From Rhodobacteraceae bacterium DSL-40 (GTDB taxonomy: Bacteria; Pseudomonadota; Alphaproteobacteria; Rhodobacterales; Rhodobacteraceae): DNA of 64,000 bases. The translations under genes were made by a program, and so were the position numbers. The notes beneath the pieces are model-generated. The model was not told the origin of the DNA. It worked only from the letters and a program-made list of their open reading frames with translations, and ran no database searches. Below, piece by piece: positions 1-64,000 of the stretch; the stretch's first letter is position 1; every line of letters starts with the position of its first letter. The stretch lies in the NCBI GenBank assembly GCA_003258405.1, contig QKPN01000002.1:434001-498000 (forward strand), written 5' to 3'.

Positions 1-1
1 C

Positions 2-2134
2 GGGCGGGCGCATGTCGAGGGCGCGCGCGGGGCGGCGGCACTGGCCGCCGCAGAGCTTGCCGAAATCGTGACGAAGGCGGGCTATCCGGCCCGCCCCGCC
101 GATCCCGCGCCGAAGCCGCAGGCGGACAAGAGCCGGGCCGAGGTCGCGGCGCTGCGGCGCCATGTCATTCTGGCGGGCCTGCTGACCTTGCCGGTCTTCG
201 TGATCGAGATGGGCGGGCACATGGTGCCGGCGCTCCACCACGCGCTGGCCGGGACCTTCGGCGCCTTCGGGGTCAACCTGATCCTGTTCCTGCTCACCAC
301 GGCGGTGCTCTTCGGGCCGGGGCGGGTCTTCTTCACCAAGGGGCTGCCCGCGCTTTTCCGCGGCGCGCCGGAGATGAACTCGCTGGTGGCGCTCGGCGCG
401 GGCGCGGCCTGGGCCTATTCGAGCGTCGCGACCTTTGCGCCGGGTCTGCTGCCCGCGGGCACCGCGCATGTCTATTACGAATCCGCCGCCCTCATCGTCA
501 CGCTGATCCTCGTCGGGCGCTATCTCGAGGCCCGGGCGCGCGGCCGCACCGGCCAGGCGATCGAGAAGCTCGTCGGCCTCCAGCCACGCACCGCCCGGCG
601 CGTCGAGGACGGCCGGGAGATCGAGGTGCCGATCGAGGAGATCCAGCCGGGGGCACTGCTGCGCGTACGCCCCGGCGAGCGCATCCCGCTCGACGGCACG
701 CTCGTCGAGGGCCATTCCTGGGTCGACGAGGCCATGATCACCGGCGAGCCCGATCCGGTCGAGAAGACCGCGGAGGCGCGCGTCATCGGCGGCACGGTCA
801 ACGGCACCGGCACCTTCACCTTCCGCGCGACCCATGTCGGCGCAGAGACCGTGCTCGCGCAGATCGTGCGCATGGTCGAGGACGCCCAGGGCGACAAGCT
901 GCCGATCCAGGCGCTGGTCGATCAGGTGACGCGCTGGTTCGTGCCGGGCATCATGGCGATTGCCGCGCTCACCTTCGCGGGCTGGCTGGTCTTCGGCCCC
1001 TCGCCCGCGCTGGCCATGGCGGTGGTAAGCGCGGTGACCGTGCTCATCGTCGCCTGCCCCTGCGCCATGGGGCTCGCAACCCCGACCTCGATCCTCGTCG
1101 GCACCGGCCGGGCGGCGGAGGCAGGCATCCTCTTTCGCCGCGGCGCCGCGCTGCAGGGGCTCGCGGGCGTCACCACCATCGCCTTCGACAAGACCGGCAC
1201 GCTCACCGAGGGCAAGCCGCGCCTGACCGATTTCATCGCCGCCGAGGGCCGCGACCGGGCGACAACGCTCGCCCTCGTCGCCGCCGCAGAGACCGGCTCG
1301 GAACATCCGACGGCGCGCGCGATCGTTGCCGCGGCCGAGGCCGACGGGCTTGCGCTGCCCGCGGCCTCCGGGTTTGCCGCAACGCCCGGCAAGGGGGTCG
1401 AGGCGCATGTGGACGGGCATGTGGTGCTCCTCGGCAACGAGGGCTTTCTCGCCGGGCGCGGCATCGGGACTGAGGCGCTTGCCGCCGCCGCCACCGGGCT
1501 CGAGGGCAAGGGCCGGAGCCCGATCTTCGCCGCCATCGACGGCGAGGCCGCAGCGGTGCTCGCGGTTGCCGATGCGATCAAGCCCGAAGCGGCGGCGGCT
1601 CTCGCCGCGCTGCGCGCGGCCGGGCTGGAGATCGCGATGATCACCGGCGATGGCGCGGCAACGGCGCGCGCCATCGCGGGCGAGCTCGGCATCACCTCGG
1701 TGCGGGCCAATGTGCTGCCCGGCGAGAAGGCCGAAGCGGTGAAGAGCCTTCAGGCCAACGGGCCGGTCGCCTTCGTCGGCGACGGGATCAACGATGCCCC
1801 CGCGCTTGCCCAGGCCGATGTCGGCCTTGCAATCGGCACCGGCACGGACATCGCCATTGACGCGGCCGACGCGGTGCTGATGTCGGGTGAGCTCGGCAAT
1901 GTCGCCATGGCGGTTGAGATCAGCCGGGCGACCATGCGCAACATCCGCCAGAACCTCGTGTGGGCCTTTGGCTACAACGTGGCGCTGGTGCCGGTGGCGG
2001 CAGGGCTGCTCTATCCGGCCTTCGGCATCCTCATGTCGCCGATCCTCGCGGCCGGCGCCATGGCCGCCTCGAGCGTCTGTGTGGTCTCGAACGCGCTCCG
2101 GCTCCGCCGGATGCGCCTCGGAGGCCGGGCATGA
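2..2134 (+). CDS. copA: Cu(+)-exporting P1B-type ATPase, 5' end missing
   Basis: Exports cytosolic Cu(I) across the inner membrane with ATP. The frame is open from base 2 and the first visible residues (ending [13 protein letters not shown]) look like the end of a heavy-metal-associated domain, so the true start lies left of the window. In the visible 710 residues I see the membrane CPC motif (C352-P-C354, followed by AMGLATPT), the phosphorylation loop DKTGTLT (Asp about 396), the SEHPTA nucleotide-binding motif and the hinge [13 protein letters not shown] with these motifs is the P1B-1 copper class rather than zinc or cadmium. The stop overlaps the start of the MerR gene by four bases (ATGA), so the two are one transcription unit. 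Confidence 0.95.
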
Positions 2135-2535
2135 ACATCGGCGAAGCGGCAAGGGCCTCGGGCGTCTCGGCCAAGATGATCCGCTACTATGAGGAGATCG
2201 GCCTCATCCCCGAGGCGCAGCGCAGCGGCAACGGCTACCGCGTCTACCGGATGGAGGACGTGCACACGCTGGGCTTCATCCGGCGCGCCCGCAAGCTCGG
2301 CTTCTCGGTCGCGCAGATCGAGCAGCTCGTCCGCCTCTGGCAGGACAAGGGCCGCGCGAGCGTGGAGGTGAAGGCGATCGCCGAAGGCCATATCGCCGAG
2401 CTCACCGCCCGGATCGAGGAGCTCGAGGCGATGCGCCGCACGCTTGAGCACCTGACCCATGCCTGCCACGGCAACGAACGGCCCGACTGCCCGATCCTCG
2501 ATGACCTTGCGGGCACAGAGGCCCGCACATCCTGA
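2131..2535 (+). CDS. cueR: Copper-responsive MerR-family regulator CueR
   Basis: Transcriptional activator that senses Cu(I)/Ag(I)/Au(I) and switches on copper export genes. It has 134 residues. The N-terminal winged helix ([25 protein letters not shown]) is typical of MerR proteins, followed by a long dimerisation helix and the metal loop CHGNERPDC with cysteines at 112 and 120, the same positions as in E. coli CueR. I chose the ATG at 2131, which overlaps the copA stop as ATGA; an upstream in-frame ATG would lie deep inside copA and is unlikely. Placing the activator at the end of the copA transcript implies positive feedback. The copA promoter lies outside the window. Confidence 0.93.
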
Positions 2536-2618
2536 CCGCCTCGCCGCCGCCGGCTCGCATCCCGCGCCGGGCATGATATAGCGGGACGGACGGACGGGAG
2601 GTAAGGAGGCGCGCGACG

Positions 2619-4340
2619 ATGCTTGGAGCCCACAGCGCGGCCCGGATTCTGGTCGTCGCCTGTGCCGGCGTCGTCATCGGGGCTGTGGCGAGCGTCGCGG
2701 CGGTCGGCTTCGTCGATGCGGTCGGCTGGCTCAACACGCTCTTTCTCGTCTCGCTCGATGCCCGGACCGACACCACCGTGCAGCCATATGTGCTGACGGC
2801 ACTCACCATCCTCGGGCCGGCGGGCGGGGGGCTCGCGACCGGCCTGATCGTCCGCCACGTGATCCGCGAACAGCGCGCGCTCGGCCCCGCCGATGCGATC
2901 CTCGCCGTGCAGGGCCGGAACCCGATGCCGAGCCTCCAGAGCGGGCTCGGCGCCACGCTTGCCGCCCTCATCGCGCTCGGAACCGGCGCCTCGATCGGGC
3001 AATACGGCCCGCTCGTGGTAATGGGCGCGACGATCGGCGACATCGCGCGGCGGCTCGAGCGGCATTTCCGCGACCTGCGCTCGATCTCGATTGCCTGCGG
3101 CGTCGCGGCCGCCATTGCCACGGCCTTTCATGCCCCGATCGCGGGTCTCATCTTTGCCCACGAGGTCGTGCTGCGCCATTACGCGCTCCGGGCCTTCGCA
3201 CCCGTCGCCGTCGCGGCCGCCATGGGCCATGTGATGGCCACGCGCGTCTTCGGGCAGGACCCGCTGATCGCGGTCAGCTTCGCGGGCATCGCCCATGACT
3301 ATGAATTCGTGTTCTTCGCCATCGAGGGGATCCTCGCGGCCCTGCTCGCCACGCTCTACATGACGCTGATCCTGCGCTCCGGCCAGCTCGCGAGCCGCCT
3401 GCCGATGCCGCCGGCGCTGCGCCCGGCCCTCGCGGGCCTTGTGCTCGGCCTCGTCGCGACGCAGGTGCCGGAGGTGCTCGGCATCGGCCGGGGCGTGCTC
3501 CAGCACACGGCCGAGGACGGCGCCTTCACCATGGGCGCGCTCGCCGAGCTGCTCGTCGCCAAGACGGCGATGACCGCGCTCTGCCTTGGCTTCGGGTTTG
3601 TCGGCGGCGTGTTCAGCCCGGCGCTGCTGATCGGCGGGGTTGGCGGCGCGCTCTACGGGCTCGTGCTCGCGGCGCTGCTGCCGGGCGCGACCTCCGGCGT
3701 CGCGGTCTATGCCATCTGCGGCATGATGGCGATGGCGAGCCCGGTGATCGGCGCGCCGCTCACCACGATCCTCATCGTCTTCGAGATGACCGCGAACTAC
3801 CAGCTCACTATCGCCGTCATGGCCTCGGTCGCGTTTGCCAACCTGCTCGCCCACCGCGCCTTCGGCCGCTCGCTCTTCGACGTGCAGCTCAAGCGCCGCG
3901 GCTTCGATCTCTCGGAGGGGCGCGACCGGGCGATCCTGCACGACCGCCGGGTCTCGGAGCTTCTGACCCAGGATTACCTCGCGCTCCGCCCCTCCGATCC
4001 GGTCGGGAAGATGATCGAGCTTTGCGCCGGGCGCCGCCGCGGCGAGGTGCTGCTCATCGACGCCGAGGGCGCCTATCGCGGCCGGGTGCAGCTTCAGGAC
4101 GCGATCGCGGCCCCCGCCACCGCCCGGCTCGAAAGCCTCGCCGATGGAGGCGGCCTCACCTTCGGCGAGACGACGACGCTCTGGGAGGCGATGGCGCGGC
4201 TCCGGGCCTTCAGCGGCGAGGCCGTGCCGCTCGTCACCGCCGAGGGCCAGGTGGCGGGGGTGGTGCCGGAGGGCGCGCTGATCCGGGGCTACATGGATTC
4301 GATCCACGACCTCCGCCGCGAGGAGAACGCCGGCGCCTGA
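2619..4340 (+). CDS. CLC-family chloride channel/transporter with C-terminal CBS pair
   Basis: Inner-membrane anion transporter of the CLC family, 573 residues. The first about 440 residues are repeatedly hydrophobic and carry the family's GGxFxP motif (G329-G330-V331-F332-S333-P334). The equivalent of the GREGP loop reads GQYGP (127-131), so the gating glutamate of E. coli ClcA is a tyrosine here (Y129). In characterised CLCs loss of this glutamate uncouples proton exchange and favours passive anion flow, so this may be a channel. The last about 130 residues form two CBS domains (from VSELLTQDYLAL and from LTFGETTTLWEAM), which often bind adenine nucleotides. A run GGAGGTAAGGAGG ends 10-20 bases upstream of the ATG and provides the ribosome binding site. 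Substrate is not deducible. Confidence 0.88.
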   Translation: MLGAHSAARILVVACAGVVIGAVASVAAVGFVDAVGWLNTLFLVSLDARTDTTVQPYVLTALTILGPAGGGLATGLIVRHVIREQRALGPADAILAVQGRNPMPSLQSGLGATLAALIALGTGASIGQYGPLVVMGATIGDIARRLERHFRDLRSISIACGVAAAIATAFHAPIAGLIFAHEVVLRHYALRAFAPVAVAAAMGHVMATRVFGQDPLIAVSFAGIAHDYEFVFFAIEGILAALLATLYMTLILRSGQLASRLPMPPALRPALAGLVLGLVATQVPEVLGIGRGVLQHTAEDGAFTMGALAELLVAKTAMTALCLGFGFVGGVFSPALLIGGVGGALYGLVLAALLPGATSGVAVYAICGMMAMASPVIGAPLTTILIVFEMTANYQLTIAVMASVAFANLLAHRAFGRSLFDVQLKRRGFDLSEGRDRAILHDRRVSELLTQDYLALRPSDPVGKMIELCAGRRRGEVLLIDAEGAYRGRVQLQDAIAAPATARLESLADGGGLTFGETTTLWEAMARLRAFSGEAVPLVTAEGQVAGVVPEGALIRGYMDSIHDLRREENAGA

Positions 4341-4372
4341 GCACCGCTGCACGGCGAGGACAGTTTCGGGCC

Positions 4373-4396
4373 CAATCCCGGTCGGGAACGGGATTG
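4373..4396. terminator. Hairpin between convergent CLC and PAP2 genes
   Basis: Arms CAATCCCG and CGGGATTG form a perfect 8-bp stem around an 8-base loop, placed between the two convergent stop codons. There is no T tract on either strand, so a bidirectional terminator is an inference from position and symmetry. Confidence 0.5.
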
Positions 4397-4400
4397 CGCC

Positions 4401-5090
4401 CTACCGCGTGATCTGGCGCGCCAGCAGCCAGAAGCCGAGCGCCCAGGCACAGCCCGCGAGCCAGCCCGCCAGCACATCCGTCGGCCAGTGCACGCCCAGC
4501 ACCACCCGGCTCACGCCGATGAGCAGGGTGAGCGCCATGGTGACCCCGAGCACGAAGATCTTGAGCCGCCGCTGCGACTGGGCGCGCGCCAGCATTGCGC
4601 CGAGCGTGAGGTATGTCATCGCCGAAAGCATCGCGTGGCCGCTCGGAAAGCTCATTGTGGAGACATCGACGAGATGCGGCACCACATCGGGCCGGGCCCG
4701 GTTGAAGCCGAGCTTCATTGCCGTCTCGACGAGCGCGCCGAGCGAGATCGAGAGCGCGGTGAGGCCCGCCAGCCGCGGGCGCCCTGCCGTGAAGAGATAG
4801 GCCACCGAGATCACCGTCAGCAGGGTGATGACGGTGGTGCCGCCGAGGCTCGTGATATCGACGAAGGCCGATTGCAGCCAATGTGGCCCGATGGTGCGCG
4901 AGGGATCGTCCGTCACGCGCAGCCAGACGAGGATCGCGCGGTCGACCGCGTGGGTCTCGTTCTCGAGAACCTCGTCGGCCAGGGCCGCAAAGAGCCAGAT
5001 GAGCCCCGCGACGGCGCCGAGCGGCAGAAAGAACCGCGGCTCGACCGGGCTGCGCCGGATCCAGTTCCCGACAGTTGTCCGCAACATCAT
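4401..5090 (-). CDS. PAP2-family membrane phosphatase
   Basis: Integral membrane phosphatase of the type-2 phosphatidic acid phosphatase family; members act on lipid phosphates such as undecaprenyl diphosphate or phosphatidylglycerol phosphate. The three signature motifs are present in order: KLGFNRARP, PSGHA and SRVVLGVHWPTD, with the two catalytic histidines in the second and third. Five or six hydrophobic segments surround them. I chose the ATG at 5090 (a second ATG follows at once at 5087) because AGGGGGCG precedes it at good spacing; the frame is also open to 5147, but that extension is polar. Specific substrate is unknown. Confidence 0.85.
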   Translation of the reverse strand: MMLRTTVGNWIRRSPVEPRFFLPLGAVAGLIWLFAALADEVLENETHAVDRAILVWLRVTDDPSRTIGPHWLQSAFVDITSLGGTTVITLLTVISVAYLFTAGRPRLAGLTALSISLGALVETAMKLGFNRARPDVVPHLVDVSTMSFPSGHAMLSAMTYLTLGAMLARAQSQRRLKIFVLGVTMALTLLIGVSRVVLGVHWPTDVLAGWLAGCAWALGFWLLARQITR

Positions 5091-5259
5091 GTTTCGCCCC
5101 CTGCACGTCGCATCTGCCTGACATAAGGCCTTGGACCGGCAGTGCAAGTGCGCGCGCGAGGGCGGGAAAGGGCGCGGCGGGGACGCCGATTTCCGGCCTC
5201 ATGCCGCCACCGCATCGGCGGAGTTTCACGCACGGGGCGGAACATAAGAAGCTCCCACC

Positions 5260-5284
5260 GGAACATAAGAACCTGCCGAGCGTT
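5260..5284 (+). promoter_or_regulatory. EcfG-type general stress promoter (GGAAC-N16-CGTT)
   Basis: GGAAC at 5260-5264 and CGTT at 5281-5284 are separated by exactly 16 bases, the consensus recognised by the alphaproteobacterial general-stress sigma factor EcfG/RpoE2. The CGTT lies 30 bases before the ATG of the small peptide at 5314. A second GGAAC, inside the direct repeat CGGAACATAAGAA, lies 21 bases upstream (5239-5243) but has no CGTT at the right distance. The nature of the downstream genes fits a stress regulon. Confidence 0.75.
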
Positions 5285-5313
5285 ACTTAGGCAAATCACG
5301 GGAGGAAAAAACC

Positions 5314-5388
5314 ATGCACAACATCTTCTATCTGATCGGTGTGATCGTCGTCATCCTCGCAGTGCTCTCTTTTATTGGACTGGCCTGA
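5314..5388 (+). CDS. 24-residue single-span membrane peptide
   Basis: A very short gene encoding 24 residues beginning MHNIFYLIGVIVVILA; nearly the whole peptide is one hydrophobic helix. A strong ribosome binding site (GGGAGGAAAAAACC) lies just before the ATG, and an EcfG-type promoter lies 30 bases further upstream. Small peptides of this form occur in front of stress-protein genes in related bacteria, but no function is known to me. Spacing to the next gene (36 bases) suggests co-transcription. That it is translated is inferred from the ribosome binding site and promoter. Confidence 0.7.
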   Translation: MHNIFYLIGVIVVILAVLSFIGLA

Positions 5389-5424
5389 ACAAATGGCCCC
5401 ATCTCAGCAGGGAGACAATAAATA

Positions 5425-6168
5425 ATGGAGACCACCGAGCACGACCAGACGACAGGCCCCAGAGCTGACACGCTCTCGGGCAGAGAGAACATCAAGGAAA
5501 CCGGGCGCGAGGCGCTCTCGGCCGCCCGGGAGCGGGTTGACGCGGCAGGCACCGAGGCCCGCTCCATGCTCGACGACGCCGTGGGGGCCGCCCAGCAGCA
5601 AACCGAAGCAGCCAAGGGCCATACGGCCCACGAGATCCGCAGGACCGCGGAAGGCCTCGAGGCGGCGGCGCGGGAGTTGCAGGACTCGCCGTTGCAGCAC
5701 GATCTCCTCAACGAGGCGGCAGAGGGGCTGCAACAGATTTCGCGCGCGGTGGATGGCAAGAGCATCTCGCGCATGTCCGCAGACCTTTCGGATTTCGCAC
5801 GCTCCAACCCGGTCGCCTTTCTTGGCGGCGCTGCCCTGACGGGATTTGCGCTCGCCCGGTTCGCACGGGCCGGCGATCCCCGGTCGGCCACCAGCGGGTA
5901 TACCGCCGACGGCCACGCCGCCGGTGCGGCACATGCGGGATATTCGACGTCGCCCCGCGCAACGGAACCGGCCTTCGGAAGCAACCCGGGTCGCGAAAAC
6001 CCGAGCCGCGGGCCGGAAGCAGCCTCAACGAGCACCCTGCCCGGAGCGGGCGTCTCCGCTCCCAAGCCTGCTCCGAAACCTGACCCGACAATCGGAACCA
6101 ACGTGCCGGCCGCGTCTTCGGTCGGGATCACCGAGCAGGGCCATCCGCCCGTGAAACCGGGAGTTTGA
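5425..6168 (+). CDS. Stress-associated amphipathic protein, DUF883-like C-terminal anchor
   Basis: 247-residue protein of unknown function. Residues about 1-125 are polar, alanine/glutamate-rich and heptad-like (ENIKETGREALSAARERVDA), suggesting long amphipathic helices. A DLSDFARSNPVAFLGGAALTGFALARFAR stretch near 125-153 resembles the membrane anchor of DUF883/ElaB-type or nutrient-deprivation-induced proteins. The last about 90 residues are Pro/Gly/Ser-rich and probably disordered. AGCAGGGAGACAATAAATA precedes the ATG. It is followed after 6 bases by the holin-X protein, so 5314-7688 looks like one stress operon read from the EcfG-type promoter. Confidence 0.7.
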   Translation: METTEHDQTTGPRADTLSGRENIKETGREALSAARERVDAAGTEARSMLDDAVGAAQQQTEAAKGHTAHEIRRTAEGLEAAARELQDSPLQHDLLNEAAEGLQQISRAVDGKSISRMSADLSDFARSNPVAFLGGAALTGFALARFARAGDPRSATSGYTADGHAAGAAHAGYSTSPRATEPAFGSNPGRENPSRGPEAASTSTLPGAGVSAPKPAPKPDPTIGTNVPAASSVGITEQGHPPVKPGV

Positions 6169-6174
6169 TCGCAG

Positions 6175-6564
6175 ATGTCCAACCTCAATGAACGCTCGAC
6201 ACCGGCACTGATGACCGATCTCGTCGGGCATGTCACCGAACTGGTTCGCAAGGAAATCCAGCTCCTGCGGGCCGAACTCAGCTCCAAATCCACCCAGGTG
6301 GTCATGGCGCTCGGCGCACTCGTCGCCGCCCTGGCCTTCTGTCTCACCGCGCTCAACGTGCTGGCGGCCGCTCTGGTCGCCGCCCTGACGGAGGCGGGTG
6401 TGCACGGGATCTGGGCCGCCGTCATTGTCGGAGGCCTTGTTGCCGTGGCCGCCTTCGCTCTCGCGGGCAAGGGCATGAACTCTCTCAAGGCAGTCAACCT
6501 CGCGCCCGAACGCACCGCCCAGGCGGCATCCCGTGACGCGACCATGCTCAAGGAAAAGATGTGA
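6175..6564 (+). CDS. Phage-holin-superfamily membrane protein (DUF1469/holin-X type)
   Basis: 129-residue membrane protein. A cytoplasmic amphipathic N-terminus (LMTDLVGHVTELVRKEIQLLRAEL) is followed by two hydrophobic helices (about 42-65 and 75-98) and a short polar tail, the layout of the Actinobacterial holin-X / DUF1469 family. Despite the family name there is no sign of lysis genes; chromosomal members usually sit, as here, next to DUF3618 and DUF883-like genes and are thought to have an envelope or stress role. The stop overlaps the next start by one base (TGATG). Confidence 0.8.
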   Translation: MSNLNERSTPALMTDLVGHVTELVRKEIQLLRAELSSKSTQVVMALGALVAALAFCLTALNVLAAALVAALTEAGVHGIWAAVIVGGLVAVAAFALAGKGMNSLKAVNLAPERTAQAASRDATMLKEKM

Positions 6565-7688
6565 TGTCCGAGACAGTCACGGAGCCTCACGACAAGAGCG
6601 TCCGCGAGCTTGAACGCGATGTGAACGAGACACGGGCGAGCGTCTCGCGCACGATCGACGAGCTTCAGAGCCGTGCGAGCATGGGCAACATCGTCGATCA
6701 GGTTGTCTCCGCCATTGGCGAGAACGGCGGCGAGATGAGCCGCAATCTCGGCAGAACCCTGCGCGACAATCCCCTGCCCGCACTGCTCACGGGCGTCGGG
6801 CTCGCATGGCTCATGGCCGGGGGCGGCGGACCGCGCCTGCATGGCAGGGATACCGGCGAGGACTGGGGCGATCGGAACACCGACCACGCCCTGTCCACCT
6901 ATGGCCGCGGCTCGACCCTTCGGCCCGCGCGCACACATGTGCCTGATGCCTCGGGCGACCCATCGTATCTCGGATCGCGCGGGGCAGACACAGCGCGCCC
7001 CGGCATGGTTCCGCCCGCGGGTGGAGCCGGAGGACAGGACGACACGGCATTTTCGCGCGCGGGCAGCGCGGCGAAGGATGCCGCCTCGCGCGTCGGCAGC
7101 GGTGCGTCAGACATGGCGGACAGCATTCGTGCAGGCGCCCGGAACCTCTCGGACGGCGTGAGAGATCAGGTCTCCGGAGCCGGCACTGCCCTGAATGACG
7201 CAGGCCTCGCCGCCCAGGCCCGGGCAGGAGAGATGCGCGACCGGGCGATGGCCGCGGGCCGCAGGGACCTGGATCGCGTGAACGACGCGATGCAGGAACA
7301 GCCCCTCGTCTTCGGGGCGCTTGCCATGGCGCTTGGTGCCGCGATCGGCGGGGCACTGCCGTCCACGCGCGCGGAAGACCGGTTGCTCGGCGAGAAATCC
7401 GACCAGCTCAAGGCCTATGCGCGGCAGGTCGTGGAGACGGAAGGCGCCAAGGCGCAAGCCACCGCCGGGGCGGTCGCGCAGGAAGCGGTCAAGATCGCGG
7501 ATGAGGCGGCAGGTCGTCTCGACCGGGAGACGCCGGGAGGTCGCGATGCGGTGGAACGCGCGGAAGCCGGATTGCGCTCGACAGCGGGCCGGCTGGCCGA
7601 TGCCGGCCGCGAGGAGGCCGAGCGCCAGAAGCTTGGCGAAAGCGTCGGCCTCGACGTGAAGAAGGACGTGAAGAAGACCGAGACCTGA
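6564..7688 (+). CDS. DUF3618 domain protein
   Basis: 374-residue protein. The N-terminus SVRELERDVNETRASVSRTIDELQ is the DUF3618 signature (two amphipathic helices), followed by a hydrophobic segment NPLPALLTGVGLAWLMAGGG near residues 71-90, a Gly/Ala-rich linker, and a second hydrophobic stretch QPLVFGALAMALGAAIGGALP near 245-265 typical of the family's membrane anchor. I chose the ATG at 6564, preceded by AAGGAAAAG and coupled to the upstream stop (TGATG); a GTG one codon earlier is possible. Function unknown; last gene of the inferred stress operon. Confidence 0.8.
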   Translation: MSETVTEPHDKSVRELERDVNETRASVSRTIDELQSRASMGNIVDQVVSAIGENGGEMSRNLGRTLRDNPLPALLTGVGLAWLMAGGGGPRLHGRDTGEDWGDRNTDHALSTYGRGSTLRPARTHVPDASGDPSYLGSRGADTARPGMVPPAGGAGGQDDTAFSRAGSAAKDAASRVGSGASDMADSIRAGARNLSDGVRDQVSGAGTALNDAGLAAQARAGEMRDRAMAAGRRDLDRVNDAMQEQPLVFGALAMALGAAIGGALPSTRAEDRLLGEKSDQLKAYARQVVETEGAKAQATAGAVAQEAVKIADEAAGRLDRETPGGRDAVERAEAGLRSTAGRLADAGREEAERQKLGESVGLDVKKDVKKTET

Positions 7689-7707
7689 GGCACTGCCTTG
7701 CGCTCGT

Positions 7708-7725
7708 CCGGCGCGATGGCGCCGG
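7708..7725. terminator. Hairpin between convergent DUF3618 gene and asd
   Basis: CCGGCGC and GCGCCGG form a perfect 7-bp stem with a GATG tetraloop, 20 bases after the DUF3618 stop and 38 bases after the asd stop on the other strand. No T tract; a bidirectional terminator is inferred. Confidence 0.5.
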
Positions 7726-7762
7726 GCGAACGGGCTCTGTGCATTTCAGCCGGTTCGGGCGA

Positions 7763-8785
7763 TCAGCCCTTCTTGAGCACCCGGCGGCCGAGCAGCTCGG
7801 CGATCTGCACCGCGTTGAGCGCGGCGCCCTTCCTGAGGTTGTCGGAGACCACCCACATCACGAGGCCGTTCTCGACCGTCGCATCGGTGCGGATGCGGCT
7901 GATGAAGGTCGCGTAATCGCCGACGCATTCGACAGGCGTCGCATAGCCGCCCGGCTCGCGCTTGTCGATCACGAGACAGCCCGGCGCCTCGCGCAGGATC
8001 TCGCGGGCCTCGTCCTCGTCGATCGGATCCTCGAACTCCACGTTGATCGCCTCGGAGTGCCCGACGAAGACCGGAACGCGGACGCAGGTTGCGGTGACCT
8101 TGATCGCGGGATCCACGATCTTTTTGGTCTCCGCGACCATCTTCCACTCTTCCTTCGTGTAGCCGTCCTCCATGAAGACGTCGATGTGCGGGATCACGTT
8201 GAAGGCGATCTGCTTGGGGTAGACCGAAGGCGCGACCTCCTGACCCGGCACATACATGCCCTTGGTCTGGTTCCAGAGCTCGTCCATCGCTTCCTTGCCC
8301 GAGCCCGAAACGGACTGGTAGGTCGAGACGACGACGCGCTTGATCTTCGCCCGGTCATGCAGCGGCTTCAGCGCCACCACCATCTGCGCGGTCGAGCAGT
8401 TGGGATTCGCGATGATGTTCTTCTTCGAATAGCCCTCGATCGCGTCGGGGTTCACTTCCGGCACGATCAGCGGAATGGCCGGGTCGTAGCGGTAGAGCGA
8501 GGAGTTGTCGATCACCACGCAGCCCGCCGCCGCGGCCTTCGGCGCATAGGTCTTCGTCGCGTCCGAGCCGATCGCGAAGAGCGCGATGTCCCAGCCGGTG
8601 AAATCGAAGGTGTCGAGGTCCAGGGTCTTGATAGTCTTCTCGCCGAAGGAGCATTCGGTGCCTAGGCTCTTGCGCGAGGCAAGCGCCGCGATCTCGTCAA
8701 CGGGGAATTCCCGCTCGGCGAGGATGTTCAGCATTTCGCGGCCCACATTGCCCGTGGCACCGACGACGGCGATACGATAACCCAT
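7763..8785 (-). CDS. asd: Aspartate-semialdehyde dehydrogenase
   Basis: Reduces L-aspartyl-4-phosphate to aspartate semialdehyde with NADPH, the branch point for lysine/diaminopimelate, threonine and methionine. At 340 residues it has the family's usual length. The N-terminal nucleotide loop reads VVGATGNVGREM; the catalytic cysteine is C130 in ANPNCSTAQM; the substrate-binding motif SVSGSGKEAMDEL and the C-terminal half typical of the family are present. The ATG is preceded by TGGAGACAAGGAA. It is a single housekeeping gene, convergent with the stress operon. Confidence 0.96.
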   Translation of the reverse strand: MGYRIAVVGATGNVGREMLNILAEREFPVDEIAALASRKSLGTECSFGEKTIKTLDLDTFDFTGWDIALFAIGSDATKTYAPKAAAAGCVVIDNSSLYRYDPAIPLIVPEVNPDAIEGYSKKNIIANPNCSTAQMVVALKPLHDRAKIKRVVVSTYQSVSGSGKEAMDELWNQTKGMYVPGQEVAPSVYPKQIAFNVIPHIDVFMEDGYTKEEWKMVAETKKIVDPAIKVTATCVRVPVFVGHSEAINVEFEDPIDEDEAREILREAPGCLVIDKREPGGYATPVECVGDYATFISRIRTDATVENGLVMWVVSDNLRKGAALNAVQIAELLGRRVLKKG

Positions 8786-8860
8786 TTCCTTGTCTCCAGA
8801 TATGGCGACCGCGCTTCTGCACGCTTTGGGTCCGAATGTAAATCGCCGAGTGCGGCCGGT

Positions 8861-10297
8861 TCAGCCTGCGTCGGGGAACCAGCAGCTCCGCGGCACCCGG
8901 AATGCCCCGATCTCGCCCACGAAGAAGCCCTCCGTCGCCTCCCAGGTCTCGATCGGCCGCGCATCGGGGCAGCCCTTGGGCGGGCGGGCCTTGCGGCTCA
9001 CGTAGAGCACCTCGCCCGGACCGGGGGGCAGCGGATGGGTCTGGGCATAGTGGCTGTCGGGGAAGCCTTCCGGGGGCGGGGCATAGATCTCGAGCCCCGA
9101 ATCGCGCAGCGTCCAGAACTCGTCGGCCAGCAGCACCCGGCTCGGGCTCACCAGCACCCCGAGCCCCTCGCGCTTGGCGATCGCCTCGGCGCGGGTGCTG
9201 ATCGCGCCCATGCCGATGTAGCGCGCCATCACCAGATTGCCGCCCATCCGCCAGCTGTCGGCGAAGATCACCGAAACCGGCAGCGCCAGCGCGAGAAAGC
9301 CGTTGATCGCGAAGCTCGCGGTCAGCCAGCGCGGGCGCGCGGCGAGCACCGTGATCCCGATCAGCACCGCGCCGAGATGCCCCGCCGCCGCCCAGTTGGC
9401 ATTCGCCCCCGAGAGGATCGCCTGCACCGAGACGATGGCAAGCGCCGGCAGCGCCATCAGCGCGAGAAACCGGATGCGCCAGTCGCGCCCGATCCCGCCG
9501 AGGCCGACGAGGAAGGCGCCGAAGAGCACCGGGCCCGAGACCGCGAACTGCCCGCCCCAGAATTCGAGCAGCTTGCCGAACTCGAGCCGCACCCCGTGCC
9601 AGTCGGCGTTGTCGGCGGTGTGATGGAGCGTGGTGAGATCGTGCGAGAGGTTCCAGAAGATGTTGGGCGAGACGGTCACCAGCCCGGCCACCACGGCAAT
9701 CCCCGCATCGCGCCAGCCGATCCGGGCCTGCCGCACGAAGAGTGCGGCGATGAGGGCCGAGACCGGAAAGTAGATCATCGCGTATTTCGCGAGCAGCCCG
9801 AGCCCCACCGCCACGCCCATCACGAGCGCCCACCCCGCCGAGGCGCGCTGGCCAAGCCGCACGAAGGCGTAGAGCGCGAGCGCAAAGAAGAAGAGCATCG
9901 GCGTGTCGGTCGAGACCAGCAGGCAGGCGAGCGACACCGCCGGCAGGGTTGCGAAGGCAAGCCCCGCGAGCGCGCCCACCCGGTCTCCGAAAAGCCGCCG
10001 CCCGGTCGCGAGCAGCAGAAGGGCCGTGCCTGCGTGGATGAGCGCGAGCGGCGCGTGGATCCAGAAGGGCGAGTTGCCGCCGAGATCGGTGGCGGCGCGC
10101 AGGATCCAGGCGATCAGCGGCGGCTTGGAATAGTAGCCCCAGTCGAGCGTCTGGCCCCAGAACCAGTATTGTGCCTCATCAACGAAGAGCTCCGCCGTGG
10201 AAAACGGCAGCAGCGCGAGCCGCCAGAGCGTGATCGCGGCAATGCCGGCGAGGCAGAGCGCGACCGCGCGCGCGTCAGGCTGCGCGCTTTTCGGCAT
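8861..10297 (-). CDS. ArnT-like GT39-family membrane glycosyltransferase
   Basis: Polyprenyl-phosphate-sugar-dependent glycosyltransferase of the inner membrane facing the periplasm, 478 residues. The first periplasmic loop carries FVDEAQYWFWG, with the catalytic acidic residue expected for PMT/ArnT proteins, followed by SKPPLIAW, typical of the family. About ten or more hydrophobic helices fill residues 10-400, with a periplasmic C-terminal part. The start overlaps the upstream LAB_N gene by 23 bases. With the GT2 and LAB_N genes it matches the RgtE/RgtF/RgtA-D or ArnC/ArnT logic: the GT2 enzyme charges a polyprenyl phosphate and this enzyme transfers the sugar to lipid A or LPS core. The sugar cannot be read from sequence. 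Confidence 0.82.
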   Translation of the reverse strand: MPKSAQPDARAVALCLAGIAAITLWRLALLPFSTAELFVDEAQYWFWGQTLDWGYYSKPPLIAWILRAATDLGGNSPFWIHAPLALIHAGTALLLLATGRRLFGDRVGALAGLAFATLPAVSLACLLVSTDTPMLFFFALALYAFVRLGQRASAGWALVMGVAVGLGLLAKYAMIYFPVSALIAALFVRQARIGWRDAGIAVVAGLVTVSPNIFWNLSHDLTTLHHTADNADWHGVRLEFGKLLEFWGGQFAVSGPVLFGAFLVGLGGIGRDWRIRFLALMALPALAIVSVQAILSGANANWAAAGHLGAVLIGITVLAARPRWLTASFAINGFLALALPVSVIFADSWRMGGNLVMARYIGMGAISTRAEAIAKREGLGVLVSPSRVLLADEFWTLRDSGLEIYAPPPEGFPDSHYAQTHPLPPGPGEVLYVSRKARPPKGCPDARPIETWEATEGFFVGEIGAFRVPRSCWFPDAG

Positions 10298-10583
10298 AGA
10301 TCAGATAGAGGTTGCGCAGGTAGATGAAGAGCCCGGTGGCCTGCCCGAGGATGAAGACCGGATCCTTCCGGTAGATCGCGTAGGACAGCAGGATCAACCC
10401 TCCCGCGATCGAAAAATACCAGAACGCCACCGGCATCACCGACTTGCGCGCCCGCTCCGAGGAGATCCACTGCACGATGAAGCGCATGGAGAACATGAGC
10501 TGGCCCGCGAGGCCGACCACGACCCACCAGAGCTCGGTCAGGCTGTTCACATGCAGGAATTCAAGAACCCGCTCGAAACTCAT
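10275..10583 (-). CDS. LAB_N-domain small membrane protein
   Basis: 102-residue integral membrane protein of the lipid-A biosynthesis N-terminal (LAB_N) family: it contains [21 protein letters not shown] and ends with LYLIYAEKR, with three hydrophobic helices. The start is the ATG at 10583, which overlaps the stop of the GT2 gene as TGATG; the open frame extends 18 codons further upstream but inside the GT2 gene. Members next to GT2/GT39 pairs are thought to help move or present the polyprenyl-linked sugar. No catalytic residues are known. Confidence 0.82.
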   Translation of the reverse strand: MSFERVLEFLHVNSLTELWWVVVGLAGQLMFSMRFIVQWISSERARKSVMPVAFWYFSIAGGLILLSYAIYRKDPVFILGQATGLFIYLRNLYLIYAEKRAA

Positions 10584-11344
10584 CACTCGTCCCCCGCCTC
10601 GATGCCCCGGACCTTCTTGCGCCGCTTGAGCAGCCATACGACGCCGATGAGGTCATATACACCGACAAGCGCCCGACCGAGATTGGCGTAATTCGAGCTT
10701 CCCGCGTGGCGTGGCGCATGGGCCACATCCGCATGCAGCACCGTCCAGCCGTCGCGGATCGCGAGCGCGGGCAGATAGCGGTGCATGTGATCGAAATAGG
10801 GAAAGGCGAGGAAGGCATCGCGCCGGAAGAGCTTGAGGCCGCAGCCGGTGTCGCGGGTGCCGTCGTTGAGGAGCTTCTGGCGCAGCGCGTTCGCGGCCTT
10901 CGAGGCCCAGCGTTTCGAAGCGGTATCCTTGCGCCCCACCCGCTCGCCCGCAACCACCGCGACGCCCTCGGGGAACGCGCGGCCGTCGAGCCGGGCGAGA
11001 AGCTTCGGGATTTCCGAGGGCGGATTCTGGCCGTCCGCATCGAGGGTGCAGATCGCATACCCCCGCGCGGCCAGCACGCCCGTATGCACCGCCGCCGACT
11101 GCCCGCCGCTCGCCCCGTGCCGAATCAGCCGCACGAACGGATGGCGCCCCGCCATCTCCAGCACCTTCGCCGCCGTGTCGTCGGTCGATCCGTCATCGAC
11201 ATAGATGATCTCGAACGGGGCATAGGCCGCACAGGCCGACACGATGCCCTCGACGACCAGCTCGATATTGCCGGATTCGTTCTTTGCCGGGATGACGATG
11301 GAAAGCCAGGGACCCTCGGATGGCAACTCCATGCTCGCCGCCAT
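10583..11344 (-). CDS. GT2-family polyprenyl-phosphate glycosyltransferase (DPM1-like)
   Basis: Cytoplasmic glycosyltransferase, 253 residues. The fold signature is clear: LSIVIPAKNESGNI at the start, IIYVDDGSTDDT, then DADGQNPP supplying the metal-binding DxD-like acidic residues. It lacks the two C-terminal membrane helices of ArnC and so resembles soluble DPM1-type enzymes that attach a sugar to polyprenyl phosphate. AAAGAGGCGGACC precedes the ATG; a second in-frame ATG lies four codons later. It is the first gene of a tightly overlapping three-gene operon with the LAB_N and GT39 genes. Confidence 0.85.
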   Translation of the reverse strand: MAASMELPSEGPWLSIVIPAKNESGNIELVVEGIVSACAAYAPFEIIYVDDGSTDDTAAKVLEMAGRHPFVRLIRHGASGGQSAAVHTGVLAARGYAICTLDADGQNPPSEIPKLLARLDGRAFPEGVAVVAGERVGRKDTASKRWASKAANALRQKLLNDGTRDTGCGLKLFRRDAFLAFPYFDHMHRYLPALAIRDGWTVLHADVAHAPRHAGSSNYANLGRALVGVYDLIGVVWLLKRRKKVRGIEAGDE

Positions 11345-11679
11345 GGTCCGCCTCTTTCACACGTTACACTTTTTTCGAAGACCGCCCGCCCCGTATCGCC
11401 ACAAGCAGGGGGCGCCCCGTCTTCCGCCCGGGCAGCACACCCGTGCGGAGGGCCAATATCCCACCGGCCGCCCGACGAATGCAACCCGGCCCGGTGCGTT
11501 TTTTCGCCCTTGCCGCAACGAAACCTGCCGTCGGCGGAGCCGCGCCCGCAGGCTCGCCCGCACGGCCATCGGCCCGGCGCGCGCGACCGATCGCCGGGCA
11601 AGCAGGTCATTTCACGCGGCAAGTCAGGCTTTTTTAACGAAAGAAGCAGAGTTCTTACCGCGATAAATCAGACACAGGG
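11345..11679. other. Intergenic region between divergent GT2 and chemoreceptor genes
   Basis: 335 bases without a supportable gene. It must hold the promoters of both divergent genes. The part next to the chemoreceptor is AT-richer (TTTTTTAACGAAAG near 11630), but I cannot name a convincing promoter pair. Confidence 0.6.
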
Positions 11680-13152
11680 ATGGACTCCATGGCCGGGTTC
11701 GACACACCGATCGACGACCCAAGAGCGCCGCGTGACGATGAACTGATCGCCCTGCGGCAAGAGCTGGCCGCCCTCCGCGAGGCGAAGGCACGATCCGATC
11801 TGCTCGACGAGGCCTGCGGAATCGGCCTCTGGGAAGCGGTGATGGTCAATGCCGACGCGCTCCACCCGGCCAGCAAATGGCTCTGGTCTCCCGAGTTCCG
11901 CCGCCTCATCGGCTACGAAACCGAGGCGGAGTTTCCGAACGTCGTCCAGTCCTGGGCCGACCGGCTGCATCCCGACGACATCGCGCCGACCTTCGCAGCC
12001 TTCAGCGGGCATCTCGAGGACCGGACCGATCGCACGCGCTATGACGTGCAATACCGCCTCAAGGTGCGGGACGGCTCCTACCGCTGGTTCCGCGCCACCG
12101 GCGGGTGCCGCCATCTCGACGGCGGGCTCGTCCGCGCCTGCGGCTCGCTCAGCGACATCCACGAGGTGAAATCGCTGCAGCTCCGCATCGAGCGCGAGGC
12201 CGCCGAGGATGCCGTGGCCTTTGCCGCGCTGGCCCGCGGGCTCGAGGCGCTCTCCCGCGGTGATCTGCGCGCCGAGATCACAGAGGCGTTTCCCGGCAAG
12301 GCCGCCGGTCTCAAATCGGATTTCAATGCCTCCGTCCGCGCCCTTTCCGAAACGATCTCCGATGTGCTCGCCTCTGTCGACATGACCGACCAGAGTGCCG
12401 CCGACATCCGCCAGTCCGCCGCCGACCTCGCCAAGCGCAGCCTGCGGCAGGCCTCGGCGGTGGAAGAGACCTCCGCGACGCTCGCCCATATCACCAAGGC
12501 GGTGAAGAGCACGGCACAGAACGCCAACGAGGCGCGGGGCGTGGCGCTCCAGAACAAGACGAATTCCGAGAACTGCGGCGCCATCGTGCATGAGGCGATG
12601 ACGGCGATGGCGGGGATCGAGAAATCCTCGGCGCAGATCGGCAGCATCATCGACACGATCGAGAACATCGCCTTCCAGACCAACCTCCTCGCCCTCAATG
12701 CCGCGGTCGAGGCCGCGCGCGCGGGGGATGCGGGCAAGGGCTTTGCGGTGGTGGCGGCCGAGGTTCGCAGCCTCGCGCAGCGGGCCTCGGAAGCGGCAAA
12801 GGAGATCGCGGGCCTCATCCGGGCCTCGAACGAGCAGGTCTCCCAGGGCGTCAACCTGGTGAAGCGGAGCGGCGAGTCGATCTCCGGCATCGCCTCGGAG
12901 ATCGAGCGCATCTCCGAATACATCTCGCAAATCTCCGACTCCGCGAACGAGCAATCCGGCGGCCTCAGCGAGATCGGCACCGCCTTCGCCGATCTCGACG
13001 TGATGATCCAGAAGAACAGCGAGATGTCGGACCAGAACCTGCAGTCCGCCAACGAACTCAGCGACGGCGTGCAGGCGCTCACCGACGCCCTGCAGCGCTT
13101 CACCCTCGCCGCGGCCGAAGACCCCTACGCCGCCCGACGCAGATCAGCCTGA
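11680..13152 (+). CDS. Cytoplasmic PAS-domain methyl-accepting chemotaxis protein
   Basis: Soluble chemoreceptor, 490 residues with no membrane segment. Residues about 45-165 form a PAS_3-type sensor ([17 protein letters not shown] ... LHPDDIAP ... [17 protein letters not shown]), often a haem, flavin or small-molecule pocket. A HAMP-like linker follows ([19 protein letters not shown]), then a long coiled coil with the MCP hairpin tip [20 protein letters not shown] and [17 protein letters not shown], which contacts CheA and CheW. No chemotaxis operon is adjacent, so this is an orphan receptor working with kinases encoded elsewhere. Ligand unknown. Confidence 0.9.
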
Positions 13153-13173
13153 CCGCCGCCGCGCGCGCCTGGA

Positions 13174-14052
13174 TCAGTGCCGGTCCGGGGGCGCGCCGAC
13201 GCCCGCCTCCGCCAGCAGGCAGTCCCGGAACGCGCGAATGGCAGCGGTCGGGACGCCGGGGCGGCAGGCCAGACAGGTCATGACCGGCCCCAGCGGCCGT
13301 TCCTCGACCTGCCCCGGGGGGCCCATCATCGCCGCCACGCTGCGCGGCATGACGCAGAGGCACGCCCCCGCCGCCGCGCAGGCAAACATCGCATGGTAGG
13401 AGTTCACCTCCCGGATCTCCAGCCCCGCCGCCAGCCCTTCCCGCGCGAGGGCCTGTTCGGCGAGCAGCCGATAGGTGCAGCCCGGCCCGAAGGCCGCCAG
13501 CGCCCGCGGCCGCTCCGCCCCAGCGTGCCCGGGCGGGAGCAGGAGCAGGAGGTCTTCCCGAAACACCGCCGTCAGCTCGAGTGCGCCGGGCTCGAGCCAG
13601 AATTCGCCCTCCGGCACGGCGATCAGCGCGCAATCCAGCCGATGGGCCAGAACCCCCTCGGCAAGCTGGCGCGTCGGCCCGGCCTTAAGCTCGATCGCAA
13701 CCTGCGGCCATTGCGCCGCGAAGCGCGCCAGCGGCCGCGGCAGACGGCTGGCCAGCGCGCATTCCATCGCGCCGATGCGCAACCCGCCCCGGGGCTCCGA
13801 CGGATTGACCACCTGCTGCGCCTCGTCCGCAAGGTTCAGGATCCGCTCCGCATAATCGAGATAGCGCTCGCCCGAAGCCGTCAGCACCATGCGCCGCACC
13901 TCGCGCCGGAACAGGGCGACCCCGACCTCGGCCTCGAGCTGCTGCACACGGGTCGTGACATTGGAGGGCGCCCGGTCGAGCAGCTCCGCCGCGCGGGTGA
14001 TGCTTTGCTCCCGCGCAACGGTCCGGAAAACGGCCAAGGTCGCCAGATCCAT
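13174..14052 (-). CDS. LysR-family regulator divergent from nitronate monooxygenase
   Basis: 292-residue LysR-type regulator. The N-terminal winged helix (LATLAVFRTVAREQSITRAAELLDRAPSNVTTRVQQLE) is followed by a periplasmic-binding-protein-like effector domain from about residue 90. It is transcribed away from the nitronate monooxygenase gene with 100 bases between them, which contain a perfect 17-base palindrome and a second imperfect copy. The arrangement is the usual one for a LysR protein regulating its divergent neighbour and itself. Confidence 0.88.
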   Translation of the reverse strand: MDLATLAVFRTVAREQSITRAAELLDRAPSNVTTRVQQLEAEVGVALFRREVRRMVLTASGERYLDYAERILNLADEAQQVVNPSEPRGGLRIGAMECALASRLPRPLARFAAQWPQVAIELKAGPTRQLAEGVLAHRLDCALIAVPEGEFWLEPGALELTAVFREDLLLLLPPGHAGAERPRALAAFGPGCTYRLLAEQALAREGLAAGLEIREVNSYHAMFACAAAGACLCVMPRSVAAMMGPPGQVEERPLGPVMTCLACRPGVPTAAIRAFRDCLLAEAGVGAPPDRH

Positions 14053-14090
14053 CGCCCCATCTCCCCGGACAGCACCACAAGTGTCTTCAC

Positions 14091-14107
14091 ATTCCGAATT
14101 TCGGAAT
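14091..14107. promoter_or_regulatory. Perfect 17-bp palindrome, likely LysR recognition site
   Basis: ATTCCGAATTTCGGAAT is a perfect inverted repeat (8+1+8) and contains the LysR T-N11-A box (T14093, A14105). It lies 39 bases upstream of the regulator start and 45 bases upstream of the nitronate monooxygenase start. Confidence 0.75.
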
Positions 14108-14120
14108 TAATGTCAATTTC

Positions 14121-14137
14121 ATTCTCGAATCGGAAAT
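14121..14137. promoter_or_regulatory. Imperfect second LysR-type site
   Basis: ATTCTCGAATCGGAAAT is a degenerate copy of the palindrome at 14091 (six of eight arm positions pair). Its centre is 30 bases, about three helical turns, from the first centre, matching the paired recognition/activation sites of LysR promoters. Confidence 0.5.
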
Positions 14138-14152
14138 GAAGGCGCACATCCC

Positions 14153-15217
14153 ATGCTGGACCGGATCGGCATCCGACTTCCCATCATCCAGGCGCCGATG
14201 GCGGGCGTCTCCACCCCGGCCATGGCCGCCGCCGTTTCGGAGGCGGGCGGGCTCGGCTCCATCGGCATCGGCGCCACGGATGCCGACGGCGGGCGCGGGA
14301 TGATCGAAGCGCTGCGCGCGCAGACCGCGCGGCCGTTCAACGTCAATGTCTTCGTCCATGCCACGCCCCGCACCGATCCGGCCCGCGCCCAGGCCTGGCT
14401 GGAGGCGCTCGCGCCGGCCTTCGCCGAATTCGGCGCCGCGCCACCCGCCGCGCTCCGCTGCATCTACCCGAGCTTCAACGACGCGCCGGAGCTTCTCGCC
14501 ATGCTGCTGGAAACCCGCCCGCCCGTGGTCAGCTTCCATTTCGGCCTGCCGGGTGCGCAGGCGGTCGCGGCGCTGAAGGAAGCCGGCCTCTTCCTGATGG
14601 CGACGGCGACCTCGCTCGACGAGGCGCTTCAGATCCGCGCGGCCGGGCTCGATGCCATCGTCGCCCAGGGAATCGAAGCCGGCGGCCATCGCGGCGTGTT
14701 CGATCCCGCCGCCCCGGATGACGCGCTCGGCACCCTGCCGCTCACCCGCCTTCTGGTGCAACGGGCCGGGCTGCCGGTGATCGCGGCGGGCGGTATCATG
14801 GACGGCGCGGGCATCGCCGCGGCGCTGGATCTCGGCGCCGCCGCCGCGCAACTCGGCACGGCCTTCATCGCCTGCCCGGAATCGAGCGCCGATCCGGCCT
14901 ATCGCGCCGCGCTCCACGGCCCCGGCGCCCGGCACACCCGCCTCACCCGGTTGATCTCGGGCCGTCCGGCCCGGGCGCTCGCCAACCGCTTCACCGCGCT
15001 CGAGGCGGCCTTCTCCGGCGTCACGCCGCCCGACTACCCGATCGCCTATGACGCCGGAAAGGCGCTGCACGCCGCCGCGATCGCCCGGGGCGAACACGGC
15101 TTCGGCGCCCAATGGGCGGGTCAGGGCGCACCGCTCGCCCGCCCGATGCCCGCCGCCGCCCTCATCGGCGTGCTCATGGACGAGCTCGCGCACTGCCGCA
15201 GGCAACGGGAACCGTGA
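14153..15217 (+). CDS. Nitronate monooxygenase family flavoprotein
   Basis: FMN-dependent enzyme of the nitronate monooxygenase (2-nitropropane dioxygenase) family, 354 residues. Visible family features are IIQAPMAGVSTPAMAAAVSEAGGLGSIG at the N-terminus, QGIEAGGHRG (family histidine near 182), and the phosphate-binding stretch VIAAGGIMDGAGIAAALDLGAAAAQLGTAF. Members oxidise propionate-3-nitronate or alkyl nitronates, detoxifying nitro compounds, although some relatives act on other substrates. The divergent LysR gene and palindromes between them suggest substrate-induced expression. Confidence 0.88.
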   Translation: MLDRIGIRLPIIQAPMAGVSTPAMAAAVSEAGGLGSIGIGATDADGGRGMIEALRAQTARPFNVNVFVHATPRTDPARAQAWLEALAPAFAEFGAAPPAALRCIYPSFNDAPELLAMLLETRPPVVSFHFGLPGAQAVAALKEAGLFLMATATSLDEALQIRAAGLDAIVAQGIEAGGHRGVFDPAAPDDALGTLPLTRLLVQRAGLPVIAAGGIMDGAGIAAALDLGAAAAQLGTAFIACPESSADPAYRAALHGPGARHTRLTRLISGRPARALANRFTALEAAFSGVTPPDYPIAYDAGKALHAAAIARGEHGFGAQWAGQGAPLARPMPAAALIGVLMDELAHCRRQREP

Positions 15218-15255
15218 GGCCGGGGCGCGGGATGCTGCCCATGGCCTCAACGGTC

Positions 15256-15645
15256 CTATCGGTGACCGGCAGCGTCTCCCGCGTCCTCCGCCCCGAGCGC
15301 CAGCAGCGTATTGAGCGCGTTGATCGTGGCGGGCAGACCGCCATAGAGAGCCATCTGCCAGATGACCTCGGCGATCTCCTCTCGCGTCAGCCCGGTCTTG
15401 ATCCCGGCCTCGATGTTGATCCGCAGTTGCGGCGCCGTGTGTCCGCCAAGCACGGTCAGGGCGGCGATCGTCGCCAGATAGCGGCTTTTCAGCTCGAGGC
15501 CCGGACGGCCATAGAACCGCCCGTAGGACATTTCGACGACCGTGTCGGCCATGCCCGGCAGCAGATGGCCGTAGCGCTGCTCCAGAACCCGGTGCATGCC
15601 GGGGTTCATGGCCTCGGCGAGCGCGTATCCCTCCCGCTCCGTCAT
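15256..15645 (-). CDS. Carboxymuconolactone decarboxylase family protein
   Basis: 129-residue all-helical CMD-fold protein. It carries the family stretch LELKSRYLATIAALTVLGGHTAPQLRINIEAGIKTGLTREEIAEVIWQMALYGGLPA. The CxxC redox pair of AhpD-type members is absent, so peroxidase-linked activity is unlikely; it is closer to gamma-carboxymuconolactone decarboxylase-type proteins. The start overlaps the stop of the SDR gene by four bases (ATGA), so the two are translationally coupled. Substrate unknown. Confidence 0.85.
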   Translation of the reverse strand: MTEREGYALAEAMNPGMHRVLEQRYGHLLPGMADTVVEMSYGRFYGRPGLELKSRYLATIAALTVLGGHTAPQLRINIEAGIKTGLTREEIAEVIWQMALYGGLPATINALNTLLALGAEDAGDAAGHR

Positions 15646-16397
15646 CGCAGCGCCCCTCCGAGCGTGAAGCCGCCATCCACGATGATGTCCTGTCCTGTGA
15701 CGAAGGCAGCGTCCTCCGACAGGAGCCAGGCCGCGGTGCCCGCCACATCCTCGGAGCGCCCGTTGCGGCGCAGGGGGGTGTGGTCCGCCAGCCGGGCCGA
15801 AATCGCGGGATCGAGCGCATCGTCGGCCATCCGGGTCAGGATGATGCCGGGGCTGATCGCGTTGATGCGGTTGCCCCGCGGGCCTTCCTCCACCGCCCAG
15901 GTGCGCATCATCGCCGTCAGCGCCGCCTTGCTCGCCGCATAGGCTCCCGCGCCGGGCATCACTGCGCCCACCGTCCAGGAGGCATTGACCAGAACGGCGC
16001 CGCCGGCCATGCGCGGCAGGCTCTGGGCAATCGTCTGCTGCGTGCCGAGCATGTTGATCCGGATCAGCGCATCGAAATCCGCCGGCCCGGTTTCCCGCAG
16101 GGGCTTGAAGTCACCCAGGTGCCCGGCATTGGCAAAGACCGCATGCAGGGCGCCGAATTCCGCGATCAGCGCCTCCAGATTGCCGGCGATGTCCCCGGGG
16201 CTCGCGATATCGCAGCCTTGCGCCAGGGCCCGCCCGCCCGCGGCCGCGATCTCGTCGGCCACCCTGTCCAGCAATGCCACCCGCCGCCCCCAGAGCGCAA
16301 CCGCCGCGCCCTCCTCTGCCAGCCGCAGGGCCACGGCACGGCCCATGCCGCTCCCCGCCCCTGTCACCAGAACCGTGCGGTTCTCAAATCGCTTCAC
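15642..16397 (-). CDS. Short-chain dehydrogenase/reductase
   Basis: NAD(P)-dependent oxidoreductase, 251 residues. It has the SDR nucleotide motif TGAGSGMG near residue 11, the NAG motif (FANAGHLG), the catalytic serine region (VNASWT) and YAASK with the Tyr and Lys of the active site, then a C-terminal IIVDGGFTLG. It is the first gene of a two-gene operon with the CMD-family gene and diverges from a LysR regulator at 16501. Substrate cannot be deduced. Confidence 0.88.
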   Translation of the reverse strand: MKRFENRTVLVTGAGSGMGRAVALRLAEEGAAVALWGRRVALLDRVADEIAAAGGRALAQGCDIASPGDIAGNLEALIAEFGALHAVFANAGHLGDFKPLRETGPADFDALIRINMLGTQQTIAQSLPRMAGGAVLVNASWTVGAVMPGAGAYAASKAALTAMMRTWAVEEGPRGNRINAISPGIILTRMADDALDPAISARLADHTPLRRNGRSEDVAGTAAWLLSEDAAFVTGQDIIVDGGFTLGGALR

Positions 16398-16458
16398 CTT
16401 GAACCCTCTCGCTCCATTTGCTCTGGCACCGACCGTAACGAGATAGTCATGCTGCGAT

Positions 16459-16474
16459 AATTCGAATACGAATT
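16459..16474. promoter_or_regulatory. Inverted repeat between SDR operon and its divergent LysR gene
   Basis: AATTCG-AATA-CGAATT is a perfect 6+4+6 inverted repeat midway between the two divergent starts. It resembles a LysR operator although the symmetric T/A spacing is N10 rather than N11. Confidence 0.55.
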
Positions 16475-16500
16475 GGATATTTCAAAAGGAAAACTTTCAA

Positions 16501-17421
16501 ATGAATCTCTTCCTGGCCATGCGCACCTTCGTCGAGGTCGTTCAGTCCGGATCGATGAGCGCCGCCGCGCGCCGGTTGAATGTGACAAGCGCCCTGGTGG
16601 GTCAGAGGATTTCCGCGCTGGAAGACCATCTGCAATCGCGGCTGCTGAACCGGACGACCCGCCAGCACACCCTCACCGAGTTCGGCGCTGCCTATCTCGA
16701 TCAGTGTCGCGACATTCTCGAACTGGTCGCGCGCTCCGAAGGCGCGGCCAGCGACCAGAAACTGCGGCCGCAGGGGCTCCTCAGGATCGCGGCGCCGGTC
16801 AGTTTCGGCGCCGAGGCGCTGATGCCCGCGCTCAGGTCATTTTCGGAGCTGGCGCCGGAGGTCGAGATCGACCTCGTGCTGTCCGACGCCAACGAGGATC
16901 TGATCGCGGGCGGCATCGACCTGGCGTTCCGGATCGGGCGGCTCGAGGACAGCACGCTGCTGCAAACCCGTCTCGCCCCCTATCGCATGGCGCTCTGTGC
17001 CGCGCCGGACTATCTGGCCGCGGTTTCCCCGCCGCGCGATCCCGCCGATCTGAAACGCTTCCGGGCCATCCTCTTCTCCCGAACCGGGCGCCGCCCGTGG
17101 CGGTTCGCCAGGGGGGATCAGCGCCGGGAATGGCAGCCGGAGGCCACGATCACCGTCAATTCGGGCCATGCCGTGCGCCGCGCCGCCGAGGCCGGCATGG
17201 GCATTGCGATGCTGCCCGAAGTGCTGGTGCAGGAGAGTCTGCGAAGCGGGGCTCTGGAGCGCCTGCTGCCCGACTGGGATCTGCCGGACCAGCCGATGTC
17301 GCTTCTCTACCACCGCGACCGCTACATGCCGCTCAGGCTCTCCCATTTCATCAGCTTCGCGAAATCAACCTTCGGCTCGGCGCCCCCCGCAGCCAGCAAG
17401 GACACCGCCAGCGCGTCCTGA
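16501..17421 (+). CDS. LysR-family regulator divergent from SDR operon
   Basis: 306-residue LysR-type regulator. The N-terminal helix-turn-helix reads LFLAMRTFVEVVQSGSMSAAARRLNVTSALVGQRISALE, followed by the effector domain with FRIGRLEDSTLLQTRLAPYRMALCAAPDYL, close to the CrgA/DsdC-like subgroup. AAAAGGAAAACTTTCAA precedes the ATG. It diverges from the SDR/CMD operon, with an inverted repeat in the 103-base gap, and probably controls that operon. Confidence 0.87.
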   Translation: MNLFLAMRTFVEVVQSGSMSAAARRLNVTSALVGQRISALEDHLQSRLLNRTTRQHTLTEFGAAYLDQCRDILELVARSEGAASDQKLRPQGLLRIAAPVSFGAEALMPALRSFSELAPEVEIDLVLSDANEDLIAGGIDLAFRIGRLEDSTLLQTRLAPYRMALCAAPDYLAAVSPPRDPADLKRFRAILFSRTGRRPWRFARGDQRREWQPEATITVNSGHAVRRAAEAGMGIAMLPEVLVQESLRSGALERLLPDWDLPDQPMSLLYHRDRYMPLRLSHFISFAKSTFGSAPPAASKDTASAS

Positions 17422-17561
17422 CCACCGGAACGGAAGCCCACGGCTCGGCCCGGAGCCGGCAGGCAACCCACGCCGGGCGGATATGCCCCCTTGCTGTCTG
17501 CGTTCGGCAACGGGCCTGGAGCGGTTCCCGCCCCGTCGGTGTCGTCAGTGGAGGACGGTCG

Positions 17562-18611
17562 CTACGAGTAGAAATAGGCTTCCCAAAGGGAACAGCGGCC
17601 AAGTTCGAGCATGCCGCGTCCAAGGCCGCCAAGGGTTTGTCCGCCCAGGTTTCCCTTGTGCCAGGGACCGGCCGAGGGGCGTTCCTGCCACATGTGAAGG
17701 ACATTGCCTCCGCCGATCGCGAAGACTTCCAGTCGTCCGTCAGCATTCATCGCGATCACCGGAAATCCGCCGACTCCATTCACCTCGCGCGCATGCCAAC
17801 CTTCAAATCCATTGTTCGGCGCGGTCTGCCAGGCGTTGTAGATCCGGGAATCGCGGCCGATGTGCACGATCTCGATGCGACCGTCCTGGTTCTTGATCGC
17901 GGCAGGCCGTGCATCGAGGATGCCCGCAAAGTTTCCGGGCGAAGACCAGTCATGCGTCGCGAGGTGGGTCTGCCATATATGGCGCATCGCGCCCGCGTCC
18001 CCTGCGAAGAAGACTTCCATTCGTCCGTCGGTGCTGATCGCCACGGACGCATCCGTCGTGGCAGGCCCGGTAAGCCGCCTGAAGTCGGACCACCTGTCGC
18101 TGATGGACGGAGTGAGCTGATGCGCGTAAAGTAGGGTGCGATCGCGACCCCTTACGAACAGCCGAAGCCCGCTTTCAGCCGTATCACGGCCAACCGCAGG
18201 ATTTCCGACAACGGCGACGTTCATCGGCGCCCAATTGGACCACTGCCGGAACGAGGCGAGCTGCCAGATATGCCAGAGAGTTCCATCCTGGGCCTGAGCG
18301 AAGACCTCCAACCGGCGATCATGATTGATTGCGACTGTCGCACTGCCCGTCAGATTGCCGCCCAGGGATTCCCATTCGCTCCATCCACCGGCCTGCTGCC
18401 AGATGTGCCACAATGCCCCATCCGAGGCGACAGAGAAGACTTCCAGACCACCGCCGGCATGGATGCCGACCGCCGGACCTCCACGCAGGTCTCCACCCAG
18501 CGAATGCCAATCCGACCACCCATTGGGAACTTGCCATTTGTGCCACAGCGCATTATCGCTGCCGCGCGCAAATATTTCCAGAGCACCATTGATGTTGCGG
18601 GCAACACTCAT
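17562..18611 (-). CDS. Seven-bladed beta-propeller lectin of the PLL type
   Basis: 349-residue protein built entirely from seven repeats of about 46-50 residues, each of the form (V/I)AxNxDGRLEVFAxGxDGxLWHxWQxxxxxWSxW. This periodicity and the LEVFA...LWHIWQ pattern match the PLL/PHL family (Photorhabdus lectins), which fold into a seven-bladed propeller and bind fucosylated or O-methylated glycans in pockets between blades. There is no signal peptide, as in PLL. I preferred ATG at 18611, with GGAG upstream, over TTG at 18617. The AT-rich promoter region, isolated position and absence of export genes suggest horizontal acquisition. Ligand and role are unknown; blades 4-6 are the most diverged. 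Confidence 0.85.
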   Translation of the reverse strand: MSVARNINGALEIFARGSDNALWHKWQVPNGWSDWHSLGGDLRGGPAVGIHAGGGLEVFSVASDGALWHIWQQAGGWSEWESLGGNLTGSATVAINHDRRLEVFAQAQDGTLWHIWQLASFRQWSNWAPMNVAVVGNPAVGRDTAESGLRLFVRGRDRTLLYAHQLTPSISDRWSDFRRLTGPATTDASVAISTDGRMEVFFAGDAGAMRHIWQTHLATHDWSSPGNFAGILDARPAAIKNQDGRIEIVHIGRDSRIYNAWQTAPNNGFEGWHAREVNGVGGFPVIAMNADGRLEVFAIGGGNVLHMWQERPSAGPWHKGNLGGQTLGGLGRGMLELGRCSLWEAYFYS

Positions 18612-18667
18612 CGCCAAAACTCCATCAGAGATTTGTGAGGTTATTTATTCCGCCGATTAAATTTAAG

Positions 18668-18696
18668 ATAATACTTCTTTAATGTTTTATTTTCAA
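18668..18696 (-). promoter_or_regulatory. Sigma-70-like promoter of the lectin gene
   Basis: On the minus strand TTGAAA (18691-18696) and TATTAT (18668-18673) are separated by exactly 17 bases, close to the housekeeping consensus and set in an AT-rich tract. TTTTATTTTCAA recurs 39 bases upstream (18724-18735). The -10 lies about 55 bases from the lectin ATG. Confidence 0.65.
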
Positions 18697-19135
18697 CGAT
18701 CAGTTTTTCTTGCTTGTAAGGTCTTTTATTTTCAATCCTCGCAGCACCTTAATCGCCGCACGATCGCATCGGGGTTTGGCGATCGCCTGTCCCGCAGGCC
18801 TCGGGCTGAGTCGGCATCCGCTCCGGGCTCGGTTCGGACCGTCGCCGCAGCGGCCGCCATGAGGCGGCCGCGTGGTATCCTTCCGGGAGACCGACGGGCA
18901 GCATCTCGATCATCGCGCAAGGCCGGTCCACCGCCGCGCGAGGCAGCCAGACCGCCGAAGGAAAGGGCCGAGGCCTCTGCTTGTCGATAGTCCGGTGCCG
19001 CGAGCAGGCGAATTTGTCCTTTCGGCTTTGCGCACTCATGGAAAACACGCGGTCCGGATTTCACTTCGCAAATGGCACGGTGAGGATCCTGAAGCGAAAA
19101 CCGCCCCGATGCGGGACACGTCGTCTCACCATGAG
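18697..19135. other. Gene-free stretch between lectin promoter and LysR gene
   Basis: About 440 bases. The first 60 are AT-rich, the rest GC-rich. Open frames occur on both strands but none has a convincing start, ribosome binding site or recognisable domain. It could hold decayed coding DNA; nothing specific is visible. Confidence 0.55.
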
Positions 19136-20056
19136 CTAAGCCCCGCCGTTGCGGGCCGAGGGATTGTTCAAAGGCCGGTATCTGCGAAGAAACCTGAGAA
19201 AGTCCGCCAGTTCCTTCGAGCCGTTGCTTCTTTCCCAGACCGCCGTGATCGGCAGCTTGGCGGGCATGTCCACGAGGTTCCGGACCGCAATTCCCTGACG
19301 TGGCAGGTTGCCGATGGCACTCGAATAGATCGCGATGCCCGCCCCCGCGATCACCAGCCCGAAGATGCCGTCGCTGTTGGTCGCCTCCAGCGAGATCTCG
19401 GGCAGAAAGCCGCGGGCCGAGCACTCGGCGAAGACCTGGTTGCGAAAGATCATCCAGCTGTCGCCGGCTCCGAAGACGAACTTCTCCCGCCGCAGATCGC
19501 CAAGCGTCAGATCATCCCGCTCTGCCAGAGGGTGATCCAGGGGAAGCATGACGACATACTCGTTCTCGTCGAAGCGCAGGCTGTCGATGAGCTGTTGATC
19601 CGAAAGACCGAAGAGAAATCCGATATCGACGCGGCGCCGCAGAATGGCCTCGCTCTGATGGATCGTCGGCGTGAAGATCAGGTCCAGGTGTATGTCGGGA
19701 TGCGCCTCGGTAAAGGCCCGCAGGAAATGCGGCAGCGCGCCGTTGATCGCGAAGTCCGTATAGGCCACGCGCAGCTCGCCGCGGACGCCACGTGCGGCCT
19801 TGCGCGCCTTTTCGACGGCGCGATCGATCCTGGCGGCGACATCGGCGGTCTCCGCGAGGAACACCCGGCCAGCCTCGGTCAGCTCGACCCGACGCGTCGA
19901 GCGCAGCAGCAGGGGCGTGCCGACATGTTCCTCGAGTTGCTGAATGGTCTTGGTCAGAGCCGGCTGAGCCACGCGCAGGCTCTCCGCCGCGCGGCGGTAA
20001 TGCAGCTCGCGGCCGAGCACGGCAAAGGCGCGCAGATGCCGAAGATCCAATGTCAT
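19136..20056 (-). CDS. LysR-family regulator divergent from MHS transporter
   Basis: 306-residue LysR-type regulator. The winged helix is MTLDLRHLRAFAVLGRELHYRRAAESLRVAQPALTKTIQQLEEHVG, with the effector domain from about residue 90 (LRVAYTDFAINGALPHFL), in the style of regulators of aromatic or amine catabolism. It diverges from the MHS transporter/V4R/dipeptidase-like operon at 20302 with 245 bases between, so it is the likely controller of that operon. I could not pick a clear T-N11-A palindrome in the gap. Confidence 0.87.
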   Translation of the reverse strand: MTLDLRHLRAFAVLGRELHYRRAAESLRVAQPALTKTIQQLEEHVGTPLLLRSTRRVELTEAGRVFLAETADVAARIDRAVEKARKAARGVRGELRVAYTDFAINGALPHFLRAFTEAHPDIHLDLIFTPTIHQSEAILRRRVDIGFLFGLSDQQLIDSLRFDENEYVVMLPLDHPLAERDDLTLGDLRREKFVFGAGDSWMIFRNQVFAECSARGFLPEISLEATNSDGIFGLVIAGAGIAIYSSAIGNLPRQGIAVRNLVDMPAKLPITAVWERSNGSKELADFLRFLRRYRPLNNPSARNGGA

Positions 20057-20301
20057 GTCGCCGACGCCAGATTATTTCTTCTCTGTTATCAATAAGACGA
20101 AAAACGATATTTCACATCAAGACAAATCCGCCTGATCATATGAGGATCGCGGCGCAAGAACCTGCGGAAAAAACCTACAGGGAGTGCTGCCATGATGCGG
20201 TTTGCCGCGTCATCTGAGCACTTTCCGGCACCCACATATCGCGAGGCCAGGGTCAGGGCATGCGCCCATGACGGGCGCCTCCAATTCAGAAAGGATCAGA
20301 T

Positions 20302-21657
20302 ATGACAGCATCTTATCAGGATCACACCTCGGGTCCGGCGCTGCGAAAGGTCATCAGCGCCGCCGCCATGGGCAATTTCGTCGAATGGTTCGATTTCGCC
20401 GTCTACGGATTTCTGGCGACCATGATTGCCAGTCAGTTCTTTCCCGGCGACGATGTCAGCCTGGGGCTTCTGAAGACATTCGGGGTCTTCGCCGTCGCCT
20501 TCGCGATGCGCCCCCTGGGCGGCATCTTCTTCGGCATCCTGGGCGACAAGCTCGGCCGCAAGGGCGTCCTGTCGCTGACGATCCTGATGATGGCCGGTTC
20601 CACCACACTGATCGGCCTTCTGCCGAGCTACGCAGCCTGGGGGGTGGCGGCGCCGATCCTGCTGACGCTGCTGCGCTGCCTTCAGGGCTTCTCGGCCGGC
20701 GGGGAGTATGCCGGCTCGATCGCCTATGTGATGGAGCATGCCCCGCATGATCGTCGCGGTTGGTTCGGCAGCTTCATCCCGGTCTCGACCTTCCTGGCCT
20801 TCGCCTCTGCCGCGCTCCTGGTCTTCGGGCTGGAAAGCGGCCTGTCGGCCGAGGCGATGGCCGGCTGGGGCTGGCGCGTTCCGTTCCTGCTGGCGGCCCC
20901 GCTGGGCCTTGTCGGCCTCTACCTCCGCTGGCGCATGGAAGAGACGCCCGCGTTCAAGGCGATGGCGGCCGAAGAGACCCCGCACGCGCATTCGCCGTTG
21001 CGCGAAACGCTGAAAAGCCAGAGCGGCCAGATGCTGCGCCTTGGCGCCTTCATCTCGCTGACCGCGCTGTCGTTCTACATGTTCACGACCTATTTCTCGA
21101 CCTTCCTGCAGATCGAGGGCGGCTTCTCGCGACCGCGGGCCCTGCTGGTCACGATGATCGCGCTGTTCTTCTCGGCGGCGGCCTGTCCGCTGGCCGGCGC
21201 GCTCTCGGACCGGATCGGGCGACGCAACACCATCCGCCTTGTCTGCACCTGGCTTTTCGTGATGGTCCTGCCGGCCTACCTGCTGGCCAGTTCCGGAATG
21301 CTGTGGAAGGCGATCCCCGGCGTGCTGCTGCTGGCGACCGGGGCTCTGGTGGCCAATGTCGTCACCGCGGCGCTGCTCTCCGAGACCTTCCCGACCCGGA
21401 CCCGCTACACCGCCTCGGCCTTCACCTACAACATCTCCTACACGATCTTCGGCGGCACGGCGCCCCTGATGGCGACGTGGCTGATCGACCGGAGCGGCAA
21501 CAGTCTCGCCCCGGCCTTCTACATGATGGTCATCGCCGCGCTGGCAGCCATCGGCGGCCTGGCGCTGAGGGAAACCTCCCGGATCTCGCTCATCGGCAAC
21601 GACAGCGCGGCCCCCGAACCCGGCATCGTGCCGGACGCCCTCCTGGCCGCACGCTGA
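20302..21657 (+). CDS. MHS-family (ProP-like) proton symporter
   Basis: Inner-membrane transporter of the major facilitator superfamily, metabolite:H+ symporter subgroup, 451 residues and about 12 helices. The subgroup signature is at the start (AAMGNFVEWFDFAVYGFLATMIA), followed by FGVFAVAFAMRPLGGIFFGILGDKLGRKGVL and LRCLQGFSAGGEYAGSIAYVME. Members import betaines, proline, alpha-ketoglutarate, citrate or shikimate. The V4R and M19-like genes that follow suggest a methylated amine or betaine-type substrate. AAAGGATCAGAT precedes the ATG. Confidence 0.88.
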   Translation: MTASYQDHTSGPALRKVISAAAMGNFVEWFDFAVYGFLATMIASQFFPGDDVSLGLLKTFGVFAVAFAMRPLGGIFFGILGDKLGRKGVLSLTILMMAGSTTLIGLLPSYAAWGVAAPILLTLLRCLQGFSAGGEYAGSIAYVMEHAPHDRRGWFGSFIPVSTFLAFASAALLVFGLESGLSAEAMAGWGWRVPFLLAAPLGLVGLYLRWRMEETPAFKAMAAEETPHAHSPLRETLKSQSGQMLRLGAFISLTALSFYMFTTYFSTFLQIEGGFSRPRALLVTMIALFFSAAACPLAGALSDRIGRRNTIRLVCTWLFVMVLPAYLLASSGMLWKAIPGVLLLATGALVANVVTAALLSETFPTRTRYTASAFTYNISYTIFGGTAPLMATWLIDRSGNSLAPAFYMMVIAALAAIGGLALRETSRISLIGNDSAAPEPGIVPDALLAAR

Positions 21658-21718
21658 CCTGCGGCCTCCGGCGATCGCCCGGGGGCCATTCCCCTTCCAG
21701 CAAACCGAGAGAAACGAC

Positions 21719-22249
21719 ATGCAGCCTGCCGTTCAGATCGACGTGGACGAAGCCAGCGGGATCTGGCGCACCGACGGCCTCCCGATGGTCTATGTCCCGC
21801 GCCATTTCATGGTGAACATGCACAAGGAGATCGAGGAGACCCTGGGCCGCCCCGGCTACGAGGCGATGCTGCGCCGCTCGGGCGCAAAGTCGGCGCGCTT
21901 CTGGTGCCATCAGCAGGCGGAACTTCTCGGCCTGCCCGCGCAGGAGATCTTCGCCCATTACCTGAAACGGCTCTCCGAGCGTGGCTGGGGCCGCTTCTCG
22001 ATCGAGGCTCTGGATTTGCAGACCCTGACCGCAACGATCGTGCTGAAGGATTCGATCTATGTCCTTGAAGCGGGCGACAAGGCCGGGTCCAGCACCTGCT
22101 ACATGTTCGACGGCTTCCTGATCGGCGCGATGCAGTTCCTCTGCGACGCGCAGGGCATCCCGCCCGGTCCCATCACCTGCCGCGAGACCGCCTGCGCCGC
22201 CACGGGGGCGCCGGAATGCCGGTTCGAGGTCACGGGCCAGCCGGCCTGA
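21719..22249 (+). CDS. V4R/DUF5943-type protein
   Basis: 176-residue soluble protein. The C-terminal half ends with CRETACAATGAPECRFEVTG, the cysteine-bearing motif of the V4R (4-vinyl reductase-like) ligand-binding domain, and the preceding part (FMVNMHKEIEETLGRPGYEAMLRRSGAKSARFWC) fits the fold. V4R proteins typically bind small hydrophobic or aromatic ligands or form accessory subunits. In Pseudomonas betaine/dimethylglycine catabolic clusters a DUF5943 protein precedes a dipeptidase-like protein; the pairing here looks the same. AAACCGAGAGAAACGAC precedes the ATG. Confidence 0.72.
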   Translation: MQPAVQIDVDEASGIWRTDGLPMVYVPRHFMVNMHKEIEETLGRPGYEAMLRRSGAKSARFWCHQQAELLGLPAQEIFAHYLKRLSERGWGRFSIEALDLQTLTATIVLKDSIYVLEAGDKAGSSTCYMFDGFLIGAMQFLCDAQGIPPGPITCRETACAATGAPECRFEVTGQPA

Positions 22250-22301
22250 TGACCGCGCCCGCCCGGCCCCCAGAACATCCACACCATCACCGGAGACCAT
22301 C

Positions 22302-23312
22302 ATGAAAGATAGTGCCAGCACGATCTACGAGGACGCAGTCGTTATCGACGGCCTCATCATCTCGAACTGGAGCGGCGCGCTGTTCCGCGAGATGCAGCAA
22401 TCGGGCCTCACCGCCGCGAACTGCACCTGCAGCGTCTGGGAGAACTTCACCGATACGGTGGCCAACCTCGTTGCGTGGAACGGCTGGTTCCGGGAGTTCT
22501 CGGAGCACATCGTCAAGGCCGAAAGCGTGGCCGATATCCACGCCGCCAAGGCAGCCGGCAAGACAGCGATCGTGCTCGGCATGCAGAACACCTCGGCCTT
22601 CGAGGACAAGATCGGCTATGTCCAGATCCTCAAGACCCTCGGGGTCGGCATCGCGCAGATGACCTACAACACACAGAACTGGGTCGGCAGCGGCTGCTAC
22701 GAGAGCCGCGATGGCGGACTGTCGGATTTCGGCCGCGAAGTCGTCGCCGAGATGAACCGTGTCGGCATGCTGTGCGATCTCAGCCATGTCGGCCCGGTGA
22801 CCTCGCGCGATGTCATCGACTGCTCCAGCGTGCCGGTGGCCTATTCGCACTGCCTGCCCTCGGGGCTGAAGGCGCATCCACGCAACAAGTCCGACGAGGA
22901 ACTCCGCTATATCGTGGACAAGGGCGGCTTCGTCGGCGTCACCATGTTCCCGCCGTTCCTCGCCAAGGGCATAGAGGCCACGGTGGCCGACTATATCTCG
23001 GCCATGGACTACGTGATCAACCTGGTGGGCGAGGACGCCGTGGGGATCGGCACCGACTTCACCCAAGGCTACGACGGGCCGTTCTTCGACTGGATCACCC
23101 ACGACAAGGGCTTTGGCCGCCGCCTGACCAAATTCGGTGAGATCGTGAATCCCGCCGGCCTTCGGAAGATCAGCGACTTCCCGAACATCGCCGACGCAAT
23201 GTCCGCGGCCGGCTGGTCCGAGGCCCGTATCGAGAAGGTGCTGGGCCGGAACTGGCTGAACCTTCTCTCCGAAGTCTGGAAAGACAGCGGCTCGAAGCTC
23301 GACGCCGCGTGA
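22302..23312 (+). CDS. Membrane dipeptidase (M19)-like protein with altered metal site
   Basis: 336-residue TIM-barrel protein of the renal dipeptidase family. The canonical HxD pair near the N-terminus is replaced (DGLII at 16-20 instead of DGHxD) and the bridging glutamate is Gln95 (GMQNT instead of the usual GxEG). The second-site histidines remain at H162 (DLSHVG) and H183 (YSHCLP), 21 apart as in the family, and GTDF supplies the late aspartate. It therefore probably binds one metal at most and may not be a dipeptidase. Similar proteins occur with DUF5943 partners in betaine catabolic clusters. It is the last gene of the transporter/V4R operon. Confidence 0.82.
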   Translation: MKDSASTIYEDAVVIDGLIISNWSGALFREMQQSGLTAANCTCSVWENFTDTVANLVAWNGWFREFSEHIVKAESVADIHAAKAAGKTAIVLGMQNTSAFEDKIGYVQILKTLGVGIAQMTYNTQNWVGSGCYESRDGGLSDFGREVVAEMNRVGMLCDLSHVGPVTSRDVIDCSSVPVAYSHCLPSGLKAHPRNKSDEELRYIVDKGGFVGVTMFPPFLAKGIEATVADYISAMDYVINLVGEDAVGIGTDFTQGYDGPFFDWITHDKGFGRRLTKFGEIVNPAGLRKISDFPNIADAMSAAGWSEARIEKVLGRNWLNLLSEVWKDSGSKLDAA

Positions 23313-23537
23313 CGACACCTAAGCCAGCGACAGAGGCCGCCTCCCGTTGCTGGCTTGCTCCCACCGCACCGGACGGCGGCATCGCCCGCGTCGTTGACCT
23401 GCGCGAGACGACTGATGCTGCGCGACGTCGCCTTCGGGCCGGCCCGCCCTCGGCTGGTGGCGGCTCTGTGCGGCGCGCACCCGTTCCGGCGCCGCGCTGC
23501 ATCCGGGCGTTTGGGCACCGGGCCGCCCCTCGGGCAT

Positions 23538-24593
23538 TCAGTCCGCAGAACCAATTGCATTGCGAAAAGCGGCAATGGTCAGTCCGAGGATTTCAGCATG
23601 GATCGCTTCCCGGGAGGTGCCGGTGCCATCAGTACAGATCGGATCCTCGATGCCTTCCTCAACGGCAATTTCGGCCGCGTTCGGCTTGCATTCCGGGAAC
23701 ATCGAAGCGTGACTGGCAGCCTTGATCACGTGGTAGGTTGCGCCAGGAATCGCGTCCGCGATCCCTGAGGCCTGAATGGTCTCTGGAATCTCGGACGCCT
23801 CGCCCAGGTTCACGATGGAAACCGGAATCGAGACGTCAGCGAAGGATGCAGGGGCGAAGATATCTGCCGGTGCCGGGTCGATGGCCATGGCGAACCGGAC
23901 CCGGAGGTCCCTGTTGTCTCGTCCGGCGGCCTCCTTGTCCAGCGCGTGGAGATCGACGCCGCTCAGGCGCACCCACTCGCAAAGGGACGCATTGAGGTCG
24001 TCGGTGTCGCAATAGCTCGCGAAAAGCTCGGGATCGAGCCTGGCTCCAGCCATGGAAAGCGCGGAATTGCCACCCATGGACAGGCCCAGAACCCCTATCT
24101 GATCGCTCGCAACATGCGGATGAAACGTCGGGTCGTTCTCGATCGCGTCGAGCGTCTTCGAAAGATCGGACGGTCTCAGCCAAAGCTTCATGGTGTCTTC
24201 GGCCGAACGGTCCCGCCCCGTATTTCCGGGATGTGTGGGTGCCACGACGATGAAGCCGTCTCGAGCCAGCGGTGCCGCGATCCAGCTCATCGCGCCGGCA
24301 TGACCTGCCAGGCCTGCCCCGTGGGACAACAGGACAAGGGGGAATTTCCCTTCGCGTATCGGCGCACCCTGTCTGGCTGGCGTCCCCTCGAAAAAGATGG
24401 TCTCACCCACGGTCACGGTCTCGCCGCCCGCAGCGGCGGGGTACCAGATCATCACCTCCAGATCAGCGTCCCGTTCCTCGGAGGCCACCGACATTCTCCG
24501 GACGCCCGCATGGTCGTCAGCAGCAAGCGTTGCCGCGCATGACACGAGCAGAATTGCCCCGGCGATGCTGGCCAATTCCGTCACTTTCTTCAT
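23538..24593 (-). CDS. Exported alpha/beta hydrolase (dienelactone hydrolase / PAF-AH-like)
   Basis: 351-residue hydrolase. Residues 1-25 form a signal peptide with a cysteine in SCAATLA that could be a lipoprotein site. The nucleophile elbow is GLSMGG; the oxyanion region is LLSHGAGLAGHAG, and a late SHASMF may hold the catalytic histidine. Overall it resembles the PAF acetylhydrolase-like group of predicted dienelactone hydrolases. I chose the ATG at 24593 because AGGAGACGCACG precedes it; the frame extends ten codons further. No operon partner. Substrate unknown. Confidence 0.78.
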   Translation of the reverse strand: MKKVTELASIAGAILLVSCAATLAADDHAGVRRMSVASEERDADLEVMIWYPAAAGGETVTVGETIFFEGTPARQGAPIREGKFPLVLLSHGAGLAGHAGAMSWIAAPLARDGFIVVAPTHPGNTGRDRSAEDTMKLWLRPSDLSKTLDAIENDPTFHPHVASDQIGVLGLSMGGNSALSMAGARLDPELFASYCDTDDLNASLCEWVRLSGVDLHALDKEAAGRDNRDLRVRFAMAIDPAPADIFAPASFADVSIPVSIVNLGEASEIPETIQASGIADAIPGATYHVIKAASHASMFPECKPNAAEIAVEEGIEDPICTDGTGTSREAIHAEILGLTIAAFRNAIGSAD

Positions 24594-24803
24594 CGTGCGT
24601 CTCCTGCTCGCCGGCGAGTTCATTGCCTGCGAACACCGCTAGAACAGTTGGTCATGTCCGCCAAGAGCGCACGTCCGCGGCGTCCCGAGGTTTACCGCAG
24701 ATCCGAATTCCGTCCGGATGGATAGAATAAATGCAAGGAGACATCGCAATTTCAATCTGGCCCGTAGCGCGTGTTCAGCGCCACTTGGCTGGTCTTTACG
24801 GAG

Positions 24804-25526
24804 TCACGCCAAGATCTCCCCGGTGCGGATCGCGACATGGATGGCTTGGGCCGTCGTGGTCACGCCGAGGCGCTTGCGGATGCGGCGCAGATGGTTCTCG
24901 ATGGTTCTTTCCGACAATCCGAGCGTGTCGGCGATCTCGACATGGCGCCGGCCGACGGCAATCCATGTCAGAACCTCGCGTTCCCGATCCGTCAGCGCGG
25001 TGGCAGCAGGCTTGTTTGCCCCTTCCAGCCGCGCCCGCATCGCGACAAAGGCTGCGCGCGCGATGATCTCCAAGGCCAGCTGGGTATGAAATGACGTGTC
25101 GATGCGCAGGCCGCCGAAACTTATCGCTCCTTCCAAACCTGTCGGGCCGAACACTGGCACCTGAAGTCCATGCACTCCCCGCCCACGCGGATGCCGCACG
25201 ATCCGGTAGCGTTCGCCCTCCGCATCCCTTGTCTTTGTCCAGAAGAACGACTCTCGGACCTCGGTGACATGCCGGTTGACCGGGCAGCGGCGCACATAGG
25301 CATCCGCATCGACGAATGAGCCATCCTCAAACCAATCGCCCTCAACCCAGTAGATGCGGTCGATGGGATCCTCGGCATTGGCGGACGCGGAAAATATCAG
25401 AAACCGGTCATATCCCATCGGGGCTGCGAAATCCCGGACCAGCACGCACAGCCTGTCCATGCTCTCTGCGCCCGCGAATGCGCGGGCGCAGGTAAATGCA
25501 TCCTCTGCCGGGGCAGAGCGCAGCAT
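24804..25526 (-). CDS. LuxR-family regulator (solo) with autoinducer-binding-type domain
   Basis: 240-residue regulator. Residues about 15-160 resemble the autoinducer-binding domain (MGYDRFLIFSAS ... IYWVEGDWFEDGSFVDADAYVRRCPVNRHVTEVRESFFW), but the usual Asp-Pro of AHL receptors is Cys-Pro, so the ligand may not be an acyl-homoserine lactone. The C-terminal helix-turn-helix is canonical (LTDREREVLTWIAVGRRHVEIADTLGLSERTIENHLRRIRKRL). No luxI-type synthase is in the window. The ATG overlaps the hchA stop as TGATG, so the regulator is made from the hchA transcript. Confidence 0.85.
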   Translation of the reverse strand: MLRSAPAEDAFTCARAFAGAESMDRLCVLVRDFAAPMGYDRFLIFSASANAEDPIDRIYWVEGDWFEDGSFVDADAYVRRCPVNRHVTEVRESFFWTKTRDAEGERYRIVRHPRGRGVHGLQVPVFGPTGLEGAISFGGLRIDTSFHTQLALEIIARAAFVAMRARLEGANKPAATALTDREREVLTWIAVGRRHVEIADTLGLSERTIENHLRRIRKRLGVTTTAQAIHVAIRTGEILA

Positions 25527-26362
25527 CAACGCGACAACTCACCCAAAAGGGCCTTGGCAGCCAATTGGCCCAGGGCGTTGCCGGCAAGCGGGCTGTCCCC
25601 GGTCAGCAGCCTGCCATCCTGGTGAACCGCTCCTGTGATGTCGTCGTTCATCAGCTCGAAACCCTTGGCCTTCAGCTCTTCTCCGAATTTCCAGGTCAGA
25701 TGGCCCGGCATGTAGCCGATATCCGGCGTCTGCGCGTCAAGCGAATCCGGGAAGGCGCAGATCTTCCGCCCGCGATAAAAATCGTCATCCTCGACAGCCA
25801 GGAATGCGGCAGGGCCATGGCACAGGGTGATGACAAAACGGTCCTCGGCCGCGGCCCATTTCAGCACGGCAGAGACATCCTCGCTTTCAGGCAAGCCGAT
25901 CAGCGCGCCATGGCCGCCCGGGATGAAGATGGCGGCGTAATGCTGCAACCCCTCTGCGATCACGTTCGCAAGCTTCAGCGGCTGTTTGAACCGGGGATGG
26001 TATTTCGCAAACAGGCCTTTGATGTCCTCATCCTCGGAGGGCATCGCCCAGAACTCGAACTTGACGGGGTTCCCGGAGATCGTGGCAACATCGAAATCAA
26101 ACCCGGCCCGGTCGAGATGGAACATCGGCGCGAGCGTTTCGACGGGATGGTTGCCGGTCGAGAAGAAGCTGCCATTGTCGGTCAGCAGATAGCGTTCATC
26201 CGCTCCGATCATCAGGATCTTCTTGTTGCCCTCATAGGGGGTCGGGTAATCGGCTCCCGACAGGTCAGATTTCGGAGAGGTAAACTGGCTCAGCGAATAA
26301 GCTGATGGGAAGAAGGCGTTTTCTTCCGCGGGATCCGGTTGCGGGGTCTTGTCGTCGCTCAT
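25526..26362 (-). CDS. hchA: Hsp31-type glyoxalase III / protein deglycase
   Basis: DJ-1/PfpI-superfamily protein that converts methylglyoxal to lactate and acts as a holdase or deglycase under stress. At 278 residues it aligns along its length with E. coli Hsp31: [42 protein letters not shown] (with the metal-binding His and Glu), [16 protein letters not shown], and the catalytic Cys-His in LCHGPAAF. I chose ATG at 26362; a GTG eight codons upstream is possible. It is followed by a translationally coupled LuxR gene, an unusual pairing that suggests the stress enzyme and regulator form one module. Confidence 0.93.
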
Positions 26363-26912
26363 GATACAATCCGTCTTTTTCCACACCCGAGTAGAGTAAG
26401 ACCGACCCAGAAAGTTATCGATGAGGGATTTCCCTCAATGACGAGAGATACCTCTTGCGGACAGTGCGACCGAGCAGTTGAGGTCGTGACCTGACGCTCA
26501 GCGACTTTCCCATACCAGCTCACAGCGAGAAGGTGGCGTAGCTATACCTTCACAGCAAGCAGGTCTTTCTCGCTGCATACTGGGACGACACGGGCACCCG
26601 GAACTCTGATCGCAAGTAGGGTCGGTGAGCAGTCTAGGCGACTGGTTCGGGGATGGCAGTGTCCGATCCCCGACTATGAAATCGCCGAGCTTCTCATGCG
26701 AGGTCTCAAGGAGCGCATCAGTTTTACAGAGGGCAGCTTGAAGATTCCGTGATTATTGATGGTGCGCGACGGCAGTCTGGCCCCTTAGAGAGGGGACTTC
26801 GGTGATTGTAGTGCTGCGCCGCTGACCGTCCGCTTTGGGCAGGCTGACAAGCATGAGAGGCAGACTGCCTGACAGAAAAGGCAGAATTATGTGCAACCGA
26901 ATACCGGGGAAA
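26363..26912. other. Gene-poor, lower-GC stretch between hchA and tRNA-Pro
   Basis: 550 bases. No start-codon-bearing gene is supportable. One frame is open without an ATG from about 26480 to 26755 and reads like decayed coding DNA (ending DYEIAELLMRGLKERISFTE); I cannot assign it. Small inverted repeats are visible (CGGGGAT...ATCCCCG near 26650; AGGCAG-A-CTGCCT near 26860). The hchA promoter must lie at its left end. Position beside the 3' end of a tRNA suits an old integration site. Confidence 0.5.
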
Positions 26913-26989
26913 TGGTCGGAGTGAGAGGATTCGAACCTCCGACCCCCTGCTCCCGAAGCAGGTGCGCTACCAGGCTGCGCTACACTCCG
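26913..26989 (-). tRNA. tRNA-Pro (anticodon CGG)
   Basis: A 77-base cloverleaf on the minus strand. The acceptor stem is CGGAGTG/CACTCCG with discriminator A and an encoded CCA end at 26915-26913. The anticodon stem CCTGC/GCAGG closes the loop TTCGGGA, giving anticodon CGG. The T arm contains GGTTCGAATCC. The 3' end faces the gene-poor stretch to its left. Confidence 0.95.
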
Positions 26990-27131
26990 ACTAGGGCGGG
27001 TCTTTAATCCAACCGTCCGGCCAGTGCAACGCCGATTCGCACCGCTCTTGCCGTGTGGTTACGGGGCCGGCCGGCGGCCGCATGCCACGCGCGGGCCTTG
27101 TCTCGTCGCAGGCCGCTGGATAGACCGGGGC

Positions 27132-27758
27132 ATGAGAGAAACGTCGGACCAGGGACGGCGGCCCTACCACCACGGCAATCTGCGCGAGGCGCTGATCGAG
27201 GCGACCCTCGGGCTGATCGAGGCGAAGGGACCGCTCGGCTTCACGCTCGCGGAAGCGGCACGCCAGGCCGGCGTGAGCGCCGCCGCGCCCTACCGCCATT
27301 TCCGCGGCCGCGACGAGCTCATCGAGGGGGTCGCGCTCAAGGGCTTCGAGATCTTCGCCGACCAGCTCGAGGCGGCCTGGAACGATGGCCACCCGACATT
27401 GCTCACCGCCTTCTTCGCCGTCGGCCGCGCCTATCTCGATTTCGCCCGCAGGAATCCCGGCTATTACATCGCGATGTTCGAGAGCGGCGTCTCGATCGCC
27501 GGCAACCCGGATCTCGCGCGCGCCGCCGATCGCGCGATGGGGGTGCTGCGCGAGGCCGCCGAACGGCTCGCCGCGCACCTCCCGCCCGGCAAGCGCCCGC
27601 CCTCCGGCATGATCGCGAATCACGTCTGGGCGCTCAGCCACGGCGTCGTGGAGCTCTTCACCCGCGGCGCGCCCGGCGCCCGCGCGCCCTATTCCGCCGA
27701 CGAGATGCTCGAGAGCGGCACGGCGATCTACCTCCGCGGCCTCGGCCTCATCTCCTGA
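27132..27758 (+). CDS. TetR-family regulator
   Basis: 208-residue TetR-type regulator. The DNA-binding domain is YHHGNLREALIEATLGLIEAKGPLGFTLAEAARQAGVSAAAPYRHFRGRDELIEGVALKGFE. The C-terminal ligand domain includes NPGYYIAMFESGV and NHVWALSHGVVELFTRG, the WHG-type group. I chose the ATG at 27132; an ATG 36 codons upstream would add a segment lacking family similarity. It converges on the ABC permease gene with a 7-base gap, so its target is not clear from position. Confidence 0.87.
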   Translation: MRETSDQGRRPYHHGNLREALIEATLGLIEAKGPLGFTLAEAARQAGVSAAAPYRHFRGRDELIEGVALKGFEIFADQLEAAWNDGHPTLLTAFFAVGRAYLDFARRNPGYYIAMFESGVSIAGNPDLARAADRAMGVLREAAERLAAHLPPGKRPPSGMIANHVWALSHGVVELFTRGAPGARAPYSADEMLESGTAIYLRGLGLIS

Positions 27759-27765
27759 ACCCGCC

Positions 27766-28527
27766 TCAGTTCCGCGGGCCCGCCCGGCGCTCGAGCGGCT
27801 TCACGATCAGATACTCGATCGCCAGCATCACCACGACGAAGCTCAGCGAATAGGCGAGCACATGCGCCACCTCGAAGAGCTGGAAATAGAGGTGGATCTG
27901 GAACCCCACCCCGCTCGAGCGGCCGAGGAACTCCACCACCAGCACGATCTTCCAGATCACCGCGAGCCCGTTCCGCACGCTCGCCGCGAGGAAGGGCGCG
28001 AGCTGCGGCAGCAAAACGTGGCGGAAGCGCGTCCAGCGCGACAGCCGGTAGACCTGCGCCATCTCCGCGATGCCGCGGTCGAGCACCAGCATCCCCTCGC
28101 GCACCGTCACCGCCACCATCGCGATCTTGTTGATCGAGACCGAGGTGATCGCCGCGACCTCGTTGAGCCCGATCCAGAGATAGCAGAGCACGATCACCAC
28201 GAGCGCCGGCAGATTGAGGAAGACCACCACCCAGGGGTCGGCCCAGCGATTGAAGCGCGGCCAGGCCCCAAGCGCCATGCCGAGCGCCGTGCCCAGCAGC
28301 ATCGAGATGAAGAAGGCCGCCGCGACCCGCAGGAGCGTCACCGAAACGTGGTGCAGCAGCGCGCCCGAAAGGAATTCGGCCTTCGTCACCTGCCAGACCT
28401 CGAGCGGCGAGGGCAGCACGGAGGGATCGCCCTTCAGCACCGAAAGCAGGGCCCAGAATGCGATGAGCGCGCCGAGCGACAGCACCATCACTCGCGGATC
28501 CGCCCGGTTTTCACGACCCCTGGCCAT
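27766..28527 (-). CDS. ABC transporter permease, SsuC/TauC-like
   Basis: 253-residue inner-membrane permease of the nitrate/sulfonate/taurine ABC family: about six helices and the EAA-type loop MAQVYRLSRWTRFRHVLLPQLAPFL. No ATPase or binding protein is adjacent. The matching ATPase (39122-39769) and NMT1/SsuA-like binding protein (39741-40715), also on the minus strand, lie 11 kb away across the xox genes and have no permease of their own, so I infer that the three form one transporter. Start ATG at 28527; ten further codons upstream are open. It diverges from the NosR-like gene. Confidence 0.85.
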   Translation of the reverse strand: MARGRENRADPRVMVLSLGALIAFWALLSVLKGDPSVLPSPLEVWQVTKAEFLSGALLHHVSVTLLRVAAAFFISMLLGTALGMALGAWPRFNRWADPWVVVFLNLPALVVIVLCYLWIGLNEVAAITSVSINKIAMVAVTVREGMLVLDRGIAEMAQVYRLSRWTRFRHVLLPQLAPFLAASVRNGLAVIWKIVLVVEFLGRSSGVGFQIHLYFQLFEVAHVLAYSLSFVVVMLAIEYLIVKPLERRAGPRN

Positions 28528-28671
28528 GCCTTGTCCTCCCGGCCGGCAGTCTTTCACGCCCCCGCGCCGCGAGCCATGGGGAATCCGGCCCCCCCGCTAT
28601 CAGACCTTCGTAGAATACCTGTGCGCGGCCGCCTCTGGTTAGGTGCGGAAAAAACAGGGAGGAAATGGGAA

Positions 28672-30804
28672 ATGCGCGCGCAGGTCTTCCTGGCCCCGCT
28701 GCTCGCCCTGCTGCTGTTCGCGGCAACGGGCGCGATGGCGCTCGAACGCGCGGATCTCGCCCCCTTCGTGAAGCCGCCGATGTCGATCGGCAAGGCCGTG
28801 AACGACAAGGGCGTCTACGAGCTGCTGAATTCCGGCGGCGCGCTCGCCGGCTATGTCTTCGAGACCGAACAGCTCGCGCCGCTTCCGGGCTTCTCCGGCG
28901 CGCCGATCAACGTCTTTGTCATGCTCGATCTCGACGGCCGCTTCCTTGATGTGAGGCTCATCTCACAAAACGAGCCGATCTTCGTCTCCGGCCTTGGCGA
29001 GGCGCCGTTCCGCAGGTTCTTCGAACAGTATCGCGGCCTCTCCATCACCGCGCCCATCGTCGTCGGCACCCAGTATGGCGGGCACGAACGCGGCGGATCG
29101 CTCGTCTACATCGATGGCGTCACCAAGGCGACCGCCAGCGTGCGCATCGCCAACGAAACCATCCTCGCCGCCGCCCTCGCCGTCGCCCGCGACAAGATGC
29201 AGGGCATCAAGTCCGGCCCCCCGGCGCGCCCCGACCCCGAACATGAGGAAGACCTCACATGGTCGGATCTCGTCGATCAGGGCCTCATTTCGCACCTCGA
29301 GGTGACGAATGCCGAGATCGGCGCGGAATTCGCCGGCACCCGCTGGGCCGATGACGATCCGGAGGCCGAAGCCGACCCGGAGGGCGTCTATCTCGACCTC
29401 TGGGTGGCCGATCTCGGCCCCGCCTCCATCGCCCGCACGCTGCTCTCCCCCGCCGCCCTGAAGGAGCTCGCGGCCTTCGAGGCGATCAGCCCCGATGACG
29501 AGCCGCTGCTGATGATCGACACCGGCCGCCACGGCCTCGTCTCGCCGGATTTCGTGCGCAACACCGCGCCCGACTGGATTTCCGCCACCCAGGACGGCCT
29601 GCCGGTGGCGCTCCGCGATGCCGACATCTTCGTGAGCCTCGCCGACGACGTGCCCGCAGAGCTTCACGACGGCGCCGCGATGATCCTGCGCACCGACCGC
29701 CGCCTCGGCTTCGATCCCACCCGCGAGTGGCAGGTGGAGGTGAAGGCGGTGCGCGAGCACGGCATCTTCCAGCCCGAGCCGGGCTCCGTCACCCTCACCC
29801 TGCCGCACAGGACCGACGAACGCTTCTTCATCCGCGACGCGGCCCCGGTCGCCGCCCCCCCGTGGCTCGAGGCGCTCCGCAACCGCCAGACCGACCTCGT
29901 CCTGCTCGGCGCGGGGCTCGTCGGGCTCTTCGGCGTGCAGCTCTTCGGCATGCGGCGGCTCGCGGCCCACCCGCGCTACCCGCTGATCCGGCTCGCGACG
30001 CTCGCGGTCGTGCTCGGCTTCATCGGCTGGCATGGCCAGGGCCAGCTCTCCATCGTGACCCCGCTCGCCGCCCTGCGCGCGGCCCTCGAGGGCGGCAGCT
30101 TCGCCTTCCTGATCTACGATCCGTTCTCGCTGCTGATCTGGGCCTTCGTGCTGGTGAGCTTCGTGCTCTGGGGCCGCGGCCTCTTCTGCGGCTGGCTCTG
30201 CCCCTTCGGCGCGCTGCAGGAATTCGCCGACCGCCTCGGCCGCCTCCTGCGCCTGCCCCGGATCGAGCCCTCGCCGCGCTGGGATGCGCGGCTGAAGAAG
30301 CTCAAGTATGTCGTGCTCGCGGCCCTCGTCGCGACGGTCTTCCTCGCCCCCGCCGCGCTCGACAAGGCGGTCGAGGTCGAGCCCTTCAAGACCGCGATCA
30401 CCGTCTATTTCGTCCGCAACTGGTATTACGTCGCCTATGCCGTCTTCTGGCTGGTGCTCGGCATGATGCTCTTCAAGGGCTTCTGCCGCTATGTCTGCCC
30501 GCTCGGCGCGCTGATGGCGCTCGGCGGCCTGCTGCGCGGGCGGAACTGGATCGCGCGGCGCGCGCAATGTGGCGCGCCCTGCCAGCTCTGCAAGGTCCGC
30601 TGCCGCTACGGCTCCATCGCGAAATCCGGCCGGGTCGACTATTCCGAATGCTTCCAGTGCCTCGATTGCGTGACGATCCACGACGATCCGGCGCAATGCG
30701 TCCCCCTGATCCTCGACGCCCGCGGCCGCCGCCCGGCCAACGCCCGCCCCCCTGGAAGCCCTCGCCCGACCACCCCCTCCGACGCCGGCGCCCTCCCGAC
30801 CTGA
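28672..30804 (+). CDS. NosR/NirI-family flavin and Fe-S membrane protein
   Basis: 710-residue membrane protein. A signal peptide (about 1-25) leads a periplasmic FMN-binding domain; its flavinylation site reads DGVTKAT (148-154), a variant of the SGAT motif. A long periplasmic part follows to about residue 405, then several helices interrupted by CGWLCP (506-511) and CRYVCP (605-610) and a cytoplasmic tail with ferredoxin-like cysteines (C633, C637, C640, C644, C660, C663, C666). This is the NosR/NirI architecture, which passes electrons across the membrane. No nos or nir genes are nearby, whereas xoxG/xoxJ/xoxF follow, so a role in the methanol system is inferred. GGGAGGAAATGGGAA precedes the ATG. 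The proline-rich C-terminal tail looks unstructured. Confidence 0.85.
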   Translation: MRAQVFLAPLLALLLFAATGAMALERADLAPFVKPPMSIGKAVNDKGVYELLNSGGALAGYVFETEQLAPLPGFSGAPINVFVMLDLDGRFLDVRLISQNEPIFVSGLGEAPFRRFFEQYRGLSITAPIVVGTQYGGHERGGSLVYIDGVTKATASVRIANETILAAALAVARDKMQGIKSGPPARPDPEHEEDLTWSDLVDQGLISHLEVTNAEIGAEFAGTRWADDDPEAEADPEGVYLDLWVADLGPASIARTLLSPAALKELAAFEAISPDDEPLLMIDTGRHGLVSPDFVRNTAPDWISATQDGLPVALRDADIFVSLADDVPAELHDGAAMILRTDRRLGFDPTREWQVEVKAVREHGIFQPEPGSVTLTLPHRTDERFFIRDAAPVAAPPWLEALRNRQTDLVLLGAGLVGLFGVQLFGMRRLAAHPRYPLIRLATLAVVLGFIGWHGQGQLSIVTPLAALRAALEGGSFAFLIYDPFSLLIWAFVLVSFVLWGRGLFCGWLCPFGALQEFADRLGRLLRLPRIEPSPRWDARLKKLKYVVLAALVATVFLAPAALDKAVEVEPFKTAITVYFVRNWYYVAYAVFWLVLGMMLFKGFCRYVCPLGALMALGGLLRGRNWIARRAQCGAPCQLCKVRCRYGSIAKSGRVDYSECFQCLDCVTIHDDPAQCVPLILDARGRRPANARPPGSPRPTTPSDAGALPT

Positions 30805-30967
30805 GCGGCGGGTGGGTGCGAAGGTTTTAGGAAGGCCCCTGCTGAACTCCAAGCTCGAAGTGTCAGATCCTGCTCAATGTCGAGACCCACGCCATAGACT
30901 TTGAGCTAAAACGCCGTCAGAATTTATGAGACATTGTAAATTTATTAAGCCGCCAAAGGAGTGAATA

Positions 30968-31603
30968 TTGCAGTTTCTGACAACGACAAATGTCTATGGC
31001 CCCGGTGACCACTATAAAGAAGCGTTTCTTGAAATAGTTAGGCAACCACCTGAAGGGGTAATCGTTTTAGACGGCAACGCAGGGCTGGGCGCAGACTGGC
31101 CCGCTGGAATTTGGAAGAGTATTGAGGGCGCGGCAGTCGCACTTGCTATACTATCGGCGCCGTCCACGATTAAGGACAATTGGCCAATCTGGAGAGATAT
31201 TTTCGATAATATTGCACAAAAAATAATGCAATTTCATGGTGAATATAGAATTGATCGAGACAGTGCTCAGATCATTGCGATGCATCACGCGGTCGATAAC
31301 TTCGGAATAGATCCGCATCGCCTCTCCATCCATATGGCAATACGTCATTACTATACGGCAGCAGCTGGATATCAAGATCTACTCCTAGAAGATCGCGTCG
31401 ATATGGATTGGAGTGAGGACGGTGAGATCGGTTCAGAAGCATTTTCACGTGGTGTGCGCAGCAACGAGGAAGCGGCTCGCCAGGCCCGATGCCGATATAT
31501 TTTTGGGATAGAAGATCAAGCCAAATGTATCACAATAGTAGTTGAGCAAGACGGAATAATTTCAATGTCAAAAGAGATGAATATGTGTAGTGACTGGAAA
31601 TGA
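30968..31603 (+). CDS. Unrecognised AT-rich orphan gene with TTG start
   Basis: 211-residue soluble protein that I cannot place in a family. Its base composition is strikingly AT-rich against its neighbours and it uses codons such as ATA, AAA and TTT that the flanks avoid, indicating recent transfer. The start is a TTG at 30968: an in-frame stop precedes it by two codons and AAAGGAG lies six bases upstream, so the choice is firm. Visible features are an N-terminal mixed alpha/beta part (GVIVLDGNAGLGADWPAG), a helical middle with several His/Asp residues (AMHHAVDNFGIDPHRLSIHMAIRHYY) and an acidic C-terminal part. No signal peptide or membrane helix. It separates the NosR-like gene from xoxJ. 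Confidence 0.7.
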   Translation: MQFLTTTNVYGPGDHYKEAFLEIVRQPPEGVIVLDGNAGLGADWPAGIWKSIEGAAVALAILSAPSTIKDNWPIWRDIFDNIAQKIMQFHGEYRIDRDSAQIIAMHHAVDNFGIDPHRLSIHMAIRHYYTAAAGYQDLLLEDRVDMDWSEDGEIGSEAFSRGVRSNEEAARQARCRYIFGIEDQAKCITIVVEQDGIISMSKEMNMCSDWK

Positions 31604-31634
31604 TTTTCTCTTTATTTTTATGTAGACATAAATA

Positions 31635-31916
31635 TTATATGAATAATATTGAGATAAGACGCGGAGAACAGGTAGCAAGGATCTCAAAGATTTGATCTAA
31701 TCTCCCAGAAGCAATGATGTTTAAGTGGCAGAAAACTCGTGATTCTTCCAAAATTCCGCCGCTCACGAATAGTATAGCGCACACCACTTCCGTCGAACCT
31801 TTCCGGGTCAGATGCCAATCGCCCCGACGCAAAAGCCAGATCTGCCCCTCTGCATCGGGCGTAATTCCCCCCGCCCTCAAACGGCCAATGCCGCCCCCTC
31901 TCAGGGCGGCATTCAT
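31635..31916 (-). CDS. Possible 93-residue protein starting at the repeat element
   Basis: A weak candidate. The frame begins MNAALRGGGIGRLRAGG at an ATG three bases after the -10-like sequence of the intergenic element at 31912, so any transcript would be leaderless or nearly so. Residues about 24-40 (EGQIWLLRRGDWHLTRKG) look like the wing of a winged-helix protein, but the rest is not recognisable and runs into AT-rich DNA, as if the true 3' part had been replaced. No ribosome binding site. Confidence 0.3.
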   Translation of the reverse strand: MNAALRGGGIGRLRAGGITPDAEGQIWLLRRGDWHLTRKGSTEVVCAILFVSGGILEESRVFCHLNIIASGRLDQIFEILATCSPRLISILFI

Positions 31917-32001
31917 GATATGTTAACTACGAAAATCCAGCAATTTCAAAGGGGATTTCGGATTTTCACGGTGAAAAGGCCGCCTTTCACCGTGAAAATC
32001 C
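31912..32001 (-). repeat. Intergenic element, copy 1 (hairpin plus promoter-like core)
   Basis: A 28-base core (31912-31939, containing ATATGTTAACTACGAAAATC) is identical to one at 54329-54356 in inverted orientation. Both are followed by ATTTCAAAG and TTTTCACGGTGAAA. On the minus strand it holds TTGAAA (31944-31949), 18 bases, TAACAT (31920-31925) and then ATC-ATG. The distal end is a long hairpin (arms 31960-31979 and 31983-32001, one bulged base) downstream of the xoxJ stop, a likely terminator. It thus looks like a terminator-promoter cassette. Confidence 0.75.
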
Positions 32002-32078
32002 CCGCCCGCTTCGCGGCGTCCGGCCCCGGTTTTGCCACCCCGGCCAGGGAGGGGACCCGGGGCGTGCGGGGCCGGAGC

Positions 32079-32996
32079 TCAGCGCTCCGCGGGCGGTCGA
32101 TAGCCGAGGCCGTGGGCCTCATAGATTGCCGCGATCCGGCCATCCGCGATCGCCGCGCCGATGGCATCGTCAATCGCGTATCCGAGGTCGCGGTGGCTCG
32201 TGTGAACCGCGACCCCGAGCGTCCAGGTTCCGATCGAGAAGGCCGGCAGCGGCGGCGAATGCACCCCGATCGTGTCGGTTGCCGCGGCCTGAAGCTGGCC
32301 GAGCGGGCCCATGGCGGCGTTGACCTCGTGATTGGCGAGCGCCTTCATCGCCGCTTCCATGGTCGGATAGCGGTGGATGTTGGGGTTGGCCTGCTGGCCG
32401 AGCAGGTTCGTGAGGTAGAAATCCGCGATCGAGTCGTTCTCCACCGCCACCGTGTCGTAGCGGAAATAGGCCGGAACCGGCGGATCGTCGGGATAGTGGT
32501 CCTTGTCATAGGCGACCGCGATGCTCTCGGTCGCGTATTGCCCGGTGAAGACGACCTGATCCACCCGGCAGGCGAAATCGCTGTCATAGGGCACGCGCAT
32601 CATCACGTTGGCGACCTTGCCCCCCACCACCGGGCCCTTCCAGACCCAGTTGCGGAGGTCCGCGTCGAGCGTCTCGCCCGCCTGGACCAGCCGGAAGCGC
32701 GCCTCGACCCCGAGATCCTCGGCGATGATCCGGCCGATCTCGACGTCGATCCCCGCGGCCTTGCCGTCCTTCTCGTAGGAATAGGGCGGGAAATCCTCAT
32801 AGAGCGCGATATCGATCCAGCCGCGCTCGCGGATCTCGTCGAGGGTCTGACCCACATAGTCGCGGCTGGTATTCTGCGGCTTGGGCTCCGGCACGTATCC
32901 CTCGCACCGCGCCGCTGCCGGCCCCGCCGCCCCGAGGGCCGCGAAGATCGCGGCCGCAACGGTTGCGGCGGAAAGCCTCTGAAACAGGGACCGCAC
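32079..32996 (-). CDS. xoxJ: Periplasmic binding protein of the methanol dehydrogenase system
   Basis: 305-residue exported protein (signal peptide about 1-29, ending AAGPAAA) with the bacterial type-3 solute-binding fold: ALYEDFPPYSYEKDGKAAGIDVEIGRIIAEDLG at the start, and a second lobe ending IGAAIADGRIAAIYEAHG. This matches the quinoprotein-dehydrogenase-associated binding proteins (XoxJ/MxaJ), which bind the dehydrogenase and are thought to help its maturation or cofactor loading. It follows xoxG by 12 bases in one operon. The paired XoxF gene lies 8 kb away on the other strand. Confidence 0.88.
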   Translation of the reverse strand: MRSLFQRLSAATVAAAIFAALGAAGPAAARCEGYVPEPKPQNTSRDYVGQTLDEIRERGWIDIALYEDFPPYSYEKDGKAAGIDVEIGRIIAEDLGVEARFRLVQAGETLDADLRNWVWKGPVVGGKVANVMMRVPYDSDFACRVDQVVFTGQYATESIAVAYDKDHYPDDPPVPAYFRYDTVAVENDSIADFYLTNLLGQQANPNIHRYPTMEAAMKALANHEVNAAMGPLGQLQAAATDTIGVHSPPLPAFSIGTWTLGVAVHTSHRDLGYAIDDAIGAAIADGRIAAIYEAHGLGYRPPAER

Positions 32997-33008
32997 GGCG
33001 GCGCCCCT

Positions 33009-33713
33009 CTACTGCGCCACGGGCAGGCCGACGGTCAGCGTCTCCGCCGCGGCATGATAGGAGGCGGGCGTGTCGCCGATCTGGTGCGCGGCGCGGAAGG
33101 CGATCGAATCCGCGACCGGAGCGCCCGAGAGCGTGTCGATCTGGCTGGCGATCTCGGTGAGCTTCTCCTTGATCGATTCCGCTTCCGGCGAGGGGGTGTC
33201 GGCCTTGGCAAGCTCCATCAGCTGGTCGCGGATCTCGTTCAGTTCGGGATAGAACTCTTCGAGCGTGTCGCCGTCGGGGCGGGTCTCGATATAGGTGCGG
33301 ATCGCCCAGCCCGCCTTCTGGCCGAGGATCTCGCCGAAGGCCGGCATCATCGTCGTGCCGTTCTGGGTGTAGCCGAACTGGAAGCGCTCGGCGAACCACT
33401 CGTCGCCGTATTCCTCCGCCTCGAGGAAGCGCAGGTCGGGGGCGAGACCGCCCGAAATCGCCTCGAGCCCGTGGCAGCGCGCGCAGTTCTGGTTGAACGC
33501 CGATCCCCCGATGCGCACAGCCGTGGTCCAGACGTCGTCGCCCATGTCGCGATAGGGGTTCTCGGTGAGCCACTCCTCGCCCACGTCGGGCAGCGCGTCG
33601 GTGTTGACGGGCTGCGGAGTGACATCGCCATGGGCGAAGGCCAGTCCGGTTGCGGCAATGAGCCCCGCTGCAGCGAGCGACAGGCTGGCGGTGATGATGC
33701 GGGGTGCAGGCAT
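33009..33713 (-). CDS. xoxG: Periplasmic cytochrome c, electron acceptor of XoxF
   Basis: 234-residue exported c-type cytochrome. The signal peptide ends near GLAFAHG; one haem-binding motif CARCH lies at 77-81 and the distal methionine is probably in TTMMPAF. Size, single haem and position immediately before xoxJ match XoxG (cytochrome c-553i of Paracoccus). The C-terminal about 100 residues are a helical extension. GGGAGGGAAGCG precedes the chosen ATG; an upstream extension of 17 codons is open but unlikely. It diverges from the lut-like operon, so the 170-base gap should contain both promoters. Confidence 0.88.
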   Translation of the reverse strand: MPAPRIITASLSLAAAGLIAATGLAFAHGDVTPQPVNTDALPDVGEEWLTENPYRDMGDDVWTTAVRIGGSAFNQNCARCHGLEAISGGLAPDLRFLEAEEYGDEWFAERFQFGYTQNGTTMMPAFGEILGQKAGWAIRTYIETRPDGDTLEEFYPELNEIRDQLMELAKADTPSPEAESIKEKLTEIASQIDTLSGAPVADSIAFRAAHQIGDTPASYHAAAETLTVGLPVAQ

Positions 33714-33883
33714 TCGCTTCCCTCCCTGTTTCTGGTCGTCACCGGGGTAATATGACGGCTGCACCGGGTGGCGATATTGGACATTCGTTCAAGAGCCGCG
33801 GCATCTGGCGCAACGGATGCGGCACCAAGGTCGTATTCGGCGGAATGACGCGCGCAGATACTGTCCGGCCCGGGAGGAATACC

Positions 33884-35050
33884 ATGCGTCTCGATCACCT
33901 GTTCGCCGGGCTCTGCTGGCTCTGCGCGGCCCCCGCTCTGGCCGATGTCTCGCTGCATGCGGTCTATCTGCGCCAGGAAACCGTGCCGCCGCCAACGCTC
34001 TCCAATCTCGATCCGGTCCCGGAGGATCTCGGGGTCGCCGGCGTCGAGCTCGGGCTTGCCGACAACCAGACCACCGGCCGCTTTCTCGGCCATGACTACA
34101 CGCTCGAGATCGTCTCCGTCGCGCCCGAGGGCGACTTTCTCGCCGGCGCGCGCGAGGCGCTGGGGAAGAGCGATTTCGTGATCGCCGATGCCCCCGCCAA
34201 CGCGCTTCTGGCGCTCGCCGACCTGCCCGAAGCCGAAGGCGCGCTCCTCTTCAACGCCACCGCAGAGGACATGGCGCTCCGCGATTCCGACTGCCGGGCA
34301 AACCTCCTGCACACCGCCCCTTCCTATGCGATGCGGACCGATGCCCTCGCCCAGTTCCTCGTCTCGCGGCGCTGGACCAAGACCGCGATCGTGAAGGGGA
34401 CGCAACCTTCCGACGAAGCCTATGCCGCGGCTCTCGAAGCCTCGATGGTGAAGTTCGGGCTCAAGCCCGGCCCGGTGAAGACCTGGGCGTTTGATGCCGA
34501 CATGCGGCGCAATGCGAGCCAGGAAGTCCCGCTCTTCACCCAGGATTTCGGTGATTACGACGTGTTGCTCGTCGCCGACGAGATCGGCGATTTCGGCCGC
34601 TACATCCTCTACAACACCTGGGAGCCGCGCCCTGTCGCGGGCTCGGCCGGGCTGCGCGCCGAAACCTGGGCACCCGTCGTCGAGGCCTGGGGCGCCGCCC
34701 AGCTCCAGAGCCGCTTCACGGCGGCCACCGGCCGCGCGATGAAACCCGCGGATTACGGCGCCTGGGCCGCGATGCGCAGCCTCGGCGAAGCCGTCACCCG
34801 CACCGGCGCCAGCGATGTCGCCACCTTGCGAGACTTCATCCTGTCCGACGAGTTCGAACTCGCGGGCTTCAAGGGCCGCCCGCTCAGCTTCCGTCCCTGG
34901 AATGGACAGCTCCGCCAGCCGATGCCCATCGTCCATGCGGAAGCGCTCGTGGATCAGGCCCCCCTCGAGGGGTTCCTCCACCAGACGAACGAGCTCGATT
35001 CTCTCGGGCTCGACCGACCCGAGAGCGCCTGCCGCGCCTTCACGGAGTAA
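33884..35050 (+). CDS. PQQ-dependent alcohol dehydrogenase system binding protein (LutA-like)
   Basis: 388-residue exported protein (signal peptide ending APALA, mature start DVSLHAVYLRQETVPPPTLSNLDP). It has the branched-chain-amino-acid-type periplasmic binding fold (FDADMRRNASQEVPLFTQDFGDYDVLLVADE). The sequence and the three following genes match the conserved PQQ-ABC set known from Methylobacterium (lut genes, lanthanide transport and handling) and Pseudomonas (pedA1-A2-B region). The ligand is not known with certainty. GGGAGGAATACC precedes the ATG; the longer frame upstream reads through the divergent promoter region and is rejected. Confidence 0.85.
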   Translation: MRLDHLFAGLCWLCAAPALADVSLHAVYLRQETVPPPTLSNLDPVPEDLGVAGVELGLADNQTTGRFLGHDYTLEIVSVAPEGDFLAGAREALGKSDFVIADAPANALLALADLPEAEGALLFNATAEDMALRDSDCRANLLHTAPSYAMRTDALAQFLVSRRWTKTAIVKGTQPSDEAYAAALEASMVKFGLKPGPVKTWAFDADMRRNASQEVPLFTQDFGDYDVLLVADEIGDFGRYILYNTWEPRPVAGSAGLRAETWAPVVEAWGAAQLQSRFTAATGRAMKPADYGAWAAMRSLGEAVTRTGASDVATLRDFILSDEFELAGFKGRPLSFRPWNGQLRQPMPIVHAEALVDQAPLEGFLHQTNELDSLGLDRPESACRAFTE

Positions 35051-35053
35051 CCT

Positions 35054-36022
35054 ATGCCCCGCCTCATCCGAACCGCCCTCGCCGCCACGGCGCTCCTTTC
35101 CTCCGCGCCCGCCTGGGCCGAGGAGATCTGGGTCACCAACGAGAAGGACAACACGATCAGCGTGATCGACACCGCAACGCTCGAGGTCACGCGCACCATC
35201 CCGACCGGCGAGCGGCCGCGCGGCATCACCTTCTCCAAGGATTATTCGAAGGTCTATATCTGCGCCTCCGACAGCGACACGGTGCAGGTGATGGACCCGG
35301 AGTCGGGCGAGATCCTGCACAACCTCCCCTCGGGCGAGGACCCGGAGCAGTTCGTGCTCGCCCCGGATGACCGGCATCTCTACATCGCCAACGAGAACGA
35401 CGCCGTCACCACCGTGGTCGATACCGAGACGCGCACGGTCGTCGCCCAGATCGACGTCGGCATCGAGCCAGAGGGCATGGCGATCTCGCCCGACGGCAAG
35501 GTCGCCATCACCACCTCCGAAACCACCAACATGGCGCACTGGATCGACACCGCGACCCACGAGCTTTTCGCCAACACGCTGGTCGACAGCCGCCCCCGCC
35601 ACGCGGAATTCGCCAAGGACGGCACCGAGCTCTGGGTGAGCGCGGAGATCGGCGGCACGGTGACGGTCTTTTCGGCGGCCGATCAGACCGAGCTTGCCAA
35701 GATCCATTTCGAGATCAAGGGCGTGCACCCCGACCGCATCCAGCCGGTGGGCTTCGAGTTCACCGACGACGAGAAGACCGCCTTCGTCGCGCTCGGGCCA
35801 GCAAATCACGTGGCGGTCATCAATGCCGAGACCTACGAGGTCGAGGATTACATCCTTGTCGGGCGCCGGGTCTGGCACATGGCCTTCAACGCCGACAAGT
35901 CGCTGCTCTTCACCACCAACGGCGTCTCGGGCGACGTGACGGTGATCGATGTGAAAAGTCGCGAGCCGATCAAGACGATCAAGGTCGGCCGCTTCCCCTG
36001 GGGCGCGGCGCTCCGGCCCTGA
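35054..36022 (+). CDS. Periplasmic YVTN beta-propeller protein of the PQQ/lanthanide cluster
   Basis: 322-residue exported protein (signal peptide ending APAWA). The mature part is a series of propeller repeats of about 42 residues: EIWVTNEKDNTISVIDTATLEVTRTIPTGERPRGITFS, DRHLYIANENDAVTTVVDTETRTVVAQIDVGIEPEGMAIS and further copies with VI(D/N) and TI pattern. It matches the PQQ-catabolism-associated propeller of lut/ped clusters. It follows the binding protein by three bases. Such proteins bind periplasmic partners or metal-chelator complexes; the ligand here is not deducible. Confidence 0.87.
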   Translation: MPRLIRTALAATALLSSAPAWAEEIWVTNEKDNTISVIDTATLEVTRTIPTGERPRGITFSKDYSKVYICASDSDTVQVMDPESGEILHNLPSGEDPEQFVLAPDDRHLYIANENDAVTTVVDTETRTVVAQIDVGIEPEGMAISPDGKVAITTSETTNMAHWIDTATHELFANTLVDSRPRHAEFAKDGTELWVSAEIGGTVTVFSAADQTELAKIHFEIKGVHPDRIQPVGFEFTDDEKTAFVALGPANHVAVINAETYEVEDYILVGRRVWHMAFNADKSLLFTTNGVSGDVTVIDVKSREPIKTIKVGRFPWGAALRP

Positions 36023-36131
36023 TACCGACCAAGGGATGGCGTGCCGGGGCTTGATCCCCGGCCGCACTGATCCGAGAGTGGCGCTCCGGTGGTGGGTGGC
36101 CGGAGAACCGCCCGGAAGGAAAGTCAGCCCC

Positions 36132-36851
36132 GTGAACGGCCTTGAAATCAGCGATCTCGGCTTCTCCTACGGCCAGAAACGCGCGCTCGACGGCGTGAGC
36201 CTTTCGGTCGAGCCCGGCGCGTTCTGCGCGCTGCTCGGGCCGAACGGGGCCGGAAAGAGCACGCTTTTCGGTTTGCTCACCCGGCTTTTCACCACACGGG
36301 AGGGCACGATCCGCGTTGCGGGCCACGACATTGCACGCGAGCCGCGGGCGGCCCTCGCGCGCATGGGCGTGGTCTTTCAGCAGCAGACCCTCGATCTCGA
36401 CCTGAGCGTGCGGCGGAACCTCACCTATTTCGCGGCCCTGCACGGGCTTGGTGGCCGGGAGGCGGCCAGCCGGATCGACGCCGCCCTCGAGAAGCTCGAC
36501 ATGGGCGAACGCGCGAACGAACGGGCGCGCGACCTCAATGGCGGGCACCGACGCCGGACCGAGATTGCGCGCGCGCTGATCCACAAGCCCTCGGTCCTGC
36601 TGCTCGACGAGCCGACGGTGGGTCTCGACGTCGCCTCGCGTACCTCCATCGTCGAGCATGTGCACGGGCTTGCGCAGGACGAGGGCCTTACGATCCTCTG
36701 GGCCACACATCTCACCGACGAGGTTCGCGGCGGCGACCGGCTGGTGGTGCTTCACCGCGGCAGGGTGCTGGCCGATGGCACCGCGGCGGCGATCGCCGGG
36801 GGCGAAACGCTCTCGGACCGCTTCCTCGCCTTGACGGAGAAGGCCGCATGA
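36132..36851 (+). CDS. ABC transporter ATPase of the PQQ/lanthanide cluster (LutE-like)
   Basis: 239-residue ATPase. Walker A is GPNGAGKS, Walker B VLLLDEPTVGLD, and the signature loop reads LNGGHRRRTEIARAL, the variant typical of the PQQ-associated ABC group instead of LSGGQ. FQQQTLD is the Q loop and ATHLTDE holds the switch histidine. I chose the GTG at 36132, which homologues in this group start near (NGLEISDLGFSYG); an in-frame ATG 32 codons earlier adds an implausible segment. The stop overlaps the permease start by four bases (ATGA). Confidence 0.88.
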   Translation: MNGLEISDLGFSYGQKRALDGVSLSVEPGAFCALLGPNGAGKSTLFGLLTRLFTTREGTIRVAGHDIAREPRAALARMGVVFQQQTLDLDLSVRRNLTYFAALHGLGGREAASRIDAALEKLDMGERANERARDLNGGHRRRTEIARALIHKPSVLLLDEPTVGLDVASRTSIVEHVHGLAQDEGLTILWATHLTDEVRGGDRLVVLHRGRVLADGTAAAIAGGETLSDRFLALTEKAA

Positions 36852-37639
36852 CGGGATGGCTGCTGGCACTTCAGGCGATCGTGACGCGCGAGGCTCTGCG
36901 CTTCGTCCAGCAGCGCGGGCGGTTCGTCGCTGCGCTGGTGCGACCGCTCGTCTGGCTTCTGGTCTTCGCGGCGGGTTTCCGCGCCGCCCTCGGGCTCTCG
37001 ATCATCCCGCCCTACCAGACCTACATCACCTACGAAGTCTACATCGTGCCCGGGCTCTGCGGCATGATCCTGCTCTTCAACGGGATGCAGGGCTCGCTCT
37101 CCCTCGTCTATGACCGGGAGATGGGTTCGATGCGGCTCCTGCTCACGAGCCCGCTGCCGCGCGGATGGCTGCTCTTCTGCAAGTTGCTCGGCGGGACGGC
37201 GATCTCGATCCTTCAGGCCTATGCCTTTCTCGCCATTGCCGCCCTCTTCGACATCCGGATGCCGGCGATGGGCTATGTCTCGGTGCTGCCGGCGCTGCTG
37301 CTGGCGGGACTGATGCTCGGGGCGCTCGGGCTCGCGCTTTCCTCCTTCATCCGGCAGCTCGAGAATTTCGCAGGCGTGATGAACTTCGTGATCTTCCCGA
37401 TGTTCTTCCTCTCCTCCGCGCTCTATCCCCTCTGGAAGATGGCGGAGAGCTCGCCGCTCCTGCGCGACATCTGCGCCGTCAATCCCTTCACCCACGCCGT
37501 CGAGATGATCCGGTTCGCGCTCTACATGCGCTTCGAGCCGCTCTCGATCGCGGTCACGCTCGGCGCAACGGCGGGTTTTCTTGCGCTTGCCCTCTGGGGC
37601 TACGATCCGGCGCGGGGCATGATGACGCGGAAGGGCTGA
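36848..37639 (+). CDS. ABC-2 type permease of the PQQ/lanthanide cluster (LutF-like)
   Basis: 263-residue inner-membrane protein with six helices of the ABC-2/NodJ exporter type: REALRFVQQRGRFVAALVRPLVWLLVFAAGF, YDREMGSMRLLLTSPLPRGWLLFCKLLGG and NFVIFPMFFLSSALYPLWKM with the usual NPFTHAVEMIRFAL loop. ABC-2 permeases are mostly exporters, so the transporter may move something outward (in Pseudomonas the related PedA1A2B set is described as an efflux-type system needed at low lanthanum). Coupled to the ATPase by overlap. Confidence 0.87.
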   Translation: MTGWLLALQAIVTREALRFVQQRGRFVAALVRPLVWLLVFAAGFRAALGLSIIPPYQTYITYEVYIVPGLCGMILLFNGMQGSLSLVYDREMGSMRLLLTSPLPRGWLLFCKLLGGTAISILQAYAFLAIAALFDIRMPAMGYVSVLPALLLAGLMLGALGLALSSFIRQLENFAGVMNFVIFPMFFLSSALYPLWKMAESSPLLRDICAVNPFTHAVEMIRFALYMRFEPLSIAVTLGATAGFLALALWGYDPARGMMTRKG

Positions 37640-37690
37640 ATTCGCCCGGAGGGCGTGCTAGGATCAGCCACTCACTCGAAGGAGCCCGAC

Positions 37691-38227
37691 ATGCGTTTTC
37701 CGATGCTCTGCCTCGCTGCCTGCCTTCCCGCGTCCGCAGCCCTTGCCGAGTCGGGGGGCGAGCTCAATCCGCCGGAGCTCGGGATGGACCGGGTGATGGA
37801 GAACATCCGCAACGGTCAGGCCGACATGATGACCTGCGCCTCGGGCTACTACATCACCAAGAAGGGCGAGCATGCGCTGGCCCGCGAGCTTTTCGAGGTT
37901 TGCGCCGAGCAGGGCTGGACGGGGGCGATGACCTGGATGAGCCAGCTTGACGACAACGGGCTCGGGGCGCCGGAGGACCCGGACGCGGCGACGGGCTGGA
38001 GCCGGCGGGCCGCGGCGGCCGGGGATCCGGTGGGGCAGTTCAACTACGGTCTCAGCCTGCTGCGCGGCCGGGGAACCCCGAAGGACGAGGCCCGTGGCCG
38101 GGCGCTGGTGGACGAGGCGGCGGCCGCCGGGCTTGATGTCGCCAAGCGGCTCAGGGGCGCGGGCTATGACCTCGACGAGGTCACGCCCGACGCCGACAAC
38201 TGGAAATACGAACCGCGGCTCTATTGA
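37691..38227 (+). CDS. Exported Sel1-repeat protein
   Basis: 178-residue exported protein with signal peptide (MRFPMLCLAACLPASAALA). The body has two Sel1-like helical repeats (GAMTWMSQLDDNGLGAPEDPDAATGWSRRAAAAGDPVGQFNYGLSLLRGRGTPKDEARGRALVDEAA). GAAGGAGCCCGAC precedes the ATG. It is the last gene of the block that starts at 33884 and may be an accessory of that periplasmic system; Sel1 proteins usually scaffold protein contacts. Confidence 0.78.
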   Translation: MRFPMLCLAACLPASAALAESGGELNPPELGMDRVMENIRNGQADMMTCASGYYITKKGEHALARELFEVCAEQGWTGAMTWMSQLDDNGLGAPEDPDAATGWSRRAAAAGDPVGQFNYGLSLLRGRGTPKDEARGRALVDEAAAAGLDVAKRLRGAGYDLDEVTPDADNWKYEPRLY

Positions 38228-38235
38228 AGGCGCGC

Positions 38236-38255
38236 CATGGGGGGAGACCCCCATG
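38236..38255. terminator. Hairpin between convergent Sel1 and YfdX-like genes
   Basis: CATGGGGG-GAGA-CCCCCATG is a perfect 8-bp stem with a four-base loop, between the two convergent stop codons (9 and 12 bases away). No T tract; probably a bidirectional terminator. Confidence 0.6.
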
Positions 38256-38266
38256 ACGCGGCCGTC

Positions 38267-38992
38267 TTAGCCTGCGGCCTTCTGCTGGGTGTCGGACGGG
38301 GCCGTTGAGGACGATCCGTCGCCCTGTTGCGGGATGCCGTAGAGCGAATAGTCCTGCACCACGACCGAGGCGAGGAGCGCCTGAAGCTCGTGATCGGCCT
38401 CGTCGTACTTGCCCTGGTCGACATCGGCCGCCGCCTGCTTCAGGTGCTGTTCCGTCTTGTCGACCGGCAGCATCGCGGCGGAGACGTTCACATCGACCGC
38501 GGCGAGCTTGAGCGTATCGGCGGCCTTCTGGATATCGCCCTTCTGGGCCTGATCCTTGGCCTGATCCATTGCCTGCTTGCTGGCATCGGTCGGCTGGAAG
38601 TCCTCGGCGATGGACATCGACATGTCGAACGGCACCATTTCGGTGGCGGTGCCGGTCTCGTCCTTGCCCTTCACGACATATTTCGCAAGATCAGCCTTCG
38701 AGCTGTCGAATGCCTTCGTCGCGTCGGCGAGGCTGGACTTCGCGGTATCGAAATCCTTGCTGGCAAGTGCTGCCCGGGCGAGCTGGGCCTGCGTCACGGC
38801 GACCCGGGCTTCGTCGCTCATCTTCCAGAGCTCGGCCTGGGTCTGGGCATCGGGGGCCTGCGTCGCAGCCGGAGCGGTTGCCGCCGCGGGCGCCGCGGTG
38901 TTGTCCGCCGCCGCCGAGGCGATGGCGGCCAGGGAGGAGGCGCCCAGCAGCCCCGCCATCAGGGCTGCGGCCGTCTTGGATCTGAGTCTCAT
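38267..38992 (-). CDS. YfdX-family exported protein
   Basis: 241-residue exported protein: signal peptide to about residue 29 (SLAAIASA), an Ala/Pro/Thr-rich linker, then an all-helical domain of the YfdX type (DEARVAVTQAQLARAALASKDFDTAKSSLADATKAFDSSKADLAKY ... DMSMSIAEDFQPTDASKQAMDQAKDQAQKGDIQKAADTLKLAAVDVNVSAAMLPVDKTEQHLKQAAADVDQGKYDEADHELQALL). YfdX proteins are periplasmic and have been linked to acid or surface stress and antibiotic tolerance, but their role is unsettled. Start ATG at 38992; the open frame runs 27 codons further upstream without family similarity. Confidence 0.75.
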   Translation of the reverse strand: MRLRSKTAAALMAGLLGASSLAAIASAAADNTAAPAAATAPAATQAPDAQTQAELWKMSDEARVAVTQAQLARAALASKDFDTAKSSLADATKAFDSSKADLAKYVVKGKDETGTATEMVPFDMSMSIAEDFQPTDASKQAMDQAKDQAQKGDIQKAADTLKLAAVDVNVSAAMLPVDKTEQHLKQAAADVDQGKYDEADHELQALLASVVVQDYSLYGIPQQGDGSSSTAPSDTQQKAAG

Positions 38993-39121
38993 CGGAATGC
39001 CTCTTCTGTCTCTTCCGCCTATGGGGCGGTGAGACTGATCTGGGCTGCCGGTGTGAAAAGCGCCTGACTGCAAGCTTAAAGATCTGCAAGAAAAGCCGGG
39101 GGGGGCAGGCGCGGCGCAGGC

Positions 39122-39769
39122 TCAGGCGAAACGCGCCGGGCTCCCCTCGAGGCGCAGCACCCGATCGGCGAGCCGTTCGGCCTCGCGGGCCTCATGGGTG
39201 ACGAGCAGCGTCGCGACACCGCTTTCGGCGCGAAGGGTGGAGAAGAGCTCCATCATCTCGAGCGCAAGAGCGGGATCGAGCGAGACGAACGGCTCGTCCA
39301 TGAGCAGCACGGTCGGCCGGATCGCAAAGGCCCGTGCGAGCGCGAGGCGGCGTTGCTGACCGAGCGAGAGTTCGCCCGGATAATGCCCGCCCTTGCCGGC
39401 GAGACGGACGCGGGCGAGCGCAGGCTCCACATCCGCAGGCCTGAGGCCGGCCGTCAGGGTGAGGTTCTCGGCAGCGGTGCGCCAGGGCAACAGGCGGGGT
39501 TCCTGAAACACCATGGAAAGCCGCCGGGCGGGCCGAAGGCGGCCGCGATAGCCACCTTGGAGGCCCGCGAGGACGCGCAGGAGCGTGGTCTTGCCGACTC
39601 CGGACGGGCCGGTGATCGCCACCGTCTCGCCCGGCGCCACCGTCAGCGCAAGCGCGCCGAGGATCGCCGTACCACCGAGGTCGAGCCCCTCGAGCTCGAG
39701 CGCGATCGCAGGCGCTTCCCCGGCGGCGGGGGTCGCCCGCTCAGCTTCCGGGGCGATAGAAGACGCCAT
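39122..39769 (-). CDS. ABC transporter ATPase, SsuB/TauB-like
   Basis: 215-residue ATPase. Walker A is GPSGVGKT, Walker B VLLMDEP, and the signature is LSLGQQRRLALARAF (LSLGQ rather than LSGGQ). FQEPRLLPWRT is the typical nitrate/sulfonate/taurine-type Q loop. The start overlaps the binding-protein gene by 29 bases, an unusually long overlap, but no later start would keep the nucleotide domain intact. No permease follows; the only compatible one in the window is at 27766-28527. Confidence 0.87.
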   Translation of the reverse strand: MASSIAPEAERATPAAGEAPAIALELEGLDLGGTAILGALALTVAPGETVAITGPSGVGKTTLLRVLAGLQGGYRGRLRPARRLSMVFQEPRLLPWRTAAENLTLTAGLRPADVEPALARVRLAGKGGHYPGELSLGQQRRLALARAFAIRPTVLLMDEPFVSLDPALALEMMELFSTLRAESGVATLLVTHEAREAERLADRVLRLEGSPARFA

Positions 39770-40715
39770 CGGGCAGAGCCTTCACCGGACCGAGAAGTTC
39801 CTCGCCGCCAAGACCGGCCATGAGCTGGAGCATGCGGTCGGCCGCCACCTCGTCCACCGGGCCGGGCGCAGGCGTGCCGGCAAGGAAGCCTGCCTTCAGC
39901 GCCGCGAACTCGGCATCCGATTTGGCGTTCATGCGCGGGCGCAGCCGCTCCCAGGCCGCATCGTCGGTCGCCAGAAGCTCCTTTGCCTGCTGCGAGGCGT
40001 TGGCGAGCGCATCGGCAATGCCCGGATGCTCGGCAATCGTTTCGCCCTTGAGCACATAGCCGAGCAGCGGCGTGTCCGGGTCGAGCCCGAGTGCCACGGC
40101 CGCGTCATCGACGGTGACAAGCGAGCGCATCCCGTCGGCTTCCATCTTGGCAAGGAAATGCCAGAAGTTGATCGCACCATCCAGCCCGCCCGAGATCGCC
40201 GTCTTGTAGATGAGCGGCGGGGCCCCGAAGACCTGCTCGGTCTCGCCGGCGAGATCCATCCCGTATTCCTGCTCGGCATAGGCGCGGAGGATCAGCCAGC
40301 TCTTGTCGAGCGGGCCGCCCGCAATGCCGATCTTGCCGCCGCGGAGATCGGCAAGGGTTTCGGCCTCGCTGTCGGCGGGCACCAGGAGCCCCCCCACCGC
40401 GCGGGAATAGGGGACGAAGACGTAATCCCGGCCGTTGGCGCGCTGGCGGGCAACCCAGAGCCAGTCGGAGACGATCGTGTCCGCCTCGCCACCCTGGAAC
40501 GCCACCTGCGCGGCCGAACCGCCCGCGACGCCACGGACTTCGAGCTTGAAGCCGTTGGCCTCGTCGAGACCGTAATGGCTGATGGTGTCGAGTTCCCAGT
40601 TGACCGTGCCCGACTCGAGCACCGCGGCGCGCAGGACCGGCGTTTCCGCACAGGCTGCAGATACGGACGCGGCCATGGCGAGCACCATGCCGCAAAGCAT
40701 GCCGAATGGCTTCAT
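39741..40715 (-). CDS. NMT1/SsuA-like periplasmic substrate-binding protein
   Basis: 324-residue exported protein (signal peptide ending SAACA or shortly after) of the nitrate/sulfonate/thiamine-precursor binding family: VLRAAVLESGTVNWELDTISHYGLDEANGFKLEVRGVAGGSAAQVAFQGGEADTIVSDWLWVARQRANG. It is divergent from xoxF with 200 bases between and co-transcribed with the SsuB-like ATPase. Proximity to xoxF suggests a PQQ- or lanthanide-related or C1-sulfonate ligand, but the sequence does not say. GGGGAGGACATC precedes the ATG. Confidence 0.86.
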   Translation of the reverse strand: MKPFGMLCGMVLAMAASVSAACAETPVLRAAVLESGTVNWELDTISHYGLDEANGFKLEVRGVAGGSAAQVAFQGGEADTIVSDWLWVARQRANGRDYVFVPYSRAVGGLLVPADSEAETLADLRGGKIGIAGGPLDKSWLILRAYAEQEYGMDLAGETEQVFGAPPLIYKTAISGGLDGAINFWHFLAKMEADGMRSLVTVDDAAVALGLDPDTPLLGYVLKGETIAEHPGIADALANASQQAKELLATDDAAWERLRPRMNAKSDAEFAALKAGFLAGTPAPGPVDEVAADRMLQLMAGLGGEELLGPVKALPDGVFYRPGS

Positions 40716-40915
40716 GATGTCCTCCCCTTTGCCGCGCAGCCTACGGGATCGGGCCGGGGTCGGCAAATGGGACGAAAGGCTATGACGCTTCACGTTCCGG
40801 ATACGACCAATGTGCAATTTCGCGGTTGGTGCAGAGAACAATAATGACCGGCATCCGACCGGAACACGGCTCTCTGGAATCGCCGTGACGCCAAAACGAG
40901 GAGGGAGGAACGCCC

Positions 40916-42688
40916 ATGAATCGCTTCATCGCCGCCGTCACGGCAGGCATTATGGTCGCCTGTGCGGCCCATGCCGAAGTGACCGAGGAAGACATCGCCA
41001 ATGATCAGACGATCACCAGCCAGATCGTCACCAACGGCATGGGACGGGGCCTCCAGCGCTTCAGCCCGCTCGACATCCTGAACAAGGACAACGTCAAGAA
41101 CCTGGTCCCGGCCTGGGCCTTCTCCCTCGGAGGCGAGAAGCAGCGCGGCCAGGAAACCCAGCCGCTCGTCTATGACGGCGTGATGTATATCACCGGCTCC
41201 TACTCGCGCATGTATGCGATCGACCTCGCCACCGGCAAGGAGATCTGGCAGTACGACGCGCGCCTCCCGGAAGGCATCCTGCCCTGCTGCGACGTCATCA
41301 ACCGCGGCGCCGCGATCTACGGCAACAACATCTATTTCGGCACGCTCGACGCCCGCCTTGTGGCGCTCGATCTCAAGACCGGCAAGGTGGTCTGGAACAA
41401 GAAGATCGAGAACTACAAGGAAGGCTATTCCTACACCGCCGCGCCGCTGATCGTGGACGGCAAGGTGATGGTCGGCAACTCCGGCGGTGAATTCGGTGTG
41501 GTCGGCGCGGTCTATGCCTATGACGCCGAAACCGGCGATCTAGTCTGGAAGCGCCCGACCATCGAGGGCAACATGGGCATGCTCAACGGCGAAGAGAGCA
41601 CCATGACCGGTGAGCTCAACGCCACCTGGCCCGGCGACATGTGGAAGACCGGCGGCGGCGCCACCTGGCTCGGCGGCTCCTATGACGCGGACACCGACAC
41701 GCTCGTCTTCGGCGCCGGCAACCCCTCGCCCTGGAACTCCTGGCTGCGCGGCGCCGGTCAGGCCTCCGGCAAGGACGACCATTCCGGCGACAACCTCTAT
41801 GCTGCCACCCGCCTCGGCATCGATCCCGCCACCGGCGAGATCAAGTGGCACTTCCAGACCACGCCGCGCGAAGGCTGGGATTTTGACGGCGTGAACGAGG
41901 TTGTCGGCTTTACCGACAAGGACGGCAACAAGCGCTACGGCACCGCCGACCGCAACGGCTTCTTCTACGTGCTGAACCGCGAAGACGGCGCCTTCGTGCG
42001 GGCCTTCCCGTTCGTGCAGAACATCACCTGGGCCGAAGGCATCGACGAAACCGGCCGGCCGATCTACGTCGAGGCTGCCCGCCCCGGCGATCCGAGCAAG
42101 GCGGCCGACGGCGAGAAGGGTGAACCCGTCTTCGCGGTCCCGGGCTTCCTCGGCGGCAAGAACTGGATGCCGATGTCCTACAGCGAGAAGACCGGCATGT
42201 TCTACGTGCCGTCCAACGAATGGGGCATGGACATCTGGAACGAGCCGATCACCTACAAGAAGGGTGCCGCCTATCTCGGCGCGGGCTTCACCATCAAGCC
42301 GCTCTTCGAGGACCATATCGGCTCGCTCAAGGCGATCGACCCGAACACCGGTGAGATCAAGTGGGACCACAAGAACGACGCGCCTCTCTGGGGCGGCGTG
42401 ATGACCACTGCGGGCGGTCTCGTCTTCTTCGGCACGCCGGAGGGCAAGTTCATCGCGCTCGACGACGAAAGCGGTGAAGAGCTGTGGTCGTTCCAGACCG
42501 GCTCGGGCATCGTCGGACAGCCGGTCACCTGGGACCAGGACGGCGAACAGTATGTCTCGATCGTCTCCGGCTGGGGCGGTGCGGTGCCGCTCTGGGGCGG
42601 CGAGGTCGCGAAGAAGGTCGCCTACCTGAACCAGGGCGGCATGGTCTGGACGTTCAAGCTTCCCAAACAGCTGGCCGCGGCGGAGTAA
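40916..42688 (+). CDS. xoxF: Lanthanide-dependent PQQ methanol dehydrogenase
   Basis: Periplasmic quinoprotein that oxidises methanol (and often formaldehyde or ethanol), passing electrons to XoxG. 590 residues with a signal peptide cut after CAAHA. The vicinal disulfide pair is C124-C125 (ILPCCDV). The metal ligands appear to be E192 (SGGEFG), N269 (GAGNPS), D322 and D324 in GWDFDGVNE; the extra Asp (D324) is the lanthanide signature, Ala in calcium-dependent MxaF. Propeller tryptophan-docking repeats run through the whole sequence ([21 protein letters not shown]). GAGGAGGGAGGAACGCCC precedes the ATG. It is monocistronic, with a strong terminator after it; no mxa genes are present. Confidence 0.96.
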
Positions 42689-42720
42689 CCTCCCCCTACT
42701 CCTCTCTGCAGCCTGACTTG

Positions 42721-42752
42721 CGCACCCCGATCTGATCGGGGTGCGTTTTTTT
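42721..42752 (+). terminator. Rho-independent terminator of xoxF
   Basis: CGCACCCCGATC and GATCGGGGTGCG pair perfectly around a single T (in practice the loop opens by a few bases), followed by seven T residues. Located 32 bases after the xoxF stop. The clearest intrinsic terminator in the window. Confidence 0.93.
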
Positions 42753-42832
42753 ATGAGGCCGGGCGGGCCGGCCCCGGACGATGAACGGAATCTTGCCGGC
42801 GATCGACCTGACGCAGGGCCTGGCCGGGAGGA

Positions 42833-43177
42833 TCAGACCGTCTTGTCCGCAGTCTCGGTCTTGGCCTTGGCGCTCCGCCGGGTTGCCGTGCCTGCGGCCT
42901 TGGCGCGCGGTGCGCGTTTCGGCTTGGCAGGGGCAGGTTCGGATGCAGCTTCGGCCGGGGCCGCAGCGGGAGCCGCCGCCGTCTTGGGCGCGCGTGCAGC
43001 AGCGGTCTTGCGGGGCGCGGCCTTGCGCGGCTTGGCCGTTTTCGGCACCGCTCCCTCGAATGCGACCTCCTGGCGGGCACGGTGCCAATGCTCCTCGGAG
43101 CGGCCCTCCGGGCGGCCCTCTTCCTCCCAGATGGAATGGGCGCGGGCACGGATCTGCTCCTCAAGGGTATTCGTCAT
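42833..43177 (-). CDS. DUF2934 protein with Ala/Lys/Pro-rich tail
   Basis: 114-residue protein. Residues 1-40 form the DUF2934 motif (LEEQIRARAHSIWEEEGRPEGRSEEHWHRARQEV). The remaining about 70 residues are a low-complexity Ala/Pro/Lys/Arg tail resembling histone-H1-like proteins (KPRKAAPRKTAAARAPKTAA), very basic and probably disordered and nucleic-acid binding. AAGGAGACCGAGC precedes the ATG. Function of the family is unknown. Confidence 0.75.
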   Translation of the reverse strand: MTNTLEEQIRARAHSIWEEEGRPEGRSEEHWHRARQEVAFEGAVPKTAKPRKAAPRKTAAARAPKTAAAPAAAPAEAASEPAPAKPKRAPRAKAAGTATRRSAKAKTETADKTV

Positions 43178-43338
43178 GCTCGGTCTCCTTGGTCTCTCAC
43201 TCCGCGCATGACGTTAGAGCGGCATTCCGGTCCAGAAAAGCCATTTGAACGGCGATTCGGCCCGTGAACCGCCCCGAAGCGCGATCCGCGCAGAGATTGT
43301 GCAGTCCCGCGCGCAGGAAGTGCCGCACAGGGGGCCCG

Positions 43339-43354
43339 CGTTTCACGTGAAGCA
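43339..43354. promoter_or_regulatory. Candidate parS (ParB-binding) site
   Basis: CGTTTCACGTGAAGCA matches the bacterial parS consensus TGTTTCACGTGAAACA at 14 of 16 positions, including the whole central TTTCACGTGAA. It is intergenic, 25 bases after the hemD stop. No other TTCACGTGAA was seen in the window. hemD/tsaD/gpsA genes are origin-proximal in several Alphaproteobacteria, which fits. Confidence 0.55.
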
Positions 43355-43379
43355 ATGCCTGCCAGGGGCGGCGGAAGGC

Positions 43380-44087
43380 TCAGAGCGCGGCAAGCGCCGC
43401 CATCATGCCCTCGCGGCCCGGATGCTCGGCAACCCGGCGGTCCGCGAAGCTCAGCGTATCGAGCTTCGCATCGGCCGCGGCGCTGAGTGAAACGGAGATG
43501 CTGCGCGCAAAGAGCCAGCCGTTTTCCTTCGCCTGTTCGGCAAAGATCGTCGCGGTGCGCGGCGAGAAGACGGTGAAGACGTCAAGCTCTCCGACCCGGA
43601 GGAGATCCGCCGCCCGGCCCTCGATCTCGCAGGCCACCTGATCATAGAGCTCGGCCGCCCGGACCTCGATCCCCGCCGTCTCGAGCCGCCCGGCGAGATC
43701 GCCCGCCGCGTGAATGCCGCGGATGTGGAGGCAGGCCCCGGCCTCCGGCGGGTGGCGCGCGATCACGAGATCGGCGAGCGCCTCGACATCGCCATCCGCC
43801 GAGCGCGCATCGAAGCCTGCCGCACGCGCAGCGGCGGTGGTCATCGCGCCGACGCAATAGGCCAGCCGGGTGCGGTCCGGCGACCGGCGCACGAACTCCC
43901 CGACCCCGTTTGCGGAGGTGAAGAGCAGCGCGCCCACACCGGCGAGCTCGATCTCGCCCGGCAGCGGCTCGATCCGGAGCAGCGGCGCGATGAGCACCTC
44001 GAACCGCCCGGGAAGCTCTGCGGCGAGTGCCTTGGCGAAGGCAGTGGACTGGGGTTCGGGACGGACGAGAAGCAGGGTCTTCGGCAA
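43380..44087 (-). CDS. hemD: Uroporphyrinogen-III synthase
   Basis: Cyclises hydroxymethylbilane to uroporphyrinogen III in haem, cobalamin and bacteriochlorophyll synthesis. 235 residues, the usual length; sequence conservation is low in this family, but [54 protein letters not shown] and [17 protein letters not shown] are the expected landmarks. The ATG faces tsaD across a 115-base divergent gap, the arrangement found in many Alphaproteobacteria (where hemC is often adjacent; it is not here). Confidence 0.88.
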
Positions 44088-44202
44088 GGTTCGGTTCCTT
44101 TCGCTCGCGATGACGGGCGCGCCGACGTTGCGCGTTCAAGGCGCCGGTGTTACCTGCGGGGCGCGTGCGAGGCAATCGCCTCGCAACCGGAAGGGGGACG
44201 CC

Positions 44203-45300
44203 TTGGCGCAGACGCGCATCATCCTCGGGATCGAAAGCAGCTGCGACGACACCGCGGCCGCCCTTCTGCGCGCCGAGCCCGGCCGGCCGGTCGGCGAGAT
44301 CCTCGCCGCCGAGGTCTTTGGCCAGGAGAGCCTGCACGCGGCCTTCGGCGGCGTCGTCCCCGAGATCGCTGCCCGCGCCCATGCCGAGCGGATCGATGTG
44401 GTGACCGAGGCGGCCCTCGCCCGCTCGGGCCTGACCCTCGCCGATGTGGATGCGATTGGCGTCACTGCGGGCCCGGGCCTCATCGGCGGCGTGCTTGCCG
44501 GTGTGATGTTTGCCAAGGGCCTTGCCGCGGCGCGCGGGCTGCCGCTCTGGGGCATCAACCATCTCGCCGGGCACGCGCTCACGCCGCGGCTGGTCGAACC
44601 CATCGAATTTCCCTACCTCATGCTGCTCGTTTCCGGCGGCCACTGCCAGTTTCTCGCCGTCGAGGCTGCCGACCGCTTCCGTCGCCTCGGTGGCACCATC
44701 GACGACGCGCCCGGCGAGGCCTTCGACAAGGTGGCGAAGCTCCTCGGCCTTCCCCAGCCCGGCGGCCCGGCGGTCGAGGCCGAGGCAGGTGAAGGCGATC
44801 CCGCGCGCTTTGCGCTGCCGCGCCCGCTTCTCGACCGGCCAGGCTGCGACCTCTCGTTCTCCGGCCTCAAGACGGCGGTGCGCCGGGCCTGCGACAGGCT
44901 TGTCGCGGAACAGGGCGGGCTCACCCGCGCCGACCGGGCGGACCTGTGCGCCGGCTTTCAGGCGGCTGTCGTCGAGACGCTGGCGGAGAAGACCCGCCGC
45001 GCCTGCGCCGCCTTTGCGGCGGATCACGGGCCACGCTGCCTCGCGGTTGCCGGTGGCGTTGCGGCGAACGCGGCGATCCGGGCCGCCCTCCGGACCGTGG
45101 CCGAGGAGCAGGGCTTCGGCTGGTCCGCCCCGCCGCTCCGGCTCTGCACCGACAACGGCGCAATGATCGCATGGGCCGCAGCAGAGCGGATGGCGCTCGA
45201 GGGGCCCGACGATCTGACGCTTTCCGCCCGTCCGCGCTGGCCGCTCGACAGGGAGGCGGCACCGCTGCTCGGCTCGGGGCGCAAGGGGGCCAAGGCATGA
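44203..45300 (+). CDS. tsaD: tRNA N6-adenosine threonylcarbamoyltransferase
   Basis: Transfers the threonylcarbamoyl group onto A37 of ANN-decoding tRNAs, with TsaB and TsaE. 365 residues. Motifs: [22 protein letters not shown], metal-binding His-x3-His (H120, H124 in NHLAGH), [10 protein letters not shown], and GGVAAN. The start is a TTG at 44203 with AAGGGGG six bases before it; family members start near this point ([12 protein letters not shown]), whereas upstream ATGs add unrelated sequence. It leads the operon tsaD-gpsA-YciI-EVE, with a four-base overlap to gpsA. Confidence 0.94.
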
Positions 45301-46253
45301 TCGGCGTCATCGGGGCAGGTGCATTCGGCTCGGCCCTGGCGGTTGCCGCCGCTGCGGCCGGGCGCCCAGTGCTGCTCTGGGGCCGCGATCCCGCCGCGAT
45401 GGCCGCAGCGGAAGCCGCGCGCGCCGTGCCCAGGCTGCCCGGCATCACCCTTCCCGCCGAGATCACCTGCACCGGCGATCTCGGCGCGCTGTCCGGTGCG
45501 GACGCCCTGCTCCTCGTCGTCCCCGCGCAGCAGACCGAGCATTTCCTGCGCGAGAATGCGCACGCCCTGCCAGACGTTCCGCTCGTCCTCTGCGCCAAGG
45601 GGATTGAGGCGAAAAGCCTCCGCCTCCAGACCGGGATCGCCGCCGAAGCCGCGCCGGGGCATGCGCTCGCCGCGCTGACCGGGCCGGGTTTTGCCGGGGA
45701 AATCGCCCGCGGCCTCCCGACCGCGCTCACACTCGCCTGCGCCGATCCGGACATGGGCCGGAGCCTGCAGGAACAGCTCTCCGGTCCGCGCCTGCGCCTC
45801 TACCTCACCGACGATGTCATCGGCGCCCAGGTCGGGGGCGCGCTCAAGAACGTCATCGCCATCGCCTGCGGCATGGTGGAGGGCGCCCGGCTCGGCGCCT
45901 CGGCCCGCGCCGCGCTGATGACCCGCGGCTTTGCCGAGATGACCCGCCTCGCCGTGGCGATGGGCGCCCGCGCCGAAACGCTTGCCGGGCTCTCCGGGCT
46001 TGGCGATCTGTCGCTCACCTGCAACTCGGTACAGTCGCGCAATTTCAGCGAGGGCTGTGCCATCGGCAGCGGCGCGGTGCGGCCCGGCGGCACGGTCGAG
46101 GGCGTGGCCACTGCACGCGCGGCCTGTGAACTCGCCGCCCGTCACGGGGTGGAAATGCCGATTGCGGCGGCGGTGGCGGATGTGCTCGATGGGGCGCTGA
46201 CGCTCGACGCCGCGATGGGGGCGCTGCTCGCCCGACCGCTCAAGGAGGAATGA
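45297..46253 (+). CDS. gpsA: Glycerol-3-phosphate dehydrogenase [NAD(P)+]
   Basis: Reduces dihydroxyacetone phosphate to sn-glycerol-3-phosphate for phospholipid synthesis. 318 residues. N-terminal dinucleotide motif [48 protein letters not shown]; catalytic lysine in [17 protein letters not shown]; and [20 protein letters not shown] overlaps the tsaD stop as ATGA. Confidence 0.95.
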
Positions 46254-46526
46254 ATGCTCTTCGCGCTGATCTGCACCGACAAGCCCGGTGGCCTCGATAT
46301 CCGCAAGGCCAACCGCACCGACCATCTCGCCTATATCGAATCGACCGGCGTGGTCACCCAGGCGGGTCCGTTTCTCGATGCCGAGGGCGGAATGTGCGGC
46401 TCGCTGGTGATCCTCGATGTGGAAGACCTCGCCGCGGCCGAAGCCTGGGCGGCGGGCGATCCCTATGCGAACGCGGGCCTCTTCTCGTCGGTCGAGATCC
46501 GGCCGTGGAAGAAGGTCATCGGCTGA
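46254..46526 (+). CDS. YciI-family protein
   Basis: 90-residue protein with the ferredoxin-like YciI/YCII fold: MLFALICTDKPGG, R-x2-HLAYIE with the conserved active-site-like His, QAGPFLD and DPYANAGLFSSVEIRPWKKV with the family's Asp-Pro and W. The biochemical role of the family is unclear. The ATG follows the gpsA stop directly, so it is translated with it. Confidence 0.9.
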   Translation: MLFALICTDKPGGLDIRKANRTDHLAYIESTGVVTQAGPFLDAEGGMCGSLVILDVEDLAAAEAWAAGDPYANAGLFSSVEIRPWKKVIG

Positions 46527-46539
46527 GGAGGGCGCGAGA

Positions 46540-46959
46540 ATGGCCCACTGGCTCTTCAAATCCGAAGCCTCGACCTGGAGCTGGGACCAGCAGGTCGCCA
46601 GGGGCGAGGCCGGCGAGGAATGGGACGGCGTGCGCAACTATCAGGCGCGCAACAACATGCGGGCTATGAAGCGCGGCGAGCGCGGCTTCTTCTACCACTC
46701 CCAGAAGGAGAAGGAGATCGTCGGCATCGTCGAGGTGATCGCCGAGGCCCACCCCGATTCCAAGGCGGGCGATCCGCGCTGGGAATGCGTCGACATCATG
46801 GCGATTGCACCCCTGCCGACACCCGTGACGCTCGACATGTGCAAGGCCGAGCCCCGGCTTGCCGACATGGTTCTCGTCAACAATTCCCGCCTCTCGGTAC
46901 AGCCGGTCTCGGATGCCGAGTGGCAGGTGATCTGCGAGCTGGGCGGCGTCGCCGACTGA
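46540..46959 (+). CDS. EVE-domain protein
   Basis: 139-residue protein of the EVE/PUA-like family (thymocyte nuclear protein 1 type): HWLFKSEASTWSWDQQVARGEAGEEWDGVRNYQARNNMRAMKRGERGFFYHSQKEKEIVGIVEV. EVE domains read modified bases in DNA or RNA. It ends the tsaD operon, a conserved order in Alphaproteobacteria that suggests a link to RNA modification. GAGGAGGGCGCGAGA precedes the ATG at 46540. Confidence 0.9.
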   Translation: MAHWLFKSEASTWSWDQQVARGEAGEEWDGVRNYQARNNMRAMKRGERGFFYHSQKEKEIVGIVEVIAEAHPDSKAGDPRWECVDIMAIAPLPTPVTLDMCKAEPRLADMVLVNNSRLSVQPVSDAEWQVICELGGVAD

Positions 46960-47139
46960 CGCCACAATGTCAGGCGCGCGGCCCGGCCCTTCGCGCCCGG
47001 CCGCCCGCCGGCAGGCCCCCTGCGCGGCCGTGCGCAATCTGGCCAAGATTAATCGAATCTTAGTCAATAAACCTCTGATATAACGATTGTTTCAACTAGT
47101 ACACGTATATCCGCACGAATAATAGTCGGGAGGCGTGGA

Positions 47140-48186
47140 ATGCACATACTCGTGGTGGATGACAATGCCATCAATCTCACGGTGCTGAAGTCGATCGTGT
47201 CGCGGGTTCTGCAAAGCTGCGTCTCCGCGCTGAATGATCCCGAGGAAGCGCTCGCCTTCGCCAACCGCACGGTCTGCGACCTCGTGCTGGTCGATTACAG
47301 CATGCCCAGGATGAACGGCGTGGAGTTCATCAAGCGCTTCCGGGACAACCCGCAGAATGCGCATGTGCCGGTTGTGATGATCACCGTCGATTGCGAGCGG
47401 GCGCTGCGCATCGCCGCCATCGAGGCCGGAGCGACCGATTTTCTCACCCGGCCTGTCGATCCCGACGAACTCAAGGTCCGCGCGACCAATCTGCTCAAGC
47501 TGCGCCAGGCGCAGGTCGAGCTCGCCGACCGCGCCAACTGGCTCATGCGCAAGGTCGAGCAGGCGACGCGCAACCTGCTTGAGCGCGAGGAAGAGATGAT
47601 CTGGCGGCTGGCCCGTGCCATCGAATACCGCGATGGCGGAACCGGCGAGCATATCAACCGCGTCGCGACGATCTCGCGCATCATCGCCGAGGAGCTCGGG
47701 CTCGATCCCGAGCATTGCCGCGACATCTATCTCGCCGCGCCCCTGCATGATGTCGGCAAGATCGGCGTTCCCGACGCGATCCTCATGAAGCCGGGCAGTC
47801 TCGACCCCGCCGAAACCGCCGCGATGCGCGAGCATGTGACCTTCGGCGCCGCGATTCTGGCAGATGGCAAGAGCAACCTGCTGCGCGTCGCGGAGTGCAT
47901 CGCCAAGTCACACCATGAACGCTGGGATGGCACCGGCTATCCCGACGGGCTCGCGGGCGAGGCAATTCCCATCGAGGGCAGGATTGCGGCGATCGCCGAT
48001 GTCTTCGACGCCCTCTGCACCGTCCGGCCCTACAAGGAGGCCTGGAGCCTGGAAGAGGCGCATGACGAGATCCTCGCCGGAACCGGACAACATTTCGACC
48101 CCCGCTGCGTCGTCGCCTTTGACAAGGGCTGGAGCCGCATCGTCGCCTACATGACCCCGAGCCCGGAAGCGAGCTCGGCCGCCTGA
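47140..48186 (+). CDS. Response regulator with HD-GYP c-di-GMP phosphodiesterase domain
   Basis: 348-residue RpfG-type protein. The receiver domain (1-120) has acidic residues D7-D8, phospho-acceptor D52 (LVDYSMP) and a late Lys/Arg switch (TRPVDPDEL). A short coiled linker leads to HD-GYP with HDVGKIGVPD and HHERWDGTGYPDGLAGE, all catalytic histidines and the GYP motif intact, so it should hydrolyse cyclic di-GMP when activated. GGGAGGCGTGGA precedes the ATG. It heads a three-gene unit with a periplasmic protein and a hybrid kinase, which is probably its phosphodonor. Confidence 0.92.
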   Translation: MHILVVDDNAINLTVLKSIVSRVLQSCVSALNDPEEALAFANRTVCDLVLVDYSMPRMNGVEFIKRFRDNPQNAHVPVVMITVDCERALRIAAIEAGATDFLTRPVDPDELKVRATNLLKLRQAQVELADRANWLMRKVEQATRNLLEREEEMIWRLARAIEYRDGGTGEHINRVATISRIIAEELGLDPEHCRDIYLAAPLHDVGKIGVPDAILMKPGSLDPAETAAMREHVTFGAAILADGKSNLLRVAECIAKSHHERWDGTGYPDGLAGEAIPIEGRIAAIADVFDALCTVRPYKEAWSLEEAHDEILAGTGQHFDPRCVVAFDKGWSRIVAYMTPSPEASSAA

Positions 48187-48223
48187 GCGATCGCCTATCG
48201 CCAAAACCAACCGGAGCAGTCAG

Positions 48224-48730
48224 ATGAACCTCAAGCGTCTTTCACTCGGCCTCCTTGCCGCCATCGCCTTCGCATGCCCCTCCCTCGCCGGGGAGCTGGC
48301 CGCGCCCGAGGACCGGGTTGTCCTCACCGTCTCGGGAGCCATCGACAATACGAACGCGCCGGATGGTGCGGAGTTCGACCTCGCGATGCTCGACGCGCTG
48401 CCGCAGGACAGCGTCACCGGCAGGACCCCCTGGTACGACGATTCCCGCACCTTTTCCGGACCGCTGATCTCGGCGATCCTCGAGGCTGTCGGCGCGCATG
48501 GCAAGGCGCTGCGCGTGACGGCCGTGAATGACTATTCGGCCGAGATCCCCGTCAGCGATATCGAGGACTACCCCGTCATCCTCGCCACCCGCATCGACGG
48601 CGCCACCCTGTCCGTGCGCGAAAAGGGCCCGGGATTCGTGATCTATCCGTTCGACAAGGCGCCTGAGCTCTACAACGAGAAGTACTTCGGTCGCTCGGTG
48701 TGGCAGGTGACCTCGATCGAGATCTTCTAG
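48224..48730 (+). CDS. Exported sulfite-oxidase-fold (molybdopterin-like) protein without cysteine ligand
   Basis: 168-residue exported protein (signal peptide ending PSLAG). The mature part resembles the oxidoreductase molybdopterin-binding fold (LTVSGAIDNTN ... FSGPLISAILEAVGAHGKALRVTAVNDYSAEIPVSDIEDYPVILATRIDGATLSVREKGPGFVIYPFDKAPEL). The only cysteine is in the signal peptide, so the Cys that ligates molybdenum in true sulfite-oxidase-type enzymes is missing; a binding or sensing role is more likely than catalysis. Its place between the response regulator and the kinase supports a periplasmic input to that kinase. Confidence 0.75.
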   Translation: MNLKRLSLGLLAAIAFACPSLAGELAAPEDRVVLTVSGAIDNTNAPDGAEFDLAMLDALPQDSVTGRTPWYDDSRTFSGPLISAILEAVGAHGKALRVTAVNDYSAEIPVSDIEDYPVILATRIDGATLSVREKGPGFVIYPFDKAPELYNEKYFGRSVWQVTSIEIF

Positions 48731-48746
48731 CCCCGGCAGCACCGCC

Positions 48747-50930
48747 ATGTGGGAGCGCCAATTCCGCCTGCGCAGCCTGGGGACGTGGATTGTCGTGCTC
48801 GGGCTTGCCTGCGCCGTGGCGATCTTCGTTGCGATCGTCACGATGTATCTCTCGCTCAACGAACGTCATCGCGGCGAGGAGGCAAGTGCTCGGGAAAGCG
48901 CGCTCTGGGCCTCGTTCCAGGCCGATCGGGAAGCCGGACGCTTCGTGGAATCGGTCCTCGTCGCCATGCGATCGCCGACGCCGAAGACCCTCAACGAGCT
49001 CCGCACCCGCTATGACGTGCTCTACAGCCGGGCGGGCATTCTCTCCGAAGCGCAATTTTCGATCTCGTTCGGGCCCGGCGCTGACGTGGAGGACAGCGTT
49101 TCGGGCGTTGCCGACTCGATCTTCGGCCTTGCGCCGGAAATCGACTCCCTTGCCGACAACGACGCGCTCATCGCCGCGCTGCCGATGCTCTACGGGCAGG
49201 CGCAGGCGATTCGCAGGGCGACGGAAAAGCTGACACTCCACACCAACGCCGCCAACAACGAGGCCAGTGTCGCGGCACGCGCCGAGACCTCGACACTCCA
49301 CGACCGGATCGCCTTCAGCGTCACCCTTCTCATGATCGTGCTCGGGCTTCTCGTCGGCCTCCTGTTGATGCAGCTCATGCAGATCTCCCGAGCCGGGCGG
49401 GAAATTGCCAGGATCAGCGAACGCAACCAGCGGGCCCGCGAAGCGGCCGAGGCCGGCAACCGCGCCAAGTCGGCATTTCTCGCCTCGATGAGCCACGAGA
49501 TCCGCACGCCGCTCAGCGGCATCATCGGCATGGCCGAAGTCCTCTCGCATACGCGCCTGAGCATTCCTCAGGCGCGCCAGCTCAGCACCATACGCCTTGC
49601 GGGCGATCACCTCCTCGACGTCATCAACGACATTCTCGACTTCTCGAAGCTCGAGTCGGGTCTGGTGGAGGTGAACCTTGTCACCTTCAACCTTTCCGAA
49701 GTGATGGATGCGCTCGGCGACATCATGATCCCCCGCGCCGCCGAACGCGGCCTCCAGCTCACCTTCGAAAGCCCCGACATCTCGCTTCACAGCGACCCCG
49801 CCCGGCTGCGCCAGGTGCTCATCAATCTCGTGAGCAACGCGATCAAGTTCACCCCTGAAGGCTCCGTCCATGTGCGGGTCACGCGTCGCGGCCCGGACAA
49901 CCTGCGCTTCGAGGTCGAGGATACCGGCGTCGGCATCCCGCCCGAGGCGATACCCAAGCTCTTCAAGGAGTTCAGCCAGGTCGACGCCAGCTACACGCGG
50001 CGGTTCGGCGGCACCGGGCTCGGGCTCGCCATCAGCAAGCGGCTCGTCGAGGCCATCGGCGGCGGCTTCGATGTCCATTCGGTGCCGGGCGAAGGCACGC
50101 TCTTCGGCTTCGAGGTGCCGGCCTCGCCGATCGGCGAGGCCTTGCCCCGCTGGCCCGAAGCCCCAAGCCAGCCAAACGAAGAGACCCGCTTCGAGGGGCG
50201 CATTCTCGTCGTGGACGACAATGCCATCAACCGCGAGGTCGCCTGCAGCCTTCTCACACGCCTTGGTGTCGAGACACGCACGGCGGAGAATGGTGCCGAG
50301 GCCTTGCGGATCCTCGACGAAGAGGTGTTCGACGTCGTTTTCATGGACATGCAGATGCCCATTCTGGACGGGCTCGAGACCACCCGCCGCCTGCGGAACG
50401 AGAGTTACGCCGGCGCGATCATCGGGCTTACGGCGAATGCCTTCACCTCCGACCGCATGGCTTGCCTCGATGCAGGGATGAACGACTTCATGCCAAAGCC
50501 CGTGACCCGACCCAAGCTGATCGAGATGCTCTGCCCGCGGCTCCGCCAGCGCGCCGAGATCGAGCCGGCCCCGCCCGTGGCCGAGGATCCCGAACCCCAA
50601 CCGGCGGAAACCGTCGAACGGCGGTCGGTTTCGGACTACCGCGCCGCGCTGATCGAGGAACTCGGGGCCGAAACCTACCAGGAGCTGCTTCTGGCCTTCA
50701 TCGAGGATGCCCAGCAGCGTCTCGACGTGATCCGGGGCACCCTCTGCGAGACGCAGATCGAGCGCGAGCTCCACTCCCTCAAGGGATCGGCCCTGACCCT
50801 CGGGCTCGAGGAGATCGCCGAACTCGCGCAGGACATGCGCAGCCTCAGCCCCGACTTCGCGGACCAGCTTGCGCGGATGGAGAGGCTCGTCCGGGGTGTG
50901 GCCGAAACCCCGCTCATCCGGTCCGCCTGA
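48747..50930 (+). CDS. Hybrid sensor histidine kinase with receiver and HPt domains
   Basis: 727-residue membrane kinase. Helix 1 about 13-36, a periplasmic sensor region of about 150 residues without a recognised domain, helix 2 about 190-213. HisKA carries H250 (SHEIRTPL); the ATPase has [16 protein letters not shown] and GGTGLGLAI. The receiver has VVDDN and phospho-acceptor D534 (FMDMQMP), and a C-terminal HPt domain has H676 (ELHSLKGSA). It can therefore run a complete His-Asp-His relay, ending on the HD-GYP response regulator at 47140 by inference. The neighbouring periplasmic SUOX-fold protein is a plausible sensor partner. Confidence 0.93.
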
Positions 50931-51016
50931 CGCCACCGATCACGTCTCCATGAGCCGCCGCCGGAAATGGCGATCCGGCGCGTGAATCCTGCGGCGACAG
51001 GAAGATGAGGCGATCG

Positions 51017-52306
51017 ATGAAGCACATACGGCCGGTACCGGGCATGGACGCGCCTTCGGACGACACGACTGCGCAGACAAGGCCGGGCGCGCGGCGGCGC
51101 TGGCGGCGCGCCGCTGGCCTTGCCGCCCTCCTCGCCCTCCTGCTCGGTGGCGGTATCGCCTACCGTGCAAGCCTCGCGGGCGCGCCCGGCCCGGAGGTCA
51201 TGACCGCGCCGGTGGTGCGTGGCGACATAGAGGATGCCGTGCTGGCGACCGGCGTGCTGAAACCCGCCCGGCTCGTCGCGGTCGGGGCGCAGGTCTCGGG
51301 CCGGATCACCCGTCTCGCCGTGGCGATCGGCGACGAGGTGAAGGCCGGCGATCTCATCGCCGAAATCGACTCGATCCCCCAGAAGAACGCGCTCCGCACC
51401 GCCGAGGCATCGCTCGCCGAGGTAAAGGCCCAGAAGGCGGAGAAGGAAGCCACGCTCGGCAATCTCGAGCGCACACTCGCCCGCCAGACGGCGCTGGCCG
51501 ACCGGCGGACGATTGCGCAGGCCGATCTCGAAACCGCCCAGGGCGATGTCGCGGTCACCAAGGCGCAGATCGAGGCGCTCGATGCTGGGATCGCCGCGGC
51601 CGAGGTTGCCATCGAGACCGCGCGGGTCAATCTCGGCTATACCCGCATCACCGCCCCGATCGACGGAACCGTGCTCGCGGTCAGTGCCCAGCAGGGCCAG
51701 ACGGTCAACGCCGCCCAGACCACGCCCACCATCGTCGTGCTCGGCGATCTCGACACGATGGCGGTCCATGCCGAGATTTCCGAGGCCGATGTGACCCGCG
51801 TCGCGCCCGGTCAGGAGGTCTATTTCACCATCCTGGGCGATCGCGGCACGCGCTATTCCGCGAGTCTTGCCTCGATTGCGCCCGCGCCCGAGTCGATCAC
51901 CGAGGATTCGAGCCTCGGTCTCACCGGCACCGCCTCCGCCTCGTCGACCAGCACGAGCGCGATCTATTACGACGGGATCTTCGAGGTGCCGAACCCCGAC
52001 CGGCATCTGCGCACCTACATGACCGCGGAGGTCCATGTGGTGCACGCGAGCGCCCCGGACGTGCTTGCGATTCCCCTCACGGCGCTCGGCCCCGCAGCAG
52101 CGGACGGCAGCCGCACCGTGCAGGTTCTCGGGCCGGATGGCACGATCAGCACCCGCCGGGTCGAGACCGGCGTCATGGACAGGAGCAATGCCGAGGTGCG
52201 CAGCGGGCTTTCCGAGGGCGAACGTGTGGTCATCGGCACGGGCACCGGCGCAGGGAGTGCTCCGGCCGCCGGGCCGCGCATGCCGCGCGCGCCGATGGGG
52301 CTCTGA
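51017..52306 (+). CDS. macA: MacA-type periplasmic adaptor of a tripartite ABC pump
   Basis: 429-residue membrane-fusion protein. One N-terminal membrane helix (about 33-50, GLAALLALLLGGGIAYRA) after a basic tail, a biotinyl-lipoyl half (GQVSGRITRL-like ALVGAQVSGRITRLAVAIGDEVKAGDLIAEID), a long alpha hairpin (about 115-195), then LGYTRITAPIDGTVLAVSAQQGQTV and beta-barrel domains. I preferred ATG 51017 (GAGG six bases upstream) to ATG 51005. Together with the fused ATPase-permease 12 bases downstream it forms a MacAB exporter for macrolides, peptides or siderophores; the outer-membrane partner is not in the window. Confidence 0.88.
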   Translation: MKHIRPVPGMDAPSDDTTAQTRPGARRRWRRAAGLAALLALLLGGGIAYRASLAGAPGPEVMTAPVVRGDIEDAVLATGVLKPARLVAVGAQVSGRITRLAVAIGDEVKAGDLIAEIDSIPQKNALRTAEASLAEVKAQKAEKEATLGNLERTLARQTALADRRTIAQADLETAQGDVAVTKAQIEALDAGIAAAEVAIETARVNLGYTRITAPIDGTVLAVSAQQGQTVNAAQTTPTIVVLGDLDTMAVHAEISEADVTRVAPGQEVYFTILGDRGTRYSASLASIAPAPESITEDSSLGLTGTASASSTSTSAIYYDGIFEVPNPDRHLRTYMTAEVHVVHASAPDVLAIPLTALGPAAADGSRTVQVLGPDGTISTRRVETGVMDRSNAEVRSGLSEGERVVIGTGTGAGSAPAAGPRMPRAPMGL

Positions 52307-52318
52307 GGGAAAGACGGC

Positions 52319-54268
52319 ATGGCCAGCGCACCGCTTATCTCGCTCCGCGGCATTTCGCGCGCCTATCCTTCGGGCGAGCGAATGGTCTCCGTGCTCCGCG
52401 ATGTCGATCTCGACATCCGGGCCGGTGAGATGATCGCGATCGTCGGGGCCTCGGGCTCGGGCAAGTCGACGCTGATGAACATTCTCGGCGGGCTCGATCA
52501 GCCGAGCACCGGCACCTACCGCTTTGCCGGGCGCGAGACCGCGCATCTCGATGCCGACGAGCTGGCCGCGCTGCGGCGGGAGCACATCGGCTTCATCTTC
52601 CAGCGCTATCACCTGCTCCCGGAGCTCACCGCGCAGGAAAACGTCGAGATGCCGGCGATCTATGCCGACCGGCCGGCCGAGGCGCGCGCGGACCGGGCCC
52701 GCGCGCTGCTCGAGCGGCTGGGGATGGGCGAGCGGCGGCAGTACCGGCCGGGCCAGCTTTCGGGCGGGCAGCAGCAGCGGGTCTCGATCGCGCGCGCGCT
52801 GATGAACGATGCCGAGGTGATCCTCGCCGACGAACCGACCGGCGCGCTCGACAGCCGGAGCGGGGCGGAGGTGCTGAACATTCTCAGCGAGCTCCATGCC
52901 GAGGGCCGGACGGTCATTCTCGTCACCCATGACATGGAGATCGCGAAACGCGCCGGGCGGATCATCGAGCTGCGCGACGGCGCGATCATCAGCGACCGCA
53001 CCCTCGGGGACGCGCCCCTGCCCCGGATCGGGCAGGCGGTGCGGCGGGGTGCGGAGGGCGGGTTCGGGCTTGGCCGGTTCGGCGAGCTCTTCCGCATGGC
53101 GCTCCTGACCATGCGGGCCCACAAGCTCCGGACCTTCCTCACCATGCTCGGGATCATCATCGGCATCGCCTCGGTGATCTCGGTCGTCGCGCTCGGCGAG
53201 GGATCGCGGCAGAAGGTGCTGGCCGAGATCTCCAGCCTCGGGACCAACACGCTCGAGATCTTTCCCGGCGAGAGCTTCGGCGACGTGCGCTCGAACAAGG
53301 TCCGGAGCCTGGTGATCGCCGACGCCGACGAGATCGCGCGGCAGCCCTATGCCGCGGCGGTGACGCCGAGCGTGACCGCGAGCACGCGGGCGCGGCGGGA
53401 CAATATCGAGGCGACGGTGCAGGCAAATGGCGTCGGCGCGGGCTATTTCGAGGCGCGCGGGGTGAAGCTGGTGGCCGGAAGCCTGCTCGAGCCGGCCGAT
53501 ATCGCCGATCTGGCCCAGGTCGCGGTGATCGACACGGGCACGCGGGATGCGCTCTTTCCCGGCAGGACCTCCGAGGAGGTGCTGGGCGAGGTCATCCTGC
53601 TCGACAAGGTGCCGGCACGGGTGATCGGGGTCGCCGATACCTCGGGCATGATGGGGCCGGCGGGCAGTCTGCGCGCCTTTCTGCCCTACACGACCGTCCA
53701 GTCGCGCATCGTCGGCTCGACCACGCTGCGCTCGATCACGCTCAAGGTGGCGGACGACACGGATGTGGCGCTGGCCGAAACGGCGGTGACCGAGCTTCTG
53801 ACCCGGCGGCACGGGGTGAAGGACTTCTTCGTCATCAATACCGACGACATCCGCCAGACCATCACCGCGACGACGGAAACCCTTACACTGCTCATCGCGG
53901 CGATCGCGCTCATCTCGCTTGTCGTGGGCGGGATCGGGGTGATGAACATCATGCTGGTCTCGGTCTCGGAACGGGTTTCGGAGATCGGGGTCCGCATGGC
54001 GGTGGGCGCGCGGCAGCAGGACATCCTCCGGCAGTTCCTCGTGGAGGCGGTGGTGGTCTGTCTGCTCGGCGGGGTGCTCGGGGTGGGGCTGGCGCTCGGG
54101 CTCGGGCCGCTCTTTGCGGCGGCGGGGTCGAGCTTCACGCTGATCTATTCGACCGGGCCGATCCTCGGCGCGGTGGCCTGCGCGAGCCTGATCGGGATCA
54201 CCTTCGGCTACATGCCCGCACGTAGCGCCTCGCGGCTCGATCCGGTCGCAGCGCTCAGCCAGGGATGA
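52319..54268 (+). CDS. macB: MacB-type ABC exporter, ATPase fused to permease
   Basis: 649-residue protein with all MacB parts. ATPase (1-230): Walker A GASGSGKS, signature LSGGQQQRVSIARAL, Walker B VILADEPTGALD, switch VTHD. Helix 1 (about 275-298, FLTMLGIIIGIASVISVVALG) is followed by a periplasmic MacB domain of about 240 residues and three helices at the C-terminus with the FtsX-like core VGGIGVMNIMLVSVSERVSEIGVRMAVGAR. It functions as a mechanotransmission pump with the MacA protein upstream. Confidence 0.92.
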   Translation: MASAPLISLRGISRAYPSGERMVSVLRDVDLDIRAGEMIAIVGASGSGKSTLMNILGGLDQPSTGTYRFAGRETAHLDADELAALRREHIGFIFQRYHLLPELTAQENVEMPAIYADRPAEARADRARALLERLGMGERRQYRPGQLSGGQQQRVSIARALMNDAEVILADEPTGALDSRSGAEVLNILSELHAEGRTVILVTHDMEIAKRAGRIIELRDGAIISDRTLGDAPLPRIGQAVRRGAEGGFGLGRFGELFRMALLTMRAHKLRTFLTMLGIIIGIASVISVVALGEGSRQKVLAEISSLGTNTLEIFPGESFGDVRSNKVRSLVIADADEIARQPYAAAVTPSVTASTRARRDNIEATVQANGVGAGYFEARGVKLVAGSLLEPADIADLAQVAVIDTGTRDALFPGRTSEEVLGEVILLDKVPARVIGVADTSGMMGPAGSLRAFLPYTTVQSRIVGSTTLRSITLKVADDTDVALAETAVTELLTRRHGVKDFFVINTDDIRQTITATTETLTLLIAAIALISLVVGGIGVMNIMLVSVSERVSEIGVRMAVGARQQDILRQFLVEAVVVCLLGGVLGVGLALGLGPLFAAAGSSFTLIYSTGPILGAVACASLIGITFGYMPARSASRLDPVAALSQG

Positions 54269-54275
54269 GGCCGCG

Positions 54276-54356
54276 ACGGTGAAAAGGGGCGTTTCACCGT
54301 GAAAACGAAAAAACGGCTTTGAAATCATTGGATTTTCGTAGTTAACATATCATGAA
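54276..54356 (+). repeat. Intergenic element, copy 2 (hairpin plus promoter-like core)
   Basis: Inverted relative to copy 1 at 31912. Hairpin ACGGTGAAA/TTTCACCGT (54276-54284 and 54292-54300) begins 8 bases after the macB stop. It continues with CTTTGAAATCATTGG and the core 54329-54356. TTGAAA (54319-54324), 18 bases, TAACAT (54343-54348), then ATC and ATG at 54352. Same order and same position downstream of a gene as copy 1, so it is not chance similarity. Confidence 0.75.
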
Positions 54357-54495
54357 CGGCAGGGGGATGCCCGCCTCCCTGCCCGGCCGGGCCGCGCGGG
54401 CGCGGCGGCCCGCCGATCGCCCGATCACGGGGTTGCGGGGCGTGGCGGGCTCCGGTTCAATCCCCCCTCGACGCACCCGAGCGGAGATGCCCAGC

Positions 54496-54969
54496 ATGAC
54501 CGACACGCCCGCCCTTCTCTTCGTCTGCCTCGGCAACATCTGCCGCTCGCCGCTGGCGGAGGCCGCGTTCCGCAAGGCAGCCGCCGAGGCCGGGCTCGCG
54601 GCGGAGGCCGATTCCGCCGGCACCGGCGACTGGCATGTGGGCGAGCCGCCCGACCGGCGCGCGCAGGCGACGGCCCGGCGGCACGGGATCGACATCAGCG
54701 GCTATCGCGGGCGGCAGGTGAGCGCGCGGGATTTCCACCGCTTCACCCATATCCTCGCGCTCGATCACGCCAACCTCGACAACCTTCGGGCGCTGCGGCC
54801 ACGGGACGCGACCGCGCGCCTGAGCCTGCTGCTCGATCATGTGCCCGGGCAGGAGGGCGAGGCGGTGGCCGATCCCTACTGGGGCGACGAGACGGGGTTC
54901 GACACGACCTGGGCGGAGGTGAGCGCGGCGGCCGAGGCGCTGGTCGCGAAACTTCAGGCCCGGTCGTGA
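54496..54969 (+). CDS. Low-molecular-weight protein tyrosine phosphatase
   Basis: 157-residue phosphatase with the P-loop CLGNICRS (Cys11, Arg17) at the N-terminus and the catalytic aspartate in VADPYWG. In bacteria this family dephosphorylates tyrosine kinases of capsule or polysaccharide export, or arginine-phosphorylated proteins. I chose ATG 54496, with GCGGAG nine bases upstream; an in-frame ATG at 54352, directly at the end of the repeat-element promoter, would add a 48-residue Arg/Pro-rich N-terminus of no known family. Overlaps the kinase-like gene by GTGA. Confidence 0.9.
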   Translation: MTDTPALLFVCLGNICRSPLAEAAFRKAAAEAGLAAEADSAGTGDWHVGEPPDRRAQATARRHGIDISGYRGRQVSARDFHRFTHILALDHANLDNLRALRPRDATARLSLLLDHVPGQEGEAVADPYWGDETGFDTTWAEVSAAAEALVAKLQARS

Positions 54970-55769
54970 GCGCGGCCTCGGAAGCCGCGGCGCTTCTCGG
55001 CTCACCGCTCCGCCGCACCGCGCGGCTCCATGGCGGCGATCTCTCGGAAGTGCTGGCGCTCGAGCTCGTCGACGGGCGCGAGGTGATCGCGAAGCCCGGC
55101 CCGACGGCGCGGGCCGAGGCCCGGATGCTGCGGGCGATCCGGGCGGCGGGGGCGCCCGCCCCCGAGATCCTGGCCGAGGACGACGGGTTGCTCGTGCTCG
55201 AGCTTCTGCCCGATGACGGCACGCTGGGCGAGGCCTGGGCAAGCCTCGGGGCGGTTCTGGCGCGGCTTCATGCGGCGCGCGGCGCGGGCTACGGCTGGCC
55301 GGAGGATCACCGCTTCGGCAGCGTGGCGATCCCGAACCGCGCCCTGGACAGCTGGCCGGAGTTCTGGGCCGAGCGGCGGCTTCTGCCCGCGCTGCCGCAT
55401 CTGCCCGCGCCGCTGGCGCGCCGGGTGGAGCGGCTGGCCGGGCGGCTTGGCGATCTGCTGCCGCGGGCGCCGGCGCCGGCGCTGCTCCACGGCGATCTCT
55501 GGTCGGGCAATGTGCTGGTGTCGGGCGGGGCGGTGAGCGGGTTGATCGATCCCGCCTGCTACCATGGCGATGGCGAGGTGGATCTCGCGATGCTGGCGCT
55601 CTTCAGCGCGCAGGGGCCGGAGTTTCGCGCCGCCTACGGGCCGGAGGAGCCGGGCTTCGCGGCGCGGCAGCCGGTCTATCAGCTCTGGCCGGCGCTGGTG
55701 CATCTCAGGCTCTTCGGCGCGGGCTATGCCGGGATGGTCGACCGGCTTCTGCGCGCGGCGGGCTGCTGA
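54966..55769 (+). CDS. Fructosamine-3-kinase-like phosphotransferase
   Basis: 267-residue protein of the fructosamine kinase/aminoglycoside phosphotransferase fold. LHGDLWSGN is the catalytic loop and LIDPACYHGDGEVDLAM the metal-binding DP(A/x) motif characteristic of fructosamine kinases, which remove early glycation products from proteins. GTG start at 54966 overlapping the phosphatase stop (GTGA). The pairing of a LMW phosphatase with a fructosamine kinase-like gene is common in bacteria and suggests linked protein-repair roles. Confidence 0.9.
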   Translation: MSAASEAAALLGSPLRRTARLHGGDLSEVLALELVDGREVIAKPGPTARAEARMLRAIRAAGAPAPEILAEDDGLLVLELLPDDGTLGEAWASLGAVLARLHAARGAGYGWPEDHRFGSVAIPNRALDSWPEFWAERRLLPALPHLPAPLARRVERLAGRLGDLLPRAPAPALLHGDLWSGNVLVSGGAVSGLIDPACYHGDGEVDLAMLALFSAQGPEFRAAYGPEEPGFAARQPVYQLWPALVHLRLFGAGYAGMVDRLLRAAGC

Positions 55770-55776
55770 GGCGGCC

Positions 55777-56937
55777 TCAGCCGCGGCCGCCGGCGGCGAT
55801 CTCGCGATCGACCCGGAGCGAGAGCGCGAAGGCGAGGCAGGAGACGGCGAGGCCGACGCCGGCCGCGGCCTGCCAGCCGCCGAGGCTCACGCAGGCGGCG
55901 AAGACCGGCGGGCCGAGCAGCGATCCGGCGGCGCCCGCCTGGGCGATGGCGCCGTTCGAGGCCGTGACATCGCCATCCGCCGAGAGCTGCGGCAGGCGGG
56001 CGAAGGCGAGCGCGGGGAAAATGCCCGAGACCATGTTGAGCCCGATGAAGAGCGCGGCGAGCAGCGGACGCGGCAGATCGAGGAAGAACGGGAAGACCGC
56101 GAGCGGCGGCAGGAGCAGCGCGGCGGCGAGGAGCGGCGCGAGGCTGCTGCCGCGGGCAAGGCGGCGGCCGAGGAGGAGCGGCGCGGCGGCGCCGGTGACG
56201 GTTGCGAGCGCACCGAGCCCGGTGAGGAGCCCCGCCCCCGCGACGCCGAAGCCGCGCGCGCCGACGAGATATTGCGGGGCCAGCGCGAGGAGGCCGACCT
56301 GGAAGCAGGTGAAGCCGCCGAAGCCGAGGGCGGCGATGACCGCGCGGCGCGACGGGCGGCGGGCCTCTGCCGCCCCCGGCGCGCCGGAGGGGAGGCGCAC
56401 GCGGGCGCCGAGCGCCAGGACCGCGCAGGCGAGTGCCGCCCAGAGCGCCAGCGCCGTGCGCCAGCCCCAGAGATCGGCGACCCCGCCCGCGAGCGTCGCG
56501 CCAAGCGCGATGCCGATGGCGACGAAGGTGCTCCAGATCGCGAGCGCCTGCCCGGCCCGGCCCCGCGGGGCGGCGCGCGCGATCAGCACCGGCGCGGAGA
56601 CGATCACCCCGAGATAGCCGAGCGCCTCGACGCCGCGGAAGGCGAGGAGCGCGCCGGCCCCCGGCGCCAGCGCCTGGCCGAAGCCGCCGAGGGCGAGGAA
56701 GACGAGGGCGAGCCGCAGGGTGCGGCGTTCGGTGAGCCGGGTGGCGAGGCGCGCGGCGCGGCTGCCGAAGAGCGCGCCGCCGATCTCGATCAGCGAGATG
56801 GCGATCGCGCCCGCGACGAGGCCGAGCCCGAGACCGGGGCCGATCGCGGGCATGAGCGGGGGCATCTTGCCGATCTGCGCGGCGGCGGTGATGCCGGCGA
56901 GAAAGACCCAGGCCTGGGTGCGGGTGAGGAGCGCCAT
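55777..56937 (-). CDS. MFS transporter regulated by adjacent TetR
   Basis: 386-residue major facilitator protein with about 12 helices (AWVFLAGITAAAQIGKMPPLMPAI; LIEIGGALFGSRAARLATRLTERRTLRLAL; RGVEALGYLGVIVSAPVLIARAAP). It follows the TetR gene in the same direction, so the pair is likely an efflux system with its repressor. I chose ATG 56937; a TTG at 56973 is also in frame. Substrate unknown. It converges with the fructosamine-kinase-like gene with 7 bases between. Confidence 0.82.
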   Translation of the reverse strand: MALLTRTQAWVFLAGITAAAQIGKMPPLMPAIGPGLGLGLVAGAIAISLIEIGGALFGSRAARLATRLTERRTLRLALVFLALGGFGQALAPGAGALLAFRGVEALGYLGVIVSAPVLIARAAPRGRAGQALAIWSTFVAIGIALGATLAGGVADLWGWRTALALWAALACAVLALGARVRLPSGAPGAAEARRPSRRAVIAALGFGGFTCFQVGLLALAPQYLVGARGFGVAGAGLLTGLGALATVTGAAAPLLLGRRLARGSSLAPLLAAALLLPPLAVFPFFLDLPRPLLAALFIGLNMVSGIFPALAFARLPQLSADGDVTASNGAIAQAGAAGSLLGPPVFAACVSLGGWQAAAGVGLAVSCLAFALSLRVDREIAAGGRG

Positions 56938-56976
56938 GCCGCGCTTCTGCACCGCGCCCCTGTCCGGGCGCAAGGT

Positions 56977-57573
56977 TTAGCCTTCGTCGGCGAGATAGAG
57001 CGCGATCATCCGGCGGATCTCGCTTTCGACCAAGCCGGCGGCGGCACCGGAGGCCGCGGGCGTGGCGGCGCCGGCAAGGGCGGCGAGCACGATCGCGGAG
57101 ATCATCGCGCGGGAGGCGGGCAACGGCGGCCAGGCCCGGGCGAGCGCCTCGGCGATGCGGGCGCGCAGGCGGTCGGCGGCGGCGCGCGCGGCCTCGGGGG
57201 GCGCATCGCGCCGGGCCGCGAGGGCGGCATGCGCCGGATGCGCCGCGGCATGGGCGAGAAGGGCGGTGAAGATCCGGTCGGCCAGCACAGGCGGCGCGCA
57301 GGCAGGTGTGCGCGCGGCGTCGATCGCGGCGAGGAGCGCGGCTTCGGCCTCGGATTCGAGCGCGGCGGCGAGCTGCTCCTTCAGCGGGAAATACTGGTAG
57401 AGCGATCCGATCGAGACCCCGGCCTCGGCGGCGATGGCGGTCATCGTGGTGGCGTCGTAGCCGTTGCGGACGAAGAGCGCCGCGGCGGTACGGCGCAGGA
57501 GGGCCGCGCGGGCGCGGCCCTTGGCGGTGCGGGGAACCCGGCCTGCGGGTGCTGTCTCGGCGGCGTCGGGCAT
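56977..57573 (-). CDS. TetR-family repressor
   Basis: 198-residue TetR-type regulator. DNA-binding part: [48 protein letters not shown]. The rest is very Ala-rich and helical with no recognisable ligand motif. It lies upstream of, and co-directional with, the MFS gene at 55777 and probably controls it and itself; the divergent RimK-fusion gene starts 117 bases away and might share the region. Confidence 0.88.
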
Positions 57574-57689
57574 GGCGGGGCTCCGCGATACGAGGCCTCT
57601 TTCCTATACCCGCGCGCGGCCGGACCGTCATCGGAATTGCACATGTTTCGCAGAGGGTCGGGCGCGCGGGACTGGCGGAGCGGCGGTGC

Positions 57690-59174
57690 ATGCCCTATCT
57701 GGACGCCTCAATCCCGGAAGCTAACGCGGGGAGATTCGGCTTGAGCAGCGATTTCGTCATCGGCTGGGAGGAATGGGTCGCCCTGCCCGATCTTGGCCTG
57801 CCCGCAATCAAGGCCAAGGTGGACACCGGCGCGCGCACCTCGGCGCTGCATGCCTCGGTGATCGAGCCCTTCGGCCCGGCGGACCGGCCGCAGGTGCGTT
57901 TCCTGATCCAGCCCGACCCGGACAATCCCGGCCTCGAGATCACCTGTTCGGCCCCGGTGACCGACCGGCGGAACGTGACGAGCTCGAACGGCGAGACGGA
58001 GCTGCGCTACGTGATCGCGGCGCGGCTGCGGGTGGCGGACCGGGTCTGGCCGATCGAGGTGACGCTGACCGACCGCAGCCAGATGGCCTATCGGATGTTG
58101 CTCGGGCGCACGGCGATCGGCGAGGCGATGGTGGTGGACCCCAACCGCTCCTTCATCCAGCCCGCGCTCTCCTTCGAGGACTACCGCGACCTGCCGCGGC
58201 GCCAACCGGTGCGCCGGCCGCTCCGGATTGCGCTGCTGACCCGCGAGCCCGACAACTACTCGAGCCTGCGGCTGGCGGAGGCGGCGCGCACGCGCGGGCA
58301 TGTTCTCGAGATGATCGACACCAGCCGGTGCTACATGAAGATCGGCGGGCTGGCCTCGGAGGTGCATTACGACGGCAAGGTGCTGCCGCGCTATGACGCG
58401 GTCATCCCGCGCATCGGCGCCTCGATCACCGCCTACGGGCTTGCGGTGCTGCGGCAGTTCGCGAGCACGGGCGCCTATTGCCTCAATCCGGCCGATGCGA
58501 TCGGCGCCTCGCGCGACAAGCTGCTGGCGCATCAGATCCTGTCGCGCGCAGGTGTAGGCATGCCGATGACCGCCTTCGCCAATTCGCCGAAGGACACGCG
58601 CGATCTCATCAGCCTCGCGGGCGGCGCGCCGGTGGTGGTGAAGCTGCTCGAATCGACGCAGGGCCGCGGCGTGGTGCTGGCCGAGACGCGGAAGGCCGCG
58701 GAGAGCATCATCGACGCCTTCCGCGGCCTCAACGCGAACTTCCTCGTGCAGGAATTCGTCAAGGAGGCGGGCGGGGCGGATCTGCGCTGTTTCGTCGTGG
58801 GCTCGAAGGTGGTGGGCGGCATGCTGCGCACCGCGGCGGAGGGCGAATTCCGCTCGAACCTGCACCGGGGCGGCGCGGCGAAGGCGGTGAAGCTCAGCAA
58901 GGCCGAGCGGGACGTGGCGCGGACGGCGGCGCGCGAGCTGGGGCTTTCGGTTGCGGGCGTCGACATCCTGCGCAGCGCGCAGGGGCCGAAGGTGCTCGAG
59001 GTCAATTCCTCGCCCGGACTTCAGGGCATCGAGGGCGTCACCAAGCAGGACATCGCGGGCAGGATCATCGAGCATCTGGAGAGCCGGGTGCGGCCGCTCG
59101 CGCGCCAGCGGGACGGCGCGCCGCGGCGCACCGGCGCGGTTCAGGAGGCCGATTCGAGCCGCACGGGCACGTAG
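57690..59174 (+). CDS. Retropepsin-like (RimB-type) domain fused to RimK ATP-grasp ligase
   Basis: 494-residue two-domain protein. Residues about 20-165 are the RimK-associated aspartyl-protease fold (ATP-dependent zinc protease/RimB type) with [15 protein letters not shown] (D45-T-G-A). Residues about 180-470 are a RimK ATP-grasp: [57 protein letters not shown] and [14 protein letters not shown]. RimK adds glutamates to ribosomal protein S6 and RimB processes the tail; here both activities appear in one chain. ATG 57690 is chosen; a TTG at 57741 with GGGGAG upstream is an alternative. The 3' end overlaps the convergent MFS gene by 34 bases. Confidence 0.88.
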
Positions 59175-60481
59175 AGCGCGCGCCCCGCGCCGAGGCCCGC
59201 GAGGCAGCAGAGCCCGGCGACGACGCAGAAATAGACCCCGACCGCCGCAAACCCGCCGCTCCAGGCGTGCAGGAGGCCGACGAGCAGCGGGCCCAGGGCG
59301 CCGAGCCCGTAGCCGACGCTCTGGACCATGCTCGAGAGCTCGGCGGCGACGCGCGAATCCTCCGAGCGGAGCACGATCAGGGTGAGCGCGACGGATGTGA
59401 GCGCGCCCTGGCCGAAGCCCTGCAGGATCGCCCAGCCCCAGACGGTGGAGACCGGGGCGAAGATGCAGCCGAGAAACCCGGCGCAGGCGGTGAGCGTGAC
59501 AACGACATTGACGTGGCGCTGATCGGCGCGGCGGGCGGCGAAGGGCGGCGCGAGCAGGCAGGCCGCCATCTGGCAGAGCACGGAAACGGAGAGGATGGTG
59601 CCGGCCTCGGCCGCATCGAGGCCGCGGGCCTGAAGGATCGGGGAGAGCCAGCCGAAGACGGAGAAGGAGAACATCGACTGCAGCGCCATGAAGGCGGTGA
59701 GCTGCCAGGCGAGGCGGCTCTGCCAGAGGCCGCGGACCCGGAGCGCGCTGAGGCGGGCCTGGGCCGTCTCGCCCCGCTGCATCTGCGGCGCCCAGAGCAG
59801 GGCCGCGACGAGGCAGGGCACGGCCCAGAGGCCGAGCGCGGCGGACCAGGAGCCGCCGAGGGCGCGGGCGAGCGGCACGGTGAAGCCCGCGGCAAGTGCG
59901 GCGCCGCCGCAGAGCGCCATGACGTAGAAGCCCGACATCACGCCGGCCTCCGCGGCGAAATCGCGCTTGATGAGGCCCGGCAGGAGCACGTTGAGATTGG
60001 CGATGCCGAGGCCCGCGAGCAGGGTTCCGGCCGCGAGCGCCGGGATCTCGGCAATGGCGCGCAGGCCGGTGCCGAGCGCGAGCACGAGAAGGAGGCCGAG
60101 CACCGCCCGCTCGGTGCCGAAGCGGCGGGCGAGGTGCGGCGCCATCGGGCCGAAGATGCCGAGGCAGAGCACCGGGAGGGTCGTCAGCAGGCTGGCGCCC
60201 GCGGGCCCGAGCCCGGTGCCCGCCATCACCTCGGGCAGAAGGGTGCCGAGGCTCGAATAGAGCGGGCGGAGGTTGAAGCCGATGAGCACGATCGTCGCGG
60301 CGAAGGCGAGCCGCGGGAGGCCCGGCGCCGGCTGGTGCGGCGGCGGGGGCGGGACCGTCGCGGCTTCGGCGTCGATCAGGGTTTCCTCGGCAAAATCGAG
60401 GGGCGGCGCGGCGGGCCGGTCGGTCACGGGCGGTGGTCTCGCAGTCTGGTGGTCGGGCGGCCGCGAGGATGCGCGAGCCAT
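59141..60481 (-). CDS. MFS transporter, CynX/NimT-like
   Basis: 446-residue transporter. After a Pro-rich cytoplasmic N-terminus of about 50 residues come about 12 helices with family features: [61 protein letters not shown], typical of the cyanate/nitroimidazole (CynX/NimT/YeaN) subgroup. The true start may be a later codon, since the N-terminal extension has no family counterpart. It converges on the RimK-fusion gene, sharing 34 bases. Substrate unknown. Confidence 0.83.
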
Positions 60482-60706
60482 GCGGCGGGGTCACGCGGAA
60501 AACGCGGGGCGTGTGGCGGCGGGCCGCTGGGCGGAGACCGGGACCTGCGCCGTTCCGCGGTCCATCCCGGTCCCTTCGGCGTGGGCCATGTGGGGGATGA
60601 TGACGGGAGGGCGCTCGGGCGCTGCCGCGCCCTGCCCCCTGCCCCTGCGGGTTGGGCCCGCCGGCTTCGACCGATCAGGCGGAGATCTCGGGCTTTCCCG
60701 CGGGGC

Positions 60707-61546
60707 TCAGAGCAGGCCGTTGCTGCGGAAGGAGGTGTCGAGTTCCTTGCCGATGATGACGTGGTCGTGGACGGTGACGCCGATCGCATCGCAGGCGAGC
60801 ACGATCTGTTCGGTCATCTCGACATCCGCCCGGCTCGGGGTCGGGTCGCCCGAGGGGTGGTTGTGGACGAGGATGATGGCGGTGGCGTTGAGCTCGAGCG
60901 CGCGTTTCGCGACCTCGCGGGGGTAGACGGGCACGTGGTTGACCGTGCCCTTGGCCTGGGCCTCGTCGGCGATGAGCGTGTTCTTCTGGTCGAGGAAGAG
61001 GATGCGGAACTGCTCGGTGTCGCGATGCGCCATCACCGTCTTGCAGTAGCTCATCAGCGCCTCCCACGAGCTCAGCACCGAGCGCTGCATCACCTTGGCC
61101 CGCGCCATGCGGTGGGCGAGCGCCTCGACGACGCGGAGCTGGAAGAAGACCTTTTCGGTGGTGCCGGGGATCTGCAGCAACCGGTGTTCAGAGGCGGCGA
61201 CGACGCCGTTGAGATCGCCGAATTCCTCGAGCAGCTTCTTGGCGAGCGGTTTAACGTCGATGCGCGGGATGGCGTTGAAGAGCAGGAGCTCGAGGAGCTC
61301 GTATTCGGGCATGGATTCGTGGCCGCCGGTCAGGAAGCGCTGGCGCAGGCGTTCGCGGTGGCCCCAGTAATGCGGAATGTTGCCGGTGATCTGCGGCGGG
61401 CCGGAGGTGGCGTCCTCGGGGCGGAGCGCGGCGGGCGCGCTGCGCATGTAGGCCTCGATCGGCGGCAGGCCGCGCTCGAACGCCTCGAGGCTTTTCAGCG
61501 CCTCCTCCGAAAAGCCGCGCAGCTTCCGTTTCCTTTCATCCGTCAT
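60707..61546 (-). CDS. radC: RadC-family JAB-domain protein
   Basis: 279-residue protein. Helix-hairpin-helix-like N-terminal part ([49 protein letters not shown]), then the JAMM metalloprotease-like domain with [19 protein letters not shown] carrying the zinc ligands. Historically linked to DNA repair, but the role is uncertain. The about 45 residues at the N-terminus are an extension found in alphaproteobacterial members. Confidence 0.93.
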
Positions 61547-61618
61547 TACCGCCTCCAGGGATGCCCGGGGGCCACAGTCGGACGGGTTGGTTAACGGAGT
61601 CTTTCCCGCACTGCGGGA

Positions 61619-62407
61619 TCAGCTGCCGAAAAGGGTGCGGATCTCCTCCCAGGCGCCGGGGGCGCCCGCGACGACGCGCTCGCGGGCGGCGTCTTCCGGG
61701 GCGTGGCGGAGCGGCAGGCTCTGGCCGCCCGCCTCGCCGATCATCATCAGGCCGCCGAGGCAATCCCAGGGATACATCACCGGCTCGAAATAGCCCGCGA
61801 GGCGGCCGGCGGCGACATAGGCGAGCATGAGCGCGCCCGAGCCGTTGCGGAAGAACATGCCGCCCTGCTCCAGGAGCTCGCGGATCTTGCGGCCGGTGAA
61901 TTCCGGGTCGGAATAGGCGCTCGCCCCGATGGCGGTGATGCCGGACCGCATGGTGAGGTGTCCGGGGATGCGGAGCGGCTTGCCGTTGAGCTGGGCGCCC
62001 GCGCCGCGGATGCCCGCGTAGGTCTCGCCATGGGTCGGCACCTCGGTGACGGCGGCGACGCAGTCGGCCCCCTTGAGGATCGCCAGCGCCACGCACCAGT
62101 TCGGCATGCCGTGGAGATAGGGCGAGGTGCCGTCGATCGGGTCCATCACCCAGGTGAAGCCCGAGCGGCCGGGGGTGAGGCCGTATTCCTCGCCGAGAAA
62201 GCCATCGTCGGGGAAGCGCGCGCCGATCGCCGCGCGCAGCTCGCGCTCCACGGTGCGGTCGGCTTCGGAGACCACGTCCTGCGGGCCGCCCTTGGCCTCG
62301 ACGACGAGCCGGTCGCGGTCGAGCCAGAAGCGGTGGGCGGTGCGGCCCGCCTCGGCGGCGACCTCGAGGGCGAGATCGTGGCGGGCGCGGATTTCGGGAT
62401 CGGTCAT
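61619..62407 (-). CDS. Inositol-monophosphatase-family phosphatase
   Basis: 262-residue Mg-dependent phosphatase. Metal-site motifs are GFLGEEYG, WVMDPIDGTSPYLHGMP (the family signature) and YPWDCLGGLMMIGEAGG. Candidates are inositol-1-phosphatase, histidinol-phosphatase (HisN type) or 3'(2'),5'-bisphosphate nucleotidase; the sequence alone does not settle it, though the short TSPYLHG loop is typical of HisN-like members. Start ATG at 62407; the longer frame upstream overlaps the Smr gene and is rejected. Confidence 0.87.
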   Translation of the reverse strand: MTDPEIRARHDLALEVAAEAGRTAHRFWLDRDRLVVEAKGGPQDVVSEADRTVERELRAAIGARFPDDGFLGEEYGLTPGRSGFTWVMDPIDGTSPYLHGMPNWCVALAILKGADCVAAVTEVPTHGETYAGIRGAGAQLNGKPLRIPGHLTMRSGITAIGASAYSDPEFTGRKIRELLEQGGMFFRNGSGALMLAYVAAGRLAGYFEPVMYPWDCLGGLMMIGEAGGQSLPLRHAPEDAARERVVAGAPGAWEEIRTLFGS

Positions 62408-62471
62408 CGGACGGCGGCTCCTCTGGCTCGGCGGGCTTCGCAGCCGCACCATCGGGGCACGGGGTGAAAAG

Positions 62472-63059
62472 TCAAGCGCCGGAGCGGCTGCGCGCAAGGT
62501 AGACATAGAACGCGCCGTCACCGCCATGACGGCGGTGGGCCGGGGCGAGATGCAGCACCTTGTGGGTGAGCGGCGGCAGCGAGAGCCAGTGCGGCACCGA
62601 GCGGCGGAGCACGCCGCCCGCGCTTTCCCCGGACATGAAATCCTCGCCCGGCCGGCCCTTGCCGGTGATGACGAGGACGAGCCGGAGGCCGCTTGCATGG
62701 GCGTTGAAGACAAAGCCCGTGAGCGCGGCATGGGCGCGCGCCGCCGTCATGCCATGGAGGTCGATGCGGGCCTCGGGCTTGAGCTGGCCGCGGCGCAGCC
62801 GGTCGAAGCGGCGGCGGTCCATGCGGACGCCGGGGGCCGCGGGGGGCTCCGGCGCGCGGGGTTTCGCCGCCGCCGCCGGGATCCGCGGCGGAGCGGGAGG
62901 TGTCAGCGGCGGTGGCGGCGGGGGCGCGAGGCTGACGGGCTCGAGCACGGGCGGCTCGTCGGTGGCGGCTTCGGGGTTGAGCGGCACGACGGTCGCCCGG
63001 AGGCGCTCCCAGAGTGCGCGCTCCTCGGCACTCAGATCGCGCCGCCGCCGTTTGCCCAT
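62472..63059 (-). CDS. Smr-domain protein
   Basis: 195-residue protein. A basic start (MGKRRRRDLSAEERALWERL), a Pro/Ala-rich linker (about 35-78), then an Smr domain with IDLHGMTAARAHAAL, VLVITGKGRPGED and GGDGAFYVYLAR, the DLHG and TGxG motifs of this nuclease-like fold. Smr proteins cleave or bind nucleic acids, some on collided ribosomes. It follows the Tim44-like gene by 24 bases and is probably co-transcribed. Confidence 0.9.
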   Translation of the reverse strand: MGKRRRRDLSAEERALWERLRATVVPLNPEAATDEPPVLEPVSLAPPPPPPLTPPAPPRIPAAAAKPRAPEPPAAPGVRMDRRRFDRLRRGQLKPEARIDLHGMTAARAHAALTGFVFNAHASGLRLVLVITGKGRPGEDFMSGESAGGVLRRSVPHWLSLPPLTHKVLHLAPAHRRHGGDGAFYVYLARSRSGA

Positions 63060-63083
63060 CGCCGGTCTCCCGCCGTCATCTTC

Positions 63084-63749
63084 TCAGCCGCCGGTGCCGC
63101 TCAGGTGCCAGTTCGGGTTGTCGGAGGTCATGTCGCGGCTGAAGGTCCAGACATCGCGCTGCTGCTTGAGCTCGTTGGGCGCGCCCTCGACCACTTCGCC
63201 CGAGGAGTCGCGCACCACGGAGGTGAGCTCGCCCACGAAGCGCATGATGATGTCGGCCTCGTTGGTGGCGCTGTCGAAATGGGCATCGATCAGCTTCACC
63301 TCGCGAATGCCGGAGAACTGCGCCTCGACGGTGTAGCCCTTGCGGTTGCGCTCGCCGATGGCGGAGGCGAAGGGTTCGTAGACCTCGGAGGCGAGGAAAC
63401 CGCGGAGCGTATCGAGATCGCCGTTCTCGTAGGCCATCACGATCATTTCATAAGCCGCACGGGCGCCGTGGCTGAATTCGGACACCGAAAAGTCGGGATC
63501 GACGCGTTTCATCTCCGCCAGCGCCTTGCCCGCGGGCGACTCCGGATCGATGATGTCGGCAATATCCCGATCGACGCCGCCACCCTCGATCACGTCAAAT
63601 GTGCGATCATTGGCTACAGATGCGTTGCGATCCGGAACTTCCCGCGGCTTTTCGAAGCCTTCGCGCGTACCAAGCACGTTGCGAAGACGCAGGATCAGGA
63701 ACAGTGCAACGCCGGCGAGGATTATGATCTGGATCATTTGCGACCCCAT
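63084..63749 (-). CDS. Tim44-like/TimA membrane-anchored protein
   Basis: 221-residue protein. An N-terminal anchor helix (MIQIIILAGVALFLILRL) is followed by a charged linker and a C-terminal Tim44-like domain (FSHGARAAYEMIVMAYENGDLDTLRGFLASEVYEPFASAIGERNRKGYTVEAQFSGIREVKLIDAHFDSATNEADIIMRFVGELTSVVRD). In Alphaproteobacteria this family (TimA) is the relative of the mitochondrial import component Tim44, with an envelope role. It diverges from fxsA, a common arrangement in the order. Confidence 0.88.
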   Translation of the reverse strand: MGSQMIQIIILAGVALFLILRLRNVLGTREGFEKPREVPDRNASVANDRTFDVIEGGGVDRDIADIIDPESPAGKALAEMKRVDPDFSVSEFSHGARAAYEMIVMAYENGDLDTLRGFLASEVYEPFASAIGERNRKGYTVEAQFSGIREVKLIDAHFDSATNEADIIMRFVGELTSVVRDSSGEVVEGAPNELKQQRDVWTFSRDMTSDNPNWHLSGTGG

Positions 63750-63872
63750 CGGCCACCCTTTCGGTTATTTTGCCGCCAATTTGTGGCGTTTCTCTCGGTC
63801 GTGACTTATGTAAGCACTCGATATCGCGAAGTCCATTGAGCGGCAGGGCCGCAGGGGGAGGAAACCGGACGC

Positions 63873-64000
63873 ATGTGGCTGTTTCTGATATTTGTCGGCG
63901 TTCCGATCCTCGAAATCGCCCTCTTCGTCAAGGTGGGCGGCGCGATCGGCCTCGGGCCGACGCTGCTCATCGTCATTCTGACCGCGATCATCGGCACCGC
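63873..64000 (+). CDS. fxsA: FxsA-family membrane protein, 3' end beyond the window
   Basis: The first 42 residues are visible (MWLFLIFVGVPILEIALFVKV and onward to LLIVILTAIIGTA). The start MWLFxIF-PxxEI and VGGxIGxGPTLxxVxxTAxxG pattern is that of FxsA, a small cytoplasmic-membrane protein linked to phage exclusion in E. coli. AGGGGGAGGAAACC precedes the ATG. The gene continues past the right edge. Confidence 0.88.
   Translation, partial: MWLFLIFVGVPILEIALFVKVGGAIGLGPTLLIVILTAIIGT

Follow-up and report, generated by a model that had tools for sequence, protein, structure and literature searches.

A dispersed, oriented intergenic element associated with local GC-skew tracts in a member of the Rhodobacteraceae

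Strand asymmetry in bacterial chromosomes is usually attributed either to gene direction or to replication from a single origin along two replichores. Several described classes of DNA element offer partial parallels to the intergenic element analyzed here. REP/RAYT repeats resemble it as dispersed intergenic sequences that contain an inverted repeat, often lie 3' of genes, and are species-specific in sequence, whereas the present element is ∼80 bases long, has invariant boxes past its stem, is oriented with GC skew, and accompanies long tracts. An oriT/relaxosome shares an inverted repeat, an IHF-like site, strict polarity, and a one-way single-strand process; here, however, there are ∼60 chromosomal copies, the tract also covers 2–3 kb upstream, and no VirD2-type relaxase was found (PF03432, the one relaxase family searched, has 0 matches in this genome and in the sister genome G398 and is present in 4 of 11 genomes). 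Replication origins likewise combine binding repeats with an adjacent AT-rich segment, and GC skew changes at oriC as it does here, but the present elements number dozens per chromosome and are one-directional. Correia-type repeats are small interspersed repeats with promoter-like hexamers; our element differs from them in showing neither terminal inverted repeats nor target duplication and in losing the promoter spacing in sister species. Local regions of extreme GC skew have been reported in Alphaproteobacteria, with peaks in Rhodobacterales among them, and codon choice in core genes and GTA genes was given as at least part of the cause; the accessible part of that article names no element at the edges of skew peaks (PMC9836097). 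Our literature search found no paper linking such elements to tracts, a result that does not establish their absence from print.

The window, i.e. the whole 64,000-nucleotide stretch of DNA analyzed, contains two copies of the element. An earlier note had described a 28-base core occurring twice and, in both copies, the order hairpin, TTGAAA, 18 bases, TAACAT, ATC, and ATG, reading away from an upstream gene; both copies, this series, and its direction were found in sequence and place as described. The core at 31912–31939 (+) equals 54329–54356 (−) with no differences, and TTTTCACGGTGAAA is present at 31963–31976 (+) and at 54305–54292 (−). In line with the note's view that the element is no chance product, shuffled sequence gave a mean of 0.00 matches to the core even when 3 mismatches were allowed. 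The full element is ∼80 bases and exceeds that core. Its direction is taken as away from the upstream stop codon, in the order stem, TTGA, GTTAAC.

Copy 1 (31911–31990, −) comprises the stem, a third GTGAAA, the TTGA box, and a GTTAAC-ATATCATGAAT segment, and it points away from a gene called xoxJ in the earlier note (stop at 32079, Pfam SBP_bac_3). Its inverted repeat at 31971–31990 (−) consists of GTGAAA (31990–31985), an 8-base loop, and TTTCAC (31976–31971); the third GTGAAA at 31964–31969 (−) makes TTTCACCGTGAAA with the right stem arm. The TTGAAA box, which resembles an IHF half site or a −35 hexamer, lies at 31944–31949 (−), and the GTTAACATATCATGAAT box lies at 31911–31927 (−). Copy 2 (54279–54357, +) points from the gene called macB, which has its stop at 54268 and a Pfam MacB_PCD match, to a low-molecular-weight phosphatase gene. 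It has an inverted repeat at 54279–54297 (+; GTGAAA at 54279–54284, a 7-base loop, TTTCAC at 54292–54297), a third GTGAAA at 54299–54304 (+), a TTGAAA box at 54319–54324 (+) that is again IHF half site-like or −35-like, and a GTTAACATATCATGAAC box at 54341–54357 (+). When the whole window was searched against Rfam, the sole match at gathering score was a tRNA at 26916–26989; the element matches no family, and a known structured RNA was rejected on this ground. An AT-rich reading frame of 211 aa at 30968–31603 (+), flanked by copy 1 and a Fer4_5 membrane-protein gene, has no Pfam match, is skipped by the codon model, and looks foreign.

The element forms a genome-wide family in fixed order, inverted repeat first, that extends far beyond two copies, in agreement with what the earlier note had suggested. 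In the 190-contig assembly, the core was found at 32 places when up to 3 mismatches were allowed (10 of them exact) and TTTCACGGTGAAAMGCCC at 59 places with up to 1 mismatch; reversed control patterns gave 0 matches for both. A sequence-only profile of the whole element, built from 59 aligned copies, returned 59 matches with E ≤2e-11, one at 3.6e-6, and five at 0.007–0.06. The parts of the element are the inverted repeat GTGAAA/TTTCAC, the third GTGAAA, a TTG box, and GTTAACATATCATGAA. In the alignment, the 5' part is laid out as GTGAAA-N7/8-TTTCAC-C-GTGAAA, ∼15 variable bases, and [CT]TGAWW, and the 3' part as 17–18 variable bases followed by TTAACATATCATGAAT or a variant. The boxes are nearly invariant and the spacer is much more variable, with two main subfamilies that differ in spacing by one base. 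A perfect stem (GTGAAA/TTTCAC) is present in 57 of the 59 copies compared with 5% in shuffled flanks. These 59 rows were picked by operator or core searches, which partly builds in the intactness of those boxes; the outer stem arm lies outside both the core and the TTTCACGGTGAAAMGCCC search patterns. The 13-bp palindrome is intact in all 30 core-selected copies listed, out of 32 places, and TTGA is separated from GTTAAC by 21–22 bases in 43 of the 46 distances found. Within 1 mismatch of an IHF consensus are 16 of 59 TTGA boxes (12% expected), and the IHF-like site is poor in most copies, with 2 or 3 mismatches in 43 of 59. Four further loci, L231, L232 (C1), L100 (C114:300 kb), and L101 (C158), look like decayed or partial copies that keep the palindrome or the TTGA box.

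With genes called by our own simple codon-usage caller, 20 of the 59 copies lie between convergent genes, 17 and 14 in the two co-directional settings, 7 between divergent genes, and 1 at a contig end. The position at gene 3' ends that the note had seen in the two copies recurs often: 38 of the 59 copies have a gene running into their stem end, at a median gap of 23 nt, and for 20 of 20 convergent pairs it is the stem end that lies closer to its stop codon. Folding is stronger in the 50 nt that follow the element than in bases 150–200 downstream, a difference qualified by the higher G+C content of the first 150 bases after the element.

The note had also proposed a leaderless transcript starting at the ATG. 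This did not hold; the frame from the ATG runs for 3 to 501 codons without a coding signal, its score per codon is no better than that of another frame, and the ATG is replaced by ATT in 3 and by GTG in 1 of 59 copies. The ATG thus opens no conserved frame, and the idea that it starts a small protein or a leaderless gene was rejected. A promoter for the next gene was not supported either: of 58 next genes, 24 read in the element direction and 34 against it, and a regulon promoter was rejected on these orientations. On sequence grounds a σ70 promoter is doubtful too, because TTGA and GTTAAC are 21–22 bases apart here, 34 in G398, and 23 in the sister genome G400; the 16–18-base spacing expected of −35 and −10 hexamers is kept within the subfamilies of this genome and not across relatives, the distance being inconsistent in G396.

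A mobile origin of the element is possible. Under one account, which we consider unlikely, it is a passive, non-autonomous repeat of 80 bases whose insertions go to gene 3' ends and which comes to rest, facing one way, where skew tracts of other origin have their upstream edges. The ∼60 copies, the absence of the operator pattern from the other 10 genus genomes, the small number of divergent gene pairs (7 of 58), and the weaker, seemingly decayed matches would all fit such a repeat, and REPs too are described, in the part of the source available, as sitting mostly between convergent and unidirectional genes (PMC3733652). Set against this are the lack of a target duplication (flank repeats of 2–9 bases are no commoner than in re-paired flanks) and the lack of a Y1 (HUH) transposase. 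PF01797 was found in 0 of 11 genus genomes, this one included and some of the assemblies being incomplete, and in 5 of 14 members of a control set. The almost invariant boxes beside a drifting spacer also weigh against it. By eye, neither foot of the stem carries GTAG or CGTC, the tag found at one end of the 20–40 bp REP palindrome; CGTAG precedes TTAAC in part of one subfamily only. An IS-derived MITE was rejected on the absence of target-site duplications and of terminal inverted repeats, the latter judged by eye in the alignment.

Local GC skew (measured over up to 3 kb) is positive in the element direction at 58 of 59 loci, and this holds in each gene context: 20/20 convergent, 14/14 and 16/17 co-directional, 7/7 divergent, and 1/1 at a contig end. 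By the 3-kb measure on three joined contigs, 24 of 24 elements are positive compared with 192 of 393 ordinary gene 3' ends, and a gene 3'-end artefact was rejected on this comparison. Replichore polarity was rejected on the alternation of element orientation within contigs. A KOPS- or Chi-like polar oligonucleotide was also rejected; no single octamer is prominent, and a general G-rich bias is seen instead. Among the weak matches in this genome, skew is positive in 2 of 3. The association of the element with skew is strong; the mechanism considered below is inferred.

Long tracts were studied on 1.19 of the 4.37 Mb (joined contigs C103, C114, and C57), along which skew domains alternate. When the ten strongest minus-to-plus jumps were taken from each of C103 and C114, 9 and 7, respectively, lay within 4.1 kb of an element. 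The 4 of 20 jumps with no element inside 13 kb (C103:377 kb and C114:34.5, 121.75, and 210.5 kb) perhaps mark elements that were lost or went unrecognised. In a meta-profile, in which two double-palindrome elements are counted twice, skew is ∼0 upstream of −2 kb, +0.057 at −2 to 0 kb, +0.07 at 0 to 4 kb, and +0.01 at 24 kb. These two elements are counted once in the codon-position profiles and the tract score. The third-codon-position residual is +0.05 to +0.08 at −3 to −1 kb, +0.10 to +0.16 at −1 to +4 kb, and +0.08 to +0.12 at 4 to 20 kb, and it is near 0 by 26–28 kb; this corresponds to 3.2–6.1 control deviations in each of the bins between −1 and +20 kb, compared with 1.7–2.4 at −3 to −1 kb. 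Across 26 elements the tract score is 0.111, compared with a random mean of 0.003 (sd 0.017), and none of 2000 random site sets, 20000 sign flips, or 1000 random gene-end sets reached that value. Of these elements 25 are positive; two lie at contig ends, and their scores come mainly from the upstream part. Leaving out the two window copies gives 0.110. By eye, single tracts are ∼10–40 kb long.

The strand composition switches in a one-sided skew jump that lies 2–3 kb upstream of the element. Among the 24 testable elements, 18 gave a fitted tract start with a log-likelihood gain >6, at a median of −2.35 kb. In 11 of these 18 the start lies 2–3.7 kb upstream, and in the remaining 7 it varies between −10.2 and +3 kb. 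Random sites also exceed a gain of 6 somewhere in −4 to +1.5 kb at 108 of 400, and single fits are therefore only moderately specific. In the window, the polar tract of copy 2 covers 52190–64000 (+) and continues past the window end; the fit, with a gain of 44.4, puts its start 2.1 kb before the palindrome, on the upstream side. For copy 1, the first 8 kb downstream (23960–31964, −) have a third-position skew residual of 0.131 in the element direction, and the change point is not significant (gain 2.4). One element, at C114:224392, has no tract, and tracts are weak at the diverged copies C103:548905 and C57:20820; across elements, tract strength and element score show no significant correlation (Spearman 0.34, p 0.11).

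The shift is seen in genes of both strands and therefore looks mutational. It is largest at third codon positions and smaller at first and second positions, and T over A mostly rises along with G over C downstream, with noise. At four-fold codons, compared with genes outside tracts, G is up in same-strand genes and C is up in opposite-strand genes, and A and T both fall in genes of either strand; a plain C-to-T change does not predict loss of both A and T. The fraction of same-strand coding is 0.42–0.58 per bin from −4 to +24 kb, except for 0.65 at −2 to 0 kb. On this balance, together with the shift in opposite-strand genes, a gene-direction artefact was rejected.

The element profile also gave weak matches (E 9e-5 to 0.1) in six other genomes (G401, G396, G398, G400, G395, and G402). 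The sister elements come from these matches and do not amount to a census (three loci in G400), and since the profile covers the TTGA region, that box is partly built in; the stem in G398 lies outside all match ranges in that genome and hence is not. The anatomy in G398 is CGTGGGC-N-GCCCACG-CGTGAAAACC, often with TCAAGCCATTGAT, and GTTAACG 34 bases after TTGA. In G400 it is TTTCGCRC-GCGAAA with 23 bases from TTGA to GTTAAC, in G396 it is GTTCACGCGTGAA, and in G401 most loci have GGCGTTTCACGATGAAACGC or near variants. The match in G402 lies inside a gene and is not an element. The G398 stem (GTGGGC/GCCCAC, one G-T pair allowed) is perfect in 13 of 15 rows, one of them a duplicate, compared with 2% in shuffled flanks, and full pairing occurs in 1 of 3 loci in G400 and 3 of 7 in G396. 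The TTGA-GTTAAC distance is 34 in 14 of the 15 G398 rows (one duplicated), 23 in 3 of 3 in G400, 34 in 1 of 1 in G395, and inconsistent in G396. At most 1 mismatch to the same IHF consensus was found in 15 of 15 G398 rows and 8 of 10 in G396 (4–5% expected in these two), and in 3 of 3 in G400. As judged from these alignments, sister species share the architecture with different stems, and the stem re-pairs between species. At two G396 loci, L209 and L214, the element is of another kind, in which GTCCCACAGTGRGAC and a TGAA box are followed by DnaA-box-like TTATCCACA sites, and skew is positive at both; five others (L205, L208, L210, L213, and L234) share an extra 3' segment, CACACTRCACGAC or close to it, and are inconsistent in polarity.

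Skew is positive in the element direction at 11 of 11 loci in G398, 3 of 3 in G400, and 1 of 1 in G395, compared with 7 of 11 in G396, 5 of 10 in G401 (no polarity), and 0 of 1 in G402. Around 6–7 G398 elements on four contigs, skew is 0.001 at −6 to −4 kb, 0.015 at −4 to −2 kb, 0.076 at −2 to 0 kb, and ∼0.09 at 0 to 4 kb; further upstream the mean is 0.03–0.06, and on the largest G398 contig four same-direction elements lie on an almost uniformly negative background. The recurrence in G398 of architecture, polarity, and jump with another stem would not be predicted by independent insertion of a mobile repeat at tract edges.

These results also bear on a reading in which TTGAAA-18-TAACAT is a promoter from which termination-resistant transcription runs ∼25 kb through both gene orientations and leaves a mutation bias. 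In favour of this reading, the bias has the right sign, with G over C and T over A in the sense strand, and both subfamilies keep the TTG and the 17/18-base distance to TAACA. However, the bias at −1 to 0 kb is as strong as downstream, tracts start 2–3.7 kb upstream in 11 of 18 strong fits, and the box distance of 34 in G398, about one helical turn more, breaks promoter spacing. We consider such transcription improbable. That the element predicts the sign of a tract and its near edge, and that this recurs in a relative whose stem is re-paired and whose box distance is about one helical turn longer, points instead to a protein-DNA complex that would start or anchor a one-way process.

Tentatively, we prefer to read the elements as dispersed, oriented nucleoprotein sites: a one-way chromosomal process would begin at such a site, or close to it, and over evolutionary time would leave a tract with strand bias. 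A protein specific for the inverted repeat would bind or nick at the element, and an IHF-like bend at the TTGA box would bring it to the GTTAAC-ATATCATGAAT segment. Unidirectional DNA synthesis, strand peeling, or transfer could then proceed downstream, with the element-sense strand exposed from ∼2–3 kb upstream to some 10–40 kb downstream. Trimming back upstream from the nick would leave the same strand single and could thus give the same sign to the upstream 2–3 kb, which a two-sided break would not; a double-strand break with two-sided resection would require opposite signs on either side, which were not seen, and was rejected by this reasoning. In a more specific version, dozens of oriented secondary start sites per chromosome would each launch recurrent one-way replication or single-strand production over ∼25 kb, with the species-rewritten inverted repeat being recognised; this we regard as doubtful. 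Weighing against start sites are the fitted tract starts, mostly 2–3.7 kb upstream and not at the element, the lack of polarity in G401 and its partial presence in G396, the element-free jumps, the elements with a weak tract or none (copy 1 among those lacking a significant change point), the missing correlation with element score, the poor IHF-like site of most copies in this genome, the loss of both A and T at four-fold sites, and the absence of a PF03432 relaxase. No DnaA-like box was found near the copies in this genome, a result of little weight since 0.1 would be expected by chance.

An inverted repeat beside IHF-like sites resembles the anatomy of oriT and cos. The element could be a pac-, cos-, or oriT-like site from which DNA is packaged or passed between cells, leaving one-way in fragments of up to some tens of kilobases and returning by recombination, an account to which we give little credence. 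A one-way tract of limited length suits it, and imprecise first cuts could account for the starts at −2 to −3 kb. It is opposed by the variable tract lengths and by the missing PF03432 relaxase, and RcGTA-type agents, in the part of the source available, package small random pieces without sequence specificity (PMC7947584).

Dispersal and polarity would also suit a site that organises the chromosome, parS/KorB-like or KOPS-like, by loading a protein onto DNA or orienting it there. To this may be added TTTCACSGTGAAA, which we take to resemble the 13-bp S-centred KorB operator and parS. In G398, however, the third GTGAAA does not copy the stem, and the palindrome is therefore not general; element orientation alternates within contigs, unlike KOPS, and no single octamer explains the skew. 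Proteins that act at such sites are not known to leave strand-specific mutations, and we regard a site of this kind as very improbable. A ParB search gave three ParB_N matches in the genome, one of them (below the cut-off) beside a copy, with no clear link. At L014 (C13:96117–96422), a ParB_N-like domain below the cut-off belongs to a 289-aa gene convergent with one element copy.

As far as these patterns show, the family is restricted to this genome. The core was found in 1 of 295 family genomes, and the operator pattern in 2 of 394, at 68 places in this genome and 1 place in one other; among the 11 genus genomes it occurs in this one only. The genome_contigs collection, from which this genome may have been left out, gave 0 stretches with the operator pattern and, for the double palindrome, 1 Mesorhizobium place without the other boxes. 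Viral contigs gave 2 stretches with the operator pattern and 0 with the core. A family-wide box pattern matched 14 of 394 genomes, 13 of these with a single match, which is near chance.

In these results, both the sign of local strand asymmetry and its near edge can be predicted from a short element, whatever the gene direction. If the elements cause the tracts, these bacteria would have an unrecognised one-way DNA process, and local GC-skew peaks would be a readable map of its start sites; dispersed start sites, if real, would explain at least some such peaks. If the elements are not causal, the choice by a repeat of tract edges, one-way at 58 of 59 loci, still needs explaining. A second question is how the stem came to be rewritten from one species to the next throughout nearly all copies in a genome.

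Skew jumps comparable to those above are also present in 400 kb of the sister genome G130, in which no element was recognised; synteny there (18 reciprocal best hits) is too low for a site-by-site comparison. The strongest, at 160.5 kb on C1, is a sharp divergent switch from −0.3 to +0.2 in third positions. The same G130 contig carries another intergenic repeat, TTTCTCCCCGCCTG..GTTTCTGCCCATATGAAAAC, with three copies in one orientation at 95218, 131410, and 168195.
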